A stretch of 64,000 nt of DNA, from positions 806,001-870,000 of the forward strand of contig NZ_AP018664.1 of the NCBI RefSeq assembly GCF_003967075.1. Reading direction: 5' to 3'. The translations under genes were made by a program, and so were the position numbers. The DNA is from Sphingobium amiense (lineage in GTDB: Bacteria > Pseudomonadota > Alphaproteobacteria > Sphingomonadales > Sphingomonadaceae). Positions within the stretch are counted from its first letter, which is position 1. Each line of letters begins with the position of its first letter. Positions 1 to 64,000 of this stretch are shown in pieces. The notes below the pieces were generated by a model. It ran no database searches. It saw nothing but the letters and a program-made list of their open reading frames with translations, and had not been told where the DNA came from.

Positions 1-1358
1 GTTGAGCCCTTGCCGATCGCTTCCCGGACCTCGTCAAGCGCAGCTTCGACGAGCTGATCGGTCGTGCGGCCCGTCGCCACCCAGTCCGAGCGATGCACGG
101 CCTTGCCGAACGCATGCCTCAGATAGCGACGGATCTGATCGATCTTGGCCGGATCATCCGCCACCGCCCGCAGAATCAGGGCCGTGGCAAGCTCATTCAT
201 CAACTTCGACGTGATCCGCTTGCGCGTTGACTGGCTGGTTACGGCAACCCGGATCGCCTCTTCGACGCCATCGTCCGGGCTGGTGAACAGCCGAACGATC
301 TGTGCTGCCCGCTGGACCGGATCGACGGGCAGATGGGCAGCCTTAGCCTCGGCACGCGTGCAGGCGCCAGCATAGTAGTCGCGCTGCGTACCCGTGATGA
401 GATCGCGGCGATACAGTTCGTCCAGAACCTCGTCCGCCAGCGATTCGTTCTCCGGGCCTTCGCCCCAGGGCTTGGGGGGATCGACGTGACGCAGCGCGAC
501 AAAGGACTTCACGGCGGTAGGAAAGCCGGTCGTTCCCGACGCATGCGGCCGGAAGCCGACGAGGATGAGCGCAGGGATACGCTCGCAGCGCAGCGCGACA
601 ACCGTCTGCTTATCCCGCTCGCCGCGCTCGAAAGCGTCGTTCAGCCGCCGGATATGCGCGCGGAACTTGGCATCCTGATCGTCATAGGGAACATCGGCTG
701 AGCGAATGCCCAGCAGATTATGGACCGCAGTATCGCGGGACGAACCCTCGACCGTGGTCAGGGTCGTCACCGGCTCGGAGCCGTCGCCATGCTGGTAGGT
801 GGTGGCGACGAGCCACACCGCTTCCATCACCCCCTGAGACTCGATGGACGTGCGCCAATCGTTTTCGGCCAGCACGAACCGCGCTGCCTGCTGGGAGGCC
901 CAGGCCAAGTGATGGCTGTTCTCAATGTCCACCGCCAGTTCGGCCGACTGCGGACGATCGGGATCGAGCGGCCGGGGCTCCGGCACCGGACGAAACTTGG
1001 AATCCTCGCCTCCGGTCCCTGGCTCAACGGCAAAGGGGTGACGCCGTGACGGCAAGGTGCGCGGATTGCGCGGATCGGGCATGGTCCGCCGCGCCCAGAC
1101 GCTGGTCCTGATCCCGAGCAGGGTGCCGCCGGGCACCGGGATGCGCTCGACGTCAGGGTCGTCGGCCGCGCCAATCGACGCGCGAACGTCGGACGGATCG
1201 ACGACGGCGTTGGCGATGGCTGATGCCGAGGCTTCGGAGAGCTTGAAAGCGTCCTTAAGCCGCTCGGCCAAGGTCTGGCGAGCCTTTGCGTGCGCATATT
1301 CGGGCAGGCGCTCGACCGGACGCGGAAGGATGTGGGTGTCGTGATTATTCTCAGTCAT
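1..1358 (-). CDS. Hypothetical ICE protein, ParB-like features, C-terminus missing
   Basis: An open reading frame covers the whole left edge on the minus strand, at least 452 codons from the ATG at 1358, with no stop before position 1. A GGGGAG ribosome site sits 8 nt before the ATG. The product is soluble, with no signal peptide or membrane segment. Residues about 75-105 (IPVPGG, then MPDPRNPR, then RRHPFAV) and about 165-200 (an ATTYQHGDGSEP stretch followed by a TVEGSSR stretch) loosely recall ParB-type nuclease/partition domains, but I cannot name the family with confidence. It sits at the start of an ICE backbone, where a partition or maintenance role would be sensible. The function is inference; the existence of the gene is well supported by the long open frame and ribosome site. 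Confidence 0.72.
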   Translation of the reverse strand, partial: MTENNHDTHILPRPVERLPEYAHAKARQTLAERLKDAFKLSEASASAIANAVVDPSDVRASIGAADDPDVERIPVPGGTLLGIRTSVWARRTMPDPRNPRTLPSRRHPFAVEPGTGGEDSKFRPVPEPRPLDPDRPQSAELAVDIENSHHLAWASQQAARFVLAENDWRTSIESQGVMEAVWLVATTYQHGDGSEPVTTLTTVEGSSRDTAVHNLLGIRSADVPYDDQDAKFRAHIRRLNDAFERGERDKQTVVALRCERIPALILVGFRPHASGTTGFPTAVKSFVALRHVDPPKPWGEGPENESLADEVLDELYRRDLITGTQRDYYAGACTRAEAKAAHLPVDPVQRAAQIVRLFTSPDDGVEEAIRVAVTSQSTRKRITSKLMNELATALILRAVADDPAKIDQIRRYLRHAFGKAVHRSDWVATGRTTDQLVEAALDEVREAIGKGS

Positions 1359-1400
1359 GGTGAAATCTCCCCGGCGAGCCCGCACAGCGGTGCATCGCCG

Positions 1401-1442
1401 ATATGAAAAATGAAAAGCCGGGGCCGCACGCGGCGGCCCCGG
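1401..1442 (-). terminator. Intrinsic terminator downstream of the HicA-like gene
   Basis: A perfect 10-bp inverted repeat (arms 1418-1427 and 1433-1442, 5-nt loop) is followed on the minus strand by CTTTTCATTTTTCAT, a T-rich tract. It lies 9 nt past the stop of the HicA-like gene and before the next minus-strand gene, where a Rho-independent terminator is expected. Confidence 0.65.
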
Positions 1443-1451
1443 AGCCGGCCG

Positions 1452-1661
1452 TTAGTGGACGGTCGCCGTGCGCATCTTCCGACGCAGCATGGCGTGCAGG
1501 TTCTTCAGCCCGCGATGATCGGACGGCGTATCCGGCGCGAAAACCGGGCCGTCCATTTCGGGATGGTCGAACCGCCAATGACCGCCACGGGTCTTGGTGG
1601 CCGTGAAGCCCTGGCGCTCAAGATCGCGCCGGACTTCCTTCATCTGACTGCTTGCAGACAA
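1452..1661 (-). CDS. HicA-like mRNA interferase toxin
   Basis: A 69-residue protein with the HicA pattern: an N-terminal helix (MKEVRRDLERQGF), then a TRGGHWRF stretch carrying the His expected to be catalytic, an HPE-DGPVFAP strand pair, and a basic C-terminal helix (LKNLHAMLRRKMR). HicA toxins are small dsRBD-fold ribonucleases that cut mRNA and are neutralised by HicB. I chose the TTG start at 1661 because GAGGAG lies 7-8 nt upstream; the internal ATG at 1643 has no ribosome site and would give 63 residues. No HicB-like gene is adjacent: downstream is a terminator and upstream only a 30-codon reading frame. It may be an orphan toxin or a HicA-fold protein of another function. Family call is from motif recognition only. 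Confidence 0.68.
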   Translation of the reverse strand: MSASSQMKEVRRDLERQGFTATKTRGGHWRFDHPEMDGPVFAPDTPSDHRGLKNLHAMLRRKMRTATVH

Positions 1662-1665
1662 GGTA

Positions 1666-1758
1666 CTACTCCTCAGCAGGCGGCCGACGGCACGCAGCCT
1701 CGATCGACCGCAACACATGGTTGACGGAACCGAGGTGCCAAGGAGAGAAATGCTCCAT
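1666..1758 (-). CDS. 30-residue peptide coupled to the HicA-like gene
   Basis: A short frame (MEHFSPWHLGS... to ...RRPPAEE) starts at the ATG at 1758, behind a strong AGGAGGAGG ribosome site at 7-nt spacing. It ends in TAG at 1666-1668, so its last codons overlap the ribosome site of the TTG-started HicA-like gene. That layout suggests translational coupling: ribosomes ending here could re-initiate on the toxin. It has no recognisable domain and is far shorter than a HicB antitoxin. It could be a leader peptide, a truncated antitoxin remnant or a chance frame; the strong ribosome site favours translation. Confidence 0.45.
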   Translation of the reverse strand: MEHFSPWHLGSVNHVLRSIEAACRRPPAEE

Positions 1759-2352
1759 TGCGCATCCTCCTCCTGCTTACTGGCAAATTCCAGCGTCACC
1801 GAAGGCGGCAGCAGAGCTTGAGAACAGTTCCAAGACGTATGAGACAACCGGGCTAACCGATTGGTCCCACGTGGCCGCCCTTCGCCGAATCGACGAAGGT
1901 GAACAGCTCGCATATCTGCGTCGCGGTACGTTCCCCATGATCCGGGCCGAGGCAATTGTCAAGCCAGCGTCACGGCATCGGGTAAGTCGGTCGATCAAGA
2001 TCGCAGGCGCTGGCGGTTTAAGAATCCGGTCTCTGAGGCACGCAAAGCCGCCGCCGCAATCACATTGGTGGCACGGTCAGCCATAGCGTTCTCTTCGGCA
2101 TCGGAACGACGCGCGGGGCCTCCCGATTGGCTTGATCTAACCGGGGCCGGCTTCGCCTCGCTCGACCTGGCGCAACGCCGCCGCGCGGCTTTTTTCCGCC
2201 GCCTTCGTCTTTGCATCGCGAAGCAAAAAAGCCGCGCGTCGCCATCCTCCGCTGCGCTCCGGCCGCAAGCGGTGCGCGTCCGATCGTCCCCGGTTCACCG
2301 ATCGCCATCGAGGCCGCGGCGGTCGTGGCTCGAAAGCGAAAGGAACTTCGAC
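1759..2352. other. Long non-coding stretch before the first DUF736 gene
   Basis: About 590 bp with no convincing gene. Frames crossing it on both strands lack family features. A 29-codon minus-strand frame from the ATG at about 2091 (MADRATNVIAAAA...) has a GAAGAGAA site but nothing else in its favour. The stretch contains the long inverted repeat at 2182-2238, and the promoter of the DUF736 gene must lie in its last part. Confidence 0.5.
2182..2238. repeat. Perfect 14-bp inverted repeat with T/A tracts
   Basis: The arms are CGCGCGGCTTTTTT (2182-2195) and its exact complement (2225-2238), with a 29-nt spacer that itself has a TTCG/CGAA mini-pair. The arms carry an internal T6 or A6 run next to an 8-bp GC block. 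The T-run is inside the stem, so it is not a standard terminator. It could be a cruciform, a protein-binding dyad or a remnant of a replication or transfer site. Confidence 0.5.
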
Positions 2353-2652
2353 ATGGCGACCATCGGCACCTTCACCCAAGCCGACAACGGCAACTTCAAC
2401 GGCACCATCACCACCGCAACTCTCAAGCTCAAGGCGACCCTCAAGTCGATCGACATGGACGGCGACAAGGCGCCCGACTACCGGCTCACGGTTGGCACGG
2501 TCGAATGCGGCGCGGGATGGAAGAAGACCAGCCGCGAGAACCGTGATTACATCTCGGTCAAGTTCGACGACCCGACCTTCCCGGCGCCGATCTACGCCAC
2601 CCTGGTCGAAACCGAGACCGCCGGCGAATACGCGCTCATTTGGTCCCGCTGA
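2353..2652 (+). CDS. DUF736 family protein
   Basis: A 99-residue soluble protein of the DUF736 family, common on alphaproteobacterial ICEs and plasmids. Seen: the N-terminal MATIGTFTQ strand, the DKAPDYR motif at about residues 39-45, a GAGWKK turn, and an RDYISVKFDDP strand. The function is not established. The ATG at 2353 follows AAAGGAA. A paralogue lies at 7388 inside the transfer region. A strong bidirectional terminator hairpin follows the stop, so this gene is probably monocistronic. Confidence 0.85.
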   Translation: MATIGTFTQADNGNFNGTITTATLKLKATLKSIDMDGDKAPDYRLTVGTVECGAGWKKTSRENRDYISVKFDDPTFPAPIYATLVETETAGEYALIWSR

Positions 2653-2659
2653 CCCAAGC

Positions 2660-2689
2660 GGCGCCCCCGCTCCACCGAGCGGGGGCGCC
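2660..2689. terminator. Bidirectional terminator-like hairpin between convergent genes
   Basis: A perfect inverted repeat with 13-bp arms (2660-2672 and 2677-2689) and a 4-nt loop. It is placed between the stop of the plus-strand DUF736 gene (2652) and the stop of the minus-strand gene (2709). There is no clear T-tract, so termination strength is uncertain; position and stem quality are the evidence. Confidence 0.6.
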
Positions 2690-2708
2690 TCTCGCGTTGA
2701 ATGGGCGA

Positions 2709-3044
2709 CTAACCGATCAGCAAATCGAACAGGGGCAGCGGTGTTGGGCCGCCCTCCGGCAGCGCGCCGGCGTCATAGGTTGCGATCGTCAGCCATTCGA
2801 CACGCCAGTCCAGCGTCAGCTCGCCGTGACCGACGCGTGATATCCCCGCGCCGTCCACCACGACCCGGAAATCGAAGCGATCTTCCTCGGCTTCAAGGCG
2901 GCCTTCGATCAGCGAACCGTCGCTTGCCGCCAGCAGGAAGCGTTCCTCCACCTCGTCATAGGGAACCCGCAGTGTCTTGGTGATGTCGCCCGCGACCGCG
3001 ACCGCGATGCGCTGGCCGGGCCGTCCCGTGATCGTGACGCTCAT
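2709..3044 (-). CDS. Conserved-looking hypothetical protein, 111 aa
   Basis: The frame starts at the ATG at 3044 with AAGGAGT about 5 nt upstream. The product (MSVTITGRPG..., ...LPLFDLLIG) looks like a compact beta-rich soluble protein: alternating strands such as RIAVAVAGD, EERFLLAASDGSLIEGRL and DRFDFRVVVDGAG. No signal peptide or membrane segment. I do not recognise the family. It is transcribed away from the DUF932 gene; the 264-bp gap (3045-3308) should carry divergent promoters. Placement among ICE genes suggests a backbone accessory function. Confidence 0.68.
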   Translation of the reverse strand: MSVTITGRPGQRIAVAVAGDITKTLRVPYDEVEERFLLAASDGSLIEGRLEAEEDRFDFRVVVDGAGISRVGHGELTLDWRVEWLTIATYDAGALPEGGPTPLPLFDLLIG

Positions 3045-3308
3045 ACCGACTCCTTGCCGCTGGTTTGGATCAAAACAGGAACAAAAGGCAAGGGGTGTTT
3101 GCTGGCACCGCACGGCGGCGCGGTGCTTGGGGCGCTGCCCCTGGCGCACTCCAAGCGGCTTCCGCCCAGCTTCCTCCACGCGCAAGCGCGCTCCGTGCAG
3201 CCGGTTCCCCGCGAAGCCGCTTTCCGTTTGCACCCCCGGTCTCGCCGACGGGCAGGGTTTCAGCGCGGCGCTCCGCTGCGCGGAAACCCAAGCCCAAGGA
3301 GGCCCAAA

Positions 3309-4151
3309 ATGCACTATCAGCTTGCAACTCGGTTCGGCCGGAACGCCCATCAGATCAGCGGCCGGGAGCCGCTCGACAACGAGGCGCTGTATCGGAACGT
3401 CCCGTCAATCTTCGCCCGTGAGGCGCATGACAGCCGTTCGGAGCGGTATGTTTATGTGCCCACCATCGACATTGTGGAGGGGCTGCGCCGGGAGGGGTGG
3501 TTTCCGTTCTTCGCCGTCCAGTCGGTGCCGCGCGACGGCAGCCGCCACGGCCACGCCAAGCACATGCTGCGCCTTCGCCGGGATGACGGCATCGGCAAGC
3601 CCGAGGCCGCCGAAGTTATCATCGTCAACAGCCATGACGGGACCAGCGCGTATCAGATGTTCGCCGGGATGCTGCGTTTCGTCTGCACCAACAGCATGAT
3701 TGCGGGCGAGCGGTTCGAGGAGGTTCGCGTGCCGCATAAGGGCAACATCGAGCACGACATTATCGAGGGCGTTTATACTGTCGCCGAGGACTTCCCCCGG
3801 TTGATCGACGCCAGCGAGTCGATGAAGGCGATCCAGCTTTCCGAGGACGAGCGGCGGTTGCTCGGCGAGGTGAGTCTAGTCGCCCGCTACGGCGAGGACG
3901 AGAGCCCGGTGCGACCCGAACAGATCATCGAGCCGCGTCGCCGCGAGGATGTAGACCGCAGCCTATGGACCACGTTCAACGTCATTCAGGAGAATGTCGT
4001 TCGGGGTGGATTACAAGGCCGCAAGCGCAACGCCGAGGGCCGTATCCGCCGGGCGCAGACCCGAGCGATCAACGGCATCGATCAGAATGTGACGCTCAAC
4101 CGCGCACTCTGGACACTCGCCGAGGGGATGCAGCGCCTCAAAGCGGCATGA
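3309..4151 (+). CDS. DUF932 domain protein
   Basis: A 280-residue soluble protein of the DUF932 (phage/plasmid-like protein) family, frequent on ICEs and plasmids beside DUF736 genes; function unknown. Seen: FFAVQSVPRDGSRHGHAKHMLRLR at about residues 64-87, a VIIVNSHDGTSAYQMFAGMLRFVCTNSM core at about 102-130, and an ENVVRGGLQGR motif near the C-terminus. The ATG at 3309 follows a full AAGGAGG site at 7-nt spacing, so high expression is possible. A perfect 30-bp palindrome lies just after the stop. Confidence 0.85.
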   Translation: MHYQLATRFGRNAHQISGREPLDNEALYRNVPSIFAREAHDSRSERYVYVPTIDIVEGLRREGWFPFFAVQSVPRDGSRHGHAKHMLRLRRDDGIGKPEAAEVIIVNSHDGTSAYQMFAGMLRFVCTNSMIAGERFEEVRVPHKGNIEHDIIEGVYTVAEDFPRLIDASESMKAIQLSEDERRLLGEVSLVARYGEDESPVRPEQIIEPRRREDVDRSLWTTFNVIQENVVRGGLQGRKRNAEGRIRRAQTRAINGIDQNVTLNRALWTLAEGMQRLKAA

Positions 4152-4159
4152 CCGTCGTC

Positions 4160-4189
4160 GCCGCAGGGCCGGAGCTCCGGCCCTGCGGC
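4160..4189 (+). terminator. Perfect 30-bp palindrome after the DUF932 gene, probable terminator
   Basis: Arms 4160-4174 and 4175-4189 are exact complements with no spacer (centre GGAGCTCC). It starts 9 nt after the DUF932 stop and is followed by TTCGCCGTTTT. Position favours a transcription terminator; the T-run is short and 8 nt away, so a dyad for a DNA-binding protein is an alternative. Confidence 0.55.
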
Positions 4190-4309
4190 TTCGCCGTTTT
4201 CGCGCCGATCCGCTGCGCCGGATCGGCGGCGGCCGCGCGTCCCAAGGTCCGTGCGGCCGCAATCGCGCTCGCTGCGCTGACGCGCAGCTCGCGCTCAAGT
4301 TTTGCGAAG

Positions 4310-4537
4310 CTATTGGGCCTCGGATGGATCGATTTCGGCGACAAGATCGGCAGGAGTGACGCCAAGCGCCGAGGCCAAATGAAACAAGGTGACGACCGTT
4401 GGATTACGCCGGCCACGCTCCAGATCGCTGACATATTGTTGGGTAAAGCCTGACGTCTCGGCGAAGCGCTCCTGGGTAAAGCCCTTATCCTTTCTCAGCT
4501 TGGCGAAGTTCAATCCCACGAGACGGCGCATATCCAT
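4310..4537 (-). CDS. XRE-family helix-turn-helix regulator
   Basis: A 75-residue Cro/CI-type DNA-binding protein made of a single HTH domain: LRKDKGFTQERFAETSG (helices 1-2), FTQQYVSDLERGRRNP (recognition helix) and TVVTLFHLASALGV. Such proteins usually repress their own and neighbouring mobile-element genes. The ATG at 4537 is taken as start; a TTG at 4546 is also in frame, and neither has a clear ribosome site, so the message could be leaderless. The gene is divergent from the small gene at 4707, and the AT-richer stretch 4540-4600 is a likely promoter/operator region. Confidence 0.85.
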   Translation of the reverse strand: MDMRRLVGLNFAKLRKDKGFTQERFAETSGFTQQYVSDLERGRRNPTVVTLFHLASALGVTPADLVAEIDPSEAQ

Positions 4538-4706
4538 GCGCGGCAAACTGGACGATACACCTCATCCGGTTTATCCCATATCAGTTGTATCGGCTGGAGT
4601 GCGCCATTCGTCCGCGCGGAAGGTGCATCTAACGATGCAGGACTTGCGCGTATCCGGTTCAGCAGTTTGCGCTAAACTGGTTAACGGGCAACATGACGGG
4701 GGCGCC

Positions 4707-4979
4707 ATGAGCACCGATGAATTTGCAGATCGCGCGCCCGACGTATCGCAACTGACCGCATATGACGAAAGCCATCTCGTCGACTATTTGCGGCTGCTCG
4801 ACGCCGACGATGGCGGCGCCGATTGGCGCGAGACAACCGCCGAAATTCTCGGCGTGGACGCCGCGGTCGAGCCGCAGCGCGCGAAAGAGATGCACGATAG
4901 CCATCTCGCCCGAGCGAGATGGATGACGGAAGTAGGCTACGCACATCTTCTCGGCTCTGAGCGTCCCCTAAAGCGTTAA
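4707..4979 (+). CDS. DUF2285-like small ICE protein
   Basis: A 90-residue acidic protein (MSTDEFADRAPD...). The core LVDYLRLLDADDGGADWRE, then ILGVD, then SHLARARWMTEVGYAHLL follows the same helical pattern as the C-terminal DUF2285 domain of the next gene (LDLMLRALDLRHRGATYRQ ... WKMSASRSFVVRL). I therefore place it as a DUF2285-like, possibly DNA-binding, ICE protein; that relationship is inferred by eye. The start is weakly supported: only GGGGG precedes the ATG, and an ATG at 4693 in another frame hits a stop at once. Confidence 0.68.
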   Translation: MSTDEFADRAPDVSQLTAYDESHLVDYLRLLDADDGGADWRETTAEILGVDAAVEPQRAKEMHDSHLARARWMTEVGYAHLLGSERPLKR

Positions 4980-5125
4980 GTTTCAATTCGTTTTGGGTTC
5001 ATTCCGCCGCCGTCGCTGGAGCTTACTCGGCATGGTTGAGCGCAACCTTAGCGCTATCTTGAGTGAGGCAGTCCGTCGATCCTCGCCTTTTGAAATCCGC
5101 GCAAGAGCGCGGTTGGGAGGATGCG

Positions 5126-5909
5126 ATGCCGACGCCGCCAGCGCGTCGCCAGCGAGGCGCCGGTGCATTAGCCGACGCGCTCGGGCGCGCCGATTTAGCC
5201 GCCGAGTTCCTACGGCGAAACCGCACTTATCGCGCTGAACATGCGCAGATGCAGCAACGCATCGCGAACGGCGCCGTCGCAAAGAACGCCGCCGAGACGG
5301 CGTTCGCGCGGCGCTGGGGGTTATCCTTTCGCCACGGCGCCGGATGACCTTTCAGACCCGGTAATCTGGCGCCCGGAACTGACCGCCGTCACGGTCATTC
5401 TCGACGCCGCGCCGGAAGGATTCGAGACTGCCGCCCCGGTCGATCCGCGCGCGCTCGGCGCGCTGCTCGCCGACGAAGCGGGCATCGACGGACGCCACGT
5501 CATCGTCGCCGACGCGGCCGGCGAGCATCGGCTTTGGCTGCGCGATCCGCAGCCCGACCAGCCGCTCGCCGCGATCATCCCGTTAGACAAGGATTTCATC
5601 ACGCGAGTCGTCAGTATGTTGCGTTTCCATCGGCGTCTGCTCGGCCGCGCCGCCGGCCCGCTGCCGCGCGGCTGGCCGTTGACGGCCTACCGGCTGGCAC
5701 GCCTCGACCTGATGCTCCGCGCACTCGATCTGCGCCACCGCGGCGCAACCTATCGTCAGATCGCGGCCGAGCTGGGACGCGCGGACGCGATCAAGCTATC
5801 CGCGAGCGACTGGAAGATGTCGGCCTCGCGCTCGTTCGTCGTGCGGCTGGTCCGCGACGGCCTCGCGATGATGAACGGCGACTACCGCAAACTTCTTCGC
5901 ATCCGCTGA
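5126..5909 (+). pseudogene. DUF2285 protein gene split by a frameshift at a G run
   Basis: Two overlapping frames encode the parts of one protein. Frame one starts at the ATG at 5126 (GGGAGG 5 nt upstream) and gives an N-terminal domain with LADALGRADLAAEFLRRN and ...ARRWG before stopping at 5345-5347. The next frame continues from about 5325 with YPFATAPDDLSDPVIWRPEL and an intact DUF2285 domain ending ...GDYRKLLRIR at 5909. Removing one G from the GGGGG run near 5317-5321 joins them as ...RRWGYPFATAPDD..., matching the usual arrangement of an N-terminal regulator-like domain plus DUF2285, about 260 residues. It may be a true inactivating mutation, a sequencing or assembly error at the homopolymer, or programmed slippage. 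Confidence 0.7.
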
Positions 5910-6040
5910 TCCGAGCCCCTTCTGGCGCCACCCTGTAGGGGGTGGTCGCATCCGTGAGGCCGCACATCTTCATACCCCACCCGGCCGCCTCCATTCTGAC
6001 AATTACGCCTCCTGCCGCCACCACCCGCAGGAGCCGTCAC

Positions 6041-6307
6041 TTGTCCGATACGCCCACCAACCTGCCGCCCCGCTTCCTACGCACGCCGGAAGCCGCCCGC
6101 TTCCTCGGCCTCTCCGGGCGCACCTTGGAGAAGCACCGCTATTTCGGGACCGGCCCGGCCTACCGCCGGATCGGCGGGCGGGTGGTCTATTCGGTCGATG
6201 ACCTGCGCGCCTGGGCCGACATCGGCATCAAGCATTCGACCTCCGATCCGGGTCAGAACGACCTCATGCCGCGCGCGGACTCGGCCATCGCCCGGAGCCG
6301 GCGATGA
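6041..6307 (+). CDS. AlpA/excisionase-like helix-turn-helix protein
   Basis: An 88-residue protein with a MerR-like winged HTH: RFLRTPEAARFLGLSGRTLEKHRYFGTGPAYRRIGGRVVYSVDDLRAWAD. This is the helix_turn_helix_17/AlpA type used by mobile-element excisionases and regulators. I use the TTG start at 6041 because CAGGAG lies 8 nt upstream; longer in-frame ATG starts back to 5942 add a low-quality Pro/Ala segment with no ribosome site. The stop overlaps the DUF2840 start by 4 bp (ATGA), so it heads the operon DUF2840-traF-DUF736-transglycosylase. Confidence 0.82.
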   Translation: MSDTPTNLPPRFLRTPEAARFLGLSGRTLEKHRYFGTGPAYRRIGGRVVYSVDDLRAWADIGIKHSTSDPGQNDLMPRADSAIARSRR

Positions 6308-6810
6308 CCGTGCCGCCGTCTCCCATGCGCCACCGCCAGCCGTCCGACGATGGCATGACCCGCGTCGAACTGACGTGGATCGAGAAGCGGATCGAACACT
6401 GGATCAGGTTCGGCCGTGTCGCCGTCGATGAGATCGTCGACCGCCGCCGCCGCATCGTCCGCTTCCGCCCCGGCGCCATCTTCGCGTTCGTCCGCTGGGC
6501 GGCGAACGACTACGGCACGGTCAGCTCGCGCATCGACGTGGTGCGCGCCGTTGGCCCGGCCGAGCCGTTCACGACACTGCCGTTCGTGCGGCCGGGCGGG
6601 GACATCCTGCTCAAGATCGAGGGTTGGCCCAAGGTCAGCCAAGTGCTCGCCGCAATCGACGCGGCTGAGGCCGGGGGCGTCGATCCCTGCGACGCCGCGC
6701 CCGATCATTGGCGACACGTCGCCAACCGCATCGCCGCCGGACATCAGCCGCGCCCCTATACGCTGGAGCGTCATCGCGCCTGGCTCAAACGCCGGGAGAT
6801 CGAAGGATGA
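6304..6810 (+). CDS. DUF2840 domain protein
   Basis: A 168-residue soluble protein of the DUF2840 family, typical of alphaproteobacterial conjugative elements and found next to traF. Seen: TRVELTWIEKRIEHWIRFGR at about residues 19-38, a RRRRIVRFRPGAIFAFVRWAANDYGT core, and PGGDILLKIEGWPKVSQVLAAID. Molecular role unknown. The start overlaps the upstream HTH gene and its stop overlaps the traF start, both by 4 bp, implying coupled translation. Confidence 0.85.
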   Translation: MTVPPSPMRHRQPSDDGMTRVELTWIEKRIEHWIRFGRVAVDEIVDRRRRIVRFRPGAIFAFVRWAANDYGTVSSRIDVVRAVGPAEPFTTLPFVRPGGDILLKIEGWPKVSQVLAAIDAAEAGGVDPCDAAPDHWRHVANRIAAGHQPRPYTLERHRAWLKRREIEG

Positions 6811-7352
6811 CGCGCCGTGGATGGACCATCACGACGGCTTCCGCCGCGTCGCTGTTTGCCGTGTCGTTCACCGCCGTCGCGGTATTCGACCCGCTGCCGC
6901 GCGTCATCTGGAACGCCAGCGCCAGCGCGCCGCTCGGTCTCTACCGGATCGAACCGTTGCCCGACCCGCCGCACGGCGCGCTGGTCGCCGTGACGCCGCC
7001 CGCACCGCTTGCGCGGTGGCTGGCCGAGCGCGGTTATCTCGGCGAGCGCATGCCGCTGTTGAAGCATGTCGCCGCCGGAGCGGGTCAGCTTGTGTGCCGG
7101 ATCGGCGCCGTGGTGAGTGTCGATGGACGGCCCGTTGTCGTCGCCCGCCAGCGTGACGGCAGGGGCCGTCTGCTGCCGGTCTGGCAGGGCTGCCGCACGC
7201 TGCGCGCCGGCGAGCTGCTGATGCTCAACCCCGATCATGCCGACAGCATGGACGGCCGCTATTTCGGACCGCTGCCGGCCTCGACCGTGCTCGGCCGCGC
7301 CGTCCCGATCCTCACCCGCGACACCCCGAACGCGCCGCTCGCGTGGCGCTGA
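6807..7352 (+). CDS. traF: TraF-type S26 signal peptidase for conjugation
   Basis: A 181-residue membrane-anchored serine protease of family S26. In RP4-like systems TraF processes and cyclises the TrbC pilin, so its substrate here should be the pilin at 14222. Seen: an N-terminal hydrophobic segment at about residues 8-27; a nucleophile Ser40 in ASAPLGLYRI; a general-base Lys86 in MPLLKHVAAGAGQ; and the downstream LLMLNPDHADSMDGRYFGPLP box. Size fits the TraF family. The start overlaps the DUF2840 stop (ATGA) with AAGG upstream. Confidence 0.9.
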   Translation: MTRRGWTITTASAASLFAVSFTAVAVFDPLPRVIWNASASAPLGLYRIEPLPDPPHGALVAVTPPAPLARWLAERGYLGERMPLLKHVAAGAGQLVCRIGAVVSVDGRPVVVARQRDGRGRLLPVWQGCRTLRAGELLMLNPDHADSMDGRYFGPLPASTVLGRAVPILTRDTPNAPLAWR

Positions 7353-7387
7353 ACCCGCTTGTCCCTGCCAACCCAAAGGAGAGTCCC

Positions 7388-7723
7388 ATGCAGATCGGCA
7401 GCTTCTTCCGCACCCCCAACGGCTATGAAGGCATCATCGAGACGGCGACGCTCGACATCCGCATCTCGATCGTCCCGGCTGAGCCGAGCGACGCCGACAA
7501 GGCGCCGGACTGGCGCGTTCATCGCGGCGACGACGGCGAAGGCCCGGAGATCGGTGCGGGCTGGAACGAGACCGGCGAACGCGCCGGGGATTACGTCTCG
7601 CTGCGCATCGACGATCCCGCCTTCGCGCGACCGCTCCGCGCCGCGCTGTTCCAAAACACGGCCGACAAGTCGGCCTGGTCGCTGCGCTGGAACCGCCAGC
7701 CGAAGTCGCGCGAGCAGGACTGA
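7388..7723 (+). CDS. DUF736 family protein, second copy
   Basis: A 111-residue paralogue of the protein at 2353. It has the same layout: IGSFFRTPNGYEGIIETATL, DKAPDWRVH at about residues 37-45, IGAGWNETG and GDYVSLRIDDPAFARPL. It differs by an insertion after DKAPDWR and a basic tail (RQPKSREQD). AAAGGAGAG sits 6-7 nt before the ATG. It lies between traF and the transglycosylase, so this copy is embedded in the transfer operon while the other stands alone. Function unknown. Confidence 0.85.
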   Translation: MQIGSFFRTPNGYEGIIETATLDIRISIVPAEPSDADKAPDWRVHRGDDGEGPEIGAGWNETGERAGDYVSLRIDDPAFARPLRAALFQNTADKSAWSLRWNRQPKSREQD

Positions 7724-7727
7724 TCCG

Positions 7728-8639
7728 GTGCGCTTCTCCATCATCCCTTTGTTCGCGGGAAAGCCGTCTCATCCCTCCGTCCCGCTCGGTCGCAGGCCGG
7801 CCGGGGCGCGCAGCGAAGGTCAAGGGCGGCCGCACGCCGGCGCAGCGCGCGCACCCTTGAGCGTAGCGAGCACGCTGGCAGGCTGGCGGCGGAGTGGAGT
7901 CGGATCGGCAGTGGCGTTGGCCGTCGCGCTGCTGTCCGGCGGCGCTGCGCCGGTCGCGGCGACGGCGCAGGATTTACCGGCCGCGCGATCGGCGGCGGCT
8001 CATCCCTATGCCGGTCCTGTCGCCGACGCCGCGCGGCGGTTCGGCATCCCCGAGGCATGGATATGGGCGGTGATGCGCGTCGAGAGCGGCGGCAACGCGC
8101 GCGCCGTCTCGCGCGCGGGTGCGATGGGATTGATGCAGATCATGCCCGCGACCTGGGCCGATCTTCGCGCGCGATATGGCCTCGGCGCTGACCCGTTCGA
8201 CGTGCGCGACAACATCATGGCGGGCGCGGCCTATCTGCGCGCGATGCACGACCGCTACGGCAACGCGAGCGCGATGCTGGCGGCCTATAATGCCGGGCCG
8301 GGCCGCTACGACGATTACCTGTCGTGCGGCCGTCCGCTGCCGCCCGAGACGGTCGGCTACCTAGCTCAGCTCAGCGCCGTTGTCGGCACATCGGGCGCTG
8401 CGGAGGTGGCGGGGAGCGCACCGCCTGATCCGTTCGCCTGGCGCCGCGCCGCGCTGTTCGTCCGCACCGCGAGCAACCCGTCCGAAGCCGTTTCCGTGCA
8501 GTCAGATGGCGAGGAGCCCGCGTCGGAGCTGCTAGCCGATGGGCCGACATCCGGTGACGTTCGCTCCGCAGCTTCGCCTTCGAACGAGCCGGGGGACACG
8601 CTGTTCGTGCCCCGCGCCCGCGCGGGCCGACCGCAATGA
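7728..8639 (+). CDS. Conjugation-associated lytic transglycosylase (SLT family)
   Basis: A 303-residue exported peptidoglycan-cleaving enzyme, expected to open the wall for assembly of the mating channel. Seen: a hydrophobic segment near residues 52-80 (VGSAVALAVALLSGGAAPVAA) acting as signal or anchor; catalytic Glu119 in VMRVESGG; the GAMGLMQIMPATW motif; and the AMLAAYNAGPGRYDDYL motif. The C-terminal 80 residues are low-complexity. The GTG start at 7728 lies 2 nt past the DUF736 stop; the N-terminal 50 residues are poorly conserved in type, so a later start is possible. Confidence 0.85.
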   Translation: MRFSIIPLFAGKPSHPSVPLGRRPAGARSEGQGRPHAGAARAPLSVASTLAGWRRSGVGSAVALAVALLSGGAAPVAATAQDLPAARSAAAHPYAGPVADAARRFGIPEAWIWAVMRVESGGNARAVSRAGAMGLMQIMPATWADLRARYGLGADPFDVRDNIMAGAAYLRAMHDRYGNASAMLAAYNAGPGRYDDYLSCGRPLPPETVGYLAQLSAVVGTSGAAEVAGSAPPDPFAWRRAALFVRTASNPSEAVSVQSDGEEPASELLADGPTSGDVRSAASPSNEPGDTLFVPRARAGRPQ

Positions 8640-8877
8640 TTTGCGCGCTATCCCCATCATCCGTCCCGAGCAGGAAAGTGGCTGGGGAGGGAGAAAACGG
8701 CAGGGATAGACGAGGGCAAGATATAAGCAGCGCCCCGTTCAGCCGAAAAACCCAGGCTTTTCCGTGGCTTCACGCGGGGGCGTCGGTCGGCGCGCGTGCC
8801 GCGCGGAAGGGAAAAGTCAACAGATTCAACGCCTCGAATGGCACCGCAGGCGGTTTTCGGCCGAAAGCGAGCCGGCC
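8640..8877 (+). other. Candidate origin-of-transfer region upstream of the relaxase
   Basis: 238 bp with no gene between the transglycosylase and the relaxase, the common position of oriT. At 8721-8736 the sequence ATATAAGCAGCGCCCC loosely resembles the TAAGTGCGCCC type of nic core known from Q-type mobilisation plasmids. I could not find a clean adjacent inverted repeat. Position is the main evidence; the nic match is weak. Confidence 0.3.
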
Positions 8878-10638
8878 GTGAGCGAGGACAGCGAGTTCCG
8901 CGTCCGGCCCGGCAAGGCCAAGCGCAGCAAGGCGCAGGGGCGCAATGCGCGCGGCCTGGTCGCCGAGGTGCTCCGCGTCGCCGCGATCCACAGCGGCGGC
9001 CGGCGCGGCGGCGCCAGCGGCGCGCGTCGGGGAGCGCAATCGACCTTCGGCCGGGGACGCACCGCCTTTGCCTGCAGCCGCCTGTTCGGCTCGGGCCGGC
9101 GCGTCATGGTCAAGATGCTGCCCGTGACCACGCGCAGCCGGGGCGGCCGGCGCTCGGCGCCGCTGTCCGCGCACGTCGCTTATTTGAAGCGCGAGGGCGT
9201 CACTCGCGACGGCTCGCCGACGCGCATGTTCGATGCGGCCGGCGACAACGCCGACGAACGCGGTTTCACCGAGCGGTGCAAGGATGACCGGCACCATTTC
9301 CGGGTCATCGTGTCGCCCGAGGACGCCGCCGACCTGACCGACCTGCGCGAATACACGCGCGACCTCATGCGACAGATGGAAGCCGACCTGGGCACGCGGC
9401 TCGATTGGGTCGCGGTTGATCACTGGAACACCGACAATCCGCACGTCCATCTGCTCGTGCGCGGCGTTACCGATCAGGGTGCCGATCTCGTTATCTCCCG
9501 CGACTACATCAGCCACAATCTCCGCTCGCGCGCGCAAGACCTGGCTTTCGCCGAGCTTGGACCGAAACCCGACCATGAAGTCCAGCGTGTGCTCGACCGC
9601 GAGGTAACGGCGGAGCGCTGGACCCGGCTCGATACCGAGATCCAGCGCGCTGCCGATGAGCTGGGCGTTATCGACCTGCGGCCCGAGCGGCTCGGCCCGG
9701 ACGACCCGCGCCTTCGCCGGTTGATGGTCGGGCGGTTGCAGCATCTGGAAACGATGGGGCTCGCGGCCGAAGGCGATACCGGCCAATGGGCGGTGGCGGA
9801 GGGCGCGGCGGTCAAGCTGCGCGAGCTGGGCGCGCGCGGCGACATCATCCGCACGATCGGCGCGGCGCTCCGTGAGCGCGGTCAGGACCGGCCGCTCGAC
9901 AGCTACGCCGTCATCAGCGGCGCGCCCGAGAAGCCGATCGCCGGTAGGCTGATCGACAAGGGATTGCACGACGAGCTGACCGGCACGGCCTATGCCGTGA
10001 TCGACGGCACGGATGGCCGCACCCATCATGTCCGGCTGCCCGGCATCGAGGCGCTGGAACATAGCCCCAAGCTCGGCGGGATCGTCGAGCTGCGCGCGAT
10101 CGGGCGGGTTGGCGAGGAGAAACCGACGCTGGTGCTCGCCACGCGCTCCGACTTCGACCTTGCCGCACAGATCAAGGCGCCCGGCGCGACCTGGCTCGAC
10201 CATCGCCTGATCGAGCGCGGCGCTGGTGTCGCGGACGGCGGATTCGGCGCGGAGGTGCGCCGGGCGATGGACGCCCGCACCGACCATCTCGTCCGCGAGG
10301 GACTGGCCCGTCGCTACGGCGAGCGCACGGTGTTCGAGCGCGGATTGATCGACACGCTGCGCAAGCGCGAGCTGGATTCCGTCGGCGCGAAGATCGCGGG
10401 CGAGACCGGGCTTGCCTATCGCCCCGCCTCGTCCGGCGAAAAGGTGGCCGGCGTCGTGCGCCAGCGCCTCGCGCTCGCGTCCGGCCGTTTCGCCATGATC
10501 GACGATGGCCTCGGGTTCCGCCTCGTCCCTTGGGCCAGCACCCTCGAACAGCAGCTCGGCCGTCAGGTGTCCGGCATCGTCCGCGCCGGCGGCGGGATCG
10601 ACTGGACGCTTGGCCGCAAGCGCGGCCTCGGCATCTGA
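8878..10638 (+). CDS. Conjugative relaxase, DUF3363/VirD2-like
   Basis: A 586-residue relaxase. Relaxases nick oriT and lead the transferred strand through the channel. Seen: HVAYLKREGVTRDGSPTRMF at about residues 99-118; the metal-binding motif DHWNTDNPHVHLLVRG, with His182, His189 and His191; and SRDYISHNLRSRAQDLAFAELG. The long C-terminal part matches the DUF3363 arrangement. I place the start at the GTG at 8878 (VSEDSEFRVRPGK) because related proteins begin with a short acidic stretch followed by FRVRPG; an in-frame ATG at 8764 would add 38 basic residues of poor quality. The coupling protein gene starts 15 nt downstream. Confidence 0.85.
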   Translation: MSEDSEFRVRPGKAKRSKAQGRNARGLVAEVLRVAAIHSGGRRGGASGARRGAQSTFGRGRTAFACSRLFGSGRRVMVKMLPVTTRSRGGRRSAPLSAHVAYLKREGVTRDGSPTRMFDAAGDNADERGFTERCKDDRHHFRVIVSPEDAADLTDLREYTRDLMRQMEADLGTRLDWVAVDHWNTDNPHVHLLVRGVTDQGADLVISRDYISHNLRSRAQDLAFAELGPKPDHEVQRVLDREVTAERWTRLDTEIQRAADELGVIDLRPERLGPDDPRLRRLMVGRLQHLETMGLAAEGDTGQWAVAEGAAVKLRELGARGDIIRTIGAALRERGQDRPLDSYAVISGAPEKPIAGRLIDKGLHDELTGTAYAVIDGTDGRTHHVRLPGIEALEHSPKLGGIVELRAIGRVGEEKPTLVLATRSDFDLAAQIKAPGATWLDHRLIERGAGVADGGFGAEVRRAMDARTDHLVREGLARRYGERTVFERGLIDTLRKRELDSVGAKIAGETGLAYRPASSGEKVAGVVRQRLALASGRFAMIDDGLGFRLVPWASTLEQQLGRQVSGIVRAGGGIDWTLGRKRGLGI

Positions 10639-10653
10639 CTTAGGAGAGAAGGT

Positions 10654-12627
10654 ATGTCTGCGACCAAGATTTTATGGGGCCAGATCATCATCGTGTTCCT
10701 GATCGTGCTCGCCGGCATATGGGGCGCGACGCAGTGGACCGCCGCCGCTCTGGCCTACCAGCCTGAGCTGGGGCCGCCCTGGTTCGTGACTTTCGGCTGG
10801 CGCATCTATCCGCCCCCGGCATTTTTCTGGTGGTGGTTCTCGTTCGACGCCTATGCGCCCGACATCTTTAAGACCGGCGCGTTCATCGCTGCGTCGGGCG
10901 GGTTCGTGTCGATCGCCGTCGCCATCGGCATGTCGGTTTGGCGCGCACGCGAGTTGAAGAATGCCGAGACCTACGGTTCGGCGCGCTGGGCGAGCGAGCG
11001 GGAGGTGCGCGCGGCCGGGCTACTTGGACCGAACGGCGTGTTGCTCGGCAAGTTCGCCCGCAATTATCTCCGTCACGACGGCCCCGAGCATGTGCTGTGC
11101 TTCGCCCCGACCCGCAGCGGCAAGGGCGTCGGTTTGGTGGTGCCATCGCTGCTGACTTGGCCGGCCTCGGCGATCGTCCACGACATCAAGGGCGAGAACT
11201 GGACACTGACCGCCGGCTTCCGCGCGCGGCATGGCCGCGTCCTGTTGTTCGATCCGACCAACGCGGCGTCGGCCGCCTACAACCCGCTACTGGAGGTGCG
11301 GCGCGGCCAATGGGAGGTGCGCGACGTGCAGAATGTCGCCGACGTGCTGGTCGATCCCGAAGGTTCATTGGAGCGCCGGAACCACTGGGAGAAGACGAGC
11401 CACAGCTTGCTGGTCGGCGCGATCCTCCACGTCCTCTATGCCGAAGCGGACAAGACCTTGGCCGGAGTTGCCGGTTTCCTCTCAGACCCGGCGCGCACGA
11501 TCGAGCAGACACTGGCCGCAATGATGGCGACGCCACACCTCGGCGAAGCCGGCGTGCATCCTGTCGTCGCCAGCGCCGCTCGCGAGTTGCTGAACAAGTC
11601 TGACAATGAGCGATCGGGCGTGCTCAGCACCGCCATGTCGTTTCTCGGTCTGTATCGCGATCCCGTCGTCGCGCAGGTTACGCGCGCTTGTCATTGGCGC
11701 ATATCGGATCTGGTCGAGGGCGATCGACCGGCGACGCTCTACCTCGTCGTGCCTCCATCGGACATCTCGCGCACCAAGCCGCTGATCCGCCTCATTCTCA
11801 ACCAGATCGGGCGCCGGCTGACCGAGGAACTGACCCCGAAGGGAAACCGCCATCGCGTGCTGTTGATGCTCGATGAGTTCCCCGCGCTCGGTCGGCTCGA
11901 CTTCTTCGAGTCCGCTTTGGCGTTCATGGCAGGCTACGGGCTCAAGGCGTTCCTGATCGCGCAGTCGCTCAACCAGATCGAGAAGGCTTACGGACCGAAC
12001 AACGCGATCCTCGACAACTGCCATGTCCGCGTGAGCTTCGCCACCAACGACGAGCGGACCGCCAAGCGGGTGTCCGATGCGCTCGGCACGGCGACCGAGA
12101 TGCGCGCGATGAAGAACTATGCTGGGCATCGCCTGTCGCCGTGGCTGGGGCATTTGATGGTATCGCGCTCCGAGACCGCCCGCCAGCTTCTCACCCCCGG
12201 CGAAGTGATGCAGCTCCCGCCCGACGATGAGATCGTGATGGTGGCGGGCATCCATCCGATCCGCGCGAAGAAGGCGCGCTACTTTCAGGACGGGCGCCTG
12301 TCCGGGCGGATCATGGCGGCGCCGGCGACCGCGGCCGCCACGATCCGTCCCGACGATTGGACCGGGCGGCAGGCAGCCGCCGATCCAAAGCAGGTCGCGC
12401 GGATTGTCCGCGATGCGGAAGACGCGGCCAATGGCGGTCTGCGCCGAGAGCCCGAACTTCCCGAGCATGTCGCCATCGCGCCCGAAACGGCAGCACCGCC
12501 AGCCCAGGAGTTTGCGATCGTCGACGACGAACAGGACGACGCGGCCCGGCAGGCGGCCGTGCGTCGCCGGATGCAGGGCATTGCGCGTCGGGTGTCGCTC
12601 GATCCCGGCGACGGCATCGAATTGTAG
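10654..12627 (+). CDS. traG: TraG/VirD4-type coupling protein
   Basis: A 657-residue inner-membrane ATPase that links the relaxosome to the type IV secretion channel. Seen: two N-terminal TM segments (about residues 9-28 and 75-96), Walker A APTRSGKGVG at 151-160, Walker B VLLMLDEFPALG, and the FLIAQSLNQIEKAYG motif. The final 110 residues are a variable tail. AGGAGAGAAGG precedes the ATG. The gene follows the relaxase and precedes a ribbon-helix-helix gene, the usual order in sphingomonad ICEs. Confidence 0.93.
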   Translation: MSATKILWGQIIIVFLIVLAGIWGATQWTAAALAYQPELGPPWFVTFGWRIYPPPAFFWWWFSFDAYAPDIFKTGAFIAASGGFVSIAVAIGMSVWRARELKNAETYGSARWASEREVRAAGLLGPNGVLLGKFARNYLRHDGPEHVLCFAPTRSGKGVGLVVPSLLTWPASAIVHDIKGENWTLTAGFRARHGRVLLFDPTNAASAAYNPLLEVRRGQWEVRDVQNVADVLVDPEGSLERRNHWEKTSHSLLVGAILHVLYAEADKTLAGVAGFLSDPARTIEQTLAAMMATPHLGEAGVHPVVASAARELLNKSDNERSGVLSTAMSFLGLYRDPVVAQVTRACHWRISDLVEGDRPATLYLVVPPSDISRTKPLIRLILNQIGRRLTEELTPKGNRHRVLLMLDEFPALGRLDFFESALAFMAGYGLKAFLIAQSLNQIEKAYGPNNAILDNCHVRVSFATNDERTAKRVSDALGTATEMRAMKNYAGHRLSPWLGHLMVSRSETARQLLTPGEVMQLPPDDEIVMVAGIHPIRAKKARYFQDGRLSGRIMAAPATAAATIRPDDWTGRQAAADPKQVARIVRDAEDAANGGLRREPELPEHVAIAPETAAPPAQEFAIVDDEQDDAARQAAVRRRMQGIARRVSLDPGDGIEL

Positions 12628-12636
12628 GAGGTCGCC

Positions 12637-13065
12637 ATGCGGACCCGGCTCAACGTCTACTTCCCGCCCGCGCTCGCCAAGCAAGTTGATGAGCTGGCGA
12701 TCCGGCGGCGCATATCACGCTCGGCGATCGTGGAGGCCGCTGTAGCGTCCTACCTGTCGCCGGACGGCGCTGACCGGATGGAGGCCGCGTTCGCGCGTAG
12801 GCTCGATCGCCTGTCGCGACAGGTGCAGCGGTTGGAGCGCAACACGGGACTGAGCACCGAGGCACTGAGCCTGTTCGTCCGGTTCTGGCTGTCCGTGACC
12901 CCGCCGCTGCCCGACGAAGATCAGGCAGCGGCGCAGGTGAAAGGTCGTAAGCGCTACGAGGGTTTCGTCGAGACGCTTGGCCGCCGCTTCGCCAGCGGCA
13001 AGACCCTCATGGACGAGATACCGGAGGATGTCTGGCCGCGGTCAACATCGTCCGAGTCGGAGTAG
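12637..13065 (+). CDS. Ribbon-helix-helix (CopG-like) protein
   Basis: A 142-residue protein with an N-terminal ribbon-helix-helix fold: RTRLNVYFPPALAKQVDELAIRRRISRSAIVEAAVASYL. A central amphipathic helix (RRLDRLSRQVQRLERN) may form a coiled coil, and there is a hydrophobic helix (LSLFVRFWLSV). Proteins of this type next to traG are relaxosome accessory or autoregulatory DNA-binding proteins. It starts 9 nt after traG with GGAGG upstream, so co-transcription is likely. The 170-bp gap after it (13066-13235) contains no gene. Confidence 0.8.
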   Translation: MRTRLNVYFPPALAKQVDELAIRRRISRSAIVEAAVASYLSPDGADRMEAAFARRLDRLSRQVQRLERNTGLSTEALSLFVRFWLSVTPPLPDEDQAAAQVKGRKRYEGFVETLGRRFASGKTLMDEIPEDVWPRSTSSESE

Positions 13066-13238
13066 CAGAAGCGCGCCGACCTTGATGTGGTCTGCAAGCC
13101 ACTTCGCCCCCGGCACCGTATCTACCGCCCCCTCTACTACGCCGATAACTAGCTGTTGCGACGCGAGCATTGCTGCGTCTCTTGATGTGCCCCTGACGCC
13201 GGGCGGCGGTTCGCCCGGCCCAATCGAGGGGCCAGTTG

Positions 13239-14225
13239 TTGACCGTTCATCCGATCCGATCCGAGGCTAAATCACGCGGCGCAAGGATGCTGCGCACCGC
13301 GCTCGGGCCGTCGATCGCAGCCTGGCTCGACGACCCTGCCGTCATTGAAGTCATGCTCAACCCGGACGGCCGGCTTTGGCTCGATCGGCTCGGCGAGGGG
13401 ATTAGCGATACCGGCGAGATGCTGTCCGCCGCTGACGGCGAACGCATCGTCCGGTTGGTCGCGCACCATGTCGGTGTCGAGGTTCATGCTCGCAGCCCCC
13501 GCGTCTCTGCCGAGTTGCCGGAAGGCGGCGAACGGTTCGAGGGATTGCTGCCACCCGTCGTCGCGGCGCCCGCCTTCGCGATCCGCAAGCCCGCCGTCGC
13601 CGTGTTCACGCTCGACGACTATGCGGCGGCGGGCATCATGTCGGCAGTCGAGGCCGAGGCGTTGCGCCACGGCGTCGAGAGCCGCGCCAACATCCTCGTC
13701 GCGGGCGGCACCGGCGCGGGCAAAACCACGCTGGTCAACGCGCTGCTCGCCGAGGTGGCGAAGACCACCGATCGCATCGTCCTGATCGAAGACACGCGCG
13801 AGCTGCAATGCGCCGCGCCTAACCTCGTCGCCATGCGGACCAAGGACGGCGTGGTGTCCCTCGCCGAGCTGGTCCGCTCATCGCTGCGCCTGCGCCCCGA
13901 CCGCATCCCCATCGGCGAGGTGCGCGGCGCCGAGGCGCTCGATCTCATCAAAGCCTGGGGCACCGGCCATCCCGGCGGGGTCGGCACGATCCACGCCGGC
14001 ACCGCGCTCGGGGCGCTCCGCCGCATGGAGCAGCTCATCCATGAGGCGGTCGTCACGGTCCCGCGCGCGCTGATCGCCGAGACGATCGACCTGATCGCCG
14101 TGCTGGTCCGCGACACGCACGGACGCCGCCTGACCGAGCTGGCCCGCGTCGAAGGGCTCGACCCTGCCACCGGCGACTATCGCCTCGCACCCCTCACCAA
14201 CCACCAAGCCGGAGACCTGCCATGA
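13239..14225 (+). CDS. trbB: TrbB, VirB11-like transfer ATPase
   Basis: A 328-residue cytoplasmic hexameric ATPase that powers pilus assembly and substrate transfer. Seen: an N-terminal domain with [18 protein letters not shown], Walker [10 protein letters not shown] at about residues 154-162, an Asp box LIEDTRELQ, Walker B-like [12 protein letters not shown], and the His box [11 protein letters not shown]. Two adjacent TTG codons (13236, 13239) are candidate starts; 13239 has 7 nt to GAGGGG and is preferred. The next ATG (13287) would remove the conserved N-terminus only partly. It is the first gene of the trb operon and overlaps trbC by 4 bp. Confidence 0.92.
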
Positions 14226-14557
14226 TCCATGCCCTTCGGCATGGCGCACGCCGCGCCATGCTTACTGCCACCGCCAGCGTGATCGCGCTGACCTTCGCCG
14301 CCCCGGCCTACGCCGGCGGCTCGTCGATGCCGTGGGAAGCGCCGCTTCAGTCGATCCTCGAAAGCATCGAGGGGCCGGTCGCGAAAATCATCGCCGTCAT
14401 CATCATTATCGTGACCGGCCTGACGCTGGCATTCGGCGACACGTCGGGCGGCTCGCGCCGGCTGATCCAGATTGTGTTCGGCCTGTCGATCGCATTCGCG
14501 GCCAGCTCGTTCTTCCTCAGCTTCTTCTCGTTCGGCGGCGGGGCGCTGATCGGATGA
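14222..14557 (+). CDS. trbC: TrbC, major conjugative pilin
   Basis: A 111-residue VirB2-like prepilin. Seen: a long signal peptide ending near AYAGG (residues 30-33) and two hydrophobic helices (AKIIAVIIIIVTGLTLAFG and LIQIVFGLSIAFAASSFFLSFFS) separated by a short polar loop. In RP4-type systems TrbC is cut and cyclised by TraF, encoded here at 6807. ATGA overlaps with trbB upstream and trbD downstream suggest coupled translation. Confidence 0.9.
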   Translation: MIHALRHGARRAMLTATASVIALTFAAPAYAGGSSMPWEAPLQSILESIEGPVAKIIAVIIIIVTGLTLAFGDTSGGSRRLIQIVFGLSIAFAASSFFLSFFSFGGGALIG

Positions 14558-14835
14558 ATGGCGCGGCCGATCATAGCGACCCGATCGCGGGCTATCTCGC
14601 CCCTGTTCACCGGGCGCTGACCGAGCAGATCTTGCTCGGCGGCGCCCCGCGCTCGCTCGCCATCGTCAACGGGACGCTGGCGGGCGCGATCGGCCTCGGC
14701 CTGCGCCTGTGGATCGCCGGCCTGGTGATCTGGGCGATCGGCCACGGGCTGTCCGTCTGGGCCGCACGCCGCGACCCGCAATTCGTGGACGTGGCACGGC
14801 GCCATCTCCGCTACCCGACATGGATGCAGCCATGA
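14554..14835 (+). CDS. trbD: TrbD, VirB3-like channel protein
   Basis: A 93-residue inner-membrane protein of the VirB3/TrbD family. Seen: APVHRALTEQILLGGAPRSLAIVNGTLAG, then a hydrophobic span (GAIGLGLRLWIAGLVIWAIGHGLSVW) and the C-terminal DPQFVDVARRHLRYP motif. The start overlaps trbC and its stop overlaps trbE, both as ATGA. It works next to the TrbE ATPase in pilin handling. Confidence 0.9.
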   Translation: MNGAADHSDPIAGYLAPVHRALTEQILLGGAPRSLAIVNGTLAGAIGLGLRLWIAGLVIWAIGHGLSVWAARRDPQFVDVARRHLRYPTWMQP

Positions 14836-17321
14836 TGAGCTTGCGCGAATATCGCAGCAAAGCTGCGAACCTGCCCGACTTCCTGCCTTGGGCGGCTTTG
14901 GTCAGCGAAGGCGTCGTTCTCAACAAGGACGGGTCGTTCCAGCGCACCGCCCGGTTCCGTGGTCCCGATCTCGACAGCGCGCCGCCGGCCGAGCTGGTGG
15001 CGACGACCGCGCGGTTGAACAGTTCGCTGCGTCGGCTCGGCTCCGGCTGGGCGATCTTCGTCGAGGCGCAGCGCACGCCCGCGCTCGACTATCCGGATTC
15101 CGACTTCCCCGATCCGGTCTCGTCGCTAGTTGAATTGGAGCGGCGCGAACAGTTCCGTGAGGAAGGCGCGCACTTCGAGAGCCGCTACTTCCTGACGCTG
15201 TTGTGGATGCCACCGGCCGAGGAAGCCGCGCGCGCCGAAAGTTGGCTCTACGAGGGCCGGGCCACGACCGGCGTCGATCCGTGGGAACTGCTCAAGGGCT
15301 TTACCGATCGCAGCGACCGCGTGCTCAATCTGGTCGAGGGCTTCGTGCCCGAGGTCCGCTGGCTCGATGACGCCGAGACGCTGACCTACCTGCACAGCAC
15401 GGTCTCGACCCGCCGCCAGCGCGTGCGCGTGCCGGAAACGCCGATGCACTTGGACGCGCTGCTTGCCGACGAGCCGCTGACCGGCGGGCTCGAACCGAAG
15501 TTGGGCGACCATCATCTGCGCACGCTCACCATCATCGGCTTTCCGAGCGCGACCTTTCCCGGCCTGCTCGACGAGCTGAACCGGCTTGCCTTTGAATATC
15601 GCTGGGCGACGCGGGCGATCATGCTCGACAAGACCGACGCGACCAAGCTGCTGAGCCGCATCCGCCGCCAGTGGTTCGCCAAGCGCAAGAGCGTCATGGC
15701 GATCCTGAAAGAGGTGATGACCAACGAGACGTCGGTCCTGATGGACGGCGACGCATCGAACAAGGCCGCCGACGCCGACACCGCCCTGCAGGAGCTAGGC
15801 GCCGACTATGCCGGCATGGCCTACGTCACCGCCACGGTGACGGTGTGGGACCGCGATCCCGCCATCGCAGCCGAGAAGCTGCGGCTGGTCGAGAAGGTTA
15901 TCCAGGGCCGCGATTTCACCGTCATCCCCGAGGGCATGAACGCCATTGAGGCATGGCTGGGGAGTCTTCCCGGCCACACCTACGCCAATGTCCGCCAACC
16001 CCCGATTTCCACGATCAATCTCGCCCACCTGATCCCCCTGTCAGCAGTATGGGCGGGGCCGGAACGGGACGAGCATTTCGGTGCGCCCCCCTTGCTCTAC
16101 GGCAAGACCGAAGGCTCGACCCCGTTCCGGTTTTCCCTTCACGTCGGCGACGTCGGCCACACGCTGATCGTCGGCCCGACCGGCGCCGGCAAATCGGTGC
16201 TACTCGCCCTCATGGCGATGCAGTTCCGCCGCTACGAGAATGGCCAGGTATTCGCCTTCGACTTCGGCGGTAGCATTCGCGCTGCGGCGATCGGTATGGG
16301 CGGTGACTGGCAGGATCTCGGCGGGATGCTCGCCGACGAGGCCGGCGAAGGCGTGCAGCTCCAGCCGCTGGCACGGATCGACGATCCGGCCGAGCGCGCC
16401 TGGGCGGCCGAATGGCTGGCGGCGATCCTCGCGTCCGAGGGCGTCGCGGTCGATCCGCAGGCCAAGGAGCATCTGTGGTCGGCGCTCGGCTCCCTTGCCA
16501 GTGCGCCCGTGCCGGAACGCACGCTGACAGGGCTCTCGGTGCTGCTCCAGAGCCACCAGCTCAAGCAGGCGCTCGCCTCCTATTGCCTCGGCGGCCCGTG
16601 GGGCCGGCTGCTTGACGCAGAGGCCGAGCGTCTCGGCGAGGCGTCGGTCCAGGCGTTCGAGACCGAGGGCTTGGTCGGCGCCGGATCGGCCGCCGCTGTC
16701 CTGTCCTATCTGTTCCACCGGATCGAAGGCCGGTTGGACGGGTCGCCAACGCTCATCATCATCGACGAGGGCTGGCTGGTTCTCGACAGCCCGGACTTCG
16801 CCGCGCAACTCCGCGAATGGCTGAAAACGCTGCGCAAGAAGAACGCAAGCGTCGTGTTCGCCACGCAGAGCCTCGCGGACATCGAGACCAGCGACATCGC
16901 GCCGGCCATCATTGAGTCCTGCCCGACGCGCATCTTCCTTCCCAACGAACGCGCGGCCGAGCCGCAGATCGCGACCATCTACGAACGGTTCGGCCTCAAC
17001 GCCCGCCAAATCGAGATACTGAGCCGGGCGACGCCGAAGCGCGATTATTACTGCCAGTCGAGGCGCGGCAACCGGCTGTTCGAGCTGGGGCTGGGCGAGG
17101 TCGCGCTGGCCTTCGCCGCCGCGTCTTCCAAGACCGATCAGCTCCGCATCGCCGAGCTGGTCGAGACCCACGGCCGCGAGCGCTTCGCCGCCGAGTGGCT
17201 GCGCCATCGTGGCCTGGCCTGGGCGGTCGAACTTCTTCCCGAACCCCAACCCGATCCGCTGGCCGGTCGCCGGGAAGATGCCGGCCAGCTCCCCCTTGCC
17301 TTGAAGGACATGGCCCCATGA
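14832..17321 (+). CDS. trbE: TrbE, VirB4-like transfer ATPase
   Basis: An 829-residue ATPase required for pilus biogenesis. Seen: the N-terminal SLREYRSKAANLPDFLPWAALV typical of TrbE, Walker A VGPTGAGKSVLL at about residues 446-457, Walker B LIIIDEGWLVLD at about 640-651, and the FATQSLADIETSDIAPAI motif. Length is normal for the family. I use the ATG at 14832, which overlaps the trbD stop as ATGA; an in-frame ATG at 14820 is possible. Confidence 0.94.
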   Translation: MMSLREYRSKAANLPDFLPWAALVSEGVVLNKDGSFQRTARFRGPDLDSAPPAELVATTARLNSSLRRLGSGWAIFVEAQRTPALDYPDSDFPDPVSSLVELERREQFREEGAHFESRYFLTLLWMPPAEEAARAESWLYEGRATTGVDPWELLKGFTDRSDRVLNLVEGFVPEVRWLDDAETLTYLHSTVSTRRQRVRVPETPMHLDALLADEPLTGGLEPKLGDHHLRTLTIIGFPSATFPGLLDELNRLAFEYRWATRAIMLDKTDATKLLSRIRRQWFAKRKSVMAILKEVMTNETSVLMDGDASNKAADADTALQELGADYAGMAYVTATVTVWDRDPAIAAEKLRLVEKVIQGRDFTVIPEGMNAIEAWLGSLPGHTYANVRQPPISTINLAHLIPLSAVWAGPERDEHFGAPPLLYGKTEGSTPFRFSLHVGDVGHTLIVGPTGAGKSVLLALMAMQFRRYENGQVFAFDFGGSIRAAAIGMGGDWQDLGGMLADEAGEGVQLQPLARIDDPAERAWAAEWLAAILASEGVAVDPQAKEHLWSALGSLASAPVPERTLTGLSVLLQSHQLKQALASYCLGGPWGRLLDAEAERLGEASVQAFETEGLVGAGSAAAVLSYLFHRIEGRLDGSPTLIIIDEGWLVLDSPDFAAQLREWLKTLRKKNASVVFATQSLADIETSDIAPAIIESCPTRIFLPNERAAEPQIATIYERFGLNARQIEILSRATPKRDYYCQSRRGNRLFELGLGEVALAFAAASSKTDQLRIAELVETHGRERFAAEWLRHRGLAWAVELLPEPQPDPLAGRREDAGQLPLALKDMAP

Positions 17322-18076
17322 AACCCAATACCCTCCGCCGCGCCATGCTGGCTGGCGCCATCGCCACGTCGAGCATGATCGGCATCACCGCCGCCACGCC
17401 GGCGCACGCTCAGTTCGGCGGGATCGTCTATGACCCGACCAATTACGCGCAGAACGTGCTGACGGCCGCTCGGTCACTCCAGCAGATCAACAACCAGATC
17501 CAGCAAATCCAGCAGCAGGCGACCAGCCTCATCAACGAGGCGCGCAATCTGGCGTCGCTGCCGTTCAACTCGCTCCAGCAGTTGCAGCAGCAAGTGCAGC
17601 GCACCCAGCAGCTTCTCGGCGAGGCGCAGCGCATCGCCTACGATGTGCAGAGCGTCCAGCAGGTCTTCAACGGCCGCTACAAGGGCGCGGCGCTCACCGG
17701 CACCCACGCGCAAATGGTCGCCAACGCCAATGCGCGTTGGGAGGATAGCGTCGGCGCGTTCGAGGACGCGCTTCGCGTTCAGGCCGGCGTCGTCGGCAAT
17801 ATCGACGGCGCGCGCACTACGATGGACGGCCTGGTCACGTCGAGCCAGTCGGCGACGGGCGCGCTCCAGGCCGCGCAGGCGGGCAACCAGCTTCTCGCGC
17901 TGCAATCGCAGCAGCTCGCGGACCTGACGGCGCTGCTTGCCGCGCAGGGCCGGGCGCAGGCGCTGGACTCGGCGCGCAACGCGGCCGTCGAAGCCGAAAG
18001 CCGCGAACGGCTCCGCCGCTTCCTGACGCGGTCCACCGGCTACCAGCCGGGCAACGCCCGCATGTTCCACGACTGA
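17318..18076 (+). CDS. trbJ: TrbJ, VirB5-like transfer protein
   Basis: A 252-residue periplasmic protein. Seen: a cleavable signal peptide (residues 1-31, ending ATPAHAQ), then FGGIVYDPTNYAQNVLTAARSLQQINNQI, the standard TrbJ/VirB5 start. A long Gln-rich helical region (IQQIQQQ, LQQLQQQVQRTQQLL) and LQSQQLADLTALLAAQGRAQ follow. It is thought to be a minor pilus-tip component. The start overlaps trbE by 4 bp. Confidence 0.92.
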   Translation: MKPNTLRRAMLAGAIATSSMIGITAATPAHAQFGGIVYDPTNYAQNVLTAARSLQQINNQIQQIQQQATSLINEARNLASLPFNSLQQLQQQVQRTQQLLGEAQRIAYDVQSVQQVFNGRYKGAALTGTHAQMVANANARWEDSVGAFEDALRVQAGVVGNIDGARTTMDGLVTSSQSATGALQAAQAGNQLLALQSQQLADLTALLAAQGRAQALDSARNAAVEAESRERLRRFLTRSTGYQPGNARMFHD

Positions 18077-18081
18077 TCGTC

Positions 18082-18384
18082 ATGGACAGCAAGCTCCTCG
18101 CGCGCATCGGCGCGGTCATCTTCGTCGCCATCGCTATCACAATGACGGCGATCGAGATGAGCCGTGCGCCCGAGCCCCCGCGCGCGGAGTCGGCGGCCGT
18201 CGCCGACACCTCGGCGACGGACCCGCTGCTGATCGAGCTGCGCCGCTGCCAGTCGATCGGCGCGGCCGGGGCAAGCGACCCCGATTGCCTGCGCGCCTGG
18301 GCCGAGAACCGTCGCCGGTTCCTCGCGCCCGGCGCGCGACCCGCTGCCCGCATCGCCGACGATACGTCGGCACAGGAGAACTGA
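18082..18384 (+). CDS. TrbK-like entry exclusion protein (trbK-alt)
   Basis: A 100-residue protein with one N-terminal membrane segment (ARIGAVIFVAIAITMTAIEM) and a short periplasmic part with the pattern LRRCQSIGAAGASDPDCLRAWAENRRRFL, where two Cys may pair. This matches the trbK-alt entry-exclusion proteins found between trbJ and trbL. They limit redundant transfer into a cell already carrying the element. It lies 5 nt after trbJ and 1 nt before trbL. The family is assigned from the Cys/AWAENRRRF signature and gene position. Confidence 0.8.
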   Translation: MDSKLLARIGAVIFVAIAITMTAIEMSRAPEPPRAESAAVADTSATDPLLIELRRCQSIGAAGASDPDCLRAWAENRRRFLAPGARPAARIADDTSAQEN

Positions 18385-18385
18385 C

Positions 18386-19696
18386 ATGGGCGGCACCGGC
18401 GTCGTCGATCGCTTTCTGGACGTCTTCACCCGCTACATCGACAGCGGGTTTGGCCTGCTCGGCGGCGAGGTGGCGTTCATCGCCACCACCCTGATCGTCA
18501 TCGACGTGACCCTGGCCGCGCTGTTCTGGACGTGGGGTGAAGGCGACGACATCATTGCGCGCCTCGTCAAGAAGACCCTGTTCGTCGGCGTCTTCGCCTA
18601 CATCATCGGCAACTGGAACAGCCTGGCGCGCATCGTCTTCGAGAGCTTCGCCGGGCTCGGACTGAAAGCGTCCGGCACGGGCTTCACCGCCGCCGAGCTG
18701 CTCCAGCCGGGCCGCGTCGCGCAAGTCGGGCTGGAGGCCGGCGAACCCATCCTCCAGTCGATCTCCGACCTTATGGGCTGGGTCGCGTTCTTCGAGAACT
18801 TCATCCAGATCGCGGTGCTGCTGATTGCCTGGCTGCTGGTCATCCTCGCCTTCTTCATTCTGGCGATCCAGCTTTTCGTGACGCTGATCGAGTTCAAGCT
18901 GGCGACGCTGTGCGGCTTCGTGCTGATTCCGTTCGGCCTGTTTGGCAAGACCGCCTTCATGGCCGAGCGCGTGCTTGGCCTGGTGATCTCGTCGGGAATC
19001 AAGGTGCTGGTGCTCGCCGTCATCGTCGGCATCGGCTCGACCTTGTTCGACGAGTTCCGCGCCGGATTCGGCGGCGCGCAGCCGAGCATCGAGGACGCGA
19101 TGGCGGTCGCGCTTGCCTCGCTCTGCCTGCTCGGCCTCGGCATCTTCGGCCCGTCGATCGCCAATGGCATCGTCTCCGGCGGCCCGGCGCTTGGCGCAGG
19201 GGCCGCAGCGGGAACCGTGCTCGCAGCTGGTGGCGCGCTGGCCGGTGGCGCCGCTGCGGCCCGCCTCGGCGTCGGCGCGGCGGCGGGCGCGGTCGGCGGC
19301 GCCGCGCGAGGCGCCGCTTTCACCTCGGGCGCCGCCAATAGCGCCTATGCGCTTGGTTCGGCCGGCAAGTCCGGCGCGGCCGCAGTCGCTGGAGGCGCTG
19401 GCGGCGTCGGCCAAGCCGTCGTCGGCGCAGCCATGTCGCCGCTCCGCAAGGCAGTAGCTTCGCTCAAGGATAGCTACCGTTCCGGCGGACGTGCCGCCGT
19501 CACCGCGACCGGCGGGACCATTTCGGGCGGCAGCTCCACGCCGTCGCCGGACGCACCGGCCGGCGCCCCCGCCTGGGCGTCCGCGATGAAGAACCGACAG
19601 ACCATGACCCACGGCGCGACCATCGCCGCCCACACGCTGCGCTCCGGCGATGGCGGCGGCAGCGGCGCGTCCGTCGACACCAGCCAGAAGGATTGA
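18386..19696 (+). CDS. trbL: TrbL, VirB6-like channel protein
   Basis: A 436-residue polytopic inner-membrane protein. Seen: about six TM segments between residues 25 and 265 (for example VAFIATTLIVIDVTLAALF and FIQIAVLLIAWLLVILAFF), then an Ala/Gly-rich low-complexity region and a polar cytoplasmic tail. VirB6-family proteins form the inner-membrane pore. A long antisense frame through this GC-rich gene is a composition artefact. Confidence 0.92.
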   Translation: MGGTGVVDRFLDVFTRYIDSGFGLLGGEVAFIATTLIVIDVTLAALFWTWGEGDDIIARLVKKTLFVGVFAYIIGNWNSLARIVFESFAGLGLKASGTGFTAAELLQPGRVAQVGLEAGEPILQSISDLMGWVAFFENFIQIAVLLIAWLLVILAFFILAIQLFVTLIEFKLATLCGFVLIPFGLFGKTAFMAERVLGLVISSGIKVLVLAVIVGIGSTLFDEFRAGFGGAQPSIEDAMAVALASLCLLGLGIFGPSIANGIVSGGPALGAGAAAGTVLAAGGALAGGAAAARLGVGAAAGAVGGAARGAAFTSGAANSAYALGSAGKSGAAAVAGGAGGVGQAVVGAAMSPLRKAVASLKDSYRSGGRAAVTATGGTISGGSSTPSPDAPAGAPAWASAMKNRQTMTHGATIAAHTLRSGDGGGSGASVDTSQKD

Positions 19697-19699
19697 TCC

Positions 19700-20383
19700 A
19701 TGTTCAAGCGACCGAGCATCCGCTACGGCCAGACGCCCGAGCCGGCCACACCCTATCAGCGCGCGGCGCAGGCGTGGGACGACCGCATCGGCTCGGCGCG
19801 TGTGCAGGCGAAGAACTGGCGGCTCGCCTTCTTCGGCACGCTGGCCCTCTCGGGCGGTCTGGCTGGCGGCCTGGTCTGGCAATCGACGCGCGGCCATATC
19901 GTCCCCTGGGTCGTGCAGATCGATCGGCTCGGTGAAGCCCAAGCGGTCGCGCCGGCCGAGGCCGGCTACCGTCCCACCGACCCGCAGGTCGCGTTCCATC
20001 TCGCCCGCTTCATCGAGCAGGTCCGCGCGATCCCGGCCGATCCGGTGATCGTCCGTCAGAACTGGCTCAGGGCCTACGACTTCACGACGGATCGCGGCGC
20101 GCTCGCGCTCAACGACTATGCGCGGGCCAACGATCCGTTCGCCGACGTCGGGCGGGTGCAGGTCGCGGTGGAAGTGTCGAGCGTCATCCGGGCATCACCC
20201 GACAGCTTCCGCGTCGCCTGGATCGAGCGCCGCTATCAGGACGGCAGCCTTGCTGCCACCGAACGCTGGTCGGCGATCCTCACCATCGTCGTCCAGCCGC
20301 CGCGCACGCCCGACGCGCTGCGCAAGAATCCACTCGGCGTCTTCGTCAACGCCCTCAACTGGTCGAAGGAGCTGTCGCAATGA
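19700..20383 (+). CDS. trbF: TrbF, VirB8-like transfer protein
   Basis: A 227-residue bitopic inner-membrane assembly protein. Seen: an N-terminal cytoplasmic part (RPSIRYGQTPEPATPYQRAAQAWDDRIGSARVQAKNWR, known TrbF signature in short pieces), one TM at about residues 45-65, and a periplasmic NTF2-like domain with WRVAWIERRYQDG-type and ERWSAILTIVVQPPRTP strands. It overlaps trbG by 4 bp. Confidence 0.92.
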   Translation: MFKRPSIRYGQTPEPATPYQRAAQAWDDRIGSARVQAKNWRLAFFGTLALSGGLAGGLVWQSTRGHIVPWVVQIDRLGEAQAVAPAEAGYRPTDPQVAFHLARFIEQVRAIPADPVIVRQNWLRAYDFTTDRGALALNDYARANDPFADVGRVQVAVEVSSVIRASPDSFRVAWIERRYQDGSLAATERWSAILTIVVQPPRTPDALRKNPLGVFVNALNWSKELSQ

Positions 20384-21396
20384 CCGGCATACCCATCCGC
20401 CGCGCCGCCACGGCCGCGCTGTTCATTTCTGCTTCCGCGCTCGCCGGCTGCGCCACCACATCGGCCCGGCCGCCCGCAATCGCTTTGGACGATCCGCCGC
20501 CGGTGATCGTCGCGACGCCAGCGGCAGAACCGCCGCGCGCTGTCGAGATCGTGACGATTCCCGAGCCGTTGCCGCTGCCCGGCCAGTTGAAGCCGGTGAC
20601 GGAGAGCCCGCGACCGCCGGAGCCTGCCGATCCGCGCCGCAGTGTCGGCGCTGCCAACAACGCCGCGCGCATCCAGCCCGTGCGCGACGGCTTCCTCAAC
20701 GCCATTCAGCAATATCCGTGGACAGACGGCGCGCTCTATCAGGTCTATGCCGCTCCCGGTCAGGTAACGGACATCTCGTTGCAAGAGGGCGAACAGCTCG
20801 TGGGGCCGGGGCCGGTCGCGGCCGGCGACACGGTGCGCTGGATCATCGGCGACACCATCAGCGGCAGCGGCCCTACGGTGCGCGTCCATATCCTGGTGAA
20901 GCCCACCCGGCCCGACCTCGCCACGAACCTCGTCATAAACACCGACCGCCGCACCTACCATGTGGAGCTGCGGGCGACGGCCTCGACCTATATGGCGTCA
21001 GTGTCGTGGACCTATCCGCAAGACCAGCTCATCGCGCTGCGCGGCGGCAATGCCGCAGCAGCCGCCGCCGCGCCGATCGCGAGAGGCGTGGACGTGTCCG
21101 CGCTCAATTTCCGCTACCGGATCGAAGGCGGTCGCGCGGCGTGGAAGCCTGTTCGCGCGTTCGACGATGGCCGACAGGTATTCATCGAGTTTCCGACCGG
21201 GATCTCGCAGGGCGAGATGCCGCCGCTGTTCGTGACCGGCGCGGCCGGCGACGCCGAGCTGGTCAACTACCGTGTCCAAGGCCGCTACATGGTGGTCGAT
21301 CGCCTGTTCGCCGCCGCCGAGCTGCGCCTGGGCGACCGTCGCAGCGAACAGGGCGTCCGCATCGTGCGCGATGACGGACGGAGGGCGCGGCCGTGA
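20380..21396 (+). CDS. trbG: TrbG, VirB9-like channel lipoprotein
   Basis: A 338-residue outer-envelope component of the conjugation channel. Seen: a lipoprotein signal with lipobox ALAGC (Cys24), a Pro-rich linker, and the VirB9 core QVTDISLQEGEQLVGPGPVAAGDTVRW plus HVELRATASTYMASVSWTYP. The C-terminal beta domain has the VFIEFPTGISQGEMPPLF motif. The start and stop overlap trbF and trbI by 4 bp each. No trbH gene is present, as in many ICE versions of the operon. Confidence 0.92.
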   Translation: MTGIPIRRAATAALFISASALAGCATTSARPPAIALDDPPPVIVATPAAEPPRAVEIVTIPEPLPLPGQLKPVTESPRPPEPADPRRSVGAANNAARIQPVRDGFLNAIQQYPWTDGALYQVYAAPGQVTDISLQEGEQLVGPGPVAAGDTVRWIIGDTISGSGPTVRVHILVKPTRPDLATNLVINTDRRTYHVELRATASTYMASVSWTYPQDQLIALRGGNAAAAAAAPIARGVDVSALNFRYRIEGGRAAWKPVRAFDDGRQVFIEFPTGISQGEMPPLFVTGAAGDAELVNYRVQGRYMVVDRLFAAAELRLGDRRSEQGVRIVRDDGRRARP

Positions 21397-22613
21397 CCGG
21401 CAGCCACGACTCGCCCGCAGAGGAGCGGCCCGCCCCGCAGTCGGCTCGCCCTGATCCGGCCGCGTTCCAGCTTCGCGGCGATACGCCCCGCGTCATGCGG
21501 CTCTCCCGTAAGGCGCTCGCCGTCGTCGGCGTCGTCGCCGGACTCGGCATCGGCGGTTCGCTGATCTATGCGCTGCGGCCAGCGGGCGAGAGGGCAGCGC
21601 AGGAACTCTACAACACCGATAGCCGCGCCACCTCCGACGCGATCACGTCCGGGCCACGCGACTACGCTCAAGCGCCCCGGCTCGGCCCACCGCTTCCCGG
21701 CGACCTCGGCCGTCCGATCGTGTCGGCACAGCAGCGCGGCGAGGATGTCACCGCGCCGCCGATCGGCGCGCAGCCAGGCCCGCCCGATCCGCGCGCTCAG
21801 GCTGCGGAGGCGGCCCGGCAGCGTGCTGCTCAGGAGCGCGAGGCGGCCCGCAGCAGCTCGGTCTTCCTCGGCAGCGGCGGCGCGCGTGCGGGCGCGGAGC
21901 CTGCCTCAGTGCCGGGCTTGCCAGCGCCGCCCGGGCAGGAGCCCGCGCAGCAATCAGCGCAAGGGGATCAGGCCGGCAAGCGCGCCTTCATGGCGCAGGC
22001 CGCCAACCAGCGCACGGTCAGCGTCGAGCGGCTGGCGGGGCCGGCATCGCCTAACATCGTGCAGGCCGGCAGCATCATCCCGGCTGCGCTCATCACCGGC
22101 GTCCGTTCGGACTTGCCCGGCCAGATCACCGCCCAGGTGACCGCCAACGTCTATGACAGCCCCACCGGGCGCATCCTGCTCATCCCGCAAGGTGCGCGGC
22201 TGATCGGCGAATATGACAGCGAGATCGCGGCCGGGCAGACCCGTGTTTTGCTCGCGTGGGATCGGCTGATATTGCCGGACGGCCGCTCGATCGTTCTCGA
22301 GCACCAGCCCGGCGCAGATGGCGCAGGGTTCGCGGGGCTACAGGACCGCGTGAATCAGCATTGGGGCAATCTGCTCAAGGCAGCGGCCGTTTCGACCCTG
22401 CTCGGTGTCGGCGCCGAGTTGGGCGCCGACACCGAGGACGACTTGACCCGCGCGCTGCGCCGGGGATCGCAGGACACCATCAACCAGACCGGCCAGCAGA
22501 TCGTGCGTCGGCAGCTCAACGTGCAGCCGACGCTTACAATCCGGCCGGGGCATCCTCTTCGCGTGGTCATAACGCGCGACTTGGTGCTCGAACCAATCGG
22601 ATCGACGCGATGA
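21393..22613 (+). CDS. trbI: TrbI, VirB10-like channel scaffold
   Basis: A 406-residue protein that spans the envelope and senses ATP use. Seen: a cytoplasmic N-terminus, one TM segment at about residues 41-61, a Pro/Ala-rich periplasmic linker, and the VirB10 beta-barrel domain (SPNIVQAGSIIPAALITGVRSDLPGQ, then GRILLIPQGARLIGEYDS). The C-terminus is PGHPLRVVITRDLVLEP. It overlaps the DUF2274 gene by 4 bp. Confidence 0.93.
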   Translation: MTGSHDSPAEERPAPQSARPDPAAFQLRGDTPRVMRLSRKALAVVGVVAGLGIGGSLIYALRPAGERAAQELYNTDSRATSDAITSGPRDYAQAPRLGPPLPGDLGRPIVSAQQRGEDVTAPPIGAQPGPPDPRAQAAEAARQRAAQEREAARSSSVFLGSGGARAGAEPASVPGLPAPPGQEPAQQSAQGDQAGKRAFMAQAANQRTVSVERLAGPASPNIVQAGSIIPAALITGVRSDLPGQITAQVTANVYDSPTGRILLIPQGARLIGEYDSEIAAGQTRVLLAWDRLILPDGRSIVLEHQPGADGAGFAGLQDRVNQHWGNLLKAAAVSTLLGVGAELGADTEDDLTRALRRGSQDTINQTGQQIVRRQLNVQPTLTIRPGHPLRVVITRDLVLEPIGSTR

Positions 22614-22834
22614 CGAAATTGAAGCTGGGGCCGCTGGCCGACGACCGGCCTGTCAAGCTGACGGTGGAGTTGCCCGCCGCCGTCCACCGCGATCTTGCCG
22701 CTTACTCGGCTGCGCTGGCGGCGGAGACGGGCGGTGAAGCCGTATCGCCGGAGAAGCTGGTCGCGCCGATGCTCAGCCGATTCATGGCGAGCGATCGGGG
22801 GTTTGTGCGTGGGCGGCGCGGCGCGAAGGATTGA
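22610..22834 (+). CDS. DUF2274 protein at the end of the trb operon
   Basis: A 74-residue soluble protein (LKLGPLADDRPVKLTVELPAAVHRDLAAYSAAL...) of the DUF2274 family, found almost always after trbI. The core resembles a ribbon-helix-helix DNA-binding fold (VKLTVELPAAVHRDLAAYSAAL), so it may regulate the operon; that is inference. Its ATGA overlap with trbI makes it the last trb gene. Confidence 0.85.
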   Translation: MTKLKLGPLADDRPVKLTVELPAAVHRDLAAYSAALAAETGGEAVSPEKLVAPMLSRFMASDRGFVRGRRGAKD

Positions 22835-22848
22835 CTGCGCAGGCGCGC

Positions 22849-23157
22849 TCAGTTCCCGAGGAAACGCTTGCGACGCTCCGCGGCATCGACCTTGATTAGC
22901 GCTTCGTTGGCGTTCGCGCATTCACCGCCGCGCACTGAGCCGTCGCGACATCCTGCGACGACCTCACGGGCTTCTTCGATGTTCGCCTCGAAATACTGGG
23001 TGCCTCGCGCCTGAGTCGCCGAGGCCGGCGTAGGCGTCGGGTTGACAGCGACAGTCGTGTTCGGCGACGGCATGATGACCGGGCGAAGGATAAATCCGCC
23101 CATGAAGCCGACGACCAAAGTCACTAGCACGATGATGAGTGTCTTTCCCCGAAACAT
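22849..23157 (-). CDS. Entry-exclusion-like small membrane protein
   Basis: A 102-residue protein with one N-terminal TM segment (TLIIVLVTLVVGFMGGFIL), a Pro/Thr linker and a C-terminal helical part with two Cys (VVAGCRDGSVRGGECANANEAL ... RKRFLG). The layout of TM, linker and paired Cys before RRKRFL resembles EexN/TrbK-type exclusion proteins, including the trbK-alt at 18082. It converges on the trb operon, ending 14 bp past the DUF2274 stop. Family assignment is tentative. Confidence 0.55.
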   Translation of the reverse strand: MFRGKTLIIVLVTLVVGFMGGFILRPVIMPSPNTTVAVNPTPTPASATQARGTQYFEANIEEAREVVAGCRDGSVRGGECANANEALIKVDAAERRKRFLGN

Positions 23158-23188
23158 GGCGGATAACTCCGAGAATTATAGTGTTATT

Positions 23189-24112
23189 CTACTGGAATCG
23201 TGGTGCGAAATCAAAAGAGAGCGCGTAGCGTGTCTTGATGAAACCGAGAAATCGTCGGAGGGCCGGGTTGCGATTTTTGTCTCGCCAATATCCTGCATAA
23301 CCGGCAAGCGCCGGACCTTGCTCACCGTGAATCGGGCGATAGACGAGATCCGGGTAGCGCGCCCCGGTGGAGCCTTCGCAAACGATGCTGACCGCCGAGC
23401 CGCCGCCGAGAATGCTCAGGATCGTCTCGCGACTGCACCGGTGCATCTGTATGTCCGGGGTGGCGCCGGACACGGCCAGTCGCCCCAGCAGCATGTCTCG
23501 CATCTCCGCGCCCGGATCGGCGGCGGGCAGGTAGAAGCGCTCTCCGCGCAAATCGGTCCAATGAACGACGTCCCGTTCCGCCAGCGGGTGCGTCTCCGGC
23601 AGCGCCGCGAGCATCCGCTCGCTCCACAGCGGCTCGCACCGGAAGCCGTCATGGCTGGTCGCGCCCATCAAGATCGCGATGTCGATCTCGCCGGTGTCCA
23701 GCCCGGCGAGCAGGACGCTGCGGTCAGCTTCCACGCACCCGACTTCAACGTCGGGATGCGCGTCGCGCCAGCCCATCGTCGTCGCTCGGAGATTACCGGC
23801 CGAGACCGAGCTATTGTGTCCGAGTATGAGGCCGCCCGCACGGCCCTCGCCGGCCGCGCGCATCATCACCACGAGCTTGTCAGCCGTCGCTACCATCGGC
23901 TTTGCGCCGCGAACGAAGGCATTGCCGGCGAGTGTCATCGTGACGCCTGCGCGCGAACGCTCGAAGATCGGCATCCCGATCGAGCGCTCCAGTTTCTTGA
24001 TGACACGGCTGAGCGTGGATTGCTCGATGTCGAGCGCGCGGGCTGCACGGTAGAAGCTGCCGTGATCCGCAGCCGCGATAGCATAGCGAAGCTGCCGAAT
24101 GTCGAACGACAT
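23189..24112 (-). CDS. LysR-family transcriptional regulator
   Basis: A 307-residue regulator. Seen: an N-terminal winged HTH (IRQLRYAIAAADHGSFYRAARALDIEQSTLSRVIKKLE, residues 5-42) and a substrate-binding domain from about residue 90 (GGLILGHNSSVSAGNL, ...GEIDIAILMG, ...VSIVCEGSTG). LysR genes of this kind commonly follow trb operons in sphingomonad ICEs. No divergent partner gene is adjacent: upstream, 39 bp away, is the 3' end of the VIT-domain gene on the same strand. Effector and targets cannot be told. Confidence 0.9.
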   Translation of the reverse strand: MSFDIRQLRYAIAAADHGSFYRAARALDIEQSTLSRVIKKLERSIGMPIFERSRAGVTMTLAGNAFVRGAKPMVATADKLVVMMRAAGEGRAGGLILGHNSSVSAGNLRATTMGWRDAHPDVEVGCVEADRSVLLAGLDTGEIDIAILMGATSHDGFRCEPLWSERMLAALPETHPLAERDVVHWTDLRGERFYLPAADPGAEMRDMLLGRLAVSGATPDIQMHRCSRETILSILGGGSAVSIVCEGSTGARYPDLVYRPIHGEQGPALAGYAGYWRDKNRNPALRRFLGFIKTRYALSFDFAPRFQ

Positions 24113-24151
24113 TACGGGGACGAGCTAAGGAGCATGGTGCACACCATCTCT

Positions 24152-25834
24152 CTACGATCCCGGAGTGAGAAGAAGGATGCCAGCCGATGTCACGAAGAAA
24201 GTCAGCGCGAAGTTGAGAACACCGAGGACCGCAGTGAAACGGCGCGCATCGCGCATGATGGGCATCAGAAGAAACGGCAAGACCGCCGACGCTGCGAGCA
24301 AGCCACCTTGCACGGGGATCATCCAGTTCGGGATTGGCATAAAGCCGTAAGTGAGGTCGTCTCCGAGCGGCCCGGCGACGATTGCGGCGATCCATGGCAA
24401 TGGCAGCACGAGCAGAAACGGCAGCCGTCGCCAGGCGAGCGATCCCTCGCGGGGCAGGAAAGGTATCGCACCCAACAGCATCAAACCGACAAAGGCTATG
24501 AGCTTTGGCGGTAGCGGGACGTCGATAAACTGAAATGCGGCGACTATCCCCAGAAGGGTCAGGACCGCCGGAACCCACTTCAGCCAGCCGCGCGGCGGCC
24601 TAGCGCCGGGTTTAATATACTCGTCCTTGGAGGGAAGCGTGGGAGCATTTCGCGCAGGGCTCACATCAGGGAACGGCTCGAGCGCAACTGGACTCAGCGG
24701 CTCGCTCCCGAAGTCGACTGCCTCCATCCCGGCGAGAGCCAGCTTCCGCAACGTCGAGATTTCGTCGGGAAGCTCGCCTTCCGGTCCGATGAACGCCAGA
24801 CTGGTGTGGCGGCTCAGAACATTGGCGGCCAGCAGAACGGCGGCCGGCGTTTGAGGCGTAGCCGCTTCGACAAATCCAGCGGCGGCGAAAGCGCGCATCC
24901 CTCGGGCATTGGGAGCGATCCCCCACATGCCGTGGTGACCCGGCGCAACTGTCCCATCGCTCGGTAGCGGCGCCGTTACGCGAATTTCGCCAGCGGATGT
25001 CTGCGTGATGCCGAAAATCCAGTCATTGCGGCCGCTGATCACGCTGCCTTCGGGATTGCCTGGGTGCCGGAAGGTTTCGATGCCGCGTTGCGACGTTACT
25101 TCCCAGCCGCCGGGCTGGCCGACTTGCCATTCGCTATGATCGAGCGAGCCACCTTCGAGCGCAGTGATTTCCAGGAAGATCGGTGTCGAGCATTCGACGC
25201 CGATCAGCTCGTTCGCGGTGAGTTCCCGATCCGGATAGAGCTGCCCGGAAATCGTAACACGCAGCGCTTCCGCGCTGACAATCAGACTCGCGGAATGGCG
25301 TTCCGGTGTGGTGACGGCAGCGTCGGCGTCGGCGAGGCGAAACAGCGCGGCTTGTGATGCGGCGCTGAGGTGGATGAGCAATGTCGCTCTATTTTCTTCG
25401 GGTCGGGCGAGCGGCCTTATGCTCCAGGTCAGAATCTCGACCTGCGCGCCTGATTCGATCCCCGCAATCGAAATCATGGGAACGTCATGCTCCAGCAGCT
25501 CATAGAGAATTGCACGCCGACCCTCGGCGACAGCCGCATCATGTGCTCGTCGTGCGCGCCGGGCAGGTTGCGGAGCGGCGTGATATTCGGCGCCATTGAT
25601 GCGGACGATAAGGCGATGGAGGATTTCGTGCGGTGCAAGTGGAGGCAATGTCAGGACCGCTTCAACCAATCCGTCGCTCGAATTTATAAATCGACGGACG
25701 GTCGAGATATGCGCCAGCGGCACCACCATCTGAATCTCGATCTTCGTCTCATCCAGTACCAGCGGCGGCAACCCGACCAGTCCGTTTCGAAAGAGTGCGG
25801 CGAGCGGATCAACCAGCAGCGTGCTTGCACTCAT
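24152..25834 (-). CDS. VIT-domain protein with five C-terminal TM segments
   Basis: A 560-residue protein that I read as an N-terminal VIT (vault/inter-alpha-trypsin) domain and a membrane C-terminus. VIT evidence, about residues 10-150: LVEAVLTLPPLAPHEIL, VRINGAEYHA, then ARRAHDAAVAEGRRAIL and a VPMISIAGIESGAQVEIL strand, matching the AR-AYEEA-GRRA-LLE then IPPGETVEV pattern. No MIDAS motif (DxSxS) of a von Willebrand A domain follows, which is unusual for VIT proteins. Five hydrophobic helices occupy the last 160 residues. The ATG at 25834 has AAGGAGG upstream; the gene overlaps the MerR gene by 26 bp. Last gene of the six-gene operon. Confidence 0.75.
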   Translation of the reverse strand: MSASTLLVDPLAALFRNGLVGLPPLVLDETKIEIQMVVPLAHISTVRRFINSSDGLVEAVLTLPPLAPHEILHRLIVRINGAEYHAAPQPARRARRAHDAAVAEGRRAILYELLEHDVPMISIAGIESGAQVEILTWSIRPLARPEENRATLLIHLSAASQAALFRLADADAAVTTPERHSASLIVSAEALRVTISGQLYPDRELTANELIGVECSTPIFLEITALEGGSLDHSEWQVGQPGGWEVTSQRGIETFRHPGNPEGSVISGRNDWIFGITQTSAGEIRVTAPLPSDGTVAPGHHGMWGIAPNARGMRAFAAAGFVEAATPQTPAAVLLAANVLSRHTSLAFIGPEGELPDEISTLRKLALAGMEAVDFGSEPLSPVALEPFPDVSPARNAPTLPSKDEYIKPGARPPRGWLKWVPAVLTLLGIVAAFQFIDVPLPPKLIAFVGLMLLGAIPFLPREGSLAWRRLPFLLVLPLPWIAAIVAGPLGDDLTYGFMPIPNWMIPVQGGLLAASAVLPFLLMPIMRDARRFTAVLGVLNFALTFFVTSAGILLLTPGS

Positions 25835-26189
25835 CGGGCGCCTCCTTCGCCAAGAGTTCCTCGATCTTCGCGGCGGCTTTGGCAGCAATCTTGGCAACAT
25901 CTCCACCCGCACCGATCAGGTCAGGCGCGATCACCAGCGTGACACCATTTGCGACCGGCACGGGAATGCCTTCACGCGCCTGAAGCAGCAGGCGGATAGC
26001 GGCAGGCGGAAAGCCAAGACCGCGCAGCCGGTCATAGCGGCGGATCGCGGTGACATGGACATCACTGTAGGTTGCATAGGTTCGCCCACCGGTTGGCGGC
26101 GGCACGAATCCTTCGGCGATCAGATAGCGGATCTGTCGCGGCGTGGTCCCGGTGACGGCGACCAGATCATCGAATTTGAGACCGGTCAT
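25809..26189 (-). CDS. MerR-family regulator
   Basis: A 126-residue protein with an N-terminal MerR winged helix: FDDLVAVTGTTPRQIRYLIAEGFVPPPTGGRTYATYSDVHVTAIRRYDRLRGLGFPPAAI. A short C-terminal part follows (VANGVTLVIAPDL, then an Ala/Lys helix). No Cys cluster for metal binding is seen. The ATG at 26189 overlaps the NADAR gene stop as ATGA. Its place inside the operon suggests autoregulation; the palindrome at 29720 is a candidate target. Confidence 0.82.
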   Translation of the reverse strand: MTGLKFDDLVAVTGTTPRQIRYLIAEGFVPPPTGGRTYATYSDVHVTAIRRYDRLRGLGFPPAAIRLLLQAREGIPVPVANGVTLVIAPDLIGAGGDVAKIAAKAAAKIEELLAKEAPDECKHAAG

Positions 26190-26815
26190 CGCGGCGCCGA
26201 TGCCGGTTCCCTGAGGCGGGCACGGATGCGCATCCAAATGTCGGCCAAGATCGCGCCGGGGATCGTGCGGCTGTCCCGGCGCACCTTGTGCGTGAGCCAG
26301 CGTTCTCCCGTTGCCAGCAGCGCAATGCGTGCCTCGTCATGCTGGGTGAACTTGGCCTCGCAGGCCGCGCGCATCAGCGCCCAATGCTCAGGGCAACCGG
26401 CCGCGATGGTTGCTCCGTCATAGGCGAACTCGGCCGGCTGATCGATGGCGCCGCCACGCCTCTTGGCCTCGGCGCCCCACAACTTGGCCATGGTCCGGCG
26501 TTCTGCGGGGCCAGGCTGCTTCAATCCCTGCCAGAAGCCTTCAATGCTAGCATAGCGCTCACCCCCAAACTCAAAGGGCGTATGCGCGAGATTGGAGATC
26601 GGCGCGAAACGCGACTCAATGCTGTGCACGATATTGAGCGGCGCGCGCCGGGCATCATCTTCCGGGCCGATTTCGCTGAACGCCATGCCCCGATCGCTCG
26701 CGGCGTGGAGTTGGAAGACATGGCCATCTGCCGCGCCCAGCAAGGCGCAGATCGCCTGTTCCTCGGGCGTTTCAACCGAAAGGCCGACGACATTGTTGCG
26801 CAAGCTGAGCTTCAT
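26186..26815 (-). CDS. NADAR-superfamily protein
   Basis: A 209-residue soluble protein. The middle and C-terminal parts align by eye with the YbiA/NADAR family: ISNLAHTPFEFGGERYASIEGFWQGLK corresponds to the FSNF...F/YGKTWPTSEHYFQAQK block with its Glu kept, and MRAACEAKFTQHDEARIALLATGERWLTH corresponds to the RRALRAKFEQHAELRALLLAT block. The family's YWGDG region is replaced by RRDSRTIPG. NADAR domains act on ADP-ribose-type nucleotides or ADP-ribosylated bases, some as antitoxins or defence proteins. The start at 26815 overlaps the preceding stop as ATGA; an ATG at 26854 with AAGGGG is the alternative. Confidence 0.78.
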   Translation of the reverse strand: MKLSLRNNVVGLSVETPEEQAICALLGAADGHVFQLHAASDRGMAFSEIGPEDDARRAPLNIVHSIESRFAPISNLAHTPFEFGGERYASIEGFWQGLKQPGPAERRTMAKLWGAEAKRRGGAIDQPAEFAYDGATIAAGCPEHWALMRAACEAKFTQHDEARIALLATGERWLTHKVRRDSRTIPGAILADIWMRIRARLREPASAPR

Positions 26816-26997
26816 TCTTTGCGTATCCACATGACAAGCAGAGTGATCGGCCATGCTGCCCCTTCGACCATGGTGGTGACCGCGCCATAGCCGGGGGTGC
26901 CATCGGCCCGATGCTTTTCGATGCCAACGAGCAAGGCCATCGCCAGATAGGCTGTTAGCAGCAGCTTGCCGGCAGCAGATGTCAGTCTTCCCATCAT
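26812..26997 (-). CDS. 61-residue membrane peptide
   Basis: A small protein (MMGRLTSAAG... to ...VMWIRKE) with two hydrophobic stretches (AGKLLLTAYLAMALLVGIE and AVTTMVEGAAWPITLLVMWI), predicted to be a two-pass membrane protein. It begins at 26997 overlapping the stop of the upstream envelope protein as ATGA and ends overlapping the NADAR gene start. Both overlaps are strong evidence of real translation. I do not recognise the family. Confidence 0.7.
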   Translation of the reverse strand: MMGRLTSAAGKLLLTAYLAMALLVGIEKHRADGTPGYGAVTTMVEGAAWPITLLVMWIRKE

Positions 26998-28694
26998 TTC
27001 TTGTCGCCGCCCGTTTGTTCGCCGCCGATCCCTAGATCTTTGAGTTGCGTGATCGCGCCTTGGGCTTCTGCCACCACCTGCGCCTTGTAGGGATCGGCGC
27101 CGGACGGATCGGAATACCCGGTGATGGGCACGCGCACCGACAGCAGGATGGTGGTCTGCGGAACCTGCGTCATGCATGACAGATAGGCGGCGGTCCTCCG
27201 ACATTCGAAATCGCGCGCCGGTATGCCGGGCATGGCCATCGGCTCGGCAAACGGTGTCGCGGTCCCGCTGTCCGGCGGGATCAGCAGTTGTTGAGCGGGT
27301 TTGCCATCGTGCATGCCGTCCAGCGCATTGGTCGCGTCGGTCGGGGCCACGAATGTGTCGAGGAAAACCTTCACCCTGCCCGGCCGATCGCTCGTGAAAC
27401 GGGTGAGGTGATTCCACGCGGGCGAGGTGATGCGGGCGTCCTCGTCCGGTTTCTGGGGCTGGCCATCCAGCGATTCCTCGTGCAGTGCCCATGCGCCATC
27501 GGTTACCGCACGGCGCAAGGTTTCCGTTTCGGTGGCTCCGCCGAAGTTGGTGGGGCGCAGGATCACGAACAGCGCGAACAGCGCCAGCACCACAGCACCA
27601 CCGATAATGCTCTTGCGCTGGCCAGGGGGCAGGGCGCGCCAGGCTTGCAGGTGGTCTGGCGGCTGGCCGGCGGGTTGCCTGGGACGACCATCTGTCGGTG
27701 TTGCGCCCGAAGCGGGACCGGCTTTGGCAACCGTGTCGGCATAGTTCATCCCGATGGGAATATCGGCGGGTTCAACAACCATGGTGGGCGGCAGACCGCC
27801 CGTTGCGGGCACCGCAATCGCTCGACGGCGTCGGAACCGCCGAATGCGAAATATCAGCCCGGCGATGATGGCAAGCGGCAGGCCGAAAACCAGCAGAAAA
27901 GCCCAGTCCCATGGTGTTTTGGGCTTTGGCTGTCCGATACTGGCAAGCGTTGGATCGGTAGGCATATTGTTCGCGATCTTGTCCATGACCGCGGCTCCCG
28001 CCTTGGCTGATATTTCGTCGACATCCATGATCGGTTCGACAACGAAACTGTAGTCCTCGACCAGTTTCACGGTCTCGCCGGGGGCATAGAAGATGTGCTT
28101 GCCATCTTCATTGCGGTAAAATGCGCCCAATGAGGATGTTCCCCATTCCGAGGCTGCGTCACCACTTGCGGGGGGCAGTCCGGAATGAGTGACACCGTCA
28201 ATTTTCTGCAAGAATTCAAGCACAAACCATCCGCTGGGCGTGCCCAATTTTACATATTGGCTTTCGTGCCCCTTGATCGTGACCGGCGACTCCAGCGAAA
28301 TAGTTTTATTGGCCGCAACCACGGTCACGCCCTCGCAGATATTGGGCGGGGCCTCGCCGATGAATATGATGTCGGTCGCCGGATTGTCGCTCGCCCCGCA
28401 ATGTCGCGCGGTGAGGGCTCTGTCGACCAATCCGCCATTGGGCCTGCCGCGTATGACGATGCCGCCCCAACGCGAGACGAAATAGGGTCTTGCATCGGCA
28501 CCTGCGTCAGGAGCGTCCGGCGCGCGGTCCCAGACGGCTTCCATCGGTTGGCCATTGGGTGATGCCGGCGCGGCGGCCATGGCCTTGATTTTTTCGGCTA
28601 TGGCACGGGCCTCGTCGGCCGTCTGCGCCATTGCCGAAGATGTTCCACCGAGTAGCGCAGCCAGTAACAGCAGCGTCCCAAAACGATATTGCAT
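26994..28694 (-). CDS. Envelope protein with signal peptide and two internal TM segments
   Basis: A 566-residue protein of unknown family. Layout seen: a signal peptide (residues 1-23, ending SSAMAQ), an exported domain of about 240 residues with VSRWGGIVIRGRPNGG and GHESQYVKLGTPSGWFVLEFLQ, and a TM at about 265-285 (WAFLLVFGLPLAIIAGLIF). A Pro-rich cytosolic loop of about 80 residues follows, then a second TM (IIGGAVVLALFALFVIL) and a C-terminal exported domain with two Cys (ECRRTAAYLSCM). AGGAGGAGG precedes the ATG at 28694. It lies 31 bp after the Sel1 gene and overlaps the 61-residue gene by 4 bp. Confidence 0.75.
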   Translation of the reverse strand: MQYRFGTLLLLAALLGGTSSAMAQTADEARAIAEKIKAMAAAPASPNGQPMEAVWDRAPDAPDAGADARPYFVSRWGGIVIRGRPNGGLVDRALTARHCGASDNPATDIIFIGEAPPNICEGVTVVAANKTISLESPVTIKGHESQYVKLGTPSGWFVLEFLQKIDGVTHSGLPPASGDAASEWGTSSLGAFYRNEDGKHIFYAPGETVKLVEDYSFVVEPIMDVDEISAKAGAAVMDKIANNMPTDPTLASIGQPKPKTPWDWAFLLVFGLPLAIIAGLIFRIRRFRRRRAIAVPATGGLPPTMVVEPADIPIGMNYADTVAKAGPASGATPTDGRPRQPAGQPPDHLQAWRALPPGQRKSIIGGAVVLALFALFVILRPTNFGGATETETLRRAVTDGAWALHEESLDGQPQKPDEDARITSPAWNHLTRFTSDRPGRVKVFLDTFVAPTDATNALDGMHDGKPAQQLLIPPDSGTATPFAEPMAMPGIPARDFECRRTAAYLSCMTQVPQTTILLSVRVPITGYSDPSGADPYKAQVVAEAQGAITQLKDLGIGGEQTGGDKK

Positions 28695-28725
28695 GATCCC
28701 CTCCTCCTGCTGCGTGGCTCGACGC

Positions 28726-29676
28726 CTATGGATTGATCGTGTTGCCGTTGCCGTCGACGACGCATTGGCCATTTTGCCAGCGACCGCCTGCACCATCGCA
28801 TCTTTGGCTCTGCGCAGCGGCATAAGGATCGCCTGAACCACCGCTGCCGCCTCGCTGCGTTCCGTTGCCGCCAGCGCGCAGGTTGGCCGCTTCCCACCGC
28901 GCGATTGTGCTGCCTTTCGCGGCCGCTTTGTCATAATAGGCAAGCGCCCTGGCGCGGTCGGGGCGCACGCCCTCGCCGAACTGGTACATGAATGCGACGT
29001 CCCGCATGGCCTGGACAAGGCCTCCGGTAGCGGCCTGTTCATACAGTTTGAACGCGGCCACCTTGTCGATGCCGACCCCCAGGCCAAGATGATAGGCGCG
29101 CCCCAGCAATTCTTGGCCTTCGAGACTGCCAGCTGCTGCCGACCGGCGCGCATAGGGCACCGCCGCGGCATAGAGCTTGAGATCCGTCAGGACGCTGGCC
29201 CGCCGATAGTCGCGCGTTCCAGGCAATCGGGCATCGACGTCCAATTGGCTACGCGCCATGGCATAGCCGGCCCGTGCCGCTTGCTGTCGCAACTGAACGG
29301 CGCGCGCTGGGTCGAAGGGCACGCCCACACCGACATCATATAGACCGGCGAGGGACACCATCGCCTGCGGCAGGCCAGCCTCCCCGCTTTTCTGCAACCA
29401 GCGCGCGCCCTCGGGAATATCCCGGCGCGTCCCCTGGCCGAATAGATACATCATGCCCGCCATGTACTGCGCGCGGGCGTCGCCTGTCTGCGCAGCGGCG
29501 ACAGCCTCCCCCAGCGAGGGATTGGCCAGCGCAACCGTCGTGCCGACGCCAGCTATGCAAAGGGCTAGCGCCAAGGTCGCCACCCGACTGAACCGGCGCA
29601 GGCGCTGCGGCGGCGCCTGAGGCAAGGCAGCCTCTCTGCGGTCAACCGCATACGCGTCTGGTTTGTTGAATGACAT
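28726..29676 (-). CDS. Sel1-repeat protein with membrane anchor
   Basis: A 316-residue protein and first gene of the minus-strand operon. Seen: a cytoplasmic N-terminus of about 28 residues, one TM (VATLALALCIAGVGTTVALA), then four or so Sel1 repeats: ARAQYMAGMMYLFGQGTRRDIPEGARWLQKSGEAG, PQAMVSLAGLYDVGVGV, GQELLGRAYHLGLGVGIDKVAAFKLYEQAA and AMRDVAFMYQFGEGVRPDRARALAYYDKAA. The C-terminal tail is Gly-rich. Sel1 arrays are protein-binding scaffolds, so it may anchor the other products in the envelope. Confidence 0.85.
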   Translation of the reverse strand: MSFNKPDAYAVDRREAALPQAPPQRLRRFSRVATLALALCIAGVGTTVALANPSLGEAVAAAQTGDARAQYMAGMMYLFGQGTRRDIPEGARWLQKSGEAGLPQAMVSLAGLYDVGVGVPFDPARAVQLRQQAARAGYAMARSQLDVDARLPGTRDYRRASVLTDLKLYAAAVPYARRSAAAGSLEGQELLGRAYHLGLGVGIDKVAAFKLYEQAATGGLVQAMRDVAFMYQFGEGVRPDRARALAYYDKAAAKGSTIARWEAANLRAGGNGTQRGGSGGSGDPYAAAQSQRCDGAGGRWQNGQCVVDGNGNTINP

Positions 29677-29719
29677 TCCTGACCTCCCCGAATCCCGAAG
29701 CGACTCGACGGCACTATAA

Positions 29720-29736
29720 TGACAAAATATTTGTCA
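29720..29736. promoter_or_regulatory. Perfect TGACAAA dyad beside a TATAAT box
   Basis: TGACAAA (29720-29726), three bases, then TTTGTCA (29730-29736): a perfect 7-bp inverted repeat in the 124-bp gap between the Sel1 operon and the small exported-protein gene. A TATAAT hexamer (29715-29720) abuts it on the plus strand, and the minus strand has TTGACA at 29732-29737. It looks like an operator controlling one or both divergent promoters. The MerR protein of the operon is a candidate binder; inferred. Confidence 0.5.
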
Positions 29737-29800
29737 ATAGAAAGCGAAATCGCTATGAAGTCGTTGAAAATCGCAGTCGTGCGGCTGGAAAGGGCAGAAA

Positions 29801-30157
29801 ATGAGATACTTAGTCATGGTGCTCGCAATAGGTGCCTCGCCAGCGACCCTGTCGACCAACGGTCTAATCGCGCAGCCGCATGTGACCGGCGCGGGTGCAG
29901 GAACATGCGCCGCCTTTGTCCGGCAGGCTGGCCCAGATGGCCTGTCCGACCCAGCGTCTCTCCAATGGGTGTTGGGCTATCTCACTGGTCGCACGGCCGC
30001 GACGAATGCGTACCATCGTCCGTTTTCTGGGCCAGAAGGGATCGCACTTGATCTATTGGCCTATTGCCGCGCGCATCCGTATCGCCAACTTAACGATGCG
30101 GCTGCCAGTTTCTTCGAGCGTACCAGGCGCTGCAGCACTGTTCGCGGTTGCCGCTAA
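29801..30157 (+). CDS. Small exported protein with HdeA/Rap1a-like features
   Basis: A 118-residue protein with a signal-like N-terminus (residues 1-25) and a core TCAAFVRQAGPDGLSDPASLQWVLGYLTGRTAATNAYH ... GIALDLLAYCRAHPYRQLNDAAASFF. Two Cys at positions of this kind (C near the start and C in LLAYCRAHP) are typical of small periplasmic HdeA/Rap1a-like proteins, but the call is loose. AAGGG lies before the ATG. It is divergent from the Sel1 operon across the TGACAAA dyad and may be a partner or immunity-type protein; that is inference. Confidence 0.6.
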   Translation: MRYLVMVLAIGASPATLSTNGLIAQPHVTGAGAGTCAAFVRQAGPDGLSDPASLQWVLGYLTGRTAATNAYHRPFSGPEGIALDLLAYCRAHPYRQLNDAAASFFERTRRCSTVRGCR

Positions 30158-30430
30158 CCGCTCCAAGAGGCTGCTCACTCTCCTGCCCATTTAGTTAGCA
30201 GTCGGCCGACCGGGCCTGCGCAGCCAGGTCGTCGGGTAGCGCTTGGTGTCTTTGACTTCGGCGAAAGGCGGCTCCCGGCGTCTTCGGACGGCGTTATGGT
30301 AGTATAAACGGCGATACGTATTCGTTATGTTTATCCGGCGCGGGGCGCCATTCCGTCCAAAGCCGGTTTCGGCTCATATGCGCCTTATACGGCCCGTCCC
30401 GGTCGTTCCGCGCCCGGCGACGCCGTGCCG
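30158..30430. other. Non-coding gap between cargo and sugar module
   Basis: 273 bp with no supported gene. It has a near-palindrome around ATACGTAT (30314-30321) flanked by AAAC and GTTT. A change from ICE-type to catabolic genes happens here, so an element boundary could lie in or near it, but no att repeat or tRNA was found. Confidence 0.35.
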
Positions 30431-31429
30431 CTATTGTCCTGCCATAAAACGCCGGGCAGCCTCTGCAGCCTCCCGCATCACGCGCCGTGCGGATTCGAGC
30501 ATCGCCGTCATCTGAACGAAGCCGTGGATCACGCCCCGCTCGCTCCACAATATGTCCGAACGGCCAAGCCCGTCGAGGCGCTGCTTCAGGTGAAGCGTGT
30601 CGGAAGCCAGCGGATCATATTCCGCAACCACCAGAAACAGTGGCGGCAATATGCGCAACTGCGCGTCCGTCGCCTGAAGGGGCGCTGCAACCGGATTGCT
30701 GCGGTCTGCGACATTCGGGACATACCAGTCCCAGAATTGCTGCATATGAAATCTGGTCAGGCCATGCCCGTCCGCATGCTCGCGATAGCTCGGCGTCTCG
30801 AAATCAGCGCCGAACACGCCGTAGATCAACAGCCCGCCGACCGGCATTTCCCGTCCCGCGGCCTGCTCATGGAGCAGCGTGGCCAACGCCAGATTGCCAC
30901 CCGCAGAGTCTCCGGCAATGACGACCGGCCCACCGGGAAGGCCCAGCCCGTCACGATGGCCCAGCACATATCGAAACGCCGATACAACGTCATGAAGCGC
31001 TGCGGGATAGGGATGTTCGGGAGCGAGCCGATAGTGAACGCCGACGACTACGGTCCGGGCTTCATTGCACAGGACGCGCATGAACCGGTCATAAGTCTGG
31101 AGGTTCTGAAATGCCCATCCGCCGCCATGGACGAAAAATATCAGCCCTTCGCCCGCATCTTCCGGCGTGTAGACAGCCGCTTCGCAATCGGCCGCGCCTA
31201 TCGCGGCGTCGCCCGGCAATATCAGATGGCGGATGGAGGCCACTTCGGGCAGGTCCATATTCCAGATCGACACCCGTTCGGCATCGACCCGGCGTATGTC
31301 GTCATCGGGCGGGTAAGTGAAGTCGTAGGGTTCCGGCCCCAGCGTCGCCAGATGGTCCAGCGCCTTTCGCATTTCGTCGGTATAGCCCGCTGCCGGAGGC
31401 GTATCGCCGCCATCTGAACTCTTCATCAT
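30431..31429 (-). CDS. HSL-family alpha/beta hydrolase (esterase)
   Basis: A 332-residue cytosolic esterase. Seen: the oxyanion motif FFVHGGGWAF, nucleophile Ser in IAGDSAGGNLA, acid in VVAEYDPLASD, and His in GVIHGFVQM: the full hormone-sensitive-lipase-type triad. No signal peptide. The ATG at 31429 lies 9 nt after the ROK kinase stop with GCGAGG upstream, so it is the last gene of the sugar operon. It probably deacylates an acylated sugar or related ester; the substrate is unknown. Confidence 0.9.
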   Translation of the reverse strand: MMKSSDGGDTPPAAGYTDEMRKALDHLATLGPEPYDFTYPPDDDIRRVDAERVSIWNMDLPEVASIRHLILPGDAAIGAADCEAAVYTPEDAGEGLIFFVHGGGWAFQNLQTYDRFMRVLCNEARTVVVGVHYRLAPEHPYPAALHDVVSAFRYVLGHRDGLGLPGGPVVIAGDSAGGNLALATLLHEQAAGREMPVGGLLIYGVFGADFETPSYREHADGHGLTRFHMQQFWDWYVPNVADRSNPVAAPLQATDAQLRILPPLFLVVAEYDPLASDTLHLKQRLDGLGRSDILWSERGVIHGFVQMTAMLESARRVMREAAEAARRFMAGQ

Positions 31430-31437
31430 GGCCTCGC

Positions 31438-32400
31438 TCAAAGCGCTGTTCGCCGGGGATTGCCGGCATCGGTGTCGTTCGCGGACCAGCCGGACGGCCA
31501 TTCCCCGGTGATCAGCCGATAGGATGTCGCGGTCGCGCCCCAGAGGCCTGCGGACGGTCCGGCGCCGGGAGGCGCGATATAGGTTTCGAAGTCGAGCCGC
31601 TGCACGCTCGCATCATATCCTGCGAGCTTCTGCGCCAGCGCTTCGCGGACGAGATCATAGAGGTGAGGCCGCTGCATGACCCCTCCGCCCAATATGATCC
31701 GGTCCGGCCGCATGATATAGGTGAGGTTCACGCAGAGGGATGCGATATAGTCCGCCTCAACTGTCCATGCCTGATGCGCGTCGGGGAGTTCGGCCCCATC
31801 GACCCCCCAGCGCGCCCGGATGGCAGGCCCGCTCGCCACGCCCTCAAGGCAATTGCCGTGGAACGGGCATATGCCCCTGAAATCATCGTCACCCGGCGCT
31901 CCGGGCACGAGGATATGACCGGCCTCCGGGTGATTGGCGCCGCCATGGGGCGAGCCGCCCACAATCATGCCCACGCCGACCCCAGTGCCGATCGTCACAT
32001 AGCAGAATGTGTCCAGCCCGCGCCCGTTGCCGAAAAGCCGTTCGCCGACGGCAGCCGCGTTGACGTCCGTATCAATGGCGATGGGAACCCCGAAGCGACG
32101 GAAATATCCGACGAGATCGACATCGCTCCATCCGGGCTTGGGCGTGTTGGTGATGTGCCCGAAATCAGAGGCTTCGCGTTTAAGCGACAGCGGGCCGAAG
32201 CTGCCGATAGAGAGAGCCGCCAGCGGACGGTCGCGGGTGGCGTCCGTAAAGAAGTCCGCCGCGGCCTGCAGCGTTTCTTCCGGAGATGTCGTCGGAATCC
32301 TGACCTGTTGCAGCATTGTCCCGTCTGCGTCCGCCACGCCGCAGACGAATTTGGTCCCGCCCGCCTCTATGCCGCCGAACAGTTCTGTCCCTGATTCCAT
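31438..32400 (-). CDS. ROK-family sugar kinase, fructokinase-like
   Basis: A 320-residue kinase. Seen: N-terminal phosphate loop FGGIEAGGTKF, IDTDVNAAAVGE with the catalytic Asp region, TIGTGVGVGMIVGG, and the ROK zinc site GHILV ... CPFHGNCLEG. This type resembles ScrK/Mak-like fructokinases. Beside polyol transport and mannitol 2-dehydrogenase genes, phosphorylation of the fructose product is the obvious role (inference). A GTG at 32403 directly precedes the chosen ATG. It is 97 bp after the ATPase gene. Confidence 0.88.
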   Translation of the reverse strand: MESGTELFGGIEAGGTKFVCGVADADGTMLQQVRIPTTSPEETLQAAADFFTDATRDRPLAALSIGSFGPLSLKREASDFGHITNTPKPGWSDVDLVGYFRRFGVPIAIDTDVNAAAVGERLFGNGRGLDTFCYVTIGTGVGVGMIVGGSPHGGANHPEAGHILVPGAPGDDDFRGICPFHGNCLEGVASGPAIRARWGVDGAELPDAHQAWTVEADYIASLCVNLTYIMRPDRIILGGGVMQRPHLYDLVREALAQKLAGYDASVQRLDFETYIAPPGAGPSAGLWGATATSYRLITGEWPSGWSANDTDAGNPRRTAL

Positions 32401-32497
32401 CACCTATCGCCCATTTCATGCCGTCGACGGATTGACGCCGATGTCACCGTCCCGCACACGCAATTCGCGGGAGCCGACGCGGTCGCACTCCATCCGG

Positions 32498-33505
32498 TCA
32501 GGCCGCTTCGGGAAGCGTCCGTCCGTCAGGATCGAAGCGATAGACCGACGAACGATCCGTGGCGAATGCGATGTCGCCGTCCGCCGGGACCGCGACATCC
32601 TCGGAACACCGCGCGGTCAGCATTGATCCGTCCTGCAACTGGACATGCAGAAGCGCCTCATTCCCCAGATGTTCGACGGTGCGCACCGCGCCTTTCAGGC
32701 TCCCGTCCGGATCGAGCTTCAGATGCTCCGGACGGATGCCGATGGTGGTCGCATGATAGTGATCGGCATACATCCCGTTCAGGAAATTCATCTGCGGCGA
32801 CCCGATGAAGCCTGCGACGAATTTGTTGGCGGGGCGACGATAGATCTCCAGCGGCGTGCCCTTCTGCTCGATCCGGCCGTTCCGGAAAACGACGATCTGA
32901 TCCGCCATCGTCATGGCCTCGGCCTGATCGTGCGTCACATAGATGGCGGTGATGCCGAGTTCCTGCTGCAGACGCCGGATCTCGAACCGCATCTGGCCCC
33001 GAAGCGCGGCGTCGAGGTTGGAGAGGGGTTCGTCGAAGAGAAACGCCTTGGGCTGGCGAACCAGCGCCCGCCCGATCGCCACGCGCTGCCGCTGCCCGCC
33101 GGATAGTTCGGCAGGCTTGCGGTCGAGCAACGCGTCGAGATTCAGCATCCTGGCGACAGACTCGACCTGGCTGGCGATTTCGCCAGCCGGTTGCCGCGCG
33201 ATCTTCAACGCGAAGCCGAGATTCCCCCGCACGGTCATATGCGGATAGAGCGCGTAGGACTGGAACACCATGGCGAGACCGCGGCCCGAAGGCGGTGTGC
33301 GCGCCATGTCCGTCCCGTCGATCAGGAGGCGGCCCTCATCCATATCCTCCAGCCCGGCGATCAGCCGAAGCAGCGTCGTCTTGCCGCATCCGGACGGTCC
33401 CACGAAAACCGTGAACTGGCCGCTGGGTATGACGAGGTCAATATCGCCGGTGGCGAGATAATCCCCGAAGCGCTTGCTGACGCCTTCCAGGACGATGGTG
33501 CTCAT
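32498..33505 (-). CDS. Sugar/polyol ABC transporter ATPase (MalK/UgpC type)
   Basis: A 335-residue ATPase. Seen: Walker A GPSGCGKTT at about residues 36-44, Q-loop VFQSYALYPHM, signature LSGGQRQR, Walker B AFLFDEPLSNLD, H-loop THDQ, and a C-terminal regulatory OB/TOBE domain (GIRPEHLKL). The start is the ATG of MSTIVLEGVSKRFG at 33505, 19 nt after the permease stop; an upstream in-frame ATG (33541) would overlap the permease. Close to the SmoK class of polyol transporters by gene context. Confidence 0.92.
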   Translation of the reverse strand: MSTIVLEGVSKRFGDYLATGDIDLVIPSGQFTVFVGPSGCGKTTLLRLIAGLEDMDEGRLLIDGTDMARTPPSGRGLAMVFQSYALYPHMTVRGNLGFALKIARQPAGEIASQVESVARMLNLDALLDRKPAELSGGQRQRVAIGRALVRQPKAFLFDEPLSNLDAALRGQMRFEIRRLQQELGITAIYVTHDQAEAMTMADQIVVFRNGRIEQKGTPLEIYRRPANKFVAGFIGSPQMNFLNGMYADHYHATTIGIRPEHLKLDPDGSLKGAVRTVEHLGNEALLHVQLQDGSMLTARCSEDVAVPADGDIAFATDRSSVYRFDPDGRTLPEAA

Positions 33506-33524
33506 CGACAGAAATTCCCGGTCA

Positions 33525-34346
33525 TTATTTGACTGCTCCAAAGGTGAGGCCGCGAACGAGCTGGCGCTGGCACAGCCAGCCGATGACGACGACCGGTGCG
33601 ATCGACAGCATCGAAGCCGCGGAAAGTTTGGCCCAAAAAAGTCCCTGCGGACTGGAAAAGGAAGAGATGAACGCCGTGAGCGGCGCTGCTTCCGTGCTGG
33701 TGACGTTCAATGTCCAGAAGGACTCATTCCACGCAAGGGTGAAGATCAGGAAGAAAGTGGAGGCAAGGCCGGGCAACGCCAGCGGGGTCAGAATGACGAG
33801 GATTTCCTGCCAGAGCGACGCGCCGTCCATGCGGCCCGCCTCCAATATTTCGACCGGCACTTCCTTGAAGTTCGAATAGAGCATCCACACCGCGATCGGA
33901 AGATTTCCGACGGTGAGAAGGACGATGACGCCAAGCTGCGTGTCGAGCAGACCCCAGTCCCGATAGAAAAGGAAAATGGGGATCAGCGCGCCCACGGGCG
34001 GCAGCATCTTCGTCGACAGCATCCACAGCATGAGAAAGCGCGTGTGCCGGGACGGCGCGAACGCCATGGCCCATGCCGCCGGAACCGCCAGCATCAGTGC
34101 GAAAGCGGACGACCCGATGGATATCGCCAGAGAGTTATAGAGGGCGGTGGGATAGTCGCCCTCGCTCAGGACATCGCGATAATTCGCCAGCGTCCAAGAA
34201 AAATGGAGGAATTTCGGCGGGAAGCTGATGGCTTCCAGCTCCGACTTGAAGCTGGTCAACAGCGTCCAGAGCAGCGGGAACGCGATCGCGAGCGCGCAGC
34301 ACCAGGCGAGAATTGTGAAGGCTATGGTAGAGCGGGGACGGCGCAT
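33525..34346 (-). CDS. Sugar/polyol ABC transporter permease (MalG type)
   Basis: A 273-residue inner-membrane protein with six TM segments. Seen: the N-terminal TM (TIAFTILAWCCALAIAFPLLWTLLTSFK), and the EAA loop EILEAGRMDGASLWQEILVILTPLALPGLAST that contacts the ATPase. Starts 1 nt into the end of the companion permease gene, so translation is coupled. Partner of the proteins at 32498 and 34346. Confidence 0.92.
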   Translation of the reverse strand: MRRPRSTIAFTILAWCCALAIAFPLLWTLLTSFKSELEAISFPPKFLHFSWTLANYRDVLSEGDYPTALYNSLAISIGSSAFALMLAVPAAWAMAFAPSRHTRFLMLWMLSTKMLPPVGALIPIFLFYRDWGLLDTQLGVIVLLTVGNLPIAVWMLYSNFKEVPVEILEAGRMDGASLWQEILVILTPLALPGLASTFFLIFTLAWNESFWTLNVTSTEAAPLTAFISSFSSPQGLFWAKLSAASMLSIAPVVVIGWLCQRQLVRGLTFGAVK

Positions 34347-35239
34347 CAGGCATCCAGTGAGCGGCCGACCGCCCTTACGAGGAAATAGGCGAGGATATTG
34401 GCGAAGAGCACGGCCACCAGACCGGCGGCGGACGCCGCGCCAATGTCATATTGGAACATGACCTGCGAATAGACGAGAAACGCGAGGTTGCTGCTTGCCC
34501 GTCCGCCGCCGGTCGTCACGAATATTTCGGCGAACACGCTCAGCAGGAATATCGTTTCCATCATCACGACGATGGCGATGGGCCGGGCCAGATAGGGAAG
34601 GACGAGATAACGGAAAATGGCAAAGGGCGACGCCCCGTCGAGTTCTGCTGCCTCGCGCTGCTCCCGGTCGAAGGATTGCAGGGACGTCAGCAGGATCAGG
34701 CAGGCGAATGGCAGCCACTGCCACGCGACGATCAGCGCGATGGAACTGAGCGGCGCGCGCGCGAACCAGTCGAAGGCTTGCAGGCCAAAGAGGGATGCGA
34801 TCCAGGCGAAAAATCCCGAAACGGGCGCCATCAGCAGATTTTTCCACAACAGCGCGGCAACCGGGGGCATAACGAAAAATGGCGAAACCACAAGAATGCG
34901 CAGCAACCCGCGCCCGACCACGACGCGCTCAAGCAACAGGGCGATGCCAAGGCCAAGACCGATGCTGATCGCCAGAACCTGAGCGATCAGCAGCAGGCTG
35001 TTGCCGAGCGCCGGAAGAAAAGCGGGGTCCGTCAGCAGCCTCGTATAGTTGGTAAGCCCGATGAAGACATGCTCCTTCGGTCCCAACAGCCTGTAGTCGA
35101 TGAGCGAAAACCGGACAGTGACGATGAATGGCAGGATCGACGTCACCAGCAGCATGATGAGCGCCGGTGCGACGAGCAGGCGGCCTGACAGCCGCAGGTG
35201 GGAGCGGCCGGGGCTGCCCGAAACGGTGGAGGCGGTCAT
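34346..35239 (-). CDS. Sugar/polyol ABC transporter permease (MalF type)
   Basis: A 297-residue inner-membrane permease with about six TM segments. Seen: LLVAPALIMLLVTSILPFIVTVRFSLIDYRLLG at the N-terminus and an EAA-type loop (QREAAELDGASPFAIFRYLVLPYLARPIA). It overlaps the binding-protein gene upstream by 4 bp and the second permease by 1 bp. Confidence 0.92.
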   Translation of the reverse strand: MTASTVSGSPGRSHLRLSGRLLVAPALIMLLVTSILPFIVTVRFSLIDYRLLGPKEHVFIGLTNYTRLLTDPAFLPALGNSLLLIAQVLAISIGLGLGIALLLERVVVGRGLLRILVVSPFFVMPPVAALLWKNLLMAPVSGFFAWIASLFGLQAFDWFARAPLSSIALIVAWQWLPFACLILLTSLQSFDREQREAAELDGASPFAIFRYLVLPYLARPIAIVVMMETIFLLSVFAEIFVTTGGGRASSNLAFLVYSQVMFQYDIGAASAAGLVAVLFANILAYFLVRAVGRSLDA

Positions 35240-36549
35240 TTATAATATCCTGCTGCGGCCATCTGGCGTTTCGCTGCCGCCTGAGCTTCCGCCAGCGCTT
35301 CGTCGGGCGAAATCTGGCCCGCCACCGCCGCGGAAAATTGTTGACCTACTTCCGTTCCGATGCCCGGAAATTCGGGAATCGCCGCATATTGAGCGCCGAC
35401 ATAGGGCACCGGCTTGACGGTGGGCGACGATGTGTCGACGGACTTGATCGCGTTGAGGGATATGTCCGCGAAGGGCGCCACCCGGCGATAATCCGGGTTG
35501 GTGTAGAGCGATTTGCGGGTGCCCGGCGGCACGGCAAGCCACCCCAGCCGATGAGCGACGAGATTGATATAGGGCGGGCCTGCCGCCCAGCGGATGAACT
35601 CCTTGGCGGCGGCGGTCTTGCGGGACGTGGCGGGGATTGCGAACGCCCATGTCCAAAGCCAGCCGGAGTGCCGCCCAAGCCCCTGATCCGGCGGCGGGGC
35701 GAAGCCCACCTTGGACGAAACGGTCGAGGTCTTGGGATCGCTCAGGAAGGGCGCGGCCACAGTGGCATCGAACCATATGCCGCATTTGCCCTGAGCGAAC
35801 AGCGCGATATTGTCGTTAAATCCGTTGGCTGCTGCGCCCGAGGGGCCGTATTTCCGCAGCGCATCGACATATGTCGTGACGGCGTTGCGCCATTCCGGGG
35901 TGTTGAACTGCGGCTGCCAGTGCTTGTCGAAAAGGCGGGCGCCGAAGGAATTGGCCATGGACACGATCAGCGCCATGTTTTCGCCCCAGCCGGCCTTGCC
36001 CCGCAGGCACAGGCCGTAAACGCCCTGCTCTGGCCGGTGGATTTTCGCTGCCGCCTGAATCAGGAATGTCCACGACGGAGTGGCCGGCATGGTGATGCCC
36101 GCCTTCTGAAACAGATCCTTGCGATACATGGTGATCGCGCTTTCCCCGTTGAAAGGGGCTGCATACAGCGCGCCATTATATGTCAGCGCCGACCGTATCG
36201 GTCCGATCAGGTCGTCCGCATTATATTCGCGGCCCAGATCGTTGAGAGGCGTCAGCCAGTTCCGTTTGGCCCAGACCGGAACCTCGTAGGGACCGATGGT
36301 GAAGACGTCATATTGTCCGCCGCGAATGGCCACATCCGTCGTGACGCGCTGGCGCAGGGTGCTTTCCGGCAGAATGACCCATTTCAGGCGAATGGAAGGA
36401 TGAGTGGCCTCGAAATCCTTCGAAAAACTCTTCAGGCGCGCCATGTCGCCATCGTTCACCATTGCGATGGTGAGGGTGGTTTTGTCGCCGCCGGTTCCGC
36501 ATGACGCCAGCGCCATGGATAGTAATGCCGGCCACCTCGCCCCCTTCAT
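35236..36549 (-). CDS. Extracellular sugar/polyol-binding lipoprotein
   Basis: A 437-residue family-1 solute-binding protein and first gene of the operon. Seen: a short lipoprotein signal with lipobox ALASC (Cys near residue 17), then TLTIAMVNDGDMARLKSFSKDFEATHPSIRLKWV, typical of the maltose/polyol-binding class. TSSKVGFAPPPDQGLGRHSGWLWTWAFAIPATS-like hinge strands follow. I use the ATG at 36549 with AGGA 8 nt upstream; an ATG at 36558 is also possible. Binding specificity is inferred from the neighbouring mannitol dehydrogenase and fructokinase. Confidence 0.9.
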   Translation of the reverse strand: MKGARWPALLSMALASCGTGGDKTTLTIAMVNDGDMARLKSFSKDFEATHPSIRLKWVILPESTLRQRVTTDVAIRGGQYDVFTIGPYEVPVWAKRNWLTPLNDLGREYNADDLIGPIRSALTYNGALYAAPFNGESAITMYRKDLFQKAGITMPATPSWTFLIQAAAKIHRPEQGVYGLCLRGKAGWGENMALIVSMANSFGARLFDKHWQPQFNTPEWRNAVTTYVDALRKYGPSGAAANGFNDNIALFAQGKCGIWFDATVAAPFLSDPKTSTVSSKVGFAPPPDQGLGRHSGWLWTWAFAIPATSRKTAAAKEFIRWAAGPPYINLVAHRLGWLAVPPGTRKSLYTNPDYRRVAPFADISLNAIKSVDTSSPTVKPVPYVGAQYAAIPEFPGIGTEVGQQFSAAVAGQISPDEALAEAQAAAKRQMAAAGYYK

Positions 36550-36925
36550 AGTAAACATCCTGCTCCATAGATTTCGGCGTGCGGCTCGCTACCTGTCCGG
36601 ACTCTGGAAAATAAACCTTTCATCATCCTGACAGAAGGGCTGACAGGCTATGGTCAGCTTCATTTGCGAATAAATATAGAGGCGCAGAATAGCGGCCTGT
36701 GCGCGTCATTGGGATGGGAACGATAAGGACCGGAGTTCTGAACTTATTATGGAATAAAGCTGCGCGGTTTAACGCGGTTCTGCACTAGGCGCCGCCGCGC
36801 GTTTGGAGAGGGTGCCTGCGGATACCCGTTCGGGAACTGTGCGTCAGCGGCATACCGGCAGGAGTGCCGTAAAGGATTTCCGGAGCGAGTGATTGCGATA
36901 TAAAGGGATCTGGGGGAAGAGGACG
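36550..36925. promoter_or_regulatory. Divergent promoter region between transporter and sensor operons
   Basis: About 370 bp with no gene. It separates the minus-strand transporter operon from the plus-strand regulator operon. Seen: two CTGACAG direct repeats (36628-36634, 36640-36646), the second starting an inverted pair GCTGAC/GTCAGC (36639-36644, 36653-36658), and a TATAAAG hexamer-like box at about 36899. These are candidate sites for the response regulator; not proven. Confidence 0.45.
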
Positions 36926-37591
36926 ATGCGCATCCTGCTCATAGAAGATAACTGCGATGTCGGCGAGGGAATCGTCGAAAGCGTCGAGAGGATGGGCCAC
37001 AGCATTGATTGGGCGCGGAGCGGCGACGTCGGCGACGAGTGGCTGGTTTCAAACAGTTATCAACTCGTCCTGCTCGACATCATGCTCCCCGGAATGGACG
37101 GTATGAAGCTGCTCCGGCGGCTGAGAGAAAGGCGCAGCGACGTGCCGGTGCTGATCCTGTCCGCGCGGGCCGGGACCGACGACCGGATCGACATGCTGGA
37201 TCTGGGCGCGGACGACTATCTGGTCAAACCCTTCGATTTCCGCGAGCTTCAGGCGCGCGTCAGATCGCTTCTCCGCCGTCATACAGGCGAACGGTCCAAT
37301 AATCTCCGATGTGGCCGGCTGGTCTATGACCGCGTTGCCCGGCTGGCGAAAGTCGATGACCGGATTCTCGCCCTGTCCCGCCGGGAGCTGTCGCTCCTTG
37401 AAATATTTCTCGCGCGGAAGACCCAGGTTTTCAGCAAGGCGCAATTGCTGGATCAGCTATTCGGATATAATTCGGAACCGACCGAGAATAATATCGAGGT
37501 ATTGATCGCCCGCCTGCGCCGCAAACTGGCGGGGACCGATGTGGAGATCACGACCCAGCGGGGCGTCGGCTATCGCATAGTCGAATCGTGA
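36926..37591 (+). CDS. OmpR-family response regulator
   Basis: A 221-residue regulator. Seen: a receiver domain with acidic pocket (LLIEDN), phosphoacceptor Asp51 in VLLDIMLPGMDG, Lys in YLVKPFDF, and a C-terminal winged helix (ILALSRRELSLLEIFLARKTQVFSKAQLLDQLF ... VLIARLRRKL ... TQRGVGYRIV). Its place divergent to the transporter suggests it controls that operon. AGAGGA precedes the ATG at 36926; a longer in-frame start at 36893 would add 11 residues. It overlaps the kinase gene by 4 bp (GTGA). Confidence 0.93.
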   Translation: MRILLIEDNCDVGEGIVESVERMGHSIDWARSGDVGDEWLVSNSYQLVLLDIMLPGMDGMKLLRRLRERRSDVPVLILSARAGTDDRIDMLDLGADDYLVKPFDFRELQARVRSLLRRHTGERSNNLRCGRLVYDRVARLAKVDDRILALSRRELSLLEIFLARKTQVFSKAQLLDQLFGYNSEPTENNIEVLIARLRRKLAGTDVEITTQRGVGYRIVES

Positions 37592-39000
37592 CGGCGGCGG
37601 GTTCATTCACGACCCTGATGCCGGATTCCATATTCGGGCGATTGCGTCTGCTGCTGGTGGCGGTTTTCTCCGTCGGCGCCTTCATCGCCACGATGGCGGC
37701 CTGGACATTTTCGGCGGCGGCGGCGGCGGACGCCTATGACAGGCTGCTGTTGAGCGCCGCCACCCAGCTGAGCGATGCAATCGGCGTGGAGCAGGGGCGG
37801 ATAACCGCGCTGCCGCCCGATTCCGTCTTCGAAACGCTGTCCCAATCCACCGGCGACCGCTTCTTTTTCGCCGTGCGCGCACCCGATGGCCGCGTGCTCG
37901 ATGGCTACCCCGACCTCAAGGTGGCGAGTTCGGCTCCTGGCAACGAGGCGGCGGTGTTCAATACCCGGAATTTCGCCGGCGCATCCATGCGCACGGTCAC
38001 GATACATCGCCTCATCGCTTCCCCGTCGGGCAACGGGTGGTGCAGTGTCGTCGTGGCGCAGACGCTCGACGCACGGCACCGTCTGGTCGTGCGCCTGATG
38101 CTGAAGATCGGTGCGACGATATTGTTCGTCGGCACTCTGGGTTTCATAGCGTCGCTTTATGCGATCGGACGGGCGCTGGTGCCGTTCGACCGCATCGGTG
38201 ACGCGCTGGCCGAGCGGCGCCCGCAGGATACAGCGCCGCTCGTCATCGAAAGTCCCCGCGAGATACAGGCGCTGGTGGGCGCGATCAACGAGGCGTTGCG
38301 GCGGCTGCATGACAGGATGAACAAGTTGCAGCGCTTCGCGGGCATCGCGGCTCATCAGATCCGCACGCCGCTGTCCGCGCTCGGCGCGCAGACCGAACTT
38401 CTCCTGACCGACAGGACGTCAGCCGCGCGCGCGAAGAGAGTCGAAAGGCTCAGAAAGCATATCGCTACCCTGAGCCGCCTCACCAATCAACTGCTCGGTC
38501 ACGCGATGGTCAGTTACCGTAGCGAGAGGGTGCCGCACGAGAAGGTGGAACTCGTATCCCTCATTCATCAGGTTTTGCGGGATGCGGTGCCGGAATCCCT
38601 CGACCGCGACATCTCCATTGATTTCGCGCCAATCGAGAAGGAACTCTATGTCGAAGGGGACGCCATCAGCCTGCGTGAGGCTTTGGTGAACCTTGTCAGC
38701 AATGCGGTTCTCCATGGGGCGGCATCCCTGCTGAGCGTGCGGCTGACGGCGGAAGAAAAACATGCGGCTATAGCCGTTCTGGATGACGGTCCCGGTATTC
38801 CCGCACAATTGTGGCCGAGCGTCGTCCAGCCATTTCATGCGGTGCGGGAGGAGGGCGAGGGGGTCGGTCTCGGGCTTGCAATCGTCGCCGATATCGCGCG
38901 TGCGCATGGCGGAGAACTCATGTTCGGCCGCGACGAGAAGGGGCTTTTTTCGATCGGTTTCACCGTTCCGCTCCTGCCGGATGAGGGGGAGGCGGCGTGA
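37588..39000 (+). CDS. Sensor histidine kinase (TctE-like)
   Basis: A 470-residue membrane sensor. Seen: two TM segments (about residues 16-38 and 170-195) bordering a periplasmic TctE-type domain of about 130 residues (DAYDRLLLSAATQLSDAI), a HAMP-like linker, phosphoacceptor His256 in GIAAHQIRTPLSAL, N-box VNLVSNAVLHG, and G-boxes DDGPGIP and GVGLGLAIV. The N-terminus is GTG, overlapping the regulator stop. It overlaps the next gene, a periplasmic binding protein, by 4 bp, implying a three-protein sensor. Confidence 0.92.
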   Translation: MTAAGSFTTLMPDSIFGRLRLLLVAVFSVGAFIATMAAWTFSAAAAADAYDRLLLSAATQLSDAIGVEQGRITALPPDSVFETLSQSTGDRFFFAVRAPDGRVLDGYPDLKVASSAPGNEAAVFNTRNFAGASMRTVTIHRLIASPSGNGWCSVVVAQTLDARHRLVVRLMLKIGATILFVGTLGFIASLYAIGRALVPFDRIGDALAERRPQDTAPLVIESPREIQALVGAINEALRRLHDRMNKLQRFAGIAAHQIRTPLSALGAQTELLLTDRTSAARAKRVERLRKHIATLSRLTNQLLGHAMVSYRSERVPHEKVELVSLIHQVLRDAVPESLDRDISIDFAPIEKELYVEGDAISLREALVNLVSNAVLHGAASLLSVRLTAEEKHAAIAVLDDGPGIPAQLWPSVVQPFHAVREEGEGVGLGLAIVADIARAHGGELMFGRDEKGLFSIGFTVPLLPDEGEAA

Positions 39001-40100
39001 AAGGCCTGTTCGCCCTAAGTGCGGTTCTCGTCACGCTTTTCGTCGCGAGCGTCGTGATTGTCGCACGCGACAACGCGCCCCAGACGCGCTATTTTACGCC
39101 GCCTGACGATGTCTATGTGACCTATTTTTCGGCGCCGAAGGAGGCGGGCATGCCGCTCGTCATATCGGCGACAGTCGATGCCGGGTTCATGCGGCCGTTT
39201 CTTCTTGCCTTTCAGCGCCACAATCCTGCGGTTTCCATCGTCTACATCCAGTCGCGCAGCGGAAAATTCCTGAAACAGGCTCTGGATAGCTGCCATCTCA
39301 ATCAGATGGCCGCTGATATCTATCTGTCAGCATCCACCGACCAGTTGATGCGGCTCGCAAATGAGAATTGCGCGCAATCTCTGCCCGCCGCCATCGGCGC
39401 CTCCGCGCCCGGACAGGCGCAATGGCGCAACGAGGTGGTGGCGTTTGCCGTGGAGCCGGCCGCCTTCGTCTTTTCCAAATCGACCGCCAACGCATCGGGT
39501 AGGGTTCCCACAAGTCACATCGCGCTGCTCGACTGGCTGAGGAAACTGCCGCCCGGTAGCGACCGCATCGGCACATATGACATCGTCGAATCGGCCGACG
39601 GCTATAATTTCGCCGCGTCGGATTCGCGTCAGGCGGCCCTGTACGGGCGCGTGCTGGAAGGGCTGGGCCGATCGGACATCCGGCTCTATTGCTGTTCCAA
39701 CGTCATGGTGGACGCTGTGGCGCGGGGCGAAATTCGCTTCGCATATAATGTGCAGCTTTCTTACGCCTATGCGGCGCAACGCGCGGGCAGCCGCATAGAG
39801 GTTGTGGTTCCGCGGGATTATCAGGCGCTTCAGACATTGTCGTTCATGGTTCCGGTCGGCGCGCGCACGCCGGGAACGGCGACCAAGCTGGCGGCATTTC
39901 TGGTGTCAGACGAGGCTCGCGCTCTGGCTCGCGACGGCCTCGTGCAACCGGGCCAGTCGCGCGCGATAGCGATGGCGCATGCAAACGCCCTGCTCGACAA
40001 GGCGTGGGTGACGCCGCTTTTGCTGAGCCTTCAGGATCACGCCAGACGCAATCGACTTATCTCCGAATGGCGTCAGGCTATTGTCAGTCCCGCGCAATAA
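38997..40100 (+). CDS. Periplasmic binding protein coupled to the two-component system
   Basis: A 367-residue protein with an N-terminal hydrophobic signal or anchor (LFALSAVLVTLFVASVVIVA) and a type 2 periplasmic-binding fold (VISATVDAGFMRPFLLAFQRHNPAVSIVYIQSRSG, ...DIYLSASTDQLMRLANEN, ...DGLVQPGQSRAIAM). It starts with a GTG overlapping the kinase stop. No permease or ATPase genes follow, so transport is less likely than ligand presentation to the kinase. Three-component sensors of this kind with TctE-like kinases are known. Ligand inferred to be the polyol or sugar. Confidence 0.78.
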   Translation: MKGLFALSAVLVTLFVASVVIVARDNAPQTRYFTPPDDVYVTYFSAPKEAGMPLVISATVDAGFMRPFLLAFQRHNPAVSIVYIQSRSGKFLKQALDSCHLNQMAADIYLSASTDQLMRLANENCAQSLPAAIGASAPGQAQWRNEVVAFAVEPAAFVFSKSTANASGRVPTSHIALLDWLRKLPPGSDRIGTYDIVESADGYNFAASDSRQAALYGRVLEGLGRSDIRLYCCSNVMVDAVARGEIRFAYNVQLSYAYAAQRAGSRIEVVVPRDYQALQTLSFMVPVGARTPGTATKLAAFLVSDEARALARDGLVQPGQSRAIAMAHANALLDKAWVTPLLLSLQDHARRNRLISEWRQAIVSPAQ

Positions 40101-40203
40101 TCGTTGACCACGCCGGAGGGGAGGGCAGCGAGAATGTTCGTCGCCGCGAACCTGGGCATGTGTGATCTTGTGGTCATCGCAAGGTCGGCAACTAGGAATC
40201 TGC

Positions 40204-41685
40204 ATGCGCCCGGTTACGCTGTCCCGCGCCGATTTTCCGCCCCTGCCCGTGGGTTTCGCGGCTCCGTCTTTTGACTGTCGCCGGGTTTCTCATGGCATCG
40301 TGCACATCGGTCTGGGTGGCTTTCACCGTGCCCATATGGCCCGCTACACGCACGATCTGATGGGCGTCGATGATGCGGCGCTGCAATGTGGTATCAAGGG
40401 CGCGGGCCTGCGTGCTTCCGACAGGGTTCTGCTGGATGCGCTGGCAGGACAGGATGGGCTATACACTCTCGTCGAGCGCGAGGGCGCGCGAGAAAATCGC
40501 GTCGTGATCGGTTCGATCGTCGAGGTGATTGACGCTTCGGAATCGACTGCAGAATTGCTTGCGGCGATTGACGCGCCAGAAACCCGGATCGTCAGCCTGA
40601 CGGTGACGGAGAATGGCTATCATCTCGATCCCGCTACCAAAGCCCTGAATTTCGAAAGCCCCGCCGTCCGCGCCGACCTTGTTGATTCCGGGCACCCGCG
40701 GACTGCGCCTGCGATATTGGTTGAGGCGTATCGGCGGCGGCGGCGGCTGGGGCTGCCCGCGTTCACGACGCTTTGCTGCGACAACATCCAGCATAATGGC
40801 GACGTTCTGAAATCTCTGGTGCTCGCATTCGCCAATCGCGTGGACCCCGATCTGGCCCGATGGATCGAGGATCATGCCAGCTTTCCCAATTCCATGGTGG
40901 ATCGGATCACGCCGGTTCCGACCCAGGATGAAATCGCCGCCTTCTGCGCCGAGACGGGGCTGAACGATCGGGCGGTGCTTCATGCCGAGATATTCCGCCA
41001 ATGGGTTGTCGAGGATGACTTTGTTGCGGGGCGTCCGGCTTGGGAGAAGGTCGGCGTCCAGTTCGTCGATGACGTCACGCCCTATGAGCTGATGAAGCTG
41101 AGGCTGTTGAACACCAGCCACCTCGCCATCGCGGCCATCGGTCAATTATGTGGGTATGAACTGATCGGCGATGCTGTCGGCGATCCGCTGATCCGCCGCT
41201 ACATGGTGGCGCTCATGGACCGTGAGACCGGACCGACCCTGATGCCGGTGCCGGGCGTGGACCTTCCGCTCTACAAGCGCACGGTCATCGACCGGTTTTC
41301 CAATCCGGCCATCAGGGACACGACGCAGCGCGTTAATACCGATGCGCCGGTCAATTATCTGCTGGAGCCGATCCGGGATCTCCTCAGCCTCGGTCGGCCG
41401 ATCGACCTGCTGGCGCTCGGTCTGGCTGCTTGGTGCCGGCGCGTGGCCGGGCATGACGAGAGCGGCGCGCCCATCAAGGTCATGCATCCTCTGGCCGGTC
41501 TGCTGGCGTGCAAGGCGCAGGAAGGGAGGGGCGACCCAGCTCCCATCCTGTCGGTCGATGCTCTCTTCGGTACTTTGGGAAAACACCCGCAGCTGGTGAC
41601 GGCGGTCGGCGAGTGGCTGGAGCAGATTTACGAACGGGGCATGCATGCGACCATTGAGGACGCCGCCGGACGGGGAGTGTTTTGA
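40204..41685 (+). CDS. Mannitol 2-dehydrogenase-family polyol dehydrogenase
   Basis: A 493-residue NAD-dependent long-chain polyol dehydrogenase, the normal length of the family (MtlK, fructuronate reductase, tagaturonate reductase). Seen: HGIVHIGLGGFHRAHMARYTHDLM, TENGYHLDP, CDNIQHNGDVLK, and the active-site helix ELMKLRLLNTSHLAIAAIG with its Lys. It likely oxidises mannitol or a similar polyol to a ketose (fructose) for the ROK kinase. The ATG at 40204 follows AGGAATC. It is 103 bp after the binding-protein gene. Confidence 0.88.
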   Translation: MRPVTLSRADFPPLPVGFAAPSFDCRRVSHGIVHIGLGGFHRAHMARYTHDLMGVDDAALQCGIKGAGLRASDRVLLDALAGQDGLYTLVEREGARENRVVIGSIVEVIDASESTAELLAAIDAPETRIVSLTVTENGYHLDPATKALNFESPAVRADLVDSGHPRTAPAILVEAYRRRRRLGLPAFTTLCCDNIQHNGDVLKSLVLAFANRVDPDLARWIEDHASFPNSMVDRITPVPTQDEIAAFCAETGLNDRAVLHAEIFRQWVVEDDFVAGRPAWEKVGVQFVDDVTPYELMKLRLLNTSHLAIAAIGQLCGYELIGDAVGDPLIRRYMVALMDRETGPTLMPVPGVDLPLYKRTVIDRFSNPAIRDTTQRVNTDAPVNYLLEPIRDLLSLGRPIDLLALGLAAWCRRVAGHDESGAPIKVMHPLAGLLACKAQEGRGDPAPILSVDALFGTLGKHPQLVTAVGEWLEQIYERGMHATIEDAAGRGVF

Positions 41686-41726
41686 ACACGGGAGATCGGT
41701 GGCGCCTGCTCGTCGTCAAATAATAA

Positions 41727-41743
41727 CAATTTGAATTAAATTG
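41727..41743. promoter_or_regulatory. AT-rich dyad upstream of TonB receptor gene
   Basis: CAATTT, GAATT, AAATTG: a perfect 6-bp inverted repeat with 5-bp centre in an AT-rich patch between the dehydrogenase gene and the TonB receptor gene. Candidate operator or promoter element; no other support. Confidence 0.35.
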
Positions 41744-41768
41744 ATTTTTAGTCGGAAGGGGAAGGAAG

Positions 41769-44024
41769 ATGTTGAATATCAGGGGTAGTTCATCGTCAGG
41801 AGCGACTGAGGAATATTTGCTGGATCGTTCCGGATTTGCATTCAAAAGCCTCGCGCTGGCCTGCGTCAGCGTTGCGGCTCTTTGCGCTTCGCCCGCATTG
41901 GCGGCGGACGCTTCCACGCCTGCGGTCGAAGGGACGGCGGAGATCGTCGTTACCGCCCAGAAGCGCGAGGAAAAGCTCAGGGACATTCCGCTGAGCATCT
42001 CCGCCGTGTCGGGCGAATATCTCGAGAAGCGCGGGATCAAGGATATTGTGGAACTAGCGAACGCCGTTCCGTCTCTCAGCGTCTATCCGGTAAGTCCGGG
42101 TCAGAACCTGCTGTCCATCCGCGGGATCAGCACCTTCCGTGGCGACAGTGCGCTGGTCGGCACCTATCTTGACGAAGCTCCCCTTTCGGGCGGCATTCGT
42201 ATCGGCGATGGCGCCGGTCTTGCCGTTCAGGCACTCGATCTGGCCCGCGTCGAAGTCCTCAAGGGTCCGCAGGGCACTCTGTTCGGCGAAGGGTCGATCG
42301 GCGGCGTGGTTCGTTATATCACGGCAAACCCGGAATTGAGCGCCTTCAGCGGTAACATCAAGGGCACCTATTTCGCCACCCGCCACGGCGCGGAAAGCGG
42401 CGAAGTCTCCGGTATGCTGAATATCCCGATCGTGAGCGATGTCCTGGGTGTCCGGGCGGCGGCGACCTATCAGAAGCACGGCGGCTGGATCGACAACATC
42501 AGCACGGGCGTCGACAACTACAACAGCGATGAACTGGGTGAGGCACGGATCAAGATCTTGTATAAGCCATCGGATAAGTTCACGCTTACCGGCCTGGTCA
42601 ACATCCACAGGCTGAACTATGACGGGCAAAATCTTCTGTCCGTTCAGCCATATGACAAGAGCCTGTTTCAGCAGTCGGTATTCCCCGATTATCCGACCGA
42701 CGGGTATAACGATTTCGAACTGTATAACCTGACGGCGAGTTACGACTTCGGCTTTGCGAGCCTGATGAGCTCAACGTCATATTTCAACCTGCGCGTGTTC
42801 AACTCGTTCGGCTGGATTTCCCAGATCATTCCCGGCAAGGGCGATCCGACCGTCGCCGGCGGTGGCTGGGAAGTTCTGATCCCGCCAAACCCCGGCAAGC
42901 AGACCAGCTTCTCGCAGGAGTTCCGGTTGACGTCGAACGGCAACGGACCGTTCAAATGGGTGATCGGCGTCAACTACAAAGACACGAGGACCAAATATCA
43001 TTCGAACAATCCGATCGCGACCTATTTCAAGATTTCGGACGACCCTTCGGTCCCCCTCGTAACCGAAAATTATGGCGGTTATCACGCCAGCATTCCGTCG
43101 AAGGCCAAGGCTGTATTCGGCGATGCATCCTACGAGTTCTTCGACAAGCTGGAGATCGGCGGCGGCCTGCGTTACTTCACCGAGGACCGCAGCCGGCTGG
43201 ATGTCGATCGCTTCGGAGCAGTAACGGGCGACGTAAAGGGCACGTTCAAAAAGACGACCTACCGGGCGTTTGCGAAATATAAGCTGACCAAGGAAATCAA
43301 CCTTTACGCCAACACGGCAACGGGCTTCCGCAGTGGCGGTTTCAACATCCCGGCCTCGATTGCCTTCGGCGCGCCGCCCACCTATGCCCCGGAAAGCGCA
43401 CGCTTCTATGAAGCGGGTCTCAAATCCTCGTTCCTGAATGGCAGGGTTACGTTCGACCTCGCCTATTATACCGGCAAATATATCGGCAATGTGCAATCGG
43501 TCTTCCGGTTTGACAACGCCGGCCATGGTTATGGCTATTATGCGAACGCCGGGGACGCGAACATCAAGGGTGTCGAATGGGCGCTCAATGTCGTTCCTGT
43601 CCGCGATCTGCGGTTGGGCTTCAGCGGAAACGTCCCCCGGACCAAGTTCACGAAGACGTCTCCCAGTTCTCCGTTGTTGCCCGGCGATCCGATCGACTTC
43701 GTGCCCAAATATGAGCTGATGGCGAACGCCGAATATGACTTCAAATGGGCGCCCGACGTCGATGGCTTCTTCAGCATCAACGGAACCTGGAAGGGCCGTC
43801 AGCAGAACACCAACCGCGACAGCGGCGTAGGCTATGTCATCAACATCGGTCCGAAGCACACCTGGATCGACGCCAGCCTAGGGGCGGAGTTCAACGGATA
43901 TCGCATTTCGATATTCGGCAAAAACCTCGCCGACGAACTCGGGATTCTGGCGCCTCAGTTCTCGGGCATCCGTCCTCAGGCCCGCCCGCGGCAGATCGGC
44001 TTTTCCGTAGAGAAGAGCTTCTAG
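41769..44024 (+). CDS. TonB-dependent outer-membrane receptor
   Basis: A 751-residue outer-membrane receptor. Seen: a long N-terminal extension with a signal segment (LALACVSVAALCASPALAA), the EIVVTAQKREEKLRDIPLSI plug start typical of sphingomonad receptors, plug region LARVEVLKGPQGTLFGEGSIGG, and a C-terminal beta-barrel ending in Phe (SVEKSF). AGGGGAAGGAAG precedes the ATG. It heads a run with a hydrolase, an MFS transporter and a D-aminoacylase, so it probably imports their substrate. Confidence 0.93.
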   Translation: MLNIRGSSSSGATEEYLLDRSGFAFKSLALACVSVAALCASPALAADASTPAVEGTAEIVVTAQKREEKLRDIPLSISAVSGEYLEKRGIKDIVELANAVPSLSVYPVSPGQNLLSIRGISTFRGDSALVGTYLDEAPLSGGIRIGDGAGLAVQALDLARVEVLKGPQGTLFGEGSIGGVVRYITANPELSAFSGNIKGTYFATRHGAESGEVSGMLNIPIVSDVLGVRAAATYQKHGGWIDNISTGVDNYNSDELGEARIKILYKPSDKFTLTGLVNIHRLNYDGQNLLSVQPYDKSLFQQSVFPDYPTDGYNDFELYNLTASYDFGFASLMSSTSYFNLRVFNSFGWISQIIPGKGDPTVAGGGWEVLIPPNPGKQTSFSQEFRLTSNGNGPFKWVIGVNYKDTRTKYHSNNPIATYFKISDDPSVPLVTENYGGYHASIPSKAKAVFGDASYEFFDKLEIGGGLRYFTEDRSRLDVDRFGAVTGDVKGTFKKTTYRAFAKYKLTKEINLYANTATGFRSGGFNIPASIAFGAPPTYAPESARFYEAGLKSSFLNGRVTFDLAYYTGKYIGNVQSVFRFDNAGHGYGYYANAGDANIKGVEWALNVVPVRDLRLGFSGNVPRTKFTKTSPSSPLLPGDPIDFVPKYELMANAEYDFKWAPDVDGFFSINGTWKGRQQNTNRDSGVGYVINIGPKHTWIDASLGAEFNGYRISIFGKNLADELGILAPQFSGIRPQARPRQIGFSVEKSF

Positions 44025-44056
44025 GCAAAAGCGAAAAGATGAAGGGAGGAGGTAAA

Positions 44057-45895
44057 ATGCGACTATCGAAGATCACTATTTGCCTCCCCCTTCTTCTTGC
44101 ATGCGCGGGCGTGTCTCCGGCGCTGGCGCAAATGTCTGCGCCCATTGCCGGGGAGAACGCTCAGCATCTTGTCGAATTGCGCGGCCAGAAGGTGCCGATG
44201 CGCGACGGCGTCGCGCTTTCCGTGGACATTTATCGGCCGAACGTCGATGTGGCGGTCCCCGCACTGCTGTCGATCATTCCCTATGCCAAGGGAGACGCCG
44301 AGCGCATCAAGCAGGCGCGGTGGTATGCGGCGCGCGGCTATGCCGTGATCCTTGCGGACATGCGCGGTCGTTATGATTCAGACGGGCAGTGGGACCCGTT
44401 CGACCCGAAGCACAAAAGCGACGGCTACGATCTGGTCGACTGGATATCGAAGCAGGGATGGACGAACGCGCGCGTCGGCATGATTGGCGTATCCTATGTA
44501 GGATGGACGCAATGGTGGACCGCGTCGCAGGCTCATCCTGCACTCAAGGCGATCGCCCCTATCATGTCGCCGCCAGATCCGATGGACAATCTGCCCTATC
44601 AGCAAGGACTGCTCAAAGGCGTCTTTCTCGACGTGTCGGCGTGCCTGTCGGGCCGCGTGATGCAGATCATCGGGTCCGAGCCTTATTGCGGATTCAGGCC
44701 AAGGCGGTCGCAGGATTTCCTGCACACGCCCTATCTCGAAATCAACCGTCAACGAGGCATGCTGGATGCCCCATGGTTCGAGAAAGTCATCCGCAGCAAC
44801 CTTTCATCCAGCGCGTATTTCAAAGCCATCGGCTATACCGGCGCGGAGAGCTGGTCTAAAATCACGGTTCCATCGCTGAATGTCGCGGGCTGGTTCGACG
44901 AGGATCAGCCGGGTGCCGCGATGAACTATATCGGCATGAAGCGCTATGGCGCGACGCCGGAGGCGAAATCGCCCAAGCTGATTATCGGTCCTTGGCCGCA
45001 TGCGACCACATCGGTCAGCAAAGTCGGAAATGTCGATTACGGTCCTCAAGCGGCTCTGGACCTCGACGCCTATATGTTGCGCTGGTTCGACCATTATCTG
45101 AAGGGTGTCGACAACGGCATAGATCGTGAGCCGTCCGTCTCCGTGTTCGTCATGGGCCTCAACAAATGGCTCAGCGCAAATGATTGGCCGCTGCCCGGCA
45201 CGCAATGGAAGAAATTCTACCTGACGAGCGGCGGCAGCGCGAATACGGCGTCCGGCGACGGCGTGCTGGCGAAATCGCCACCCCGTAAGGGCGGGTCCGA
45301 CAGCTATATTTACGATCCCGCCCATCCCACCTTGTCGCCTTACAAGGGTGGGAATATCGAGGACGGGGCGCTCGATGTGCGGGAGGCCGAGGCGGACAAG
45401 AGCGTGCTGGCCTACACGACGCCGCCGCTCGACCGGGATACTGCGGTCGTCGGACCGATCAAGTTCCGGTTCTTCGCTTCTACCTCAGCCAGGGACACCG
45501 ACTGGATCGTGCATCTGGTCGATGTCGATCCCGATGGCCATGCCGCTCTTCTTGCCGAAGGGGTGATGCGCGCCCGCAACCGTGACCCGGAAAAGGGAGG
45601 GGCTTTCAACGCCGCCCGGCTCAGCGAGATCGTTCCGGATCAAGTCTATGAATATATGATCGACTTCTGGCGCGTGACCGGAAGCGTTTTCAGGAAGGGG
45701 CATCGCATCCGGATTGACGTCCAGAGCAGCTACTATCCCTATTATCTGCGCAATCTGAATAACGGAGCCGACAATATCGGCCTCGTCAATGCTGCCGATG
45801 CAGTAATCGCCACGCAGACCATTCATCACGGGCCGCGCTATCCATCCTACATCGTGCTGCCGATCATTCCCAAGGGAAAGCTTGATTCCGAATGA
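44057..45895 (+). CDS. CocE/NonD (S15 family) hydrolase, exported
   Basis: A 612-residue alpha/beta hydrolase with signal peptide (residues 1-26, ending SPALAQ). Seen: VPMRDGVALSVDIYRPN, nucleophile Ser in GMIGVSYVGWTQW, LADMRGRYDSDGQW, GWFDEDQPGAAMNY, His in IIGPWPHATT, and the C-terminal jelly-roll domain (GPIKFRFFASTSARDTDW). The family includes cocaine esterase, glutaryl-7-ACA acylase and X-prolyl dipeptidyl peptidases; the substrate here is unknown. The ATG at 44057 follows GGAGGAGG. It overlaps the MFS gene by 4 bp. Confidence 0.9.
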   Translation: MRLSKITICLPLLLACAGVSPALAQMSAPIAGENAQHLVELRGQKVPMRDGVALSVDIYRPNVDVAVPALLSIIPYAKGDAERIKQARWYAARGYAVILADMRGRYDSDGQWDPFDPKHKSDGYDLVDWISKQGWTNARVGMIGVSYVGWTQWWTASQAHPALKAIAPIMSPPDPMDNLPYQQGLLKGVFLDVSACLSGRVMQIIGSEPYCGFRPRRSQDFLHTPYLEINRQRGMLDAPWFEKVIRSNLSSSAYFKAIGYTGAESWSKITVPSLNVAGWFDEDQPGAAMNYIGMKRYGATPEAKSPKLIIGPWPHATTSVSKVGNVDYGPQAALDLDAYMLRWFDHYLKGVDNGIDREPSVSVFVMGLNKWLSANDWPLPGTQWKKFYLTSGGSANTASGDGVLAKSPPRKGGSDSYIYDPAHPTLSPYKGGNIEDGALDVREAEADKSVLAYTTPPLDRDTAVVGPIKFRFFASTSARDTDWIVHLVDVDPDGHAALLAEGVMRARNRDPEKGGAFNAARLSEIVPDQVYEYMIDFWRVTGSVFRKGHRIRIDVQSSYYPYYLRNLNNGADNIGLVNAADAVIATQTIHHGPRYPSYIVLPIIPKGKLDSE

Positions 45896-47130
45896 GCAAC
45901 GCAGCTCCATCCAGCCCAGCGAGCGCGGCCAGTGCGCCCTCGAACCTCAACAAGGGGTTCGTGATCTCGCTCCTGTTCGCCTCTCATTTTCTGACCTATC
46001 TCGACCGGGCGGTCATGGCCACGGCCATTCCCTTCATCAGTGCTGAATTCGGCCTGTCATCGGTCGCTGCGGGATCGGTGCTCAGCGCCTTTTTCTTCGG
46101 CTACGCCCTGATGCAAATTCCAGCGGGCATTCTGGCCGACAGATTTGGTCCGGCCCGTCTGCTCCTGACCGCGGTCATTCTGTGGACCATCTTCACGGGC
46201 ATGACGGGGCTTGTGCATTCGCTGGCGGCGATGATCGTGGTCCGGGTGCTTTTCGGCCTGAGCGAGGGACCGGCGCCTGCCGGTGTGTCCAAGACGATTG
46301 CCTCAGTTTTTCCCCGCGAGCAGATCGGGAGAACGAATGGGGTCGTTCTTTCCGCGACGCTGCTCGGCAGCGCCGCCGCCCCGGCGTTCGTCACGACGAT
46401 TGTCCTGCACTGGGGATGGCGCGGAGCATTTTTGAGCCTGCTCGCACCCGGCTTTCTGCTGGCGCTGGCCGTTTACAGGGTGCTGGGCCGGTCCCCCGAA
46501 TTGGCCCCGGCGAAACATCAGGCCGAGCGGAAAGATATTGGCGGCAGCGGGGAATCCGCGTGGAAAACCGTGCTTGGCTCCTCGCAGATGCGCTGGTGCC
46601 TGGCGACGACGTTCATCGCAAGCTGCGTCAACTGGGGCTTGCAGAACTGGCTGCCGACCTATCTGCTCAAGGCACGCGGGTTTGGCATTGCCGAAATGGG
46701 CATGTTTGCATCGGTGCCCTATGCGGCGGGTGCGCTCGGTTATCTTCTGGGCGGCTACGCCGGCGACCGACTGTTCGTTGGCCGGCGCAATATTCTCGTC
46801 CTGCTTTGCTTCATCACCTCTGCCGCGAGCACATATGCTGCAGCGGTCGCATCGAACGGCGGCATCGCCGTGGCGTTCATGACCGTAACATTTCTGATGC
46901 TGAGCATGGGCCTGAGCAACCTTTTCAGTTTACCCCTGTTGCTCGTCCCGGTGACGGCGGTCGGCAGGTCGTTCGGGGTCATCAACACAGGCGCCCAGAT
47001 CGCCGGCTTCGTTTCACCGCTGCTGATCGGGGCAGTGCTCGATGCCTCCAATCAGAACTTTTCCCTCGTGCTCTATCTCGTCGTCGGTCTGCTCGTGGCC
47101 AGCGGCATCACAGCCAGCCGCATCCGGTAG
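45892..47130 (+). CDS. MFS transporter (ACS-like)
   Basis: A 412-residue inner-membrane transporter with 12 TM segments. Seen: FLTYLDRAVMATAIPFISAEFGLS and the MFS motif ADRFGPARLLL (loop 2-3), then LFGLSEGPAPAGVSKTIASVFPREQIGRTNG, typical of organic-anion symporters of the ACS family. The start overlaps the hydrolase stop (ATGA). It should take up the hydrolysis product across the inner membrane. Confidence 0.9.
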   Translation: MSNAAPSSPASAASAPSNLNKGFVISLLFASHFLTYLDRAVMATAIPFISAEFGLSSVAAGSVLSAFFFGYALMQIPAGILADRFGPARLLLTAVILWTIFTGMTGLVHSLAAMIVVRVLFGLSEGPAPAGVSKTIASVFPREQIGRTNGVVLSATLLGSAAAPAFVTTIVLHWGWRGAFLSLLAPGFLLALAVYRVLGRSPELAPAKHQAERKDIGGSGESAWKTVLGSSQMRWCLATTFIASCVNWGLQNWLPTYLLKARGFGIAEMGMFASVPYAAGALGYLLGGYAGDRLFVGRRNILVLLCFITSAASTYAAAVASNGGIAVAFMTVTFLMLSMGLSNLFSLPLLLVPVTAVGRSFGVINTGAQIAGFVSPLLIGAVLDASNQNFSLVLYLVVGLLVASGITASRIR

Positions 47131-47210
47131 GGCGTGGCAGCCATCGACCCCAATCTACGGAACGGGCGGTCCATTCCGCCCATATCACGACGACTCTTCA
47201 GGGTATCCAT

Positions 47211-48677
47211 ATGCACCAGATGATCATTCGCAACGCCTCCATCATCGACGGTTCCGGCAAGGATCGCTATCGCGCCGATATCCTTATCGTCGGCGACCGC
47301 ATTGGCGCGATCGGCAATCTGGCGGACCGAAGCGAATATGCGGGGATCGAGCAGCGCGACGCCGAAGGTCTCGTTCTGTGCCCAGGGTTTATCGACGCGC
47401 ATTCCCATGATGACAATGCGCTTCTCCGCGATCCGGGCATGGCTCCGAAAGTCACGCAGGGCGTGACCACCGTCGTGACCGGAAATTGCGGCATCAGTCT
47501 GGCGCCGCTGGTATCGAAAAGTCCGCCGTCCCCGCTCGATCTGATCGCCGCCGACGATCCTCTCGCGTTCCGGTATGAAACTTTTGCCGACTATATGACC
47601 GCGCTGGAAGAAAAGCCCGCCGCCGTGAACACCGCACCGATGGTGGGGCATTCGACGCTGCGCATCGCGGCCATGACGGATATTGATCGGCCCGCGACCG
47701 CAGGCGAAATCGCCGAGATGCGTCGCCTGCTGCGGGAAGCCATCGAGGCCGGAGCGGTCGGCTTCAGCACGGGTCTTTTCTACCCCTCCAGCCGGGCTGC
47801 GCCGGCGGAAGAGGTGGTTGCGGTGCTTCAGGCTCTGGAAGGGTCGCAAGCGGTCTACACCACGCATATGCGCGATGAGGCGGACGAGATAGACGCATCG
47901 CTGGAAGAAAGTTTTGAAACAGCGCGGCAGGCCAATGTGCCGCTCATCATTTCGCACCACAAATGCATGGGCAAGCGCAATTTCGGACGCACCACCGAAA
48001 CGCTCAAACGGATCGAACGCGCCGCCCAGGAGCAGGACGTCAGCTTCGACGTCTATCCTTATGAGGCGGGTTCAACGGTGCTTTTGCAGGATCTTGCCGA
48101 CAAGTCATATCGTGTGCGGCTGACCCGTTCAAAACCCCATCCTGAAATGGTCGGCCGGGAACTGGCGGATGTCGCGGCGGAATGGGGCGTGACAGAGCAT
48201 GAAGCGATGCAGCGCTTAAGTCCCGGCGGCGCGGTCTATTACATGATGGATCAGGCCGATGTGGATCGTGTGCTCAAACATGATCTGGCGATGATCGGAT
48301 CGGATGGCATGCCGCATGACCATTTTCCGCATCCGCGGCTCTGGGGCACGTTCCCGCGTGTCCTCGGGCATTATGCGCGGGACCGGGGTCTCTTTTCGCT
48401 GGAAATGGCGATCCATCGCATGACGGGTCTTACGGCCCGGAAGTTCCATCTGGAAGGGCGGGGCACGATCAGCGAGGGCGCTTTTGCCGACCTCGTCCTG
48501 CTCGATCCGGAAAAGATCATCGACCGTGCGACCTTCGACGACCCGACCGCGCCTGCGGACGGCATTCAGGCGGTTTTCGTCAATGGCGAAGCCGTCCTTG
48601 ACAAAGGCGCTCTGACAGCCGCTCGCCCCGGACGGGTTCTAAGGCATGCGGAAGTGCGGGAAAGCGCGGTTCTCTGA
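47211..48677 (+). CDS. N-acyl-D-amino-acid deacylase (D-aminoacylase)
   Basis: A 488-residue amidohydrolase. Seen: IIRNASIIDGSGKDRYRADILIVGDRIGAIG, metal-binding HSH in GFIDAHSHDDNALL, VVTGNCGISLAPL, GFSTGLFYPSS, YTTHMRDE, ISHHKCMGK, and IGSDGMPHDH. The motif set matches D-aminoacylases, zinc enzymes that remove an acyl group from N-acyl-D-amino acids. The ATG at 47211 is the first in a run of plausible starts. It lies 80 nt after the MFS gene in the same direction. Confidence 0.9.
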   Translation: MHQMIIRNASIIDGSGKDRYRADILIVGDRIGAIGNLADRSEYAGIEQRDAEGLVLCPGFIDAHSHDDNALLRDPGMAPKVTQGVTTVVTGNCGISLAPLVSKSPPSPLDLIAADDPLAFRYETFADYMTALEEKPAAVNTAPMVGHSTLRIAAMTDIDRPATAGEIAEMRRLLREAIEAGAVGFSTGLFYPSSRAAPAEEVVAVLQALEGSQAVYTTHMRDEADEIDASLEESFETARQANVPLIISHHKCMGKRNFGRTTETLKRIERAAQEQDVSFDVYPYEAGSTVLLQDLADKSYRVRLTRSKPHPEMVGRELADVAAEWGVTEHEAMQRLSPGGAVYYMMDQADVDRVLKHDLAMIGSDGMPHDHFPHPRLWGTFPRVLGHYARDRGLFSLEMAIHRMTGLTARKFHLEGRGTISEGAFADLVLLDPEKIIDRATFDDPTAPADGIQAVFVNGEAVLDKGALTAARPGRVLRHAEVRESAVL

Positions 48678-48823
48678 TAATTTGAGCCGTGGCCGGGGTT
48701 CTTGGGGTGGAAGGCGTGGATGGAGCGAGACGAACAATGCGCAGGCCAGTCATCCGCGTCGGTCCGATGGTATATCGGCTTGAATGCTACAATTTTATGG
48801 TGATATATCGGAAGATCATGGGG

Positions 48824-49195
48824 ATGAAGCCCGCCACAAGCACTATGCGCCGTAACCGGCACGGAATCGCCGGGAGGCGAGCCGGTTTATCGCAATGGCT
48901 GCTGGGCCTTGCGCTGGCGTGCGGCATGCTTTTTGCGCCCATGGCGATGGCGGCTGGCTGCGCGGCTTCGACCAACTCCAGCCAGATGACCAGCCCCTGC
49001 GAGGGGAAGCACGATAGCCAGCACGTAACGCCCAAACAATGTCACTGCGTGGGCGCCTGCGCCGCCGAAGATGTCGCCAAACCGCAGCTTGCGGCGCGGA
49101 TCAAATTATCCGTTGCGGTCACGCCTGTTCCGGAGGCTTCCTCGCTGGGCGACGCCCTGCTCGAGCGCGAAACGCCGCCTCCGCGCCTGTCCTGA
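48824..49195 (+). CDS. Small Cys/His-rich exported protein of the copper operon
   Basis: A 123-residue protein with a signal peptide (WLLGLALACGMLFAPMAMA, cleavage near AAGC) and a short mature part with Cys and His: CAAST, SPCEGKHDSQHVTPKQCHCVGACAAED. Position and composition resemble CopL-type leader proteins found before copAB, but the sequence match is not specific. Start at 48824 has GGAAG 9 nt upstream; 48818 is also in frame. Upstream, a dyad CCGAT-GGTAT-ATCGG (48764-48778) and a second TATATCGG (48804-48811) may be regulatory. Confidence 0.65.
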   Translation: MKPATSTMRRNRHGIAGRRAGLSQWLLGLALACGMLFAPMAMAAGCAASTNSSQMTSPCEGKHDSQHVTPKQCHCVGACAAEDVAKPQLAARIKLSVAVTPVPEASSLGDALLERETPPPRLS

Positions 49196-49285
49196 TCGAA
49201 GCCGAGCAGCGACCGTGTGAATGGTCGCGATTGGTACGGCAAGCGTGGCTTTGGCGGCTGCGCGTGTCGCAAGACAGGATTTATC

Positions 49286-51079
49286 ATGAACGACACGACT
49301 TTGGGGCGACGCAGCCTGCTGCGCGCCGGAGCCTTGGGCCTCGCCGGCCTGGGGTTCGATATGAAATTTCCCGCCTGGGCCACGACCGGGTCGGCGGGCC
49401 TGCGCGCCGACATGCCAACGCTTGCGGGCGAGGATATAAGGCTGCGCGTTGCCCATGACCGGTTCAGCGTGGGCGGCCGCACGGGGCACGCGATCACGAT
49501 CAACGGCGTGCTGCCCGCACCGCTCATTCGTCTGCGCGAAGGGCAGACCGTGCGGCTTCATGTCGAGAACACCCTGGACGAGGATACGTCAATCCACTGG
49601 CACGGACTGATCGTGCCATTCCAGATGGACGGCGTGCCCGGAATCAGCTTTCCCGGCATCAGGCCGGGCACGACATTCACCTATGAATTCCCCATCAGAC
49701 AGTCAGGCACCTACTGGTATCATTCCCATTCGGGCCTGCAGGAACAGGTGGGGCATTACGGTCCCCTCGTCATCGACCCCGCGGGCGCGGAGCCGGCGGC
49801 CTATGACCGCGAGCATGTGATCGTCCTGTCGGACTGGACCTTTCTGCATCCCCACCAGGTGATAACGAAGCTCAAGCAGAAGGACGCTTATTTCAATCGC
49901 CAGAAGCAGACGGCGACGACCGGCGAAATGAGCGTGGCCGAACGCATTAGCTGGAGCAAGATGCGGATGGACCCGGCCGATATTTCGGACGTCAACGGTT
50001 CCACCTACAGCTTCCTCATCAACGGTCATGGGCCGAATGAGAACTGGACGGGCCTGTTCCGGCCGGGAGAGCGGGTGCGGCTACGCTTCATCAATGCGTC
50101 GGCGATGACGATCTTCAATGTGCGCATTCCCGGCCTGCCGATGACGGTCGTTCTGGCGGACGGCCAGCCCGTGCGTCCGGTCGAGACGGACGAATTCCAG
50201 ATTTCGGTCGCCGAGACCTACGACGTCATCGTCGAACCGACATCGGATCAAGCCTACAGCCTGATTGCCGAAGCGATCGACCGTTCGGGCATGGGGCGGG
50301 CGACGCTCGCGCCGCGGGTCGGAATGACCGCCGCGATCCCGCCCTTGCGTAAGCGTCCCACCCTGTCGATGCGCGATATGGGCATGGGGGGCATGGATAT
50401 GTCCGGAATGGACATGGGCGGGACCGGCGCACCCGCCATGGGCGGCGCGGCCTGTCCGCCCGAACACGCCGCGATGGGGCATTGCAAGCCGGGCCAGCCG
50501 GCGGCGCCCATGCACCATGGCATGCGCGAAAAATCACTGATGCCGCCCACTGTCAAAGTTGGCGTCGGCGTCGATATGGTTTCCGCGATGCCGGTCGACC
50601 GGACCGGCGACCGTCCCCTCGGGCTGGAAAAAGAGCCGCACCGGGTGCTGACCTATCATGATCTGGCGCCGCTCGTGCCTTTTCATGACAAGCGACCGCC
50701 CACCCGAACCATCGACATCCACCTGACCGGGAATATGGGCCGTTTCATGTGGTCTTTCGACGGTCGGAAGATGAACGAGGGCGCCGAGCCTATCCGCCTT
50801 GAGCGCGACGAGCGCGTCAGGGTGAACCTCATCAACGATACCATGATGAATCATCCGATTCATATCCATGGCCACTTCTTCGAACTGGTCACCGGACAGG
50901 ATCATGGCCATCCGATCAAGCACACGGTCAATGTGATGCCGGGCGGCATCGCCAGCTTCGATCTCACCGCCGATGCACCCGGAGACTGGCCGCTCCACTG
51001 CCACCTGCTCTACCATATGCATGCAGGCATGATGAATGTCGTGAAGGTGCGGCCGATGGATGACGGGGAGGCGGCGTGA
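49286..51079 (+). CDS. copA: CopA, periplasmic multicopper oxidase for copper resistance
   Basis: A 597-residue oxidase exported by the Tat route (signal GRRSLLRAGALGLAGLG). Cu(I) oxidation detoxifies periplasmic copper. Seen: the four copper-binding blocks SIHWHGLIVPFQ, YWYHSHSGLQEQ, HPIHIHGHFFEL and LHCHLLYHMHAGMM; a Met-rich linker (MRDMGMGGMDMSGMDMGG); and CPPEHAAMGHC at about residues 390-400. AGGA precedes the ATG at 49286. Downstream copB overlaps the stop. Confidence 0.95.
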   Translation: MNDTTLGRRSLLRAGALGLAGLGFDMKFPAWATTGSAGLRADMPTLAGEDIRLRVAHDRFSVGGRTGHAITINGVLPAPLIRLREGQTVRLHVENTLDEDTSIHWHGLIVPFQMDGVPGISFPGIRPGTTFTYEFPIRQSGTYWYHSHSGLQEQVGHYGPLVIDPAGAEPAAYDREHVIVLSDWTFLHPHQVITKLKQKDAYFNRQKQTATTGEMSVAERISWSKMRMDPADISDVNGSTYSFLINGHGPNENWTGLFRPGERVRLRFINASAMTIFNVRIPGLPMTVVLADGQPVRPVETDEFQISVAETYDVIVEPTSDQAYSLIAEAIDRSGMGRATLAPRVGMTAAIPPLRKRPTLSMRDMGMGGMDMSGMDMGGTGAPAMGGAACPPEHAAMGHCKPGQPAAPMHHGMREKSLMPPTVKVGVGVDMVSAMPVDRTGDRPLGLEKEPHRVLTYHDLAPLVPFHDKRPPTRTIDIHLTGNMGRFMWSFDGRKMNEGAEPIRLERDERVRVNLINDTMMNHPIHIHGHFFELVTGQDHGHPIKHTVNVMPGGIASFDLTADAPGDWPLHCHLLYHMHAGMMNVVKVRPMDDGEAA

Positions 51080-52014
51080 TGCGCAAGTTTATCCTGTTGT
51101 CCGCGCTCTTCGCATCGGCCCCGGTTAGCGCGCAGCAGGCCATGACCGATTCCAGCCCGCACGCCGATCACGCCATGTCGATGCCGATGACAGAAGGCGA
51201 CGCACAGTGCCCGCCCGAGCATGCCGCGATGGGGCATTGCACTCCGCAGGCAGAAGCGGTGACGCCGCCGCACGCCGGTCCTTCAGCCGCGGCTTTGAGC
51301 GGTCCCGAATATGCCGCCGATGCAGTTTGGGGCGCCGGAGCCATGGAGCCGGCGCGTCGCTCGGTCTACGCCGAGCACGGCTTCATGAACACAGGCAAGA
51401 TCCTGATCGACCGGCTGGAATATGCCGCTCAGAAGGGGCGGGACGGATATTCCTGGGAAGGAGACGCTTGGTATGGCGGCGACTATAACCGGCTCTGGAC
51501 CAAATTTCGCGGGGAAGGGGCTGCAGGCAAGGCGATAGAGTCCGCTGAAGTGCAGGCGCTATGGAGCCGTGCGCTGGACCCCTGGTTCAATATTCAGGCA
51601 GGCGTCCGCTACGACATTCGGCCAAAGCCGGACCGCGCGCATCTTGCGGTAGGCATCGAGGGTCTCGCCCCTTATTTGTTTGACGTCAATGCCGCCCTGT
51701 TCCTGTCCGATCGCGGCGACCTGACCGCGCGGGTCGAGGCTGAATATGACCAGCGCATTACCAACCGGCTGATTCTGCAACCGAGTGTTGAGGTCAATTT
51801 GGCCGCGCAGGATGTGCGGTCGGTCGATGTCGGCGCCGGTCTCTCCTCAGTAGAAGCAGGGTTGCGGCTGCGATATGAATTTGTGCCCGAGTTCGCGCCC
51901 TATTTTGGCTTTGAATATGAAGGACTTGTCGGCCGGACTGCCCGTTTGGCCCGCGCGGGCGGAGAAGACGCAAATCGCGCCAAATTCGTGATCGGAATAC
52001 GGACGTGGTTCTGA
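51079..52014 (+). CDS. copB: CopB, outer-membrane copper resistance protein
   Basis: A 311-residue outer-membrane protein of the CopB family. Seen: signal peptide (residues 1-20, APVSAQQ), a Met/His-rich N-terminal region (DHAMSMPMTEGDAQCPPEHAAMGHC), the SVYAEHGFMNTGKILIDRLEY block, and a beta-barrel ending RAKFVIGIRTWF. The ATG at 51079 overlaps the copA stop by one base (TGATG); a GTG at 51076 is an alternative. It is the third gene of the copper operon. Confidence 0.93.
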   Translation: MRKFILLSALFASAPVSAQQAMTDSSPHADHAMSMPMTEGDAQCPPEHAAMGHCTPQAEAVTPPHAGPSAAALSGPEYAADAVWGAGAMEPARRSVYAEHGFMNTGKILIDRLEYAAQKGRDGYSWEGDAWYGGDYNRLWTKFRGEGAAGKAIESAEVQALWSRALDPWFNIQAGVRYDIRPKPDRAHLAVGIEGLAPYLFDVNAALFLSDRGDLTARVEAEYDQRITNRLILQPSVEVNLAAQDVRSVDVGAGLSSVEAGLRLRYEFVPEFAPYFGFEYEGLVGRTARLARAGGEDANRAKFVIGIRTWF

Positions 52015-52170
52015 CATCTGGCGTGCGCCTTGGCGCGTCCGAAAATGAGGGATCTATGTCATTTTTGCGCGGGCGTTAGTGGCGCATGATGTAGCAATAG
52101 GCGCCGTATAATCTTTTCAGGGCGCCTGCGATTTCGGCCGTTGACAACGGAGCAGAGGAAAGAAATTTTG

Positions 52171-53784
52171 ATGAGAAGTTTCATTTGGAAAATGGGGCAA
52201 TTCTTCGCCTTTGCGATGATCTGCCTCGCTTCCCTCGCATTGAATCCCGGCGATGCCAGGGCAGCGCACGACATGTCCGTGCAGAAGGCAACGACGCCGC
52301 TGGGGATCAAATGCGAAGGGTTGAAAGATACGGACCTGTCGCAGGTTCCGGATGCTCCCACCCATATTCTGTCGGCAAAATTGATCGACGCGTCGTCGAA
52401 CAAGCCGCAATATTGTGAAGTCGCGGGCAACATAGCGCCGCAGGTCGGCATCTTGATGTGGTTGCCGGCCGAACACTGGAACGGCAAGTTCCTGGAGATC
52501 GGGTGCGGCGGCTTTTGCGGCACGACGGCTTTCATCGTGCTGTGCGAAGACCCCCTCCGGAAGGGTTATGCGTGCATAACCACCGATATGGGGCACAAGG
52601 GTCAGGAAGGCGAGGGCGCCGAATGGGCCTATAACAATCCGCAGGCGGTTATCGACTTTGCTTATCGGTCCACGCATGTCACCGCGCTCGCCGGCAAGGC
52701 GATCGTGAACGCCTATTATGGCCGCAAGCCCGACAGATCCTATTTTCACGGCTGTTCGTGCGGCGGGCGTCAGGCCATGGTTGAGGCCGAGCGCTTTCCG
52801 TGGGATTTCGACGGGATCATCGCTGGCGCTCCCGGCATCAGCTATCCCGACATCGTGCTGAACTTCGCCTTCAGGTCGCAGTATCTCTATAGCGCCAGCG
52901 GCAAGGCGCTGTTCGACGCGAAAGGCATCGAGTTCCTCAGCAACGCCGTGATTGCCAAATGCGACATGAACGATGGCGTCAAGGATGGCCTCATCGGCGA
53001 CGCGCGGCAGTGCAAGTTCAATCCGCGCGACTATGTGTGCAAGTCCAACGCGACGACCGGCTGCCTCACGTCCGAGCAGGCCGAAGCGGCGGTGGCGTTC
53101 TATTCCGAGCGTAAATCCGCATCCGGAGATCGCGTCGGCGACCGCGCCCACCTGCCGGGATCGGAAGTAAGTCTGCTGGGCATGGCCGACAACCCCTTGA
53201 TGAAGAAGACCTTCTTCGAGGAATTCTTCAAGTATATGGCCTTCGTCCCCAATCCCGGCCCGACCTGGAAGTTCGCGGATTTCGACGTCAACTCCGATTA
53301 CAAGCGGATGGGTCTGATCCAGTCCCTGATGCAGGCCGATAATCCCGACCTGCGCGCGTTCAAGGCGGCGGGCGGAAAGATGATCTTCTATCACGGATGG
53401 TCCGACGGCGGGCCGTCGCCCCTCACCACGATCGACTATTACCAGACTGTCGAGAAAACGATGGGCGGGCGTGCCAATACGCAGGATTTCCTCCGGCTCT
53501 TCATGGTGCCGGGCGCGGACCACTGCTTCGGCGGCGTCGGTGCATGGTCGGTGGATTATCTCGAGCATCTCGACAAGTGGGTCGATCAGGGGAAGGCTCC
53601 CGACGTGATGATCGGCGCTTTCTTCTCCGACAATCCGATGGACCCGATGTTCTCACAGCCGTTGGATATGACCAAGGCGAAGTTCACGCGCCCGGTTTAT
53701 CCCTTCCCCCTGCGGGCGCAGTATAAGGGGTCGGGCGATCCGAACAGTGCGTCGAGCTTCAAGGCCGTCGACTCCGAGAAATGA
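52171..53784 (+). CDS. Tannase/feruloyl-esterase-family exported hydrolase
   Basis: A 537-residue exported enzyme. Seen: a signal peptide (residues 1-30), YCEVAGNIAPQVGILMWLP, nucleophile Ser in HGCSCGGRQAM, acid Asp in FYHGWSDGGPSP, and His in GADHCFGG: the CS-D-HC triad in which Cys flanking Ser and His form a disulfide. Members hydrolyse aromatic esters, including tannins, ferulate and mono(hydroxyethyl)terephthalate-like esters; the substrate here is unknown. AGAGGAAAG precedes the ATG. Confidence 0.88.
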   Translation: MRSFIWKMGQFFAFAMICLASLALNPGDARAAHDMSVQKATTPLGIKCEGLKDTDLSQVPDAPTHILSAKLIDASSNKPQYCEVAGNIAPQVGILMWLPAEHWNGKFLEIGCGGFCGTTAFIVLCEDPLRKGYACITTDMGHKGQEGEGAEWAYNNPQAVIDFAYRSTHVTALAGKAIVNAYYGRKPDRSYFHGCSCGGRQAMVEAERFPWDFDGIIAGAPGISYPDIVLNFAFRSQYLYSASGKALFDAKGIEFLSNAVIAKCDMNDGVKDGLIGDARQCKFNPRDYVCKSNATTGCLTSEQAEAAVAFYSERKSASGDRVGDRAHLPGSEVSLLGMADNPLMKKTFFEEFFKYMAFVPNPGPTWKFADFDVNSDYKRMGLIQSLMQADNPDLRAFKAAGGKMIFYHGWSDGGPSPLTTIDYYQTVEKTMGGRANTQDFLRLFMVPGADHCFGGVGAWSVDYLEHLDKWVDQGKAPDVMIGAFFSDNPMDPMFSQPLDMTKAKFTRPVYPFPLRAQYKGSGDPNSASSFKAVDSEK

Positions 53785-53852
53785 AAGCAAAATGAGAGCC
53801 GGGATTTCAGAAGATGAGCGTCCCGGCTCATCATTCAGCCACGCAGGATCAC

Positions 53853-54677
53853 ATGATTAACATCGATCGCCGCACCGCAACGCTGCTTGCCCTTCTCGCA
53901 CCGGTTCTGGCCGGAGGGGCGGCAAGAGCAGCACCGATTTCAGCAGGCGGACAAGGCAAGCCGGAGACGAAAATGGACATCATCCCGCCCGACTGGAAAG
54001 GCTCGGAGAAAATCGGCATCGTCATATATGATCATATGACGGCGCTCGATGTTATCGGGCCGCATTATTTCCTCTCCAAGCTTCTTGGAGCGGACATCCA
54101 GTTCGTCTCGCACAATCTTGATCCGGTGCAATGCGGAAACGGGCTGGCGATCCTGCCGACCGCCACGTTTGAAACCTGTCCCAGGGATCTGGACATATTG
54201 CTCGTCGGCGGCGGCAGCAGCGGCACGCTGGCGGCGATGCGGGACGACAGGCTGATTGCCTTTCTGGCAGACCGTGGCTCCCGCGCGAAATGGGTGACGA
54301 GCGTGTGCACGGGGTCGCTCCTGCTGGGGCACGCGGGGCTGCTGCGCGGCTATCGGGCGACATCGCATTGGATCGGGCGGCCTCTGCTCAAGGAGTTCGG
54401 CGCGACAGAAGTGGATGAGCGCGTCGTTTTCGATCGCAATCGGGTGACGGGTGCGGGCGTGTCGGCGGGCCTCGATTTCGCTCTGGCGCTGGTCATGCGG
54501 CTCCGTCCGCTGGCCGCCGCGCAGGCAGCGCAGCTTTTTGCCGAATATGCGCCAAACCCGCCGTTGCACAGCGGGACGCCCGATGAGGCGCCCGCCGAGG
54601 TGCTCGGGATTGCACGCGAAATGCTGTCCGATTTCGTCAGCGGCGTGCAGGAGACAGCTCGACAAGGGCGGAAATGA
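53853..54677 (+). CDS. Exported DJ-1/PfpI-family protein
   Basis: A 274-residue protein with a Tat-like signal (DRRTATLLALLAPVLAGGAARA) and a DJ-1/PfpI domain: KIGIVIYDHMTALDVIGPHYFLSKL, ILLVGGGSSG, and the nucleophile elbow Cys in SVCTGSLLLGHAGLL. It resembles isonitrile hydratase-type members. It lies directly after the tannase-family gene in the same direction. I choose the ATG at 53853 because AGGA lies 4 nt before it; the ATG at 53814 lacks a clear ribosome site. Confidence 0.82.
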   Translation: MINIDRRTATLLALLAPVLAGGAARAAPISAGGQGKPETKMDIIPPDWKGSEKIGIVIYDHMTALDVIGPHYFLSKLLGADIQFVSHNLDPVQCGNGLAILPTATFETCPRDLDILLVGGGSSGTLAAMRDDRLIAFLADRGSRAKWVTSVCTGSLLLGHAGLLRGYRATSHWIGRPLLKEFGATEVDERVVFDRNRVTGAGVSAGLDFALALVMRLRPLAAAQAAQLFAEYAPNPPLHSGTPDEAPAEVLGIAREMLSDFVSGVQETARQGRK

Positions 54678-54878
54678 TGGCGGTTGCATTGCCGGGCGGA
54701 TGACCTGCCGTCCTGGTGAGCAACCGTATGACTATATTGGAAATGTGTCGGCGGCGGAGTTGGTGACGCTCCAGAGAGGGCGGCAGGACTCCGTGCGATT
54801 TGAGTAGCGGTAACGCGGCAGTCTCTGCCCGTTTCAGCCGCAATGAATGAATGGGGCCAGTTAACGAGGGGAACGCAA

Positions 54879-57089
54879 ATGTCATATCGCTACGAAGATC
54901 TTCGGCCGAGATTCTTTTCTGCACGGAACGGGGTTCGATTGAGCCTCGCTCTGGCGCTCGGAACGACCTTCCTCACCCATGCGGGTTACGCTCAGGCGCA
55001 GGCCGACAAGGACGAGAACGCCAATAGCTGGGGTGCGGGGACAATCGTGGTCACTGGACGGCGCGATGGCTACACATCGCATGAGGGCGGATCGGCGACC
55101 CGCACCAACACGCCATTGATCAACGTTCCCCAGTCGGTTCAGGTTCTGAACAGTTCGCTGATCCGCGATCAGGACCGCCGCTCTCTGGCCGATGCGCTCG
55201 TGAACGTGTCCGGCGTCGTTCCCACCAAGCCGGAGGAATCCGCACTGGCCCAGCCGCTTATCCGGGGGTTCGCGGCGGAAATTTTCCAGGATGGCCTGCC
55301 TGCATACACCATCAATGCGATGGCGGACCCCACGAGCCTTATCGGCGTGGAGCGGGTTGAGGTTGTCAAAGGGCCGACCTCCACGGTTTATGGCGGCGGG
55401 GCGGGCGCGCCTTTGGGCGGCCTTATCAACGTCGTATCGGTGCGACCGCAGGATAAATTCGCGGGTTATGTCGCTATCCGTGGCGGAAGCTGGTCAACCT
55501 ATAACCCCTATGCCGACATCAATGTGCCGCTGAGCGACAATATCGCGGCGCGTGTTACCGCGGAATATCAGCATAACGAAAGCTGGATAGACAAGGCGAA
55601 GGGCTATCGCTGGTCGATCCAGCCGAGCCTGTCATTCAAGCTGGGGGACCAGACCCAGTTGCTGTTGCAGGGACGATATGATCGCCGCTCCCAGCTCGAA
55701 TATTCGGGTCTGCCGGCGGCGCAGGCGCAGAGCGGACAGATTGATCGCTATGCCTTTCCGGGCGCGCCCGTCGGCCAGCCGCGCAGCACGATCGTCAACA
55801 AACTGGTCTCGGGCGAATTCCGGCACGAGTTCAGCGACGATGTGCGATTGACGGTCACGGGCCGCTATTTTTATAACAATTACGACGAGTATGGCAGCTT
55901 CGTGTCGCCCGATTATGGTCAGCCCGATCCTGTCGGTCAGCCGACTACCTATTATATCTTCCCCATATTCCTGCCGAACCGGGTCAAGGAAGCCACGGCC
56001 GACGCCAACCTGCTGGTCAACAAGGAAATGTTGGGTGGTCAGCATGAACTGCTCGTGGGCGCGAACTACGATCACACGCGCAACACTATCGCCATGTATT
56101 TCAACTTCTCGCCTTTGGGCACCTTTGTGCCGATAGGGGAGATCGACCTCGCGAACCCCGTCTACAATAACGCTTTCGGGCCGACCCCAGCTTTCCTTCA
56201 GGGGCAGACGGACAAGTTCGAAACGACAGCAGCCTATGTGCAGGACCAGGCAACCTATGGTCCGCTGCATCTGTCGGGTTCGCTGCGATACACGCATCTG
56301 AAATGGCGGCGGGTGGGGGCGATTGATGCCACCTACAATCATTTCAATCCCCGCGTCGGCGCGACATTCGACATCAAGCCCGGCGTGGCGCTGTTCGCGG
56401 GCTACGCAACAGGGTTCCGTGGCGCGTTTTCATTCTTCGGCGCGGATAAGCCAAAGCCCGAAACATCGACCAGCCTGGAAGGCGGCCTGAAGCTGGCGCT
56501 TCCCAAGGCAGGGCTGTGGGGGACCATAGCAGCGTATAAGCTGACGCGTCAGAATGTCGCCGTGCCCGATCCTGAGCAGGGATTCCTCGCGGCGGTTCAG
56601 GTGGGTGAGCAGCGCTCGCGCGGGTTCGAAGCTGACATCACGTGGGAACCGATCCGCGCTCTGTCGATCCTTGCCAACTATGCCTACACCGACGCCGAAG
56701 TCACAAAGGATGTGCCTCCGTCGCCGCCGTTGACGGTATCGCCGCTCGTAGGGAACAGGCTGGCGCGGGTGCCCAAGCATAGCGGGCGTATCGCAGCGCA
56801 TTACCGTGTGTTGAACGGGCCGCTGCACGGTCTGTCCTTCGGCGCCGGCGTAACCGCGTTCAGCAGCCGCGAGACATGGCTGCCGACAGTCGCGGCTGGC
56901 GGCGGAACGGTGCCGGGCTATGCCGTCATTGATGCTCAGGCATCCTATGATTTCGGTCGGTATACCATCACGGTGTCCGGCATGAATCTGGGCGGAAAGC
57001 GCGGCTTCGATACATATGAATATCTCTCTCCGGTCGTAGCGCCCATCCAGCCCCGTTCGGGCTATGTCATGCTCAAGGCGCGCTTCTGA
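54879..57089 (+). CDS. TonB-dependent siderophore-type receptor
   Basis: A 736-residue outer-membrane receptor. Seen: signal peptide (LSLALALGTTFLTHAGYAQAQ), TonB box region TIVVTGRRDGY, plug signature NVPQSVQVLNSSLIRDQDRRSLADALVNVSGV typical of siderophore receptors, GVERVEVVKGPTSTVYGGG, and a barrel ending in Phe (MLKARF). GAGGGGA precedes the ATG at 54879. It may take up iron-siderophore or an aromatic ester; the plug signature favours siderophore. Confidence 0.9.
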   Translation: MSYRYEDLRPRFFSARNGVRLSLALALGTTFLTHAGYAQAQADKDENANSWGAGTIVVTGRRDGYTSHEGGSATRTNTPLINVPQSVQVLNSSLIRDQDRRSLADALVNVSGVVPTKPEESALAQPLIRGFAAEIFQDGLPAYTINAMADPTSLIGVERVEVVKGPTSTVYGGGAGAPLGGLINVVSVRPQDKFAGYVAIRGGSWSTYNPYADINVPLSDNIAARVTAEYQHNESWIDKAKGYRWSIQPSLSFKLGDQTQLLLQGRYDRRSQLEYSGLPAAQAQSGQIDRYAFPGAPVGQPRSTIVNKLVSGEFRHEFSDDVRLTVTGRYFYNNYDEYGSFVSPDYGQPDPVGQPTTYYIFPIFLPNRVKEATADANLLVNKEMLGGQHELLVGANYDHTRNTIAMYFNFSPLGTFVPIGEIDLANPVYNNAFGPTPAFLQGQTDKFETTAAYVQDQATYGPLHLSGSLRYTHLKWRRVGAIDATYNHFNPRVGATFDIKPGVALFAGYATGFRGAFSFFGADKPKPETSTSLEGGLKLALPKAGLWGTIAAYKLTRQNVAVPDPEQGFLAAVQVGEQRSRGFEADITWEPIRALSILANYAYTDAEVTKDVPPSPPLTVSPLVGNRLARVPKHSGRIAAHYRVLNGPLHGLSFGAGVTAFSSRETWLPTVAAGGGTVPGYAVIDAQASYDFGRYTITVSGMNLGGKRGFDTYEYLSPVVAPIQPRSGYVMLKARF

Positions 57090-57106
57090 ACCGGTTCACC
57101 AGCTTG

Positions 57107-57165
57107 CCATTGCAGGTCCAGCGCGGCAATTCTCTGCACGAATTGCTGAACCGGGCCTGCAATGG
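57107..57165. repeat. Nested inverted repeat between convergent genes
   Basis: CCATTGCAGG (57107-57116) pairs exactly with 57156-57165, extending to 13 pairs with one G-T. Inside, GCAATT and AATTGC (57126-57131, 57141-57146) form a second stem. TGAACCGG occurs twice (57087-57094 and 57147-57154). It lies between the receptor stop and the GlxA-type regulator stop and could end both transcripts, though no T-tract is present. Confidence 0.5.
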
Positions 57166-57197
57166 CGAGGCCAGGGAGGCTGACCGGATTTGCGCGG

Positions 57198-58157
57198 TCA
57201 GGCGTCGGTCTGTTCCCGATGCCGCGCGCGCCGGAGACCCTGCGGTGGCTGCCCGAAGGCACGGATGAACGCGCGGCGCATCCGTTCGGGATCGCTAAAT
57301 CCTGTCGCGGCGGCGACCTGTTCGATGGGTTCCCGGGAATTCTCTACGCGTTCGCGGGCAGCCTCCAGTCGAAGCCGCTCAACAGCCTTGGCAGGGCTGA
57401 CGCCGATGGCGCGTGCGAACGCTCGGGAAAAATTCCGCGGACTCATGGCGACATGATCGGCCATTTGTTCGACGGTCAGCCGTTCGGACAAATGGCTGCG
57501 TATCCATTCGAGCAGCGATGAAAATATGGACTCCTCGCCACTCAGTTCGGCCAAGGCCGAAAATTGCGACTGGCCTCCAGGGCGGCGATAATAGACCACC
57601 ATGTCCTGCGCCACCTGCCGCGCGACCTGTTCGCCAAGATCGTCCGCAATCAGTGCAAGCGCGAGGTCTATACCGGCGCTGACACCACCGGACGTCCAGA
57701 TGGAGCCGTCGCGCACATAGATGCGGTCTACTTCGACCTTGAGTTGGGGGTAACGTTTTTGAAGTTCGTCGGCCAGACGCCAGTGCGTCGTGACACGCCG
57801 GCCCTCCAGCACGCCCGCCGCCGCGAGCAGGAACGCGCCCGAACACACGCTGCAGAGATGGTGGGCCTGCGCTGCGCATTTTCGCAGGAAGGCCATGCTC
57901 TCAGGGCATTTTTCTACTTCCGGCCCGCCACTGCCTCCGACGACAAGCACCGTGTCGAGCCGGTCCACTTCATCGAAACTGATGCTGTCGACCCCAAGCC
58001 CTGACGAGCTTCCGACGCGCCCGCCATGGATCGAAATGGTGATCAGGCGATAAGCTCCAGGCACCATCTCGTTCGCAATTTCAAACGCCGCGATAGGGCC
58101 GGACGCATCGAGAAGCTGGAAATGATCGTAAAGGACGATGCCGACGACTTTGGTCAT
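57198..58157 (-). CDS. GlxA-type AraC-family regulator with DJ-1 domain
   Basis: A 319-residue regulator. Seen: an N-terminal DJ-1/PfpI amidase-like domain (VVGIVLYDHFQLLDASGPIAAFE, SVCSGAFLLAAAGVL) and a C-terminal AraC HTH (LTVEQMADHVAMSPRNFSRAFARAIGVSPAKAVERLRLEAAR). GlxA-type regulators control catabolic or resistance genes. Start at the ATG at 58157; a TTG at 58166 is also in frame. It is divergent from the DSD1-like gene across a 277-bp gap, so it may regulate that gene. Confidence 0.9.
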   Translation of the reverse strand: MTKVVGIVLYDHFQLLDASGPIAAFEIANEMVPGAYRLITISIHGGRVGSSSGLGVDSISFDEVDRLDTVLVVGGSGGPEVEKCPESMAFLRKCAAQAHHLCSVCSGAFLLAAAGVLEGRRVTTHWRLADELQKRYPQLKVEVDRIYVRDGSIWTSGGVSAGIDLALALIADDLGEQVARQVAQDMVVYYRRPGGQSQFSALAELSGEESIFSSLLEWIRSHLSERLTVEQMADHVAMSPRNFSRAFARAIGVSPAKAVERLRLEAARERVENSREPIEQVAAATGFSDPERMRRAFIRAFGQPPQGLRRARHREQTDA

Positions 58158-58434
58158 TGTCTGCAAATGAGGGATATGGTCTATTCAGTCAATATCGTCG
58201 CAGCGGCGGAATGGCCAAATCAGTTTATTCGCGGACATTATTCACGCTCGGGATGAAGACAGCCCGCATGCCTGGCGGAGCGATCCAGCGAAAGGCAAGG
58301 GCCGTTTGGTGTATCGCCTTTACTGTGGGAAGATCGCTCACATCGCTACCCGGCACAAATGTTCTGATATGGAACATTAGTTGCCAATTAGGAACAAATA
58401 CCATATGGTGAGCGGGACATACATGGAGAAAATA

Positions 58435-59724
58435 ATGTCCACCCTCTCATCCAGAAAACTCGACGCGATCACCAAGGGTTTGCCGCATCTGTCCGAGCCG
58501 ATCGAAGTGGCTCAACTGTCGAAGCAGGGCTGGAACATCCTTCGTGAAGATGTGCCTTTACCCGTCGCCATCATCCGGAAATCTGCGATCGACCGTAACC
58601 GGCAGGCCATGATGGATTATGTGCGGGAAGCGGGCGTTGAACTTGCCCCCCATGGGAAGACCACGCTCAGCCCCGAGATATTCGCGATGCAGCTCGATGA
58701 CGGGGTGTGGGGAATTACGCTTTCCACGGTGCATCAGTTGCGGGTGGGTCATGCTGCTGGCGTGACAAGGTTCCTTCTGGCTAATGAACTGGTCGGGCCT
58801 CGCGACCTGGATTTCGTCGTGAAGTTCCTGACGGACAACGAAGATGTCGATTTCTACTGCTTTGTCGATTCCCCCACGCATGTCGAGCGATGGGCGGACG
58901 CGGCCGCGAGAGGCAAATTGCTCCGCCCTATCAACCTGCTTCTGGAAGTCGGCTATGCCGGAGGCCGAGCCGGTTGCCGCACTATCGAAGATGCGCTCGC
59001 TACTGCATCGGCGATCGGCGAATATCCTCAATTGCGGCTGAGCGGGATCGCGGGATTTGAAGGCCTTCGCCAGTATCTTCCTGCGGAAGAGGCGCAACTC
59101 CTGACCGACCAGTTTCTGAATTATATCGCATCCGTGGTTCAGGCCGTCGACGGTCGCGGACTTTTTGGCGGTGAAGAAATCATTCTGACCGCCGGCGGTT
59201 CGGCGCTTTTCGACATCGTTGCCGACTCCTTTCGATCTCTGGCGCTGTCAAAGCCAAGCCGCACGATCATCAGAAGCGGCTGCTACATCACGCATGACTC
59301 GGGTATTTATGAACGGCATCAGCCAGCAAGACTGACCCGGCAGCAGATCAACCATCAATGCGGGCCGGCGCTGGATTCCGCGATCGAAGTCTGGGCCTAT
59401 GTCATATCGCTGCCCGAAGCCGGACGCGCGATATTGGGAGCGGGAAGGCGCGACTTCGGGCATGACGCAGGCCCGCCAAGGGCGCTGAAGTCGTTCAGAC
59501 CAGGGTCTGCTTCCAGCATGCAGGAGATGCCCGTGTCCTGCGAGATCGTGTCCATCAACGACCAGCACGCGCATCTGGCTTTTCCGGCTGAAGTCAGCCT
59601 TGCGATAGGCGACATGGTGGCGCTCGGCATTTCGCATCCCTGCACGACGTTCGACAGATGGACTTCGATGCTGGTCGTCGATGACGCATATAATGTCGTG
59701 TCCGGAATCACGACGCACTTTTAG
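58435..59724 (+). CDS. DSD1-like PLP enzyme (D-serine/D-threonine lyase family)
   Basis: A 429-residue fold-type III PLP enzyme. Seen: catalytic Lys75 in ELAPHGKTTLSP, RFLLANELVGPRDLDFV, EVGYAGGRAGCRT, LTAGGSALFDIV, and the C-terminal metal-site motif GISHPCTTFDRW. The family includes D-serine dehydratases, D-threonine aldolases and amino-acid deaminases. GGAG lies 6 nt before the ATG at 58435; further in-frame ATGs lie upstream (58405, 58423). Together with the D-aminoacylase at 47211 it suggests D-amino-acid catabolism in this part of the genome. Confidence 0.87.
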   Translation: MSTLSSRKLDAITKGLPHLSEPIEVAQLSKQGWNILREDVPLPVAIIRKSAIDRNRQAMMDYVREAGVELAPHGKTTLSPEIFAMQLDDGVWGITLSTVHQLRVGHAAGVTRFLLANELVGPRDLDFVVKFLTDNEDVDFYCFVDSPTHVERWADAAARGKLLRPINLLLEVGYAGGRAGCRTIEDALATASAIGEYPQLRLSGIAGFEGLRQYLPAEEAQLLTDQFLNYIASVVQAVDGRGLFGGEEIILTAGGSALFDIVADSFRSLALSKPSRTIIRSGCYITHDSGIYERHQPARLTRQQINHQCGPALDSAIEVWAYVISLPEAGRAILGAGRRDFGHDAGPPRALKSFRPGSASSMQEMPVSCEIVSINDQHAHLAFPAEVSLAIGDMVALGISHPCTTFDRWTSMLVVDDAYNVVSGITTHF

Positions 59725-59782
59725 GGCAGCGCCGGGCAGGGGCCAGCGGGACCGCTTATGGGTCGGGGAGAGTGATGTGACG

Positions 59783-61384
59783 ATGAAGAGGCTGTTGCAC
59801 ACGCAATTCGCGATTGCCCTGATGGCGATCCCGTTGGCAGCGTCGGCGAAGCCCGACGCACAAACTTCGCTCCACCCCGTTGTCGAAACGCGCGGAGCGG
59901 AGCAATGCGCCGCTCTGAAACAGCTCGACCTTTCGACGCTCGACGACGCGCCTTCGCAAATTCTGGACGCTCGTCGAAACAGTCCAGCGAAGGGGGCAGG
60001 GAATCTCTGTGTGGTGGAGGGCTATGCCGCGCCTCAGGTCGGTTTCCGGCTTTTCCTGCCGGAGACTGGCTGGAATGAAAAATTCATCCAGATGGGTTCC
60101 GGAGGGCACGCCGGATTCATGAACGATGAAGCCTGCGCGCCAGCGATCGCGAGAGGCTATGCGTGCCTCATCACCGACATGGGCCACAAGGGCGCTGGAC
60201 TGGATTCGCAATGGGCGCGTGGCAACCCGCAGGCTCTCATCAACTGGGGCTATCGCGCGACGCACGTCGTGACCGTTTCCGCCAAAGCCATCGTCGCGGC
60301 CTATTATGGTCGGGGGCCGACGAAAGCCTATTTCTCGGGCTGTTCGACCGGAGGGCGGCAGGCTCTTCAGGAAGCGCAGAAATTTCCGTGGGACTATAAC
60401 GGGATCATCGCGGGCGCGCCTCCGATCCGGCTTTCCGACCTCTATGTGATGTTCGCCTGGAGCGCGCTGGCCAATCGGGATGCGGAGGGCCGCATGATAT
60501 TGCGGCGAGCGGACCTCGACCTGCTCAACCGGGCGTCGCTCGCCGAATGCGATCTGGACGACGGGATACGGGATGGGCTGGTCTCCCGACCGCAACAATG
60601 CAGGTTCAGGCCATCCAAACTCGCCTGCCGGGCGGGGCAGGTGTCTGGCTGTCTCAGCGCAGCGCAGGTGCAGGCAGCCGAGAAAATCTATTCCGGGCCG
60701 GTCGATGCCGCGGGTCGCTCAATTTCAGGGGGCGGAGCTTTGCCGGGAGCGGAGCGGCTCTGGGCGAAATATTATCTCGACGACGCCAAGGGGCAGCTTC
60801 CATATATGTTTCCCCTTACGCGCAACGGGCTGGGCGATCTTTTTTCCGATCCGCCGCGCCCCGCTAACTGGACAGTCCAGCAGTTCAATTTCGCTGAAGA
60901 CTATAAGAGACTGGACGTGATGCAGTCGCTTTACGACAGCAGCAATCCAGACCTGACGCGCTTTGCGGAAGCGGGCGGCAAGATGATAATCTATATGGGA
61001 TTGGGCGACGTCTCCATGCCCGAGACAGTCATTGATTATTACAGGAAGGTGCAGCGGCTGGCCGGCGGAGCGGACAAGGCCGGCGAATTTGCGAGGCTGT
61101 TCCTGTTACCCGGTGTCGATCATTGTTCTGGCGGTCCCGGCGCCGATCAGGTCGACTACATAGCTTACCTCGAAAATTGGGTGGAAAAGGCGTCCCCTCC
61201 CGACATGATGATAGCGTCGCATGTCGGCGAAGGGGCGAATTCCGGCGACGGAGCACGGCCCGCGACCTTTTCGCGACCGGTTTATCCCTACCCTGCCTAT
61301 CCGAGATACAAGGGAAAAGGTGATCCCGCCAAAATCGAAAGTTTCGAACGGGCGTTGCCTGAACCTGAAAAAGGCCTTGACTGA
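59783..61384 (+). CDS. Tannase/feruloyl-esterase-family exported hydrolase, second copy
   Basis: A 533-residue paralogue of the protein at 52171. Seen: a signal peptide (FAIALMAIPLAASAKP), EGYAAPQVGFRLFLP, nucleophile Ser in SGCSTGGRQAL, Asp in IYMGLGDVSMP region, and His in GVDHCSGG. It follows the DSD1-like gene in the same direction, 58 bp downstream. The ATG at 59783 is used; a GTG at 59777 is in frame and better spaced from GGGGAGAG. Confidence 0.87.
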   Translation: MKRLLHTQFAIALMAIPLAASAKPDAQTSLHPVVETRGAEQCAALKQLDLSTLDDAPSQILDARRNSPAKGAGNLCVVEGYAAPQVGFRLFLPETGWNEKFIQMGSGGHAGFMNDEACAPAIARGYACLITDMGHKGAGLDSQWARGNPQALINWGYRATHVVTVSAKAIVAAYYGRGPTKAYFSGCSTGGRQALQEAQKFPWDYNGIIAGAPPIRLSDLYVMFAWSALANRDAEGRMILRRADLDLLNRASLAECDLDDGIRDGLVSRPQQCRFRPSKLACRAGQVSGCLSAAQVQAAEKIYSGPVDAAGRSISGGGALPGAERLWAKYYLDDAKGQLPYMFPLTRNGLGDLFSDPPRPANWTVQQFNFAEDYKRLDVMQSLYDSSNPDLTRFAEAGGKMIIYMGLGDVSMPETVIDYYRKVQRLAGGADKAGEFARLFLLPGVDHCSGGPGADQVDYIAYLENWVEKASPPDMMIASHVGEGANSGDGARPATFSRPVYPYPAYPRYKGKGDPAKIESFERALPEPEKGLD

Positions 61385-61557
61385 ATGCCGGTGCAAATGT
61401 GAGTGCCGCGCCCTGTCAGGAAATGAGGTATTATTGTCATTCAATTGATGTGCCGTTTGAGGCATGCGAAGCATAGGATTCGGCTGTCGGTCGAAGACTT
61501 GAAGCAGCCGTGCAGAAATCCGCTTTTCAGTAAACCCGATGCAGAGCGAGGCATGTC

Positions 61558-62301
61558 ATGAGTTCGGAACCTCCCAAATCGAATCGGCGAGATCTGCTCG
61601 TCACTGCCGCAGGACTTTCGCTTATGGTTGCCGCCCGACCCGCTGCCGCGCAAATCTCCGCGTCGCCGCCAACCGTTCCGGCTGGTCCGAAACTGCGGCT
61701 CGGCATGGTCCTGTTCGATGATTTCGAAGTGCTCGATGTTTACGGGCCGCTGTCGATGTTTGGCGCGCTGAAGGATCGTGTGCAGATTACCACGATTGCC
61801 GAAAAGGCGGGCACGATCACCACGGCCAGCGGGCTGTCGTTCGTCGCCGACGTCGCTTTCGCGGATGCGCCCCAACTCGATCTCGTCATCATTCCCGGCG
61901 GAATGGGAACGCGGCGCGAGGTGAACAATGCCCAGTTTCTGAGCGCAATCCGTCACCTCGCCGAAGTGACGCCTCAGGTCGCCACGGTTTGCACAGGGGC
62001 GGCTGTCCTTGCAAAGACGGGCTGGCTCGATGGGAAGAGGGCGACCAGCAACAAGATGGCGTGGAAATGGGTCACGGCCCAGAGTGCCAAAGTTTTGTGG
62101 GTGCCCAAGGCGCGCTGGGTCGAGGACGGCAAAGTCACGTCATCCTCCGGCGTTTCGGCAGGTATGGACATGGCGCTGTTCCTGATCGCAAAGCGGTTCG
62201 GCAAGGAAACCGCAACCTGGGTCGCCAATCGGGCCGAATATCGGTGGTATGACAATCCGGCGGACGATCCCTATGCCGCGATGAACGGGCTGGGTGCCTG
62301 A
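61558..62301 (+). CDS. Exported DJ-1/PfpI-family protein, second copy
   Basis: A 247-residue protein with a Tat signal (NRRDLLVTAAGLSLMVAARPAAAQ) and a DJ-1/PfpI domain: RLGMVLFDDFEVLDVYGPLSMF, LVIIPGGMGTRREV, and Cys in TVCTGAAVLAKTGWL. It sits 173 bp after the second tannase-family gene, the same order as the pair at 52171/53853. The start has GCGAGG upstream. Confidence 0.85.
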   Translation: MSSEPPKSNRRDLLVTAAGLSLMVAARPAAAQISASPPTVPAGPKLRLGMVLFDDFEVLDVYGPLSMFGALKDRVQITTIAEKAGTITTASGLSFVADVAFADAPQLDLVIIPGGMGTRREVNNAQFLSAIRHLAEVTPQVATVCTGAAVLAKTGWLDGKRATSNKMAWKWVTAQSAKVLWVPKARWVEDGKVTSSSGVSAGMDMALFLIAKRFGKETATWVANRAEYRWYDNPADDPYAAMNGLGA

Positions 62302-62352
62302 CATCTCGGCAAAATCGGGATCGTCGCATTCGGCCGTGACGGCGTGCTTCGC

Positions 62353-63972
62353 TCACGCGACGAGCGTCGCAACACCGCACCGCCGCTGATGAACCCGGAC
62401 GTCCGCCGTTCCTAGCCGGATACCCAGCGTCGCGGTAACATTATTGATGATGCCGTCCAGCAGCGGCGCTGCGGTTCCCAACACGCCGCCGATCAGGCTC
62501 GCCAGCGGGCTTGCATCGACCGTCATCCCCAACAGCGTGACGCGCAGTTGCGCACGCTGCATTAGACTGGCGGCAATGCCTCCGGTCAGGTCTCCCGTAC
62601 TGACGGTCTTGGACCGCCGGGCTTCTATGTCGGCGGTGGAGAATGTCACATTCTGGGCCTGCGTGCCGCCCAGCATGATTTGGCTGGAGCCTGTCACGCG
62701 CGTTCCCGCCGCCTGCGCCAAAGTCGCCGTCCGTAGATTGGGGGCGACGCTGAAATTCAGCAGCGCGCCGGTGTCGATGTCGCCCAGAGCAGCGGAGCCG
62801 AGTGACGGCGTGACGGCCAGTGTCACGCCGCCGGGCGATCCGCAGTCCACCTGTGACAGCCGCGCTTCCGCCGCCGCCAGTTCGAGATAGACCGGTATCC
62901 GCACTGACGCGATGCCCGGCAGCAGCGCCGATACGCTACTGTCGAGATAGAGCCGCATCTGCCCGGTGCGAAGCACCACGTCACGGCTGGCCGTAATGGT
63001 GAGGGCAGGCGACCGTGCCTGTCCCTCCCCGCGAATGACCATCAGTCGCGTGGACGAAAGGCCCGGCACGTTGACGGTGAGGTCCATTGGCACGCTCGTT
63101 CCCGATGGCGGCGACAGCATCATGCGCAGCATCGAAAAGGCGTCGAGCAGGATGGAAGGCTGGCCCGCTGCGCCCGTCGCGCTGCGGGCCGGTCCCAGAT
63201 CGACGATGTCGCTCAGCCGAACCGTCCGGCCCGGCATCCGTCCTGCCAGTGCCAGCAATGCGGTGGCGGCCGGCGATCCCCCAGATGCGTCCGCCATGGC
63301 GCCAAGCACGTCGGACAAGGGAATTTCCCGGTCGAAGAGGGCGCCATAGGCTTCCCCGTCGCGACCCAGACGGACCCGCAGCGCGTCCGCGACATGCAGC
63401 AGGTCAAGATTGGCCGCCAGCAGTCCGTTGCTGTCCAGCACCGACAGGCTGAGTTCGGTTCCAGCGAGATTTGAGAGCAGCATATTGGGCAACCCGCCGT
63501 TCAGGGAAGCCAGACCGGTGCCTAGCGAAAACGCCGCGAGATCGTTGCGGGCGGCGGTGGCGCGCGCGGTCAGATCCACGCCGTCGCGACCGACAAGCAG
63601 CCTCCCGAAGAATAAAGGCACCCGGCGCGTCACCGTGACCTTTGCCGCGCTGGAAGCAAAAGGGTCGGGCCGGAAGCGCTCCGCAACGGCGATTGCGGCG
63701 TCCGCTGTGTAGCTCCCCTTGTCCAGCGACACCATGCGCACGTTTGCCACGCCGCTCTGCGCGACCAACTGTGCGGCGGCTTCCGCCCCGCTTTGCGCGC
63801 CCGCCAGCGCTGCTGCATCGGCTACCCCCTGCAACTGCCGCCGCGCGAGATAGACCGATCCAAGATCGACCGCGACCGTTGCCGCGCCCGCCAGCATGAA
63901 GAGGGAGCCTGCCAACAGCACGCTGATCCCGCCCCGTCGGTCGGACCGCAAGGAAGGGCGACCCCGGTTCAT
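62353..63972 (-). CDS. TadG-like Flp pilus assembly protein
   Basis: A 539-residue protein of the TadG class. Seen: an N-terminal TadE/TadG-type segment DRRGGISVLLAGSLFMLAGAATVAVDLGSVYLARRQLQGVADAAALAGA, containing one TM (residues about 14-36) and the DLG-Y-R-LQ-ADAAALAGA signature, then a large periplasmic region rich in Ser, Ala and Gly. It overlaps the upstream gene by 4 bp (ATGA). It probably continues a tad locus to the right. Confidence 0.85.
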   Translation of the reverse strand: MNRGRPSLRSDRRGGISVLLAGSLFMLAGAATVAVDLGSVYLARRQLQGVADAAALAGAQSGAEAAAQLVAQSGVANVRMVSLDKGSYTADAAIAVAERFRPDPFASSAAKVTVTRRVPLFFGRLLVGRDGVDLTARATAARNDLAAFSLGTGLASLNGGLPNMLLSNLAGTELSLSVLDSNGLLAANLDLLHVADALRVRLGRDGEAYGALFDREIPLSDVLGAMADASGGSPAATALLALAGRMPGRTVRLSDIVDLGPARSATGAAGQPSILLDAFSMLRMMLSPPSGTSVPMDLTVNVPGLSSTRLMVIRGEGQARSPALTITASRDVVLRTGQMRLYLDSSVSALLPGIASVRIPVYLELAAAEARLSQVDCGSPGGVTLAVTPSLGSAALGDIDTGALLNFSVAPNLRTATLAQAAGTRVTGSSQIMLGGTQAQNVTFSTADIEARRSKTVSTGDLTGGIAASLMQRAQLRVTLLGMTVDASPLASLIGGVLGTAAPLLDGIINNVTATLGIRLGTADVRVHQRRCGVATLVA

Positions 63973-64000
63973 GAGGCCGTTATCCGAACCACGGCGCTGC
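63969..64000 (-). CDS. 3' end of a gene upstream of tadG, probably TadE-like
   Basis: Only the last nine or so codons are in the window, ending ...VVRITAS and a TGA that overlaps the tadG start as ATGA. The overlap and the tad context suggest a TadE-like pilus protein; the fragment is too short to confirm. Confidence 0.35.
   Translation of the reverse strand, partial: SAVVRITAS

Follow-up and report, generated by a model that had tools for sequence, protein, structure and literature searches.

A six-gene operon of Sphingobium amiense as a probable form of a cell-envelope regulatory module built on MerR and VIT

Our searches indicate that the six-gene operon at 24152-29676 of the window (the whole 64,000-nucleotide stretch of S. 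amiense DNA analysed) is probably the form that a regulatory module of the cell envelope, built on MerR and VIT and apparently undescribed so far, takes in one lineage. Judged from the protein and DNA comparisons below, the steady core of this module is MerR plus VIT, and it is not a NADAR system. The ORF coordinates confirmed the layout given by an earlier sequence-only reading: all six genes are on the minus strand in the order Sel1, env, peptide, NADAR, MerR and VIT-TM, with a 31 bp gap between Sel1 and env, 4-bp ATGA overlaps at the env/peptide, peptide/NADAR and NADAR/MerR junctions, and a MerR/VIT overlap of 26 bp (Table 1). The VIT, Sel1 and MerR calls of that reading also held, with profiles above cut-off (PF08487, PF08238 and PF13411), as did its NADAR superfamily call, which stands via PF08010, PF08719 itself being below. 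The membrane segments it had proposed (a Sel1 anchor, two TM segments in env and five in VIT) agree with the hydrophobicity analysis, which adds an N-terminal stretch in env. Its interpretation as ICE cargo and a possible defence complex is supported only in part.

Table 1. Coordinates of the operon, its predicted operator and the gene behind it
Feature	Position	Strand	Basis
Predicted MerR operator, inverted repeat TATTGACA-AATATTT-TGTCATTA	29717..29739	-	Matrix score; 40 bp before Sel1 ATG
Sel1-repeat protein, 316 aa, first gene of the operon	28726..29676	-	PF08238, hydrophobicity
Envelope protein env, 566 aa from ATG 28694	26994..28694	-	No Pfam family; L016 likeness
61-aa membrane peptide	26812..26997	-	L017 likeness, hydrophobicity
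NADAR-superfamily protein, phage Gp30.3 type, 209 aa	26186..26815	-	PF08010, active-site alignment
Small MerR-type regulator, 126 aa	25809..26189	-	PF13411, 18-row alignment
VIT-TM protein, 560 aa	24152..25834	-	PF08487, AF2 model and Foldseek
LysR-type regulator	23189..24112	-	PF00126 and PF03466

The MerR-VIT pair and its distribution

We counted 24 clusters (the window, L011, L012, L015-L031, L040, L041, L062 and L064; two further loci are not independent, L013 being the same place as L018 and L063 the same as L027). MerR adjoins VIT in every readable cluster, and at loci found by MerR alone VIT lies directly behind it in 16 of 17, the contig ending in the 17th. NADAR, Sel1 and env are each confined to a few of the 24, and the neighbours vary between lineages; gene calls in the relatives were made with a simple script and are rough. 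A VWA domain (the MIDAS-type motif DxSxS) occurs in 13 of the 24 clusters and is lacking in 10, window included, while L028, which ends behind MerR, was left out of this count; in L041, a contig piece ending at 3.4 kb, VIT and VWA are in separate ORFs. Gene order recurs in part, with env-N, NADAR, MerR and VIT kept in L016 of the distant MAG RBC027 (39-78% identity) and peptide, MerR and VIT kept in L017 of another distant MAG, but no other locus among the clusters examined had all six genes. As the domain calls were right and the order is partly conserved, both points on which the sequence-only reading had staked its gene set, recognisable NADAR or VIT folds and conservation outside this strain, came out in its favour.

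The module is patchy, being found in 4 of 397 family genomes, own genome included, in counts drawn from whole-genome samples plus one contig scan whose exact peptide patterns limit sensitivity. The own genome holds two MerR-VIT loci, the window and a paralogous cluster; the latter adjoins apparent RND metal-efflux genes (recognised by eye). We rejected the idea that the operon travels repeatedly on plasmids or phages: peptide-pattern searches confirmed no MerR relative in IMG/VR viral contigs, and one of 72,556 plasmid records matched at E 1e-15.

The MerR protein matches MerR_1 (PF13411) with 50.3 bits (cut-off 21.6), and its HTH is present; an 18-row alignment showed a conserved C-tail and no recognisable separate effector domain. 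We start the VIT-TM protein at the ATG near the starts of its relatives, the mechanical ORF giving 586 aa from a GTG. Its VIT match (33.6 bits, cut-off 26.5) is followed by a further beta region, without VWA, and then by a multi-TM domain with about five hydrophobic segments within 416-554, and this membrane part resembles a separate protein, L012:14287-14730 (p147), in hhalign (95.7%). The best Foldseek match to its AF2 model (pLDDT 66.7) was 6fpy, inter-alpha-inhibitor heavy chain 1, with an E-value of 4.3e-9 and a TM-score of only 0.26 of the query. The protein thus shares the VIT fold, and its module the DxSxS motif in 13 of 24 clusters, with VIT-VWA proteins such as inter-alpha-inhibitor heavy chain, VWA5A and PARP4, as these are described in the portions of PMC10539598 and PMC4245714 drawn on here; unlike them, the window protein is bacterial, lacks VWA, ends in a membrane domain and is paired with a DNA-binding protein.

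The predicted operator

In the relatives, an inverted repeat of 23 bp (TTTYGACA-N7-TGTCRAAA) stands in front of MerR-VIT and of envelope genes nearby. With a matrix trained on 31 sites from 16 other loci, the window site scored 32.2 bits, the next best in the 64-kb window being 7.9, and none of 60 first-order Markov sequences reached this score (highest 23.1). There were 41 operator-like sites of at least 18 bits (38 distinct, 31 used in training) in 22 loci plus the window, all within MerR-VIT clusters. Six of the eight clusters outside training have a site (the window, L015, L016, L017, L026 and L062), L026 being close to training locus L025; L041, with just an 8-bp-spaced look-alike, and the distant L064 have none. 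L041 and the MerR-VIT-VWA of the distant genome G612, which lacks the operator, were retained as negatives. Further genes with a site in front are p424 and p253 (L011, L012, L018 and L019), env-N and the gene of a 489-aa protein (both in L016), that of a 465-aa protein (L015) and, in L017, that of a protein whose CxxC motifs look, by eye, like a zinc ribbon; the separate env-C gene of L016 lacks one. This inverted repeat, which would link the operon to its own MerR, is absent from the earlier description.

In genome-wide scans, six places in the own genome (4.77 Mb) had at most two mismatches, four of them at the two MerR-VIT loci, and the reversed control gave 0; the paralogous cluster has three predicted operators. 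The 16 control genomes, 14 of them listed as lacking this MerR and two (G016 and G017) lacking this VIT, had no site at 0-1 mismatch, and G011, which has the MerR, gave three, all in its cluster. The predicted window operator itself has two mismatches to the scan pattern, as many as the background hits have, and was already known when that pattern was drawn up. By the matrix, genomes that lack this MerR contain unrelated palindromes of up to 28.8 bits, and a second operator pattern gave one match in the window versus 0.20 expected, with at least one in 19 of 100 shuffles.

Classical MerR operators lie between the -35 and -10 elements in a long spacer, and activation proceeds by DNA distortion. 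Our regulator is like the MerR family (PF13411/PF00376) in its DNA-binding domain and its predicted dyad operator; it is unlike it in its length of 126 aa without a recognised effector domain, in adjoining VIT, and in that the site often seems to overlap the start region and is not solely in the long -35/-10 spacer. A search at Sel1 turned up no consensus sigma-70 promoter. Among six loci with tandem sites, four have TTGAC between the operator copies (spacing to the -10 read by eye), and in two-copy relatives the downstream copy seems, by eye, to overlap the expected -10 and the ribosome-binding region, which would suit repression.

As the repeat precedes MerR-VIT and envelope genes in relatives, and Sel1 here, it predicts a six-gene MerR regulon. 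MerR would bind TTTYGACA-N7-TGTCRAAA, here at the copy at 29717-29739, and would control Sel1-env-peptide-NADAR-MerR-VIT as a single autoregulated unit. The cytoplasmic VIT protein would be the dedicated partner of MerR, anchored in the membrane here by its own domain, and may hold or free MerR depending on the state of the membrane or periplasm, with the Sel1 and env proteins as a putative sensing or scaffolding envelope layer. More tentatively, we speculate that MerR-VIT is a new membrane-to-DNA switch in which a dedicated MerR is caught or let go at its own operator by direct contact with an envelope-sensing VIT or VIT-VWA protein, while lineages plug in differing envelope outputs, here with NADAR coupling to ADP-ribose chemistry. 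VIT domains range from bacteria to humans, and the portion of PMC10539598 used here describes the functions of intracellular VIT proteins as generally unknown; the conserved pair of MerR and VIT, whose predicted operator can be read from the sequence, offers a direct handle on what a VIT protein does, and the operator gives a DNA signature for gathering the envelope genes of the module.

The envelope proteins and the NADAR protein

The Sel1 protein matches PF08238 over four stretches (90.1 bits, cut-off 30.7) and has a single N-terminal hydrophobic segment (32-50). Periplasmic Sel1 proteins exert control of the ExoR-ExoS-ChvI type; the likeness here is a Sel1-repeat protein with an export-like segment beside a regulator, and a weak match to the ExoR model (22 bits), whereas the window operon lacks a sensor kinase and the ExoR cut-off of 450 bits is not approached.

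Neither env nor the 61-aa peptide matched a Pfam family. Hydrophobicity gave env an N-terminal stretch (5-23) and two TM segments (264-282 and 361-379). Its layout is signal-like segment, N-domain, TM, linker, TM and C-domain; its AF2 model was unusable (pLDDT 37.2). The N part was found in 1 of 296 order genomes, namely its own. It has 39% identity to a separate protein in L016, and the C part resembles L016:5043-5822 (p259; BLASTP E 1e-5 for a single pair, hhalign probability 73%), so env probably joins in one chain what RBC027 encodes as two proteins. All-against-all hhalign of 22 sets supported only the env-C/p259 (73%) and VIT-TM/p147 pairs, and did not support one family of the env C-domain, p253, p424, p465 and p489. 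The peptide has one hydrophobic segment above threshold; in L017 the ORF immediately upstream of MerR, 60 aa long, shares 46% identity with it.

The NADAR protein scores above cut-off for Gp30.3 (PF08010, 43.1 bits, cut-off 36) and below it for NADAR (PF08719, 23.3 bits, cut-off 35.1). The active-site columns, whose roles are set out in the parts of PMC11543638 (section 12) and PMC11125620 relied on here, are kept: E92 and K99 are invariant across six rows, and H176 is in place in a column with His in three phage rows and L016 and Glu in L014. It thus resembles NADAR/Gp30.3/YbiA enzymes in profile match and in active-site E, K and phage-type H, and differs from them in an N-terminal extension of about 70 aa common to the window and L016. 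Two of the 24 clusters contain NADAR, and a third, L015, has a decayed copy while keeping MerR-VIT, so NADAR may belong to the module by chance; it may act as an accessory enzyme that hydrolyses N-glycosidic ADP-ribose-type adducts or nucleotides, optional in that most clusters go without it. Unlike in DarT1-NADAR toxin-antitoxin pairs, no recognised ADP-ribosyltransferase (ART) is alongside: Pfam found no such family in the six proteins (env and the peptide, without a family, could include an unrecognised ART), which leaves NADAR as antitoxin of an adjoining ART unsupported. A phage-type NADAR is placed here in a MerR-VIT envelope operon rather than in a toxin-antitoxin pair.

Alternative readings and genomic setting

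The sequence-only reading had suggested a possible defence complex, for which we obtained no direct support, and we consider it unlikely that the operon is a membrane-anchored anti-phage or conflict system, kept low until infection, in which NADAR erases or responds to ADP-ribose-type modifications or signals and the membrane proteins are the effector. The closeness of NADAR to phage Gp30.3, the patchy distribution and the adjoining conjugation genes would fit such a system, as would a trypsin-like protein in two relative clusters, given that Sel1 repeats, VWA and trypsin-like domains are known in predicted conflict systems (PMC7159879, as far as the sections used here describe them). Against it, PADLOC returned no system, its one match being weak (mad1, 22.3 bits, on the HTH of MerR); none of the six genes has a Pfam match to a toxin, effector, nuclease, ART or MoxR family; NADAR is in few clusters; and no viral MerR relative was confirmed. 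The sections drawn on of Kaur et al. 2020 (PMC7159879) describe vWA-MoxR systems as having a core of VWA to which membrane, peptidase and Sel1 parts are added interchangeably, a likeness to our clusters, but the six window genes include no MoxR AAA+ ATPase (Pfam); the words VIT, MerR and NADAR are absent from its main text.

Slightly less probable is that MerR-VIT is a real pair and that NADAR, env and Sel1 are chance passengers on a mobile region with no joint function. The varying neighbours, the NADAR decay in L015 and the rarity of env-N speak for this, but the predicted operator upstream of Sel1 and the tight overlaps put the six genes under one likely control, and the orders kept in L016 and L017 and the operator-like site before env-N in L016 also argue against it. 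An ordinary metal or redox response, with MerR sensing a ligand directly and VIT merely an output, is very improbable: the closest NCBIfam models are CueR, CadR-PbrR and MerR and the paralogous cluster stands beside apparent efflux genes (by eye), but equivalog scores are far below cut-off (CueR 21.2 versus 147.4 bits), no Cys falls in invariant or nearly invariant columns of the 18-row MerR alignment, and Pfam found no efflux or detoxification family in the operon.

The operon had also been described as ICE cargo behind trb genes. Upstream there are indeed trb-type conjugation genes (relaxase/DUF3363, VirD4-type, T2SSE/TrbB-type, TrbE-type, TrbL and CagX), but in a genome search for tyrosine integrase (PF00589) the match nearest to the window lay about 187 kb away from it. 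Of nine conjugation proteins encoded in the window, none matched the cluster DNA of relatives (3 to 20 kb each; E 1e-5). The LysR-type gene lies on the same strand 39 bp behind VIT and is possibly co-transcribed with the operon; it is outside the conserved module, with generic matches only (26-28%) among the clusters, in L019 and L064.

Gene content and distribution of the MerR-VIT module

The sequence-only reading had described an operon of six minus-strand genes, and the gene positions bore this out; a 31-bp gap follows the Sel1 gene, three junctions are 4-bp ATGA overlaps, and MerR and VIT overlap by 26 bp. Pfam upheld the VIT, MerR and Sel1 assignments; the fourth gene, read as NADAR, matched the phage Gp30.3 family above cut-off and the NADAR model below it, and no Pfam family matched the envelope protein (566 residues) or the 61-residue peptide. 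A LysR gene and then a small gene weakly like EexN lie downstream on the same strand, and the conjugation cluster ends just past them. The further description of the operon as ICE cargo could not be established, since the nearest tyrosine-integrase matches in the genome are ~187 kb from the window. Integrase-match sets of equal score recur several times across this genome's contigs C1, C2 and C3, which suggests multi-copy mobile elements.

Three aligned MerR proteins, used as the query against 84,980 species (one genome each), identified 17 loci, in records labelled as, among others, Sphingobium, Sphingomonas, Novosphingobium, Chelatococcus, Rhodopseudomonas, Caulobacteraceae and Bacteroidota bins. 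A VIT gene directly follows MerR in 16 of these, and in the 17th (L028) the contig ends there. One copy is on a Novosphingobium plasmid, and the S. amiense genome carries a second copy at 2.195 Mb (L012). The constant core of the module is thus MerR and VIT, and the module is rare, being present in 4/397 family genomes (E 1e-20) and 4/385 class genomes (E 1e-18), S. amiense included in both counts and the match in class genome G886 coinciding with L027. In the open-access literature searched for MerR with VIT or VWA, we found no description of this pair.

Among the clusters searched, the full six-gene set occurs in the window only. At E 1e-3, and with two short-contig sequences restricting the scope, NADAR was matched only in L015 and L016, the envelope protein only in L016, the peptide only in L017, and Sel1 only in L040, where it follows MerR and VIT-VWA. 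The metagenome-assembled L016 (RBC027) has the order of the window (envelope N-terminal part 39%, NADAR 76%, MerR 78%, VIT 66% identity); the C-terminal half of the envelope protein resembles the product of a separate L016 gene (E 1e-5), which lies 2.6 kb further upstream beyond several intervening genes and is not preceded by an operator-like site. In Sphingobium subterraneum (L015; MerR 83%, VIT 55%) NADAR is a remnant recognisable over residues 147-202. L017 has the peptide (46%), MerR (68%) and VIT (38%) in that order, following a CxxC-containing membrane protein.

Positions of the features discussed
Feature	Sequence	Positions	Strand
Six-gene operon	window	24152-29676	minus
Predicted operator	window	29717-29739	
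102-aa protein at conjugation cluster end, weakly like EexN entry-exclusion lipoprotein, 22.6 bits (cut-off 33)	window	22849-23157	
Second MerR-VIT cluster (L012): three operator-like sites, envelope genes p424, p180, p147, p253; adjoins apparent RND efflux genes	own genome	2186000-2205000	
Integrase match	own genome	2194579-2195079	
MerR-VIT cluster adjoining MotA/ExbB-type channel and coiled-coil TM proteins; two similar TPR proteins with N-terminal CxxC nearby	L020 (Chelatococcus)	9162-17738	
Trypsin-like protease gene within cluster, divergent from p253 across operator-like site	L011	11834-13333	
Trypsin-like protease gene, likewise	L019	12879-14375	
Distant MerR (30%), then VIT-VWA, no operator	L064	8613-10480	
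NADAR with Glu at last-strand position (YbiA type)	L014 (family genome G045; no MerR-VIT match)	9221-9745	

A predicted operator

The DNA upstream of MerR in the relatives contains an inverted repeat, TTTYGACA-N7-TGTCRAAA. In six loci the repeat occurs twice, at a distance of 41-46 bp. The stretch separating the copies contains TTGAC in L022, L023, L028 and L040 and a near variant of it in L024 and L027; read by eye, the expected -10 and the ribosome-binding region seem to fall under the second copy. Envelope genes of the relatives have further copies in front of them: p424 and p253 in L011, L012, L018 and L019, p253 in L020, the gene for the CxxC protein in L017, that for a 465-aa protein in L015, and in L016 both the envelope N-part and the gene for a 489-aa protein. 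The window copy lies upstream of Sel1, the first gene of its operon.

A matrix trained on 31 sites from 16 loci, window excluded, scored the window site at 32.2 bits, the next best in the 64 kb being 7.9 and the maximum in 60 first-order Markov sequences 23.1. All 41 sites (38 distinct) of at least 18 bits were within MerR-VIT clusters (22 loci and the window), 31 of the 41 being training sites; genomes lacking this MerR hold look-alike palindromes of up to 28.8 bits. Among the eight clusters outside the training set, a site is present in the window, L015, L016, L017, L026 and L062 and absent from L041 and L064; L064 may mark additional branches of the module that differ in DNA specificity.

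By mismatch counting, with a pattern composed with the window site in view, no place in 16 control genomes had one mismatch or fewer, and G011, which has the MerR, had three, all inside its MerR-VIT cluster. The S. amiense genome has six places with at most two mismatches, four of them at its two MerR-VIT loci; the window site has two mismatches, as background hits do, although the two background places in this genome score 24.1 and 11.3 bits. The relatives' motif (at most three mismatches) matched once in the window against 0.20 expected, and at least once in 19 of 100 shuffles; this predicted site is persuasive because of its place, 40 bp before the first gene.

All six genes are thus predicted to be transcribed together from behind an operator that their own MerR recognises, and MerR would act there by repression. 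VIT may be the partner of MerR, given their constant adjacency, a MerR without a recognised ligand domain, and a VIT that is membrane-anchored or VWA-bearing. The module would sense the envelope, with NADAR as a putative accessory enzyme.

NADAR and VIT proteins

E92 and K99 are invariant across six aligned NADAR proteins, and the position of the catalytic Glu/Asp is taken by H176, a feature shared with phage NADARs; roles for these active-site residues, including the His, are described in PMC11543638 and PMC11125620. Activity of the window protein is plausible, since the four NADAR subtypes tested in PMC11125620, including one phage type, removed ADP-ribose from guanosine in DNA. No ADP-ribosyltransferase was recognised beside the window NADAR.

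VIT is joined to a VWA-type DxSxS motif in 13 of the 24 distinct clusters; ten, including the window, lack VWA and one is cut. Pfam confirmed VWA in L022, L023, L025 and L029, that of L040 falling under cut-off. In unrooted FastTree trees, both for MerR (support 0.97) and for the VIT domain (1.00), the VWA-less forms group together, a grouping that would suit a single loss or a single gain. When the window VIT was modelled with AF2 (pLDDT 66.7), the top structural match was inter-alpha-inhibitor heavy chain 1, in which, according to PMC10539598, a hybrid domain next to VIT carries VWA as an insertion. The VIT proteins of the window, L015, L016 and L017 end in a C-terminal multi-TM domain, and a similar TM protein is encoded by a separate gene in L012 (hhalign 95.7%).
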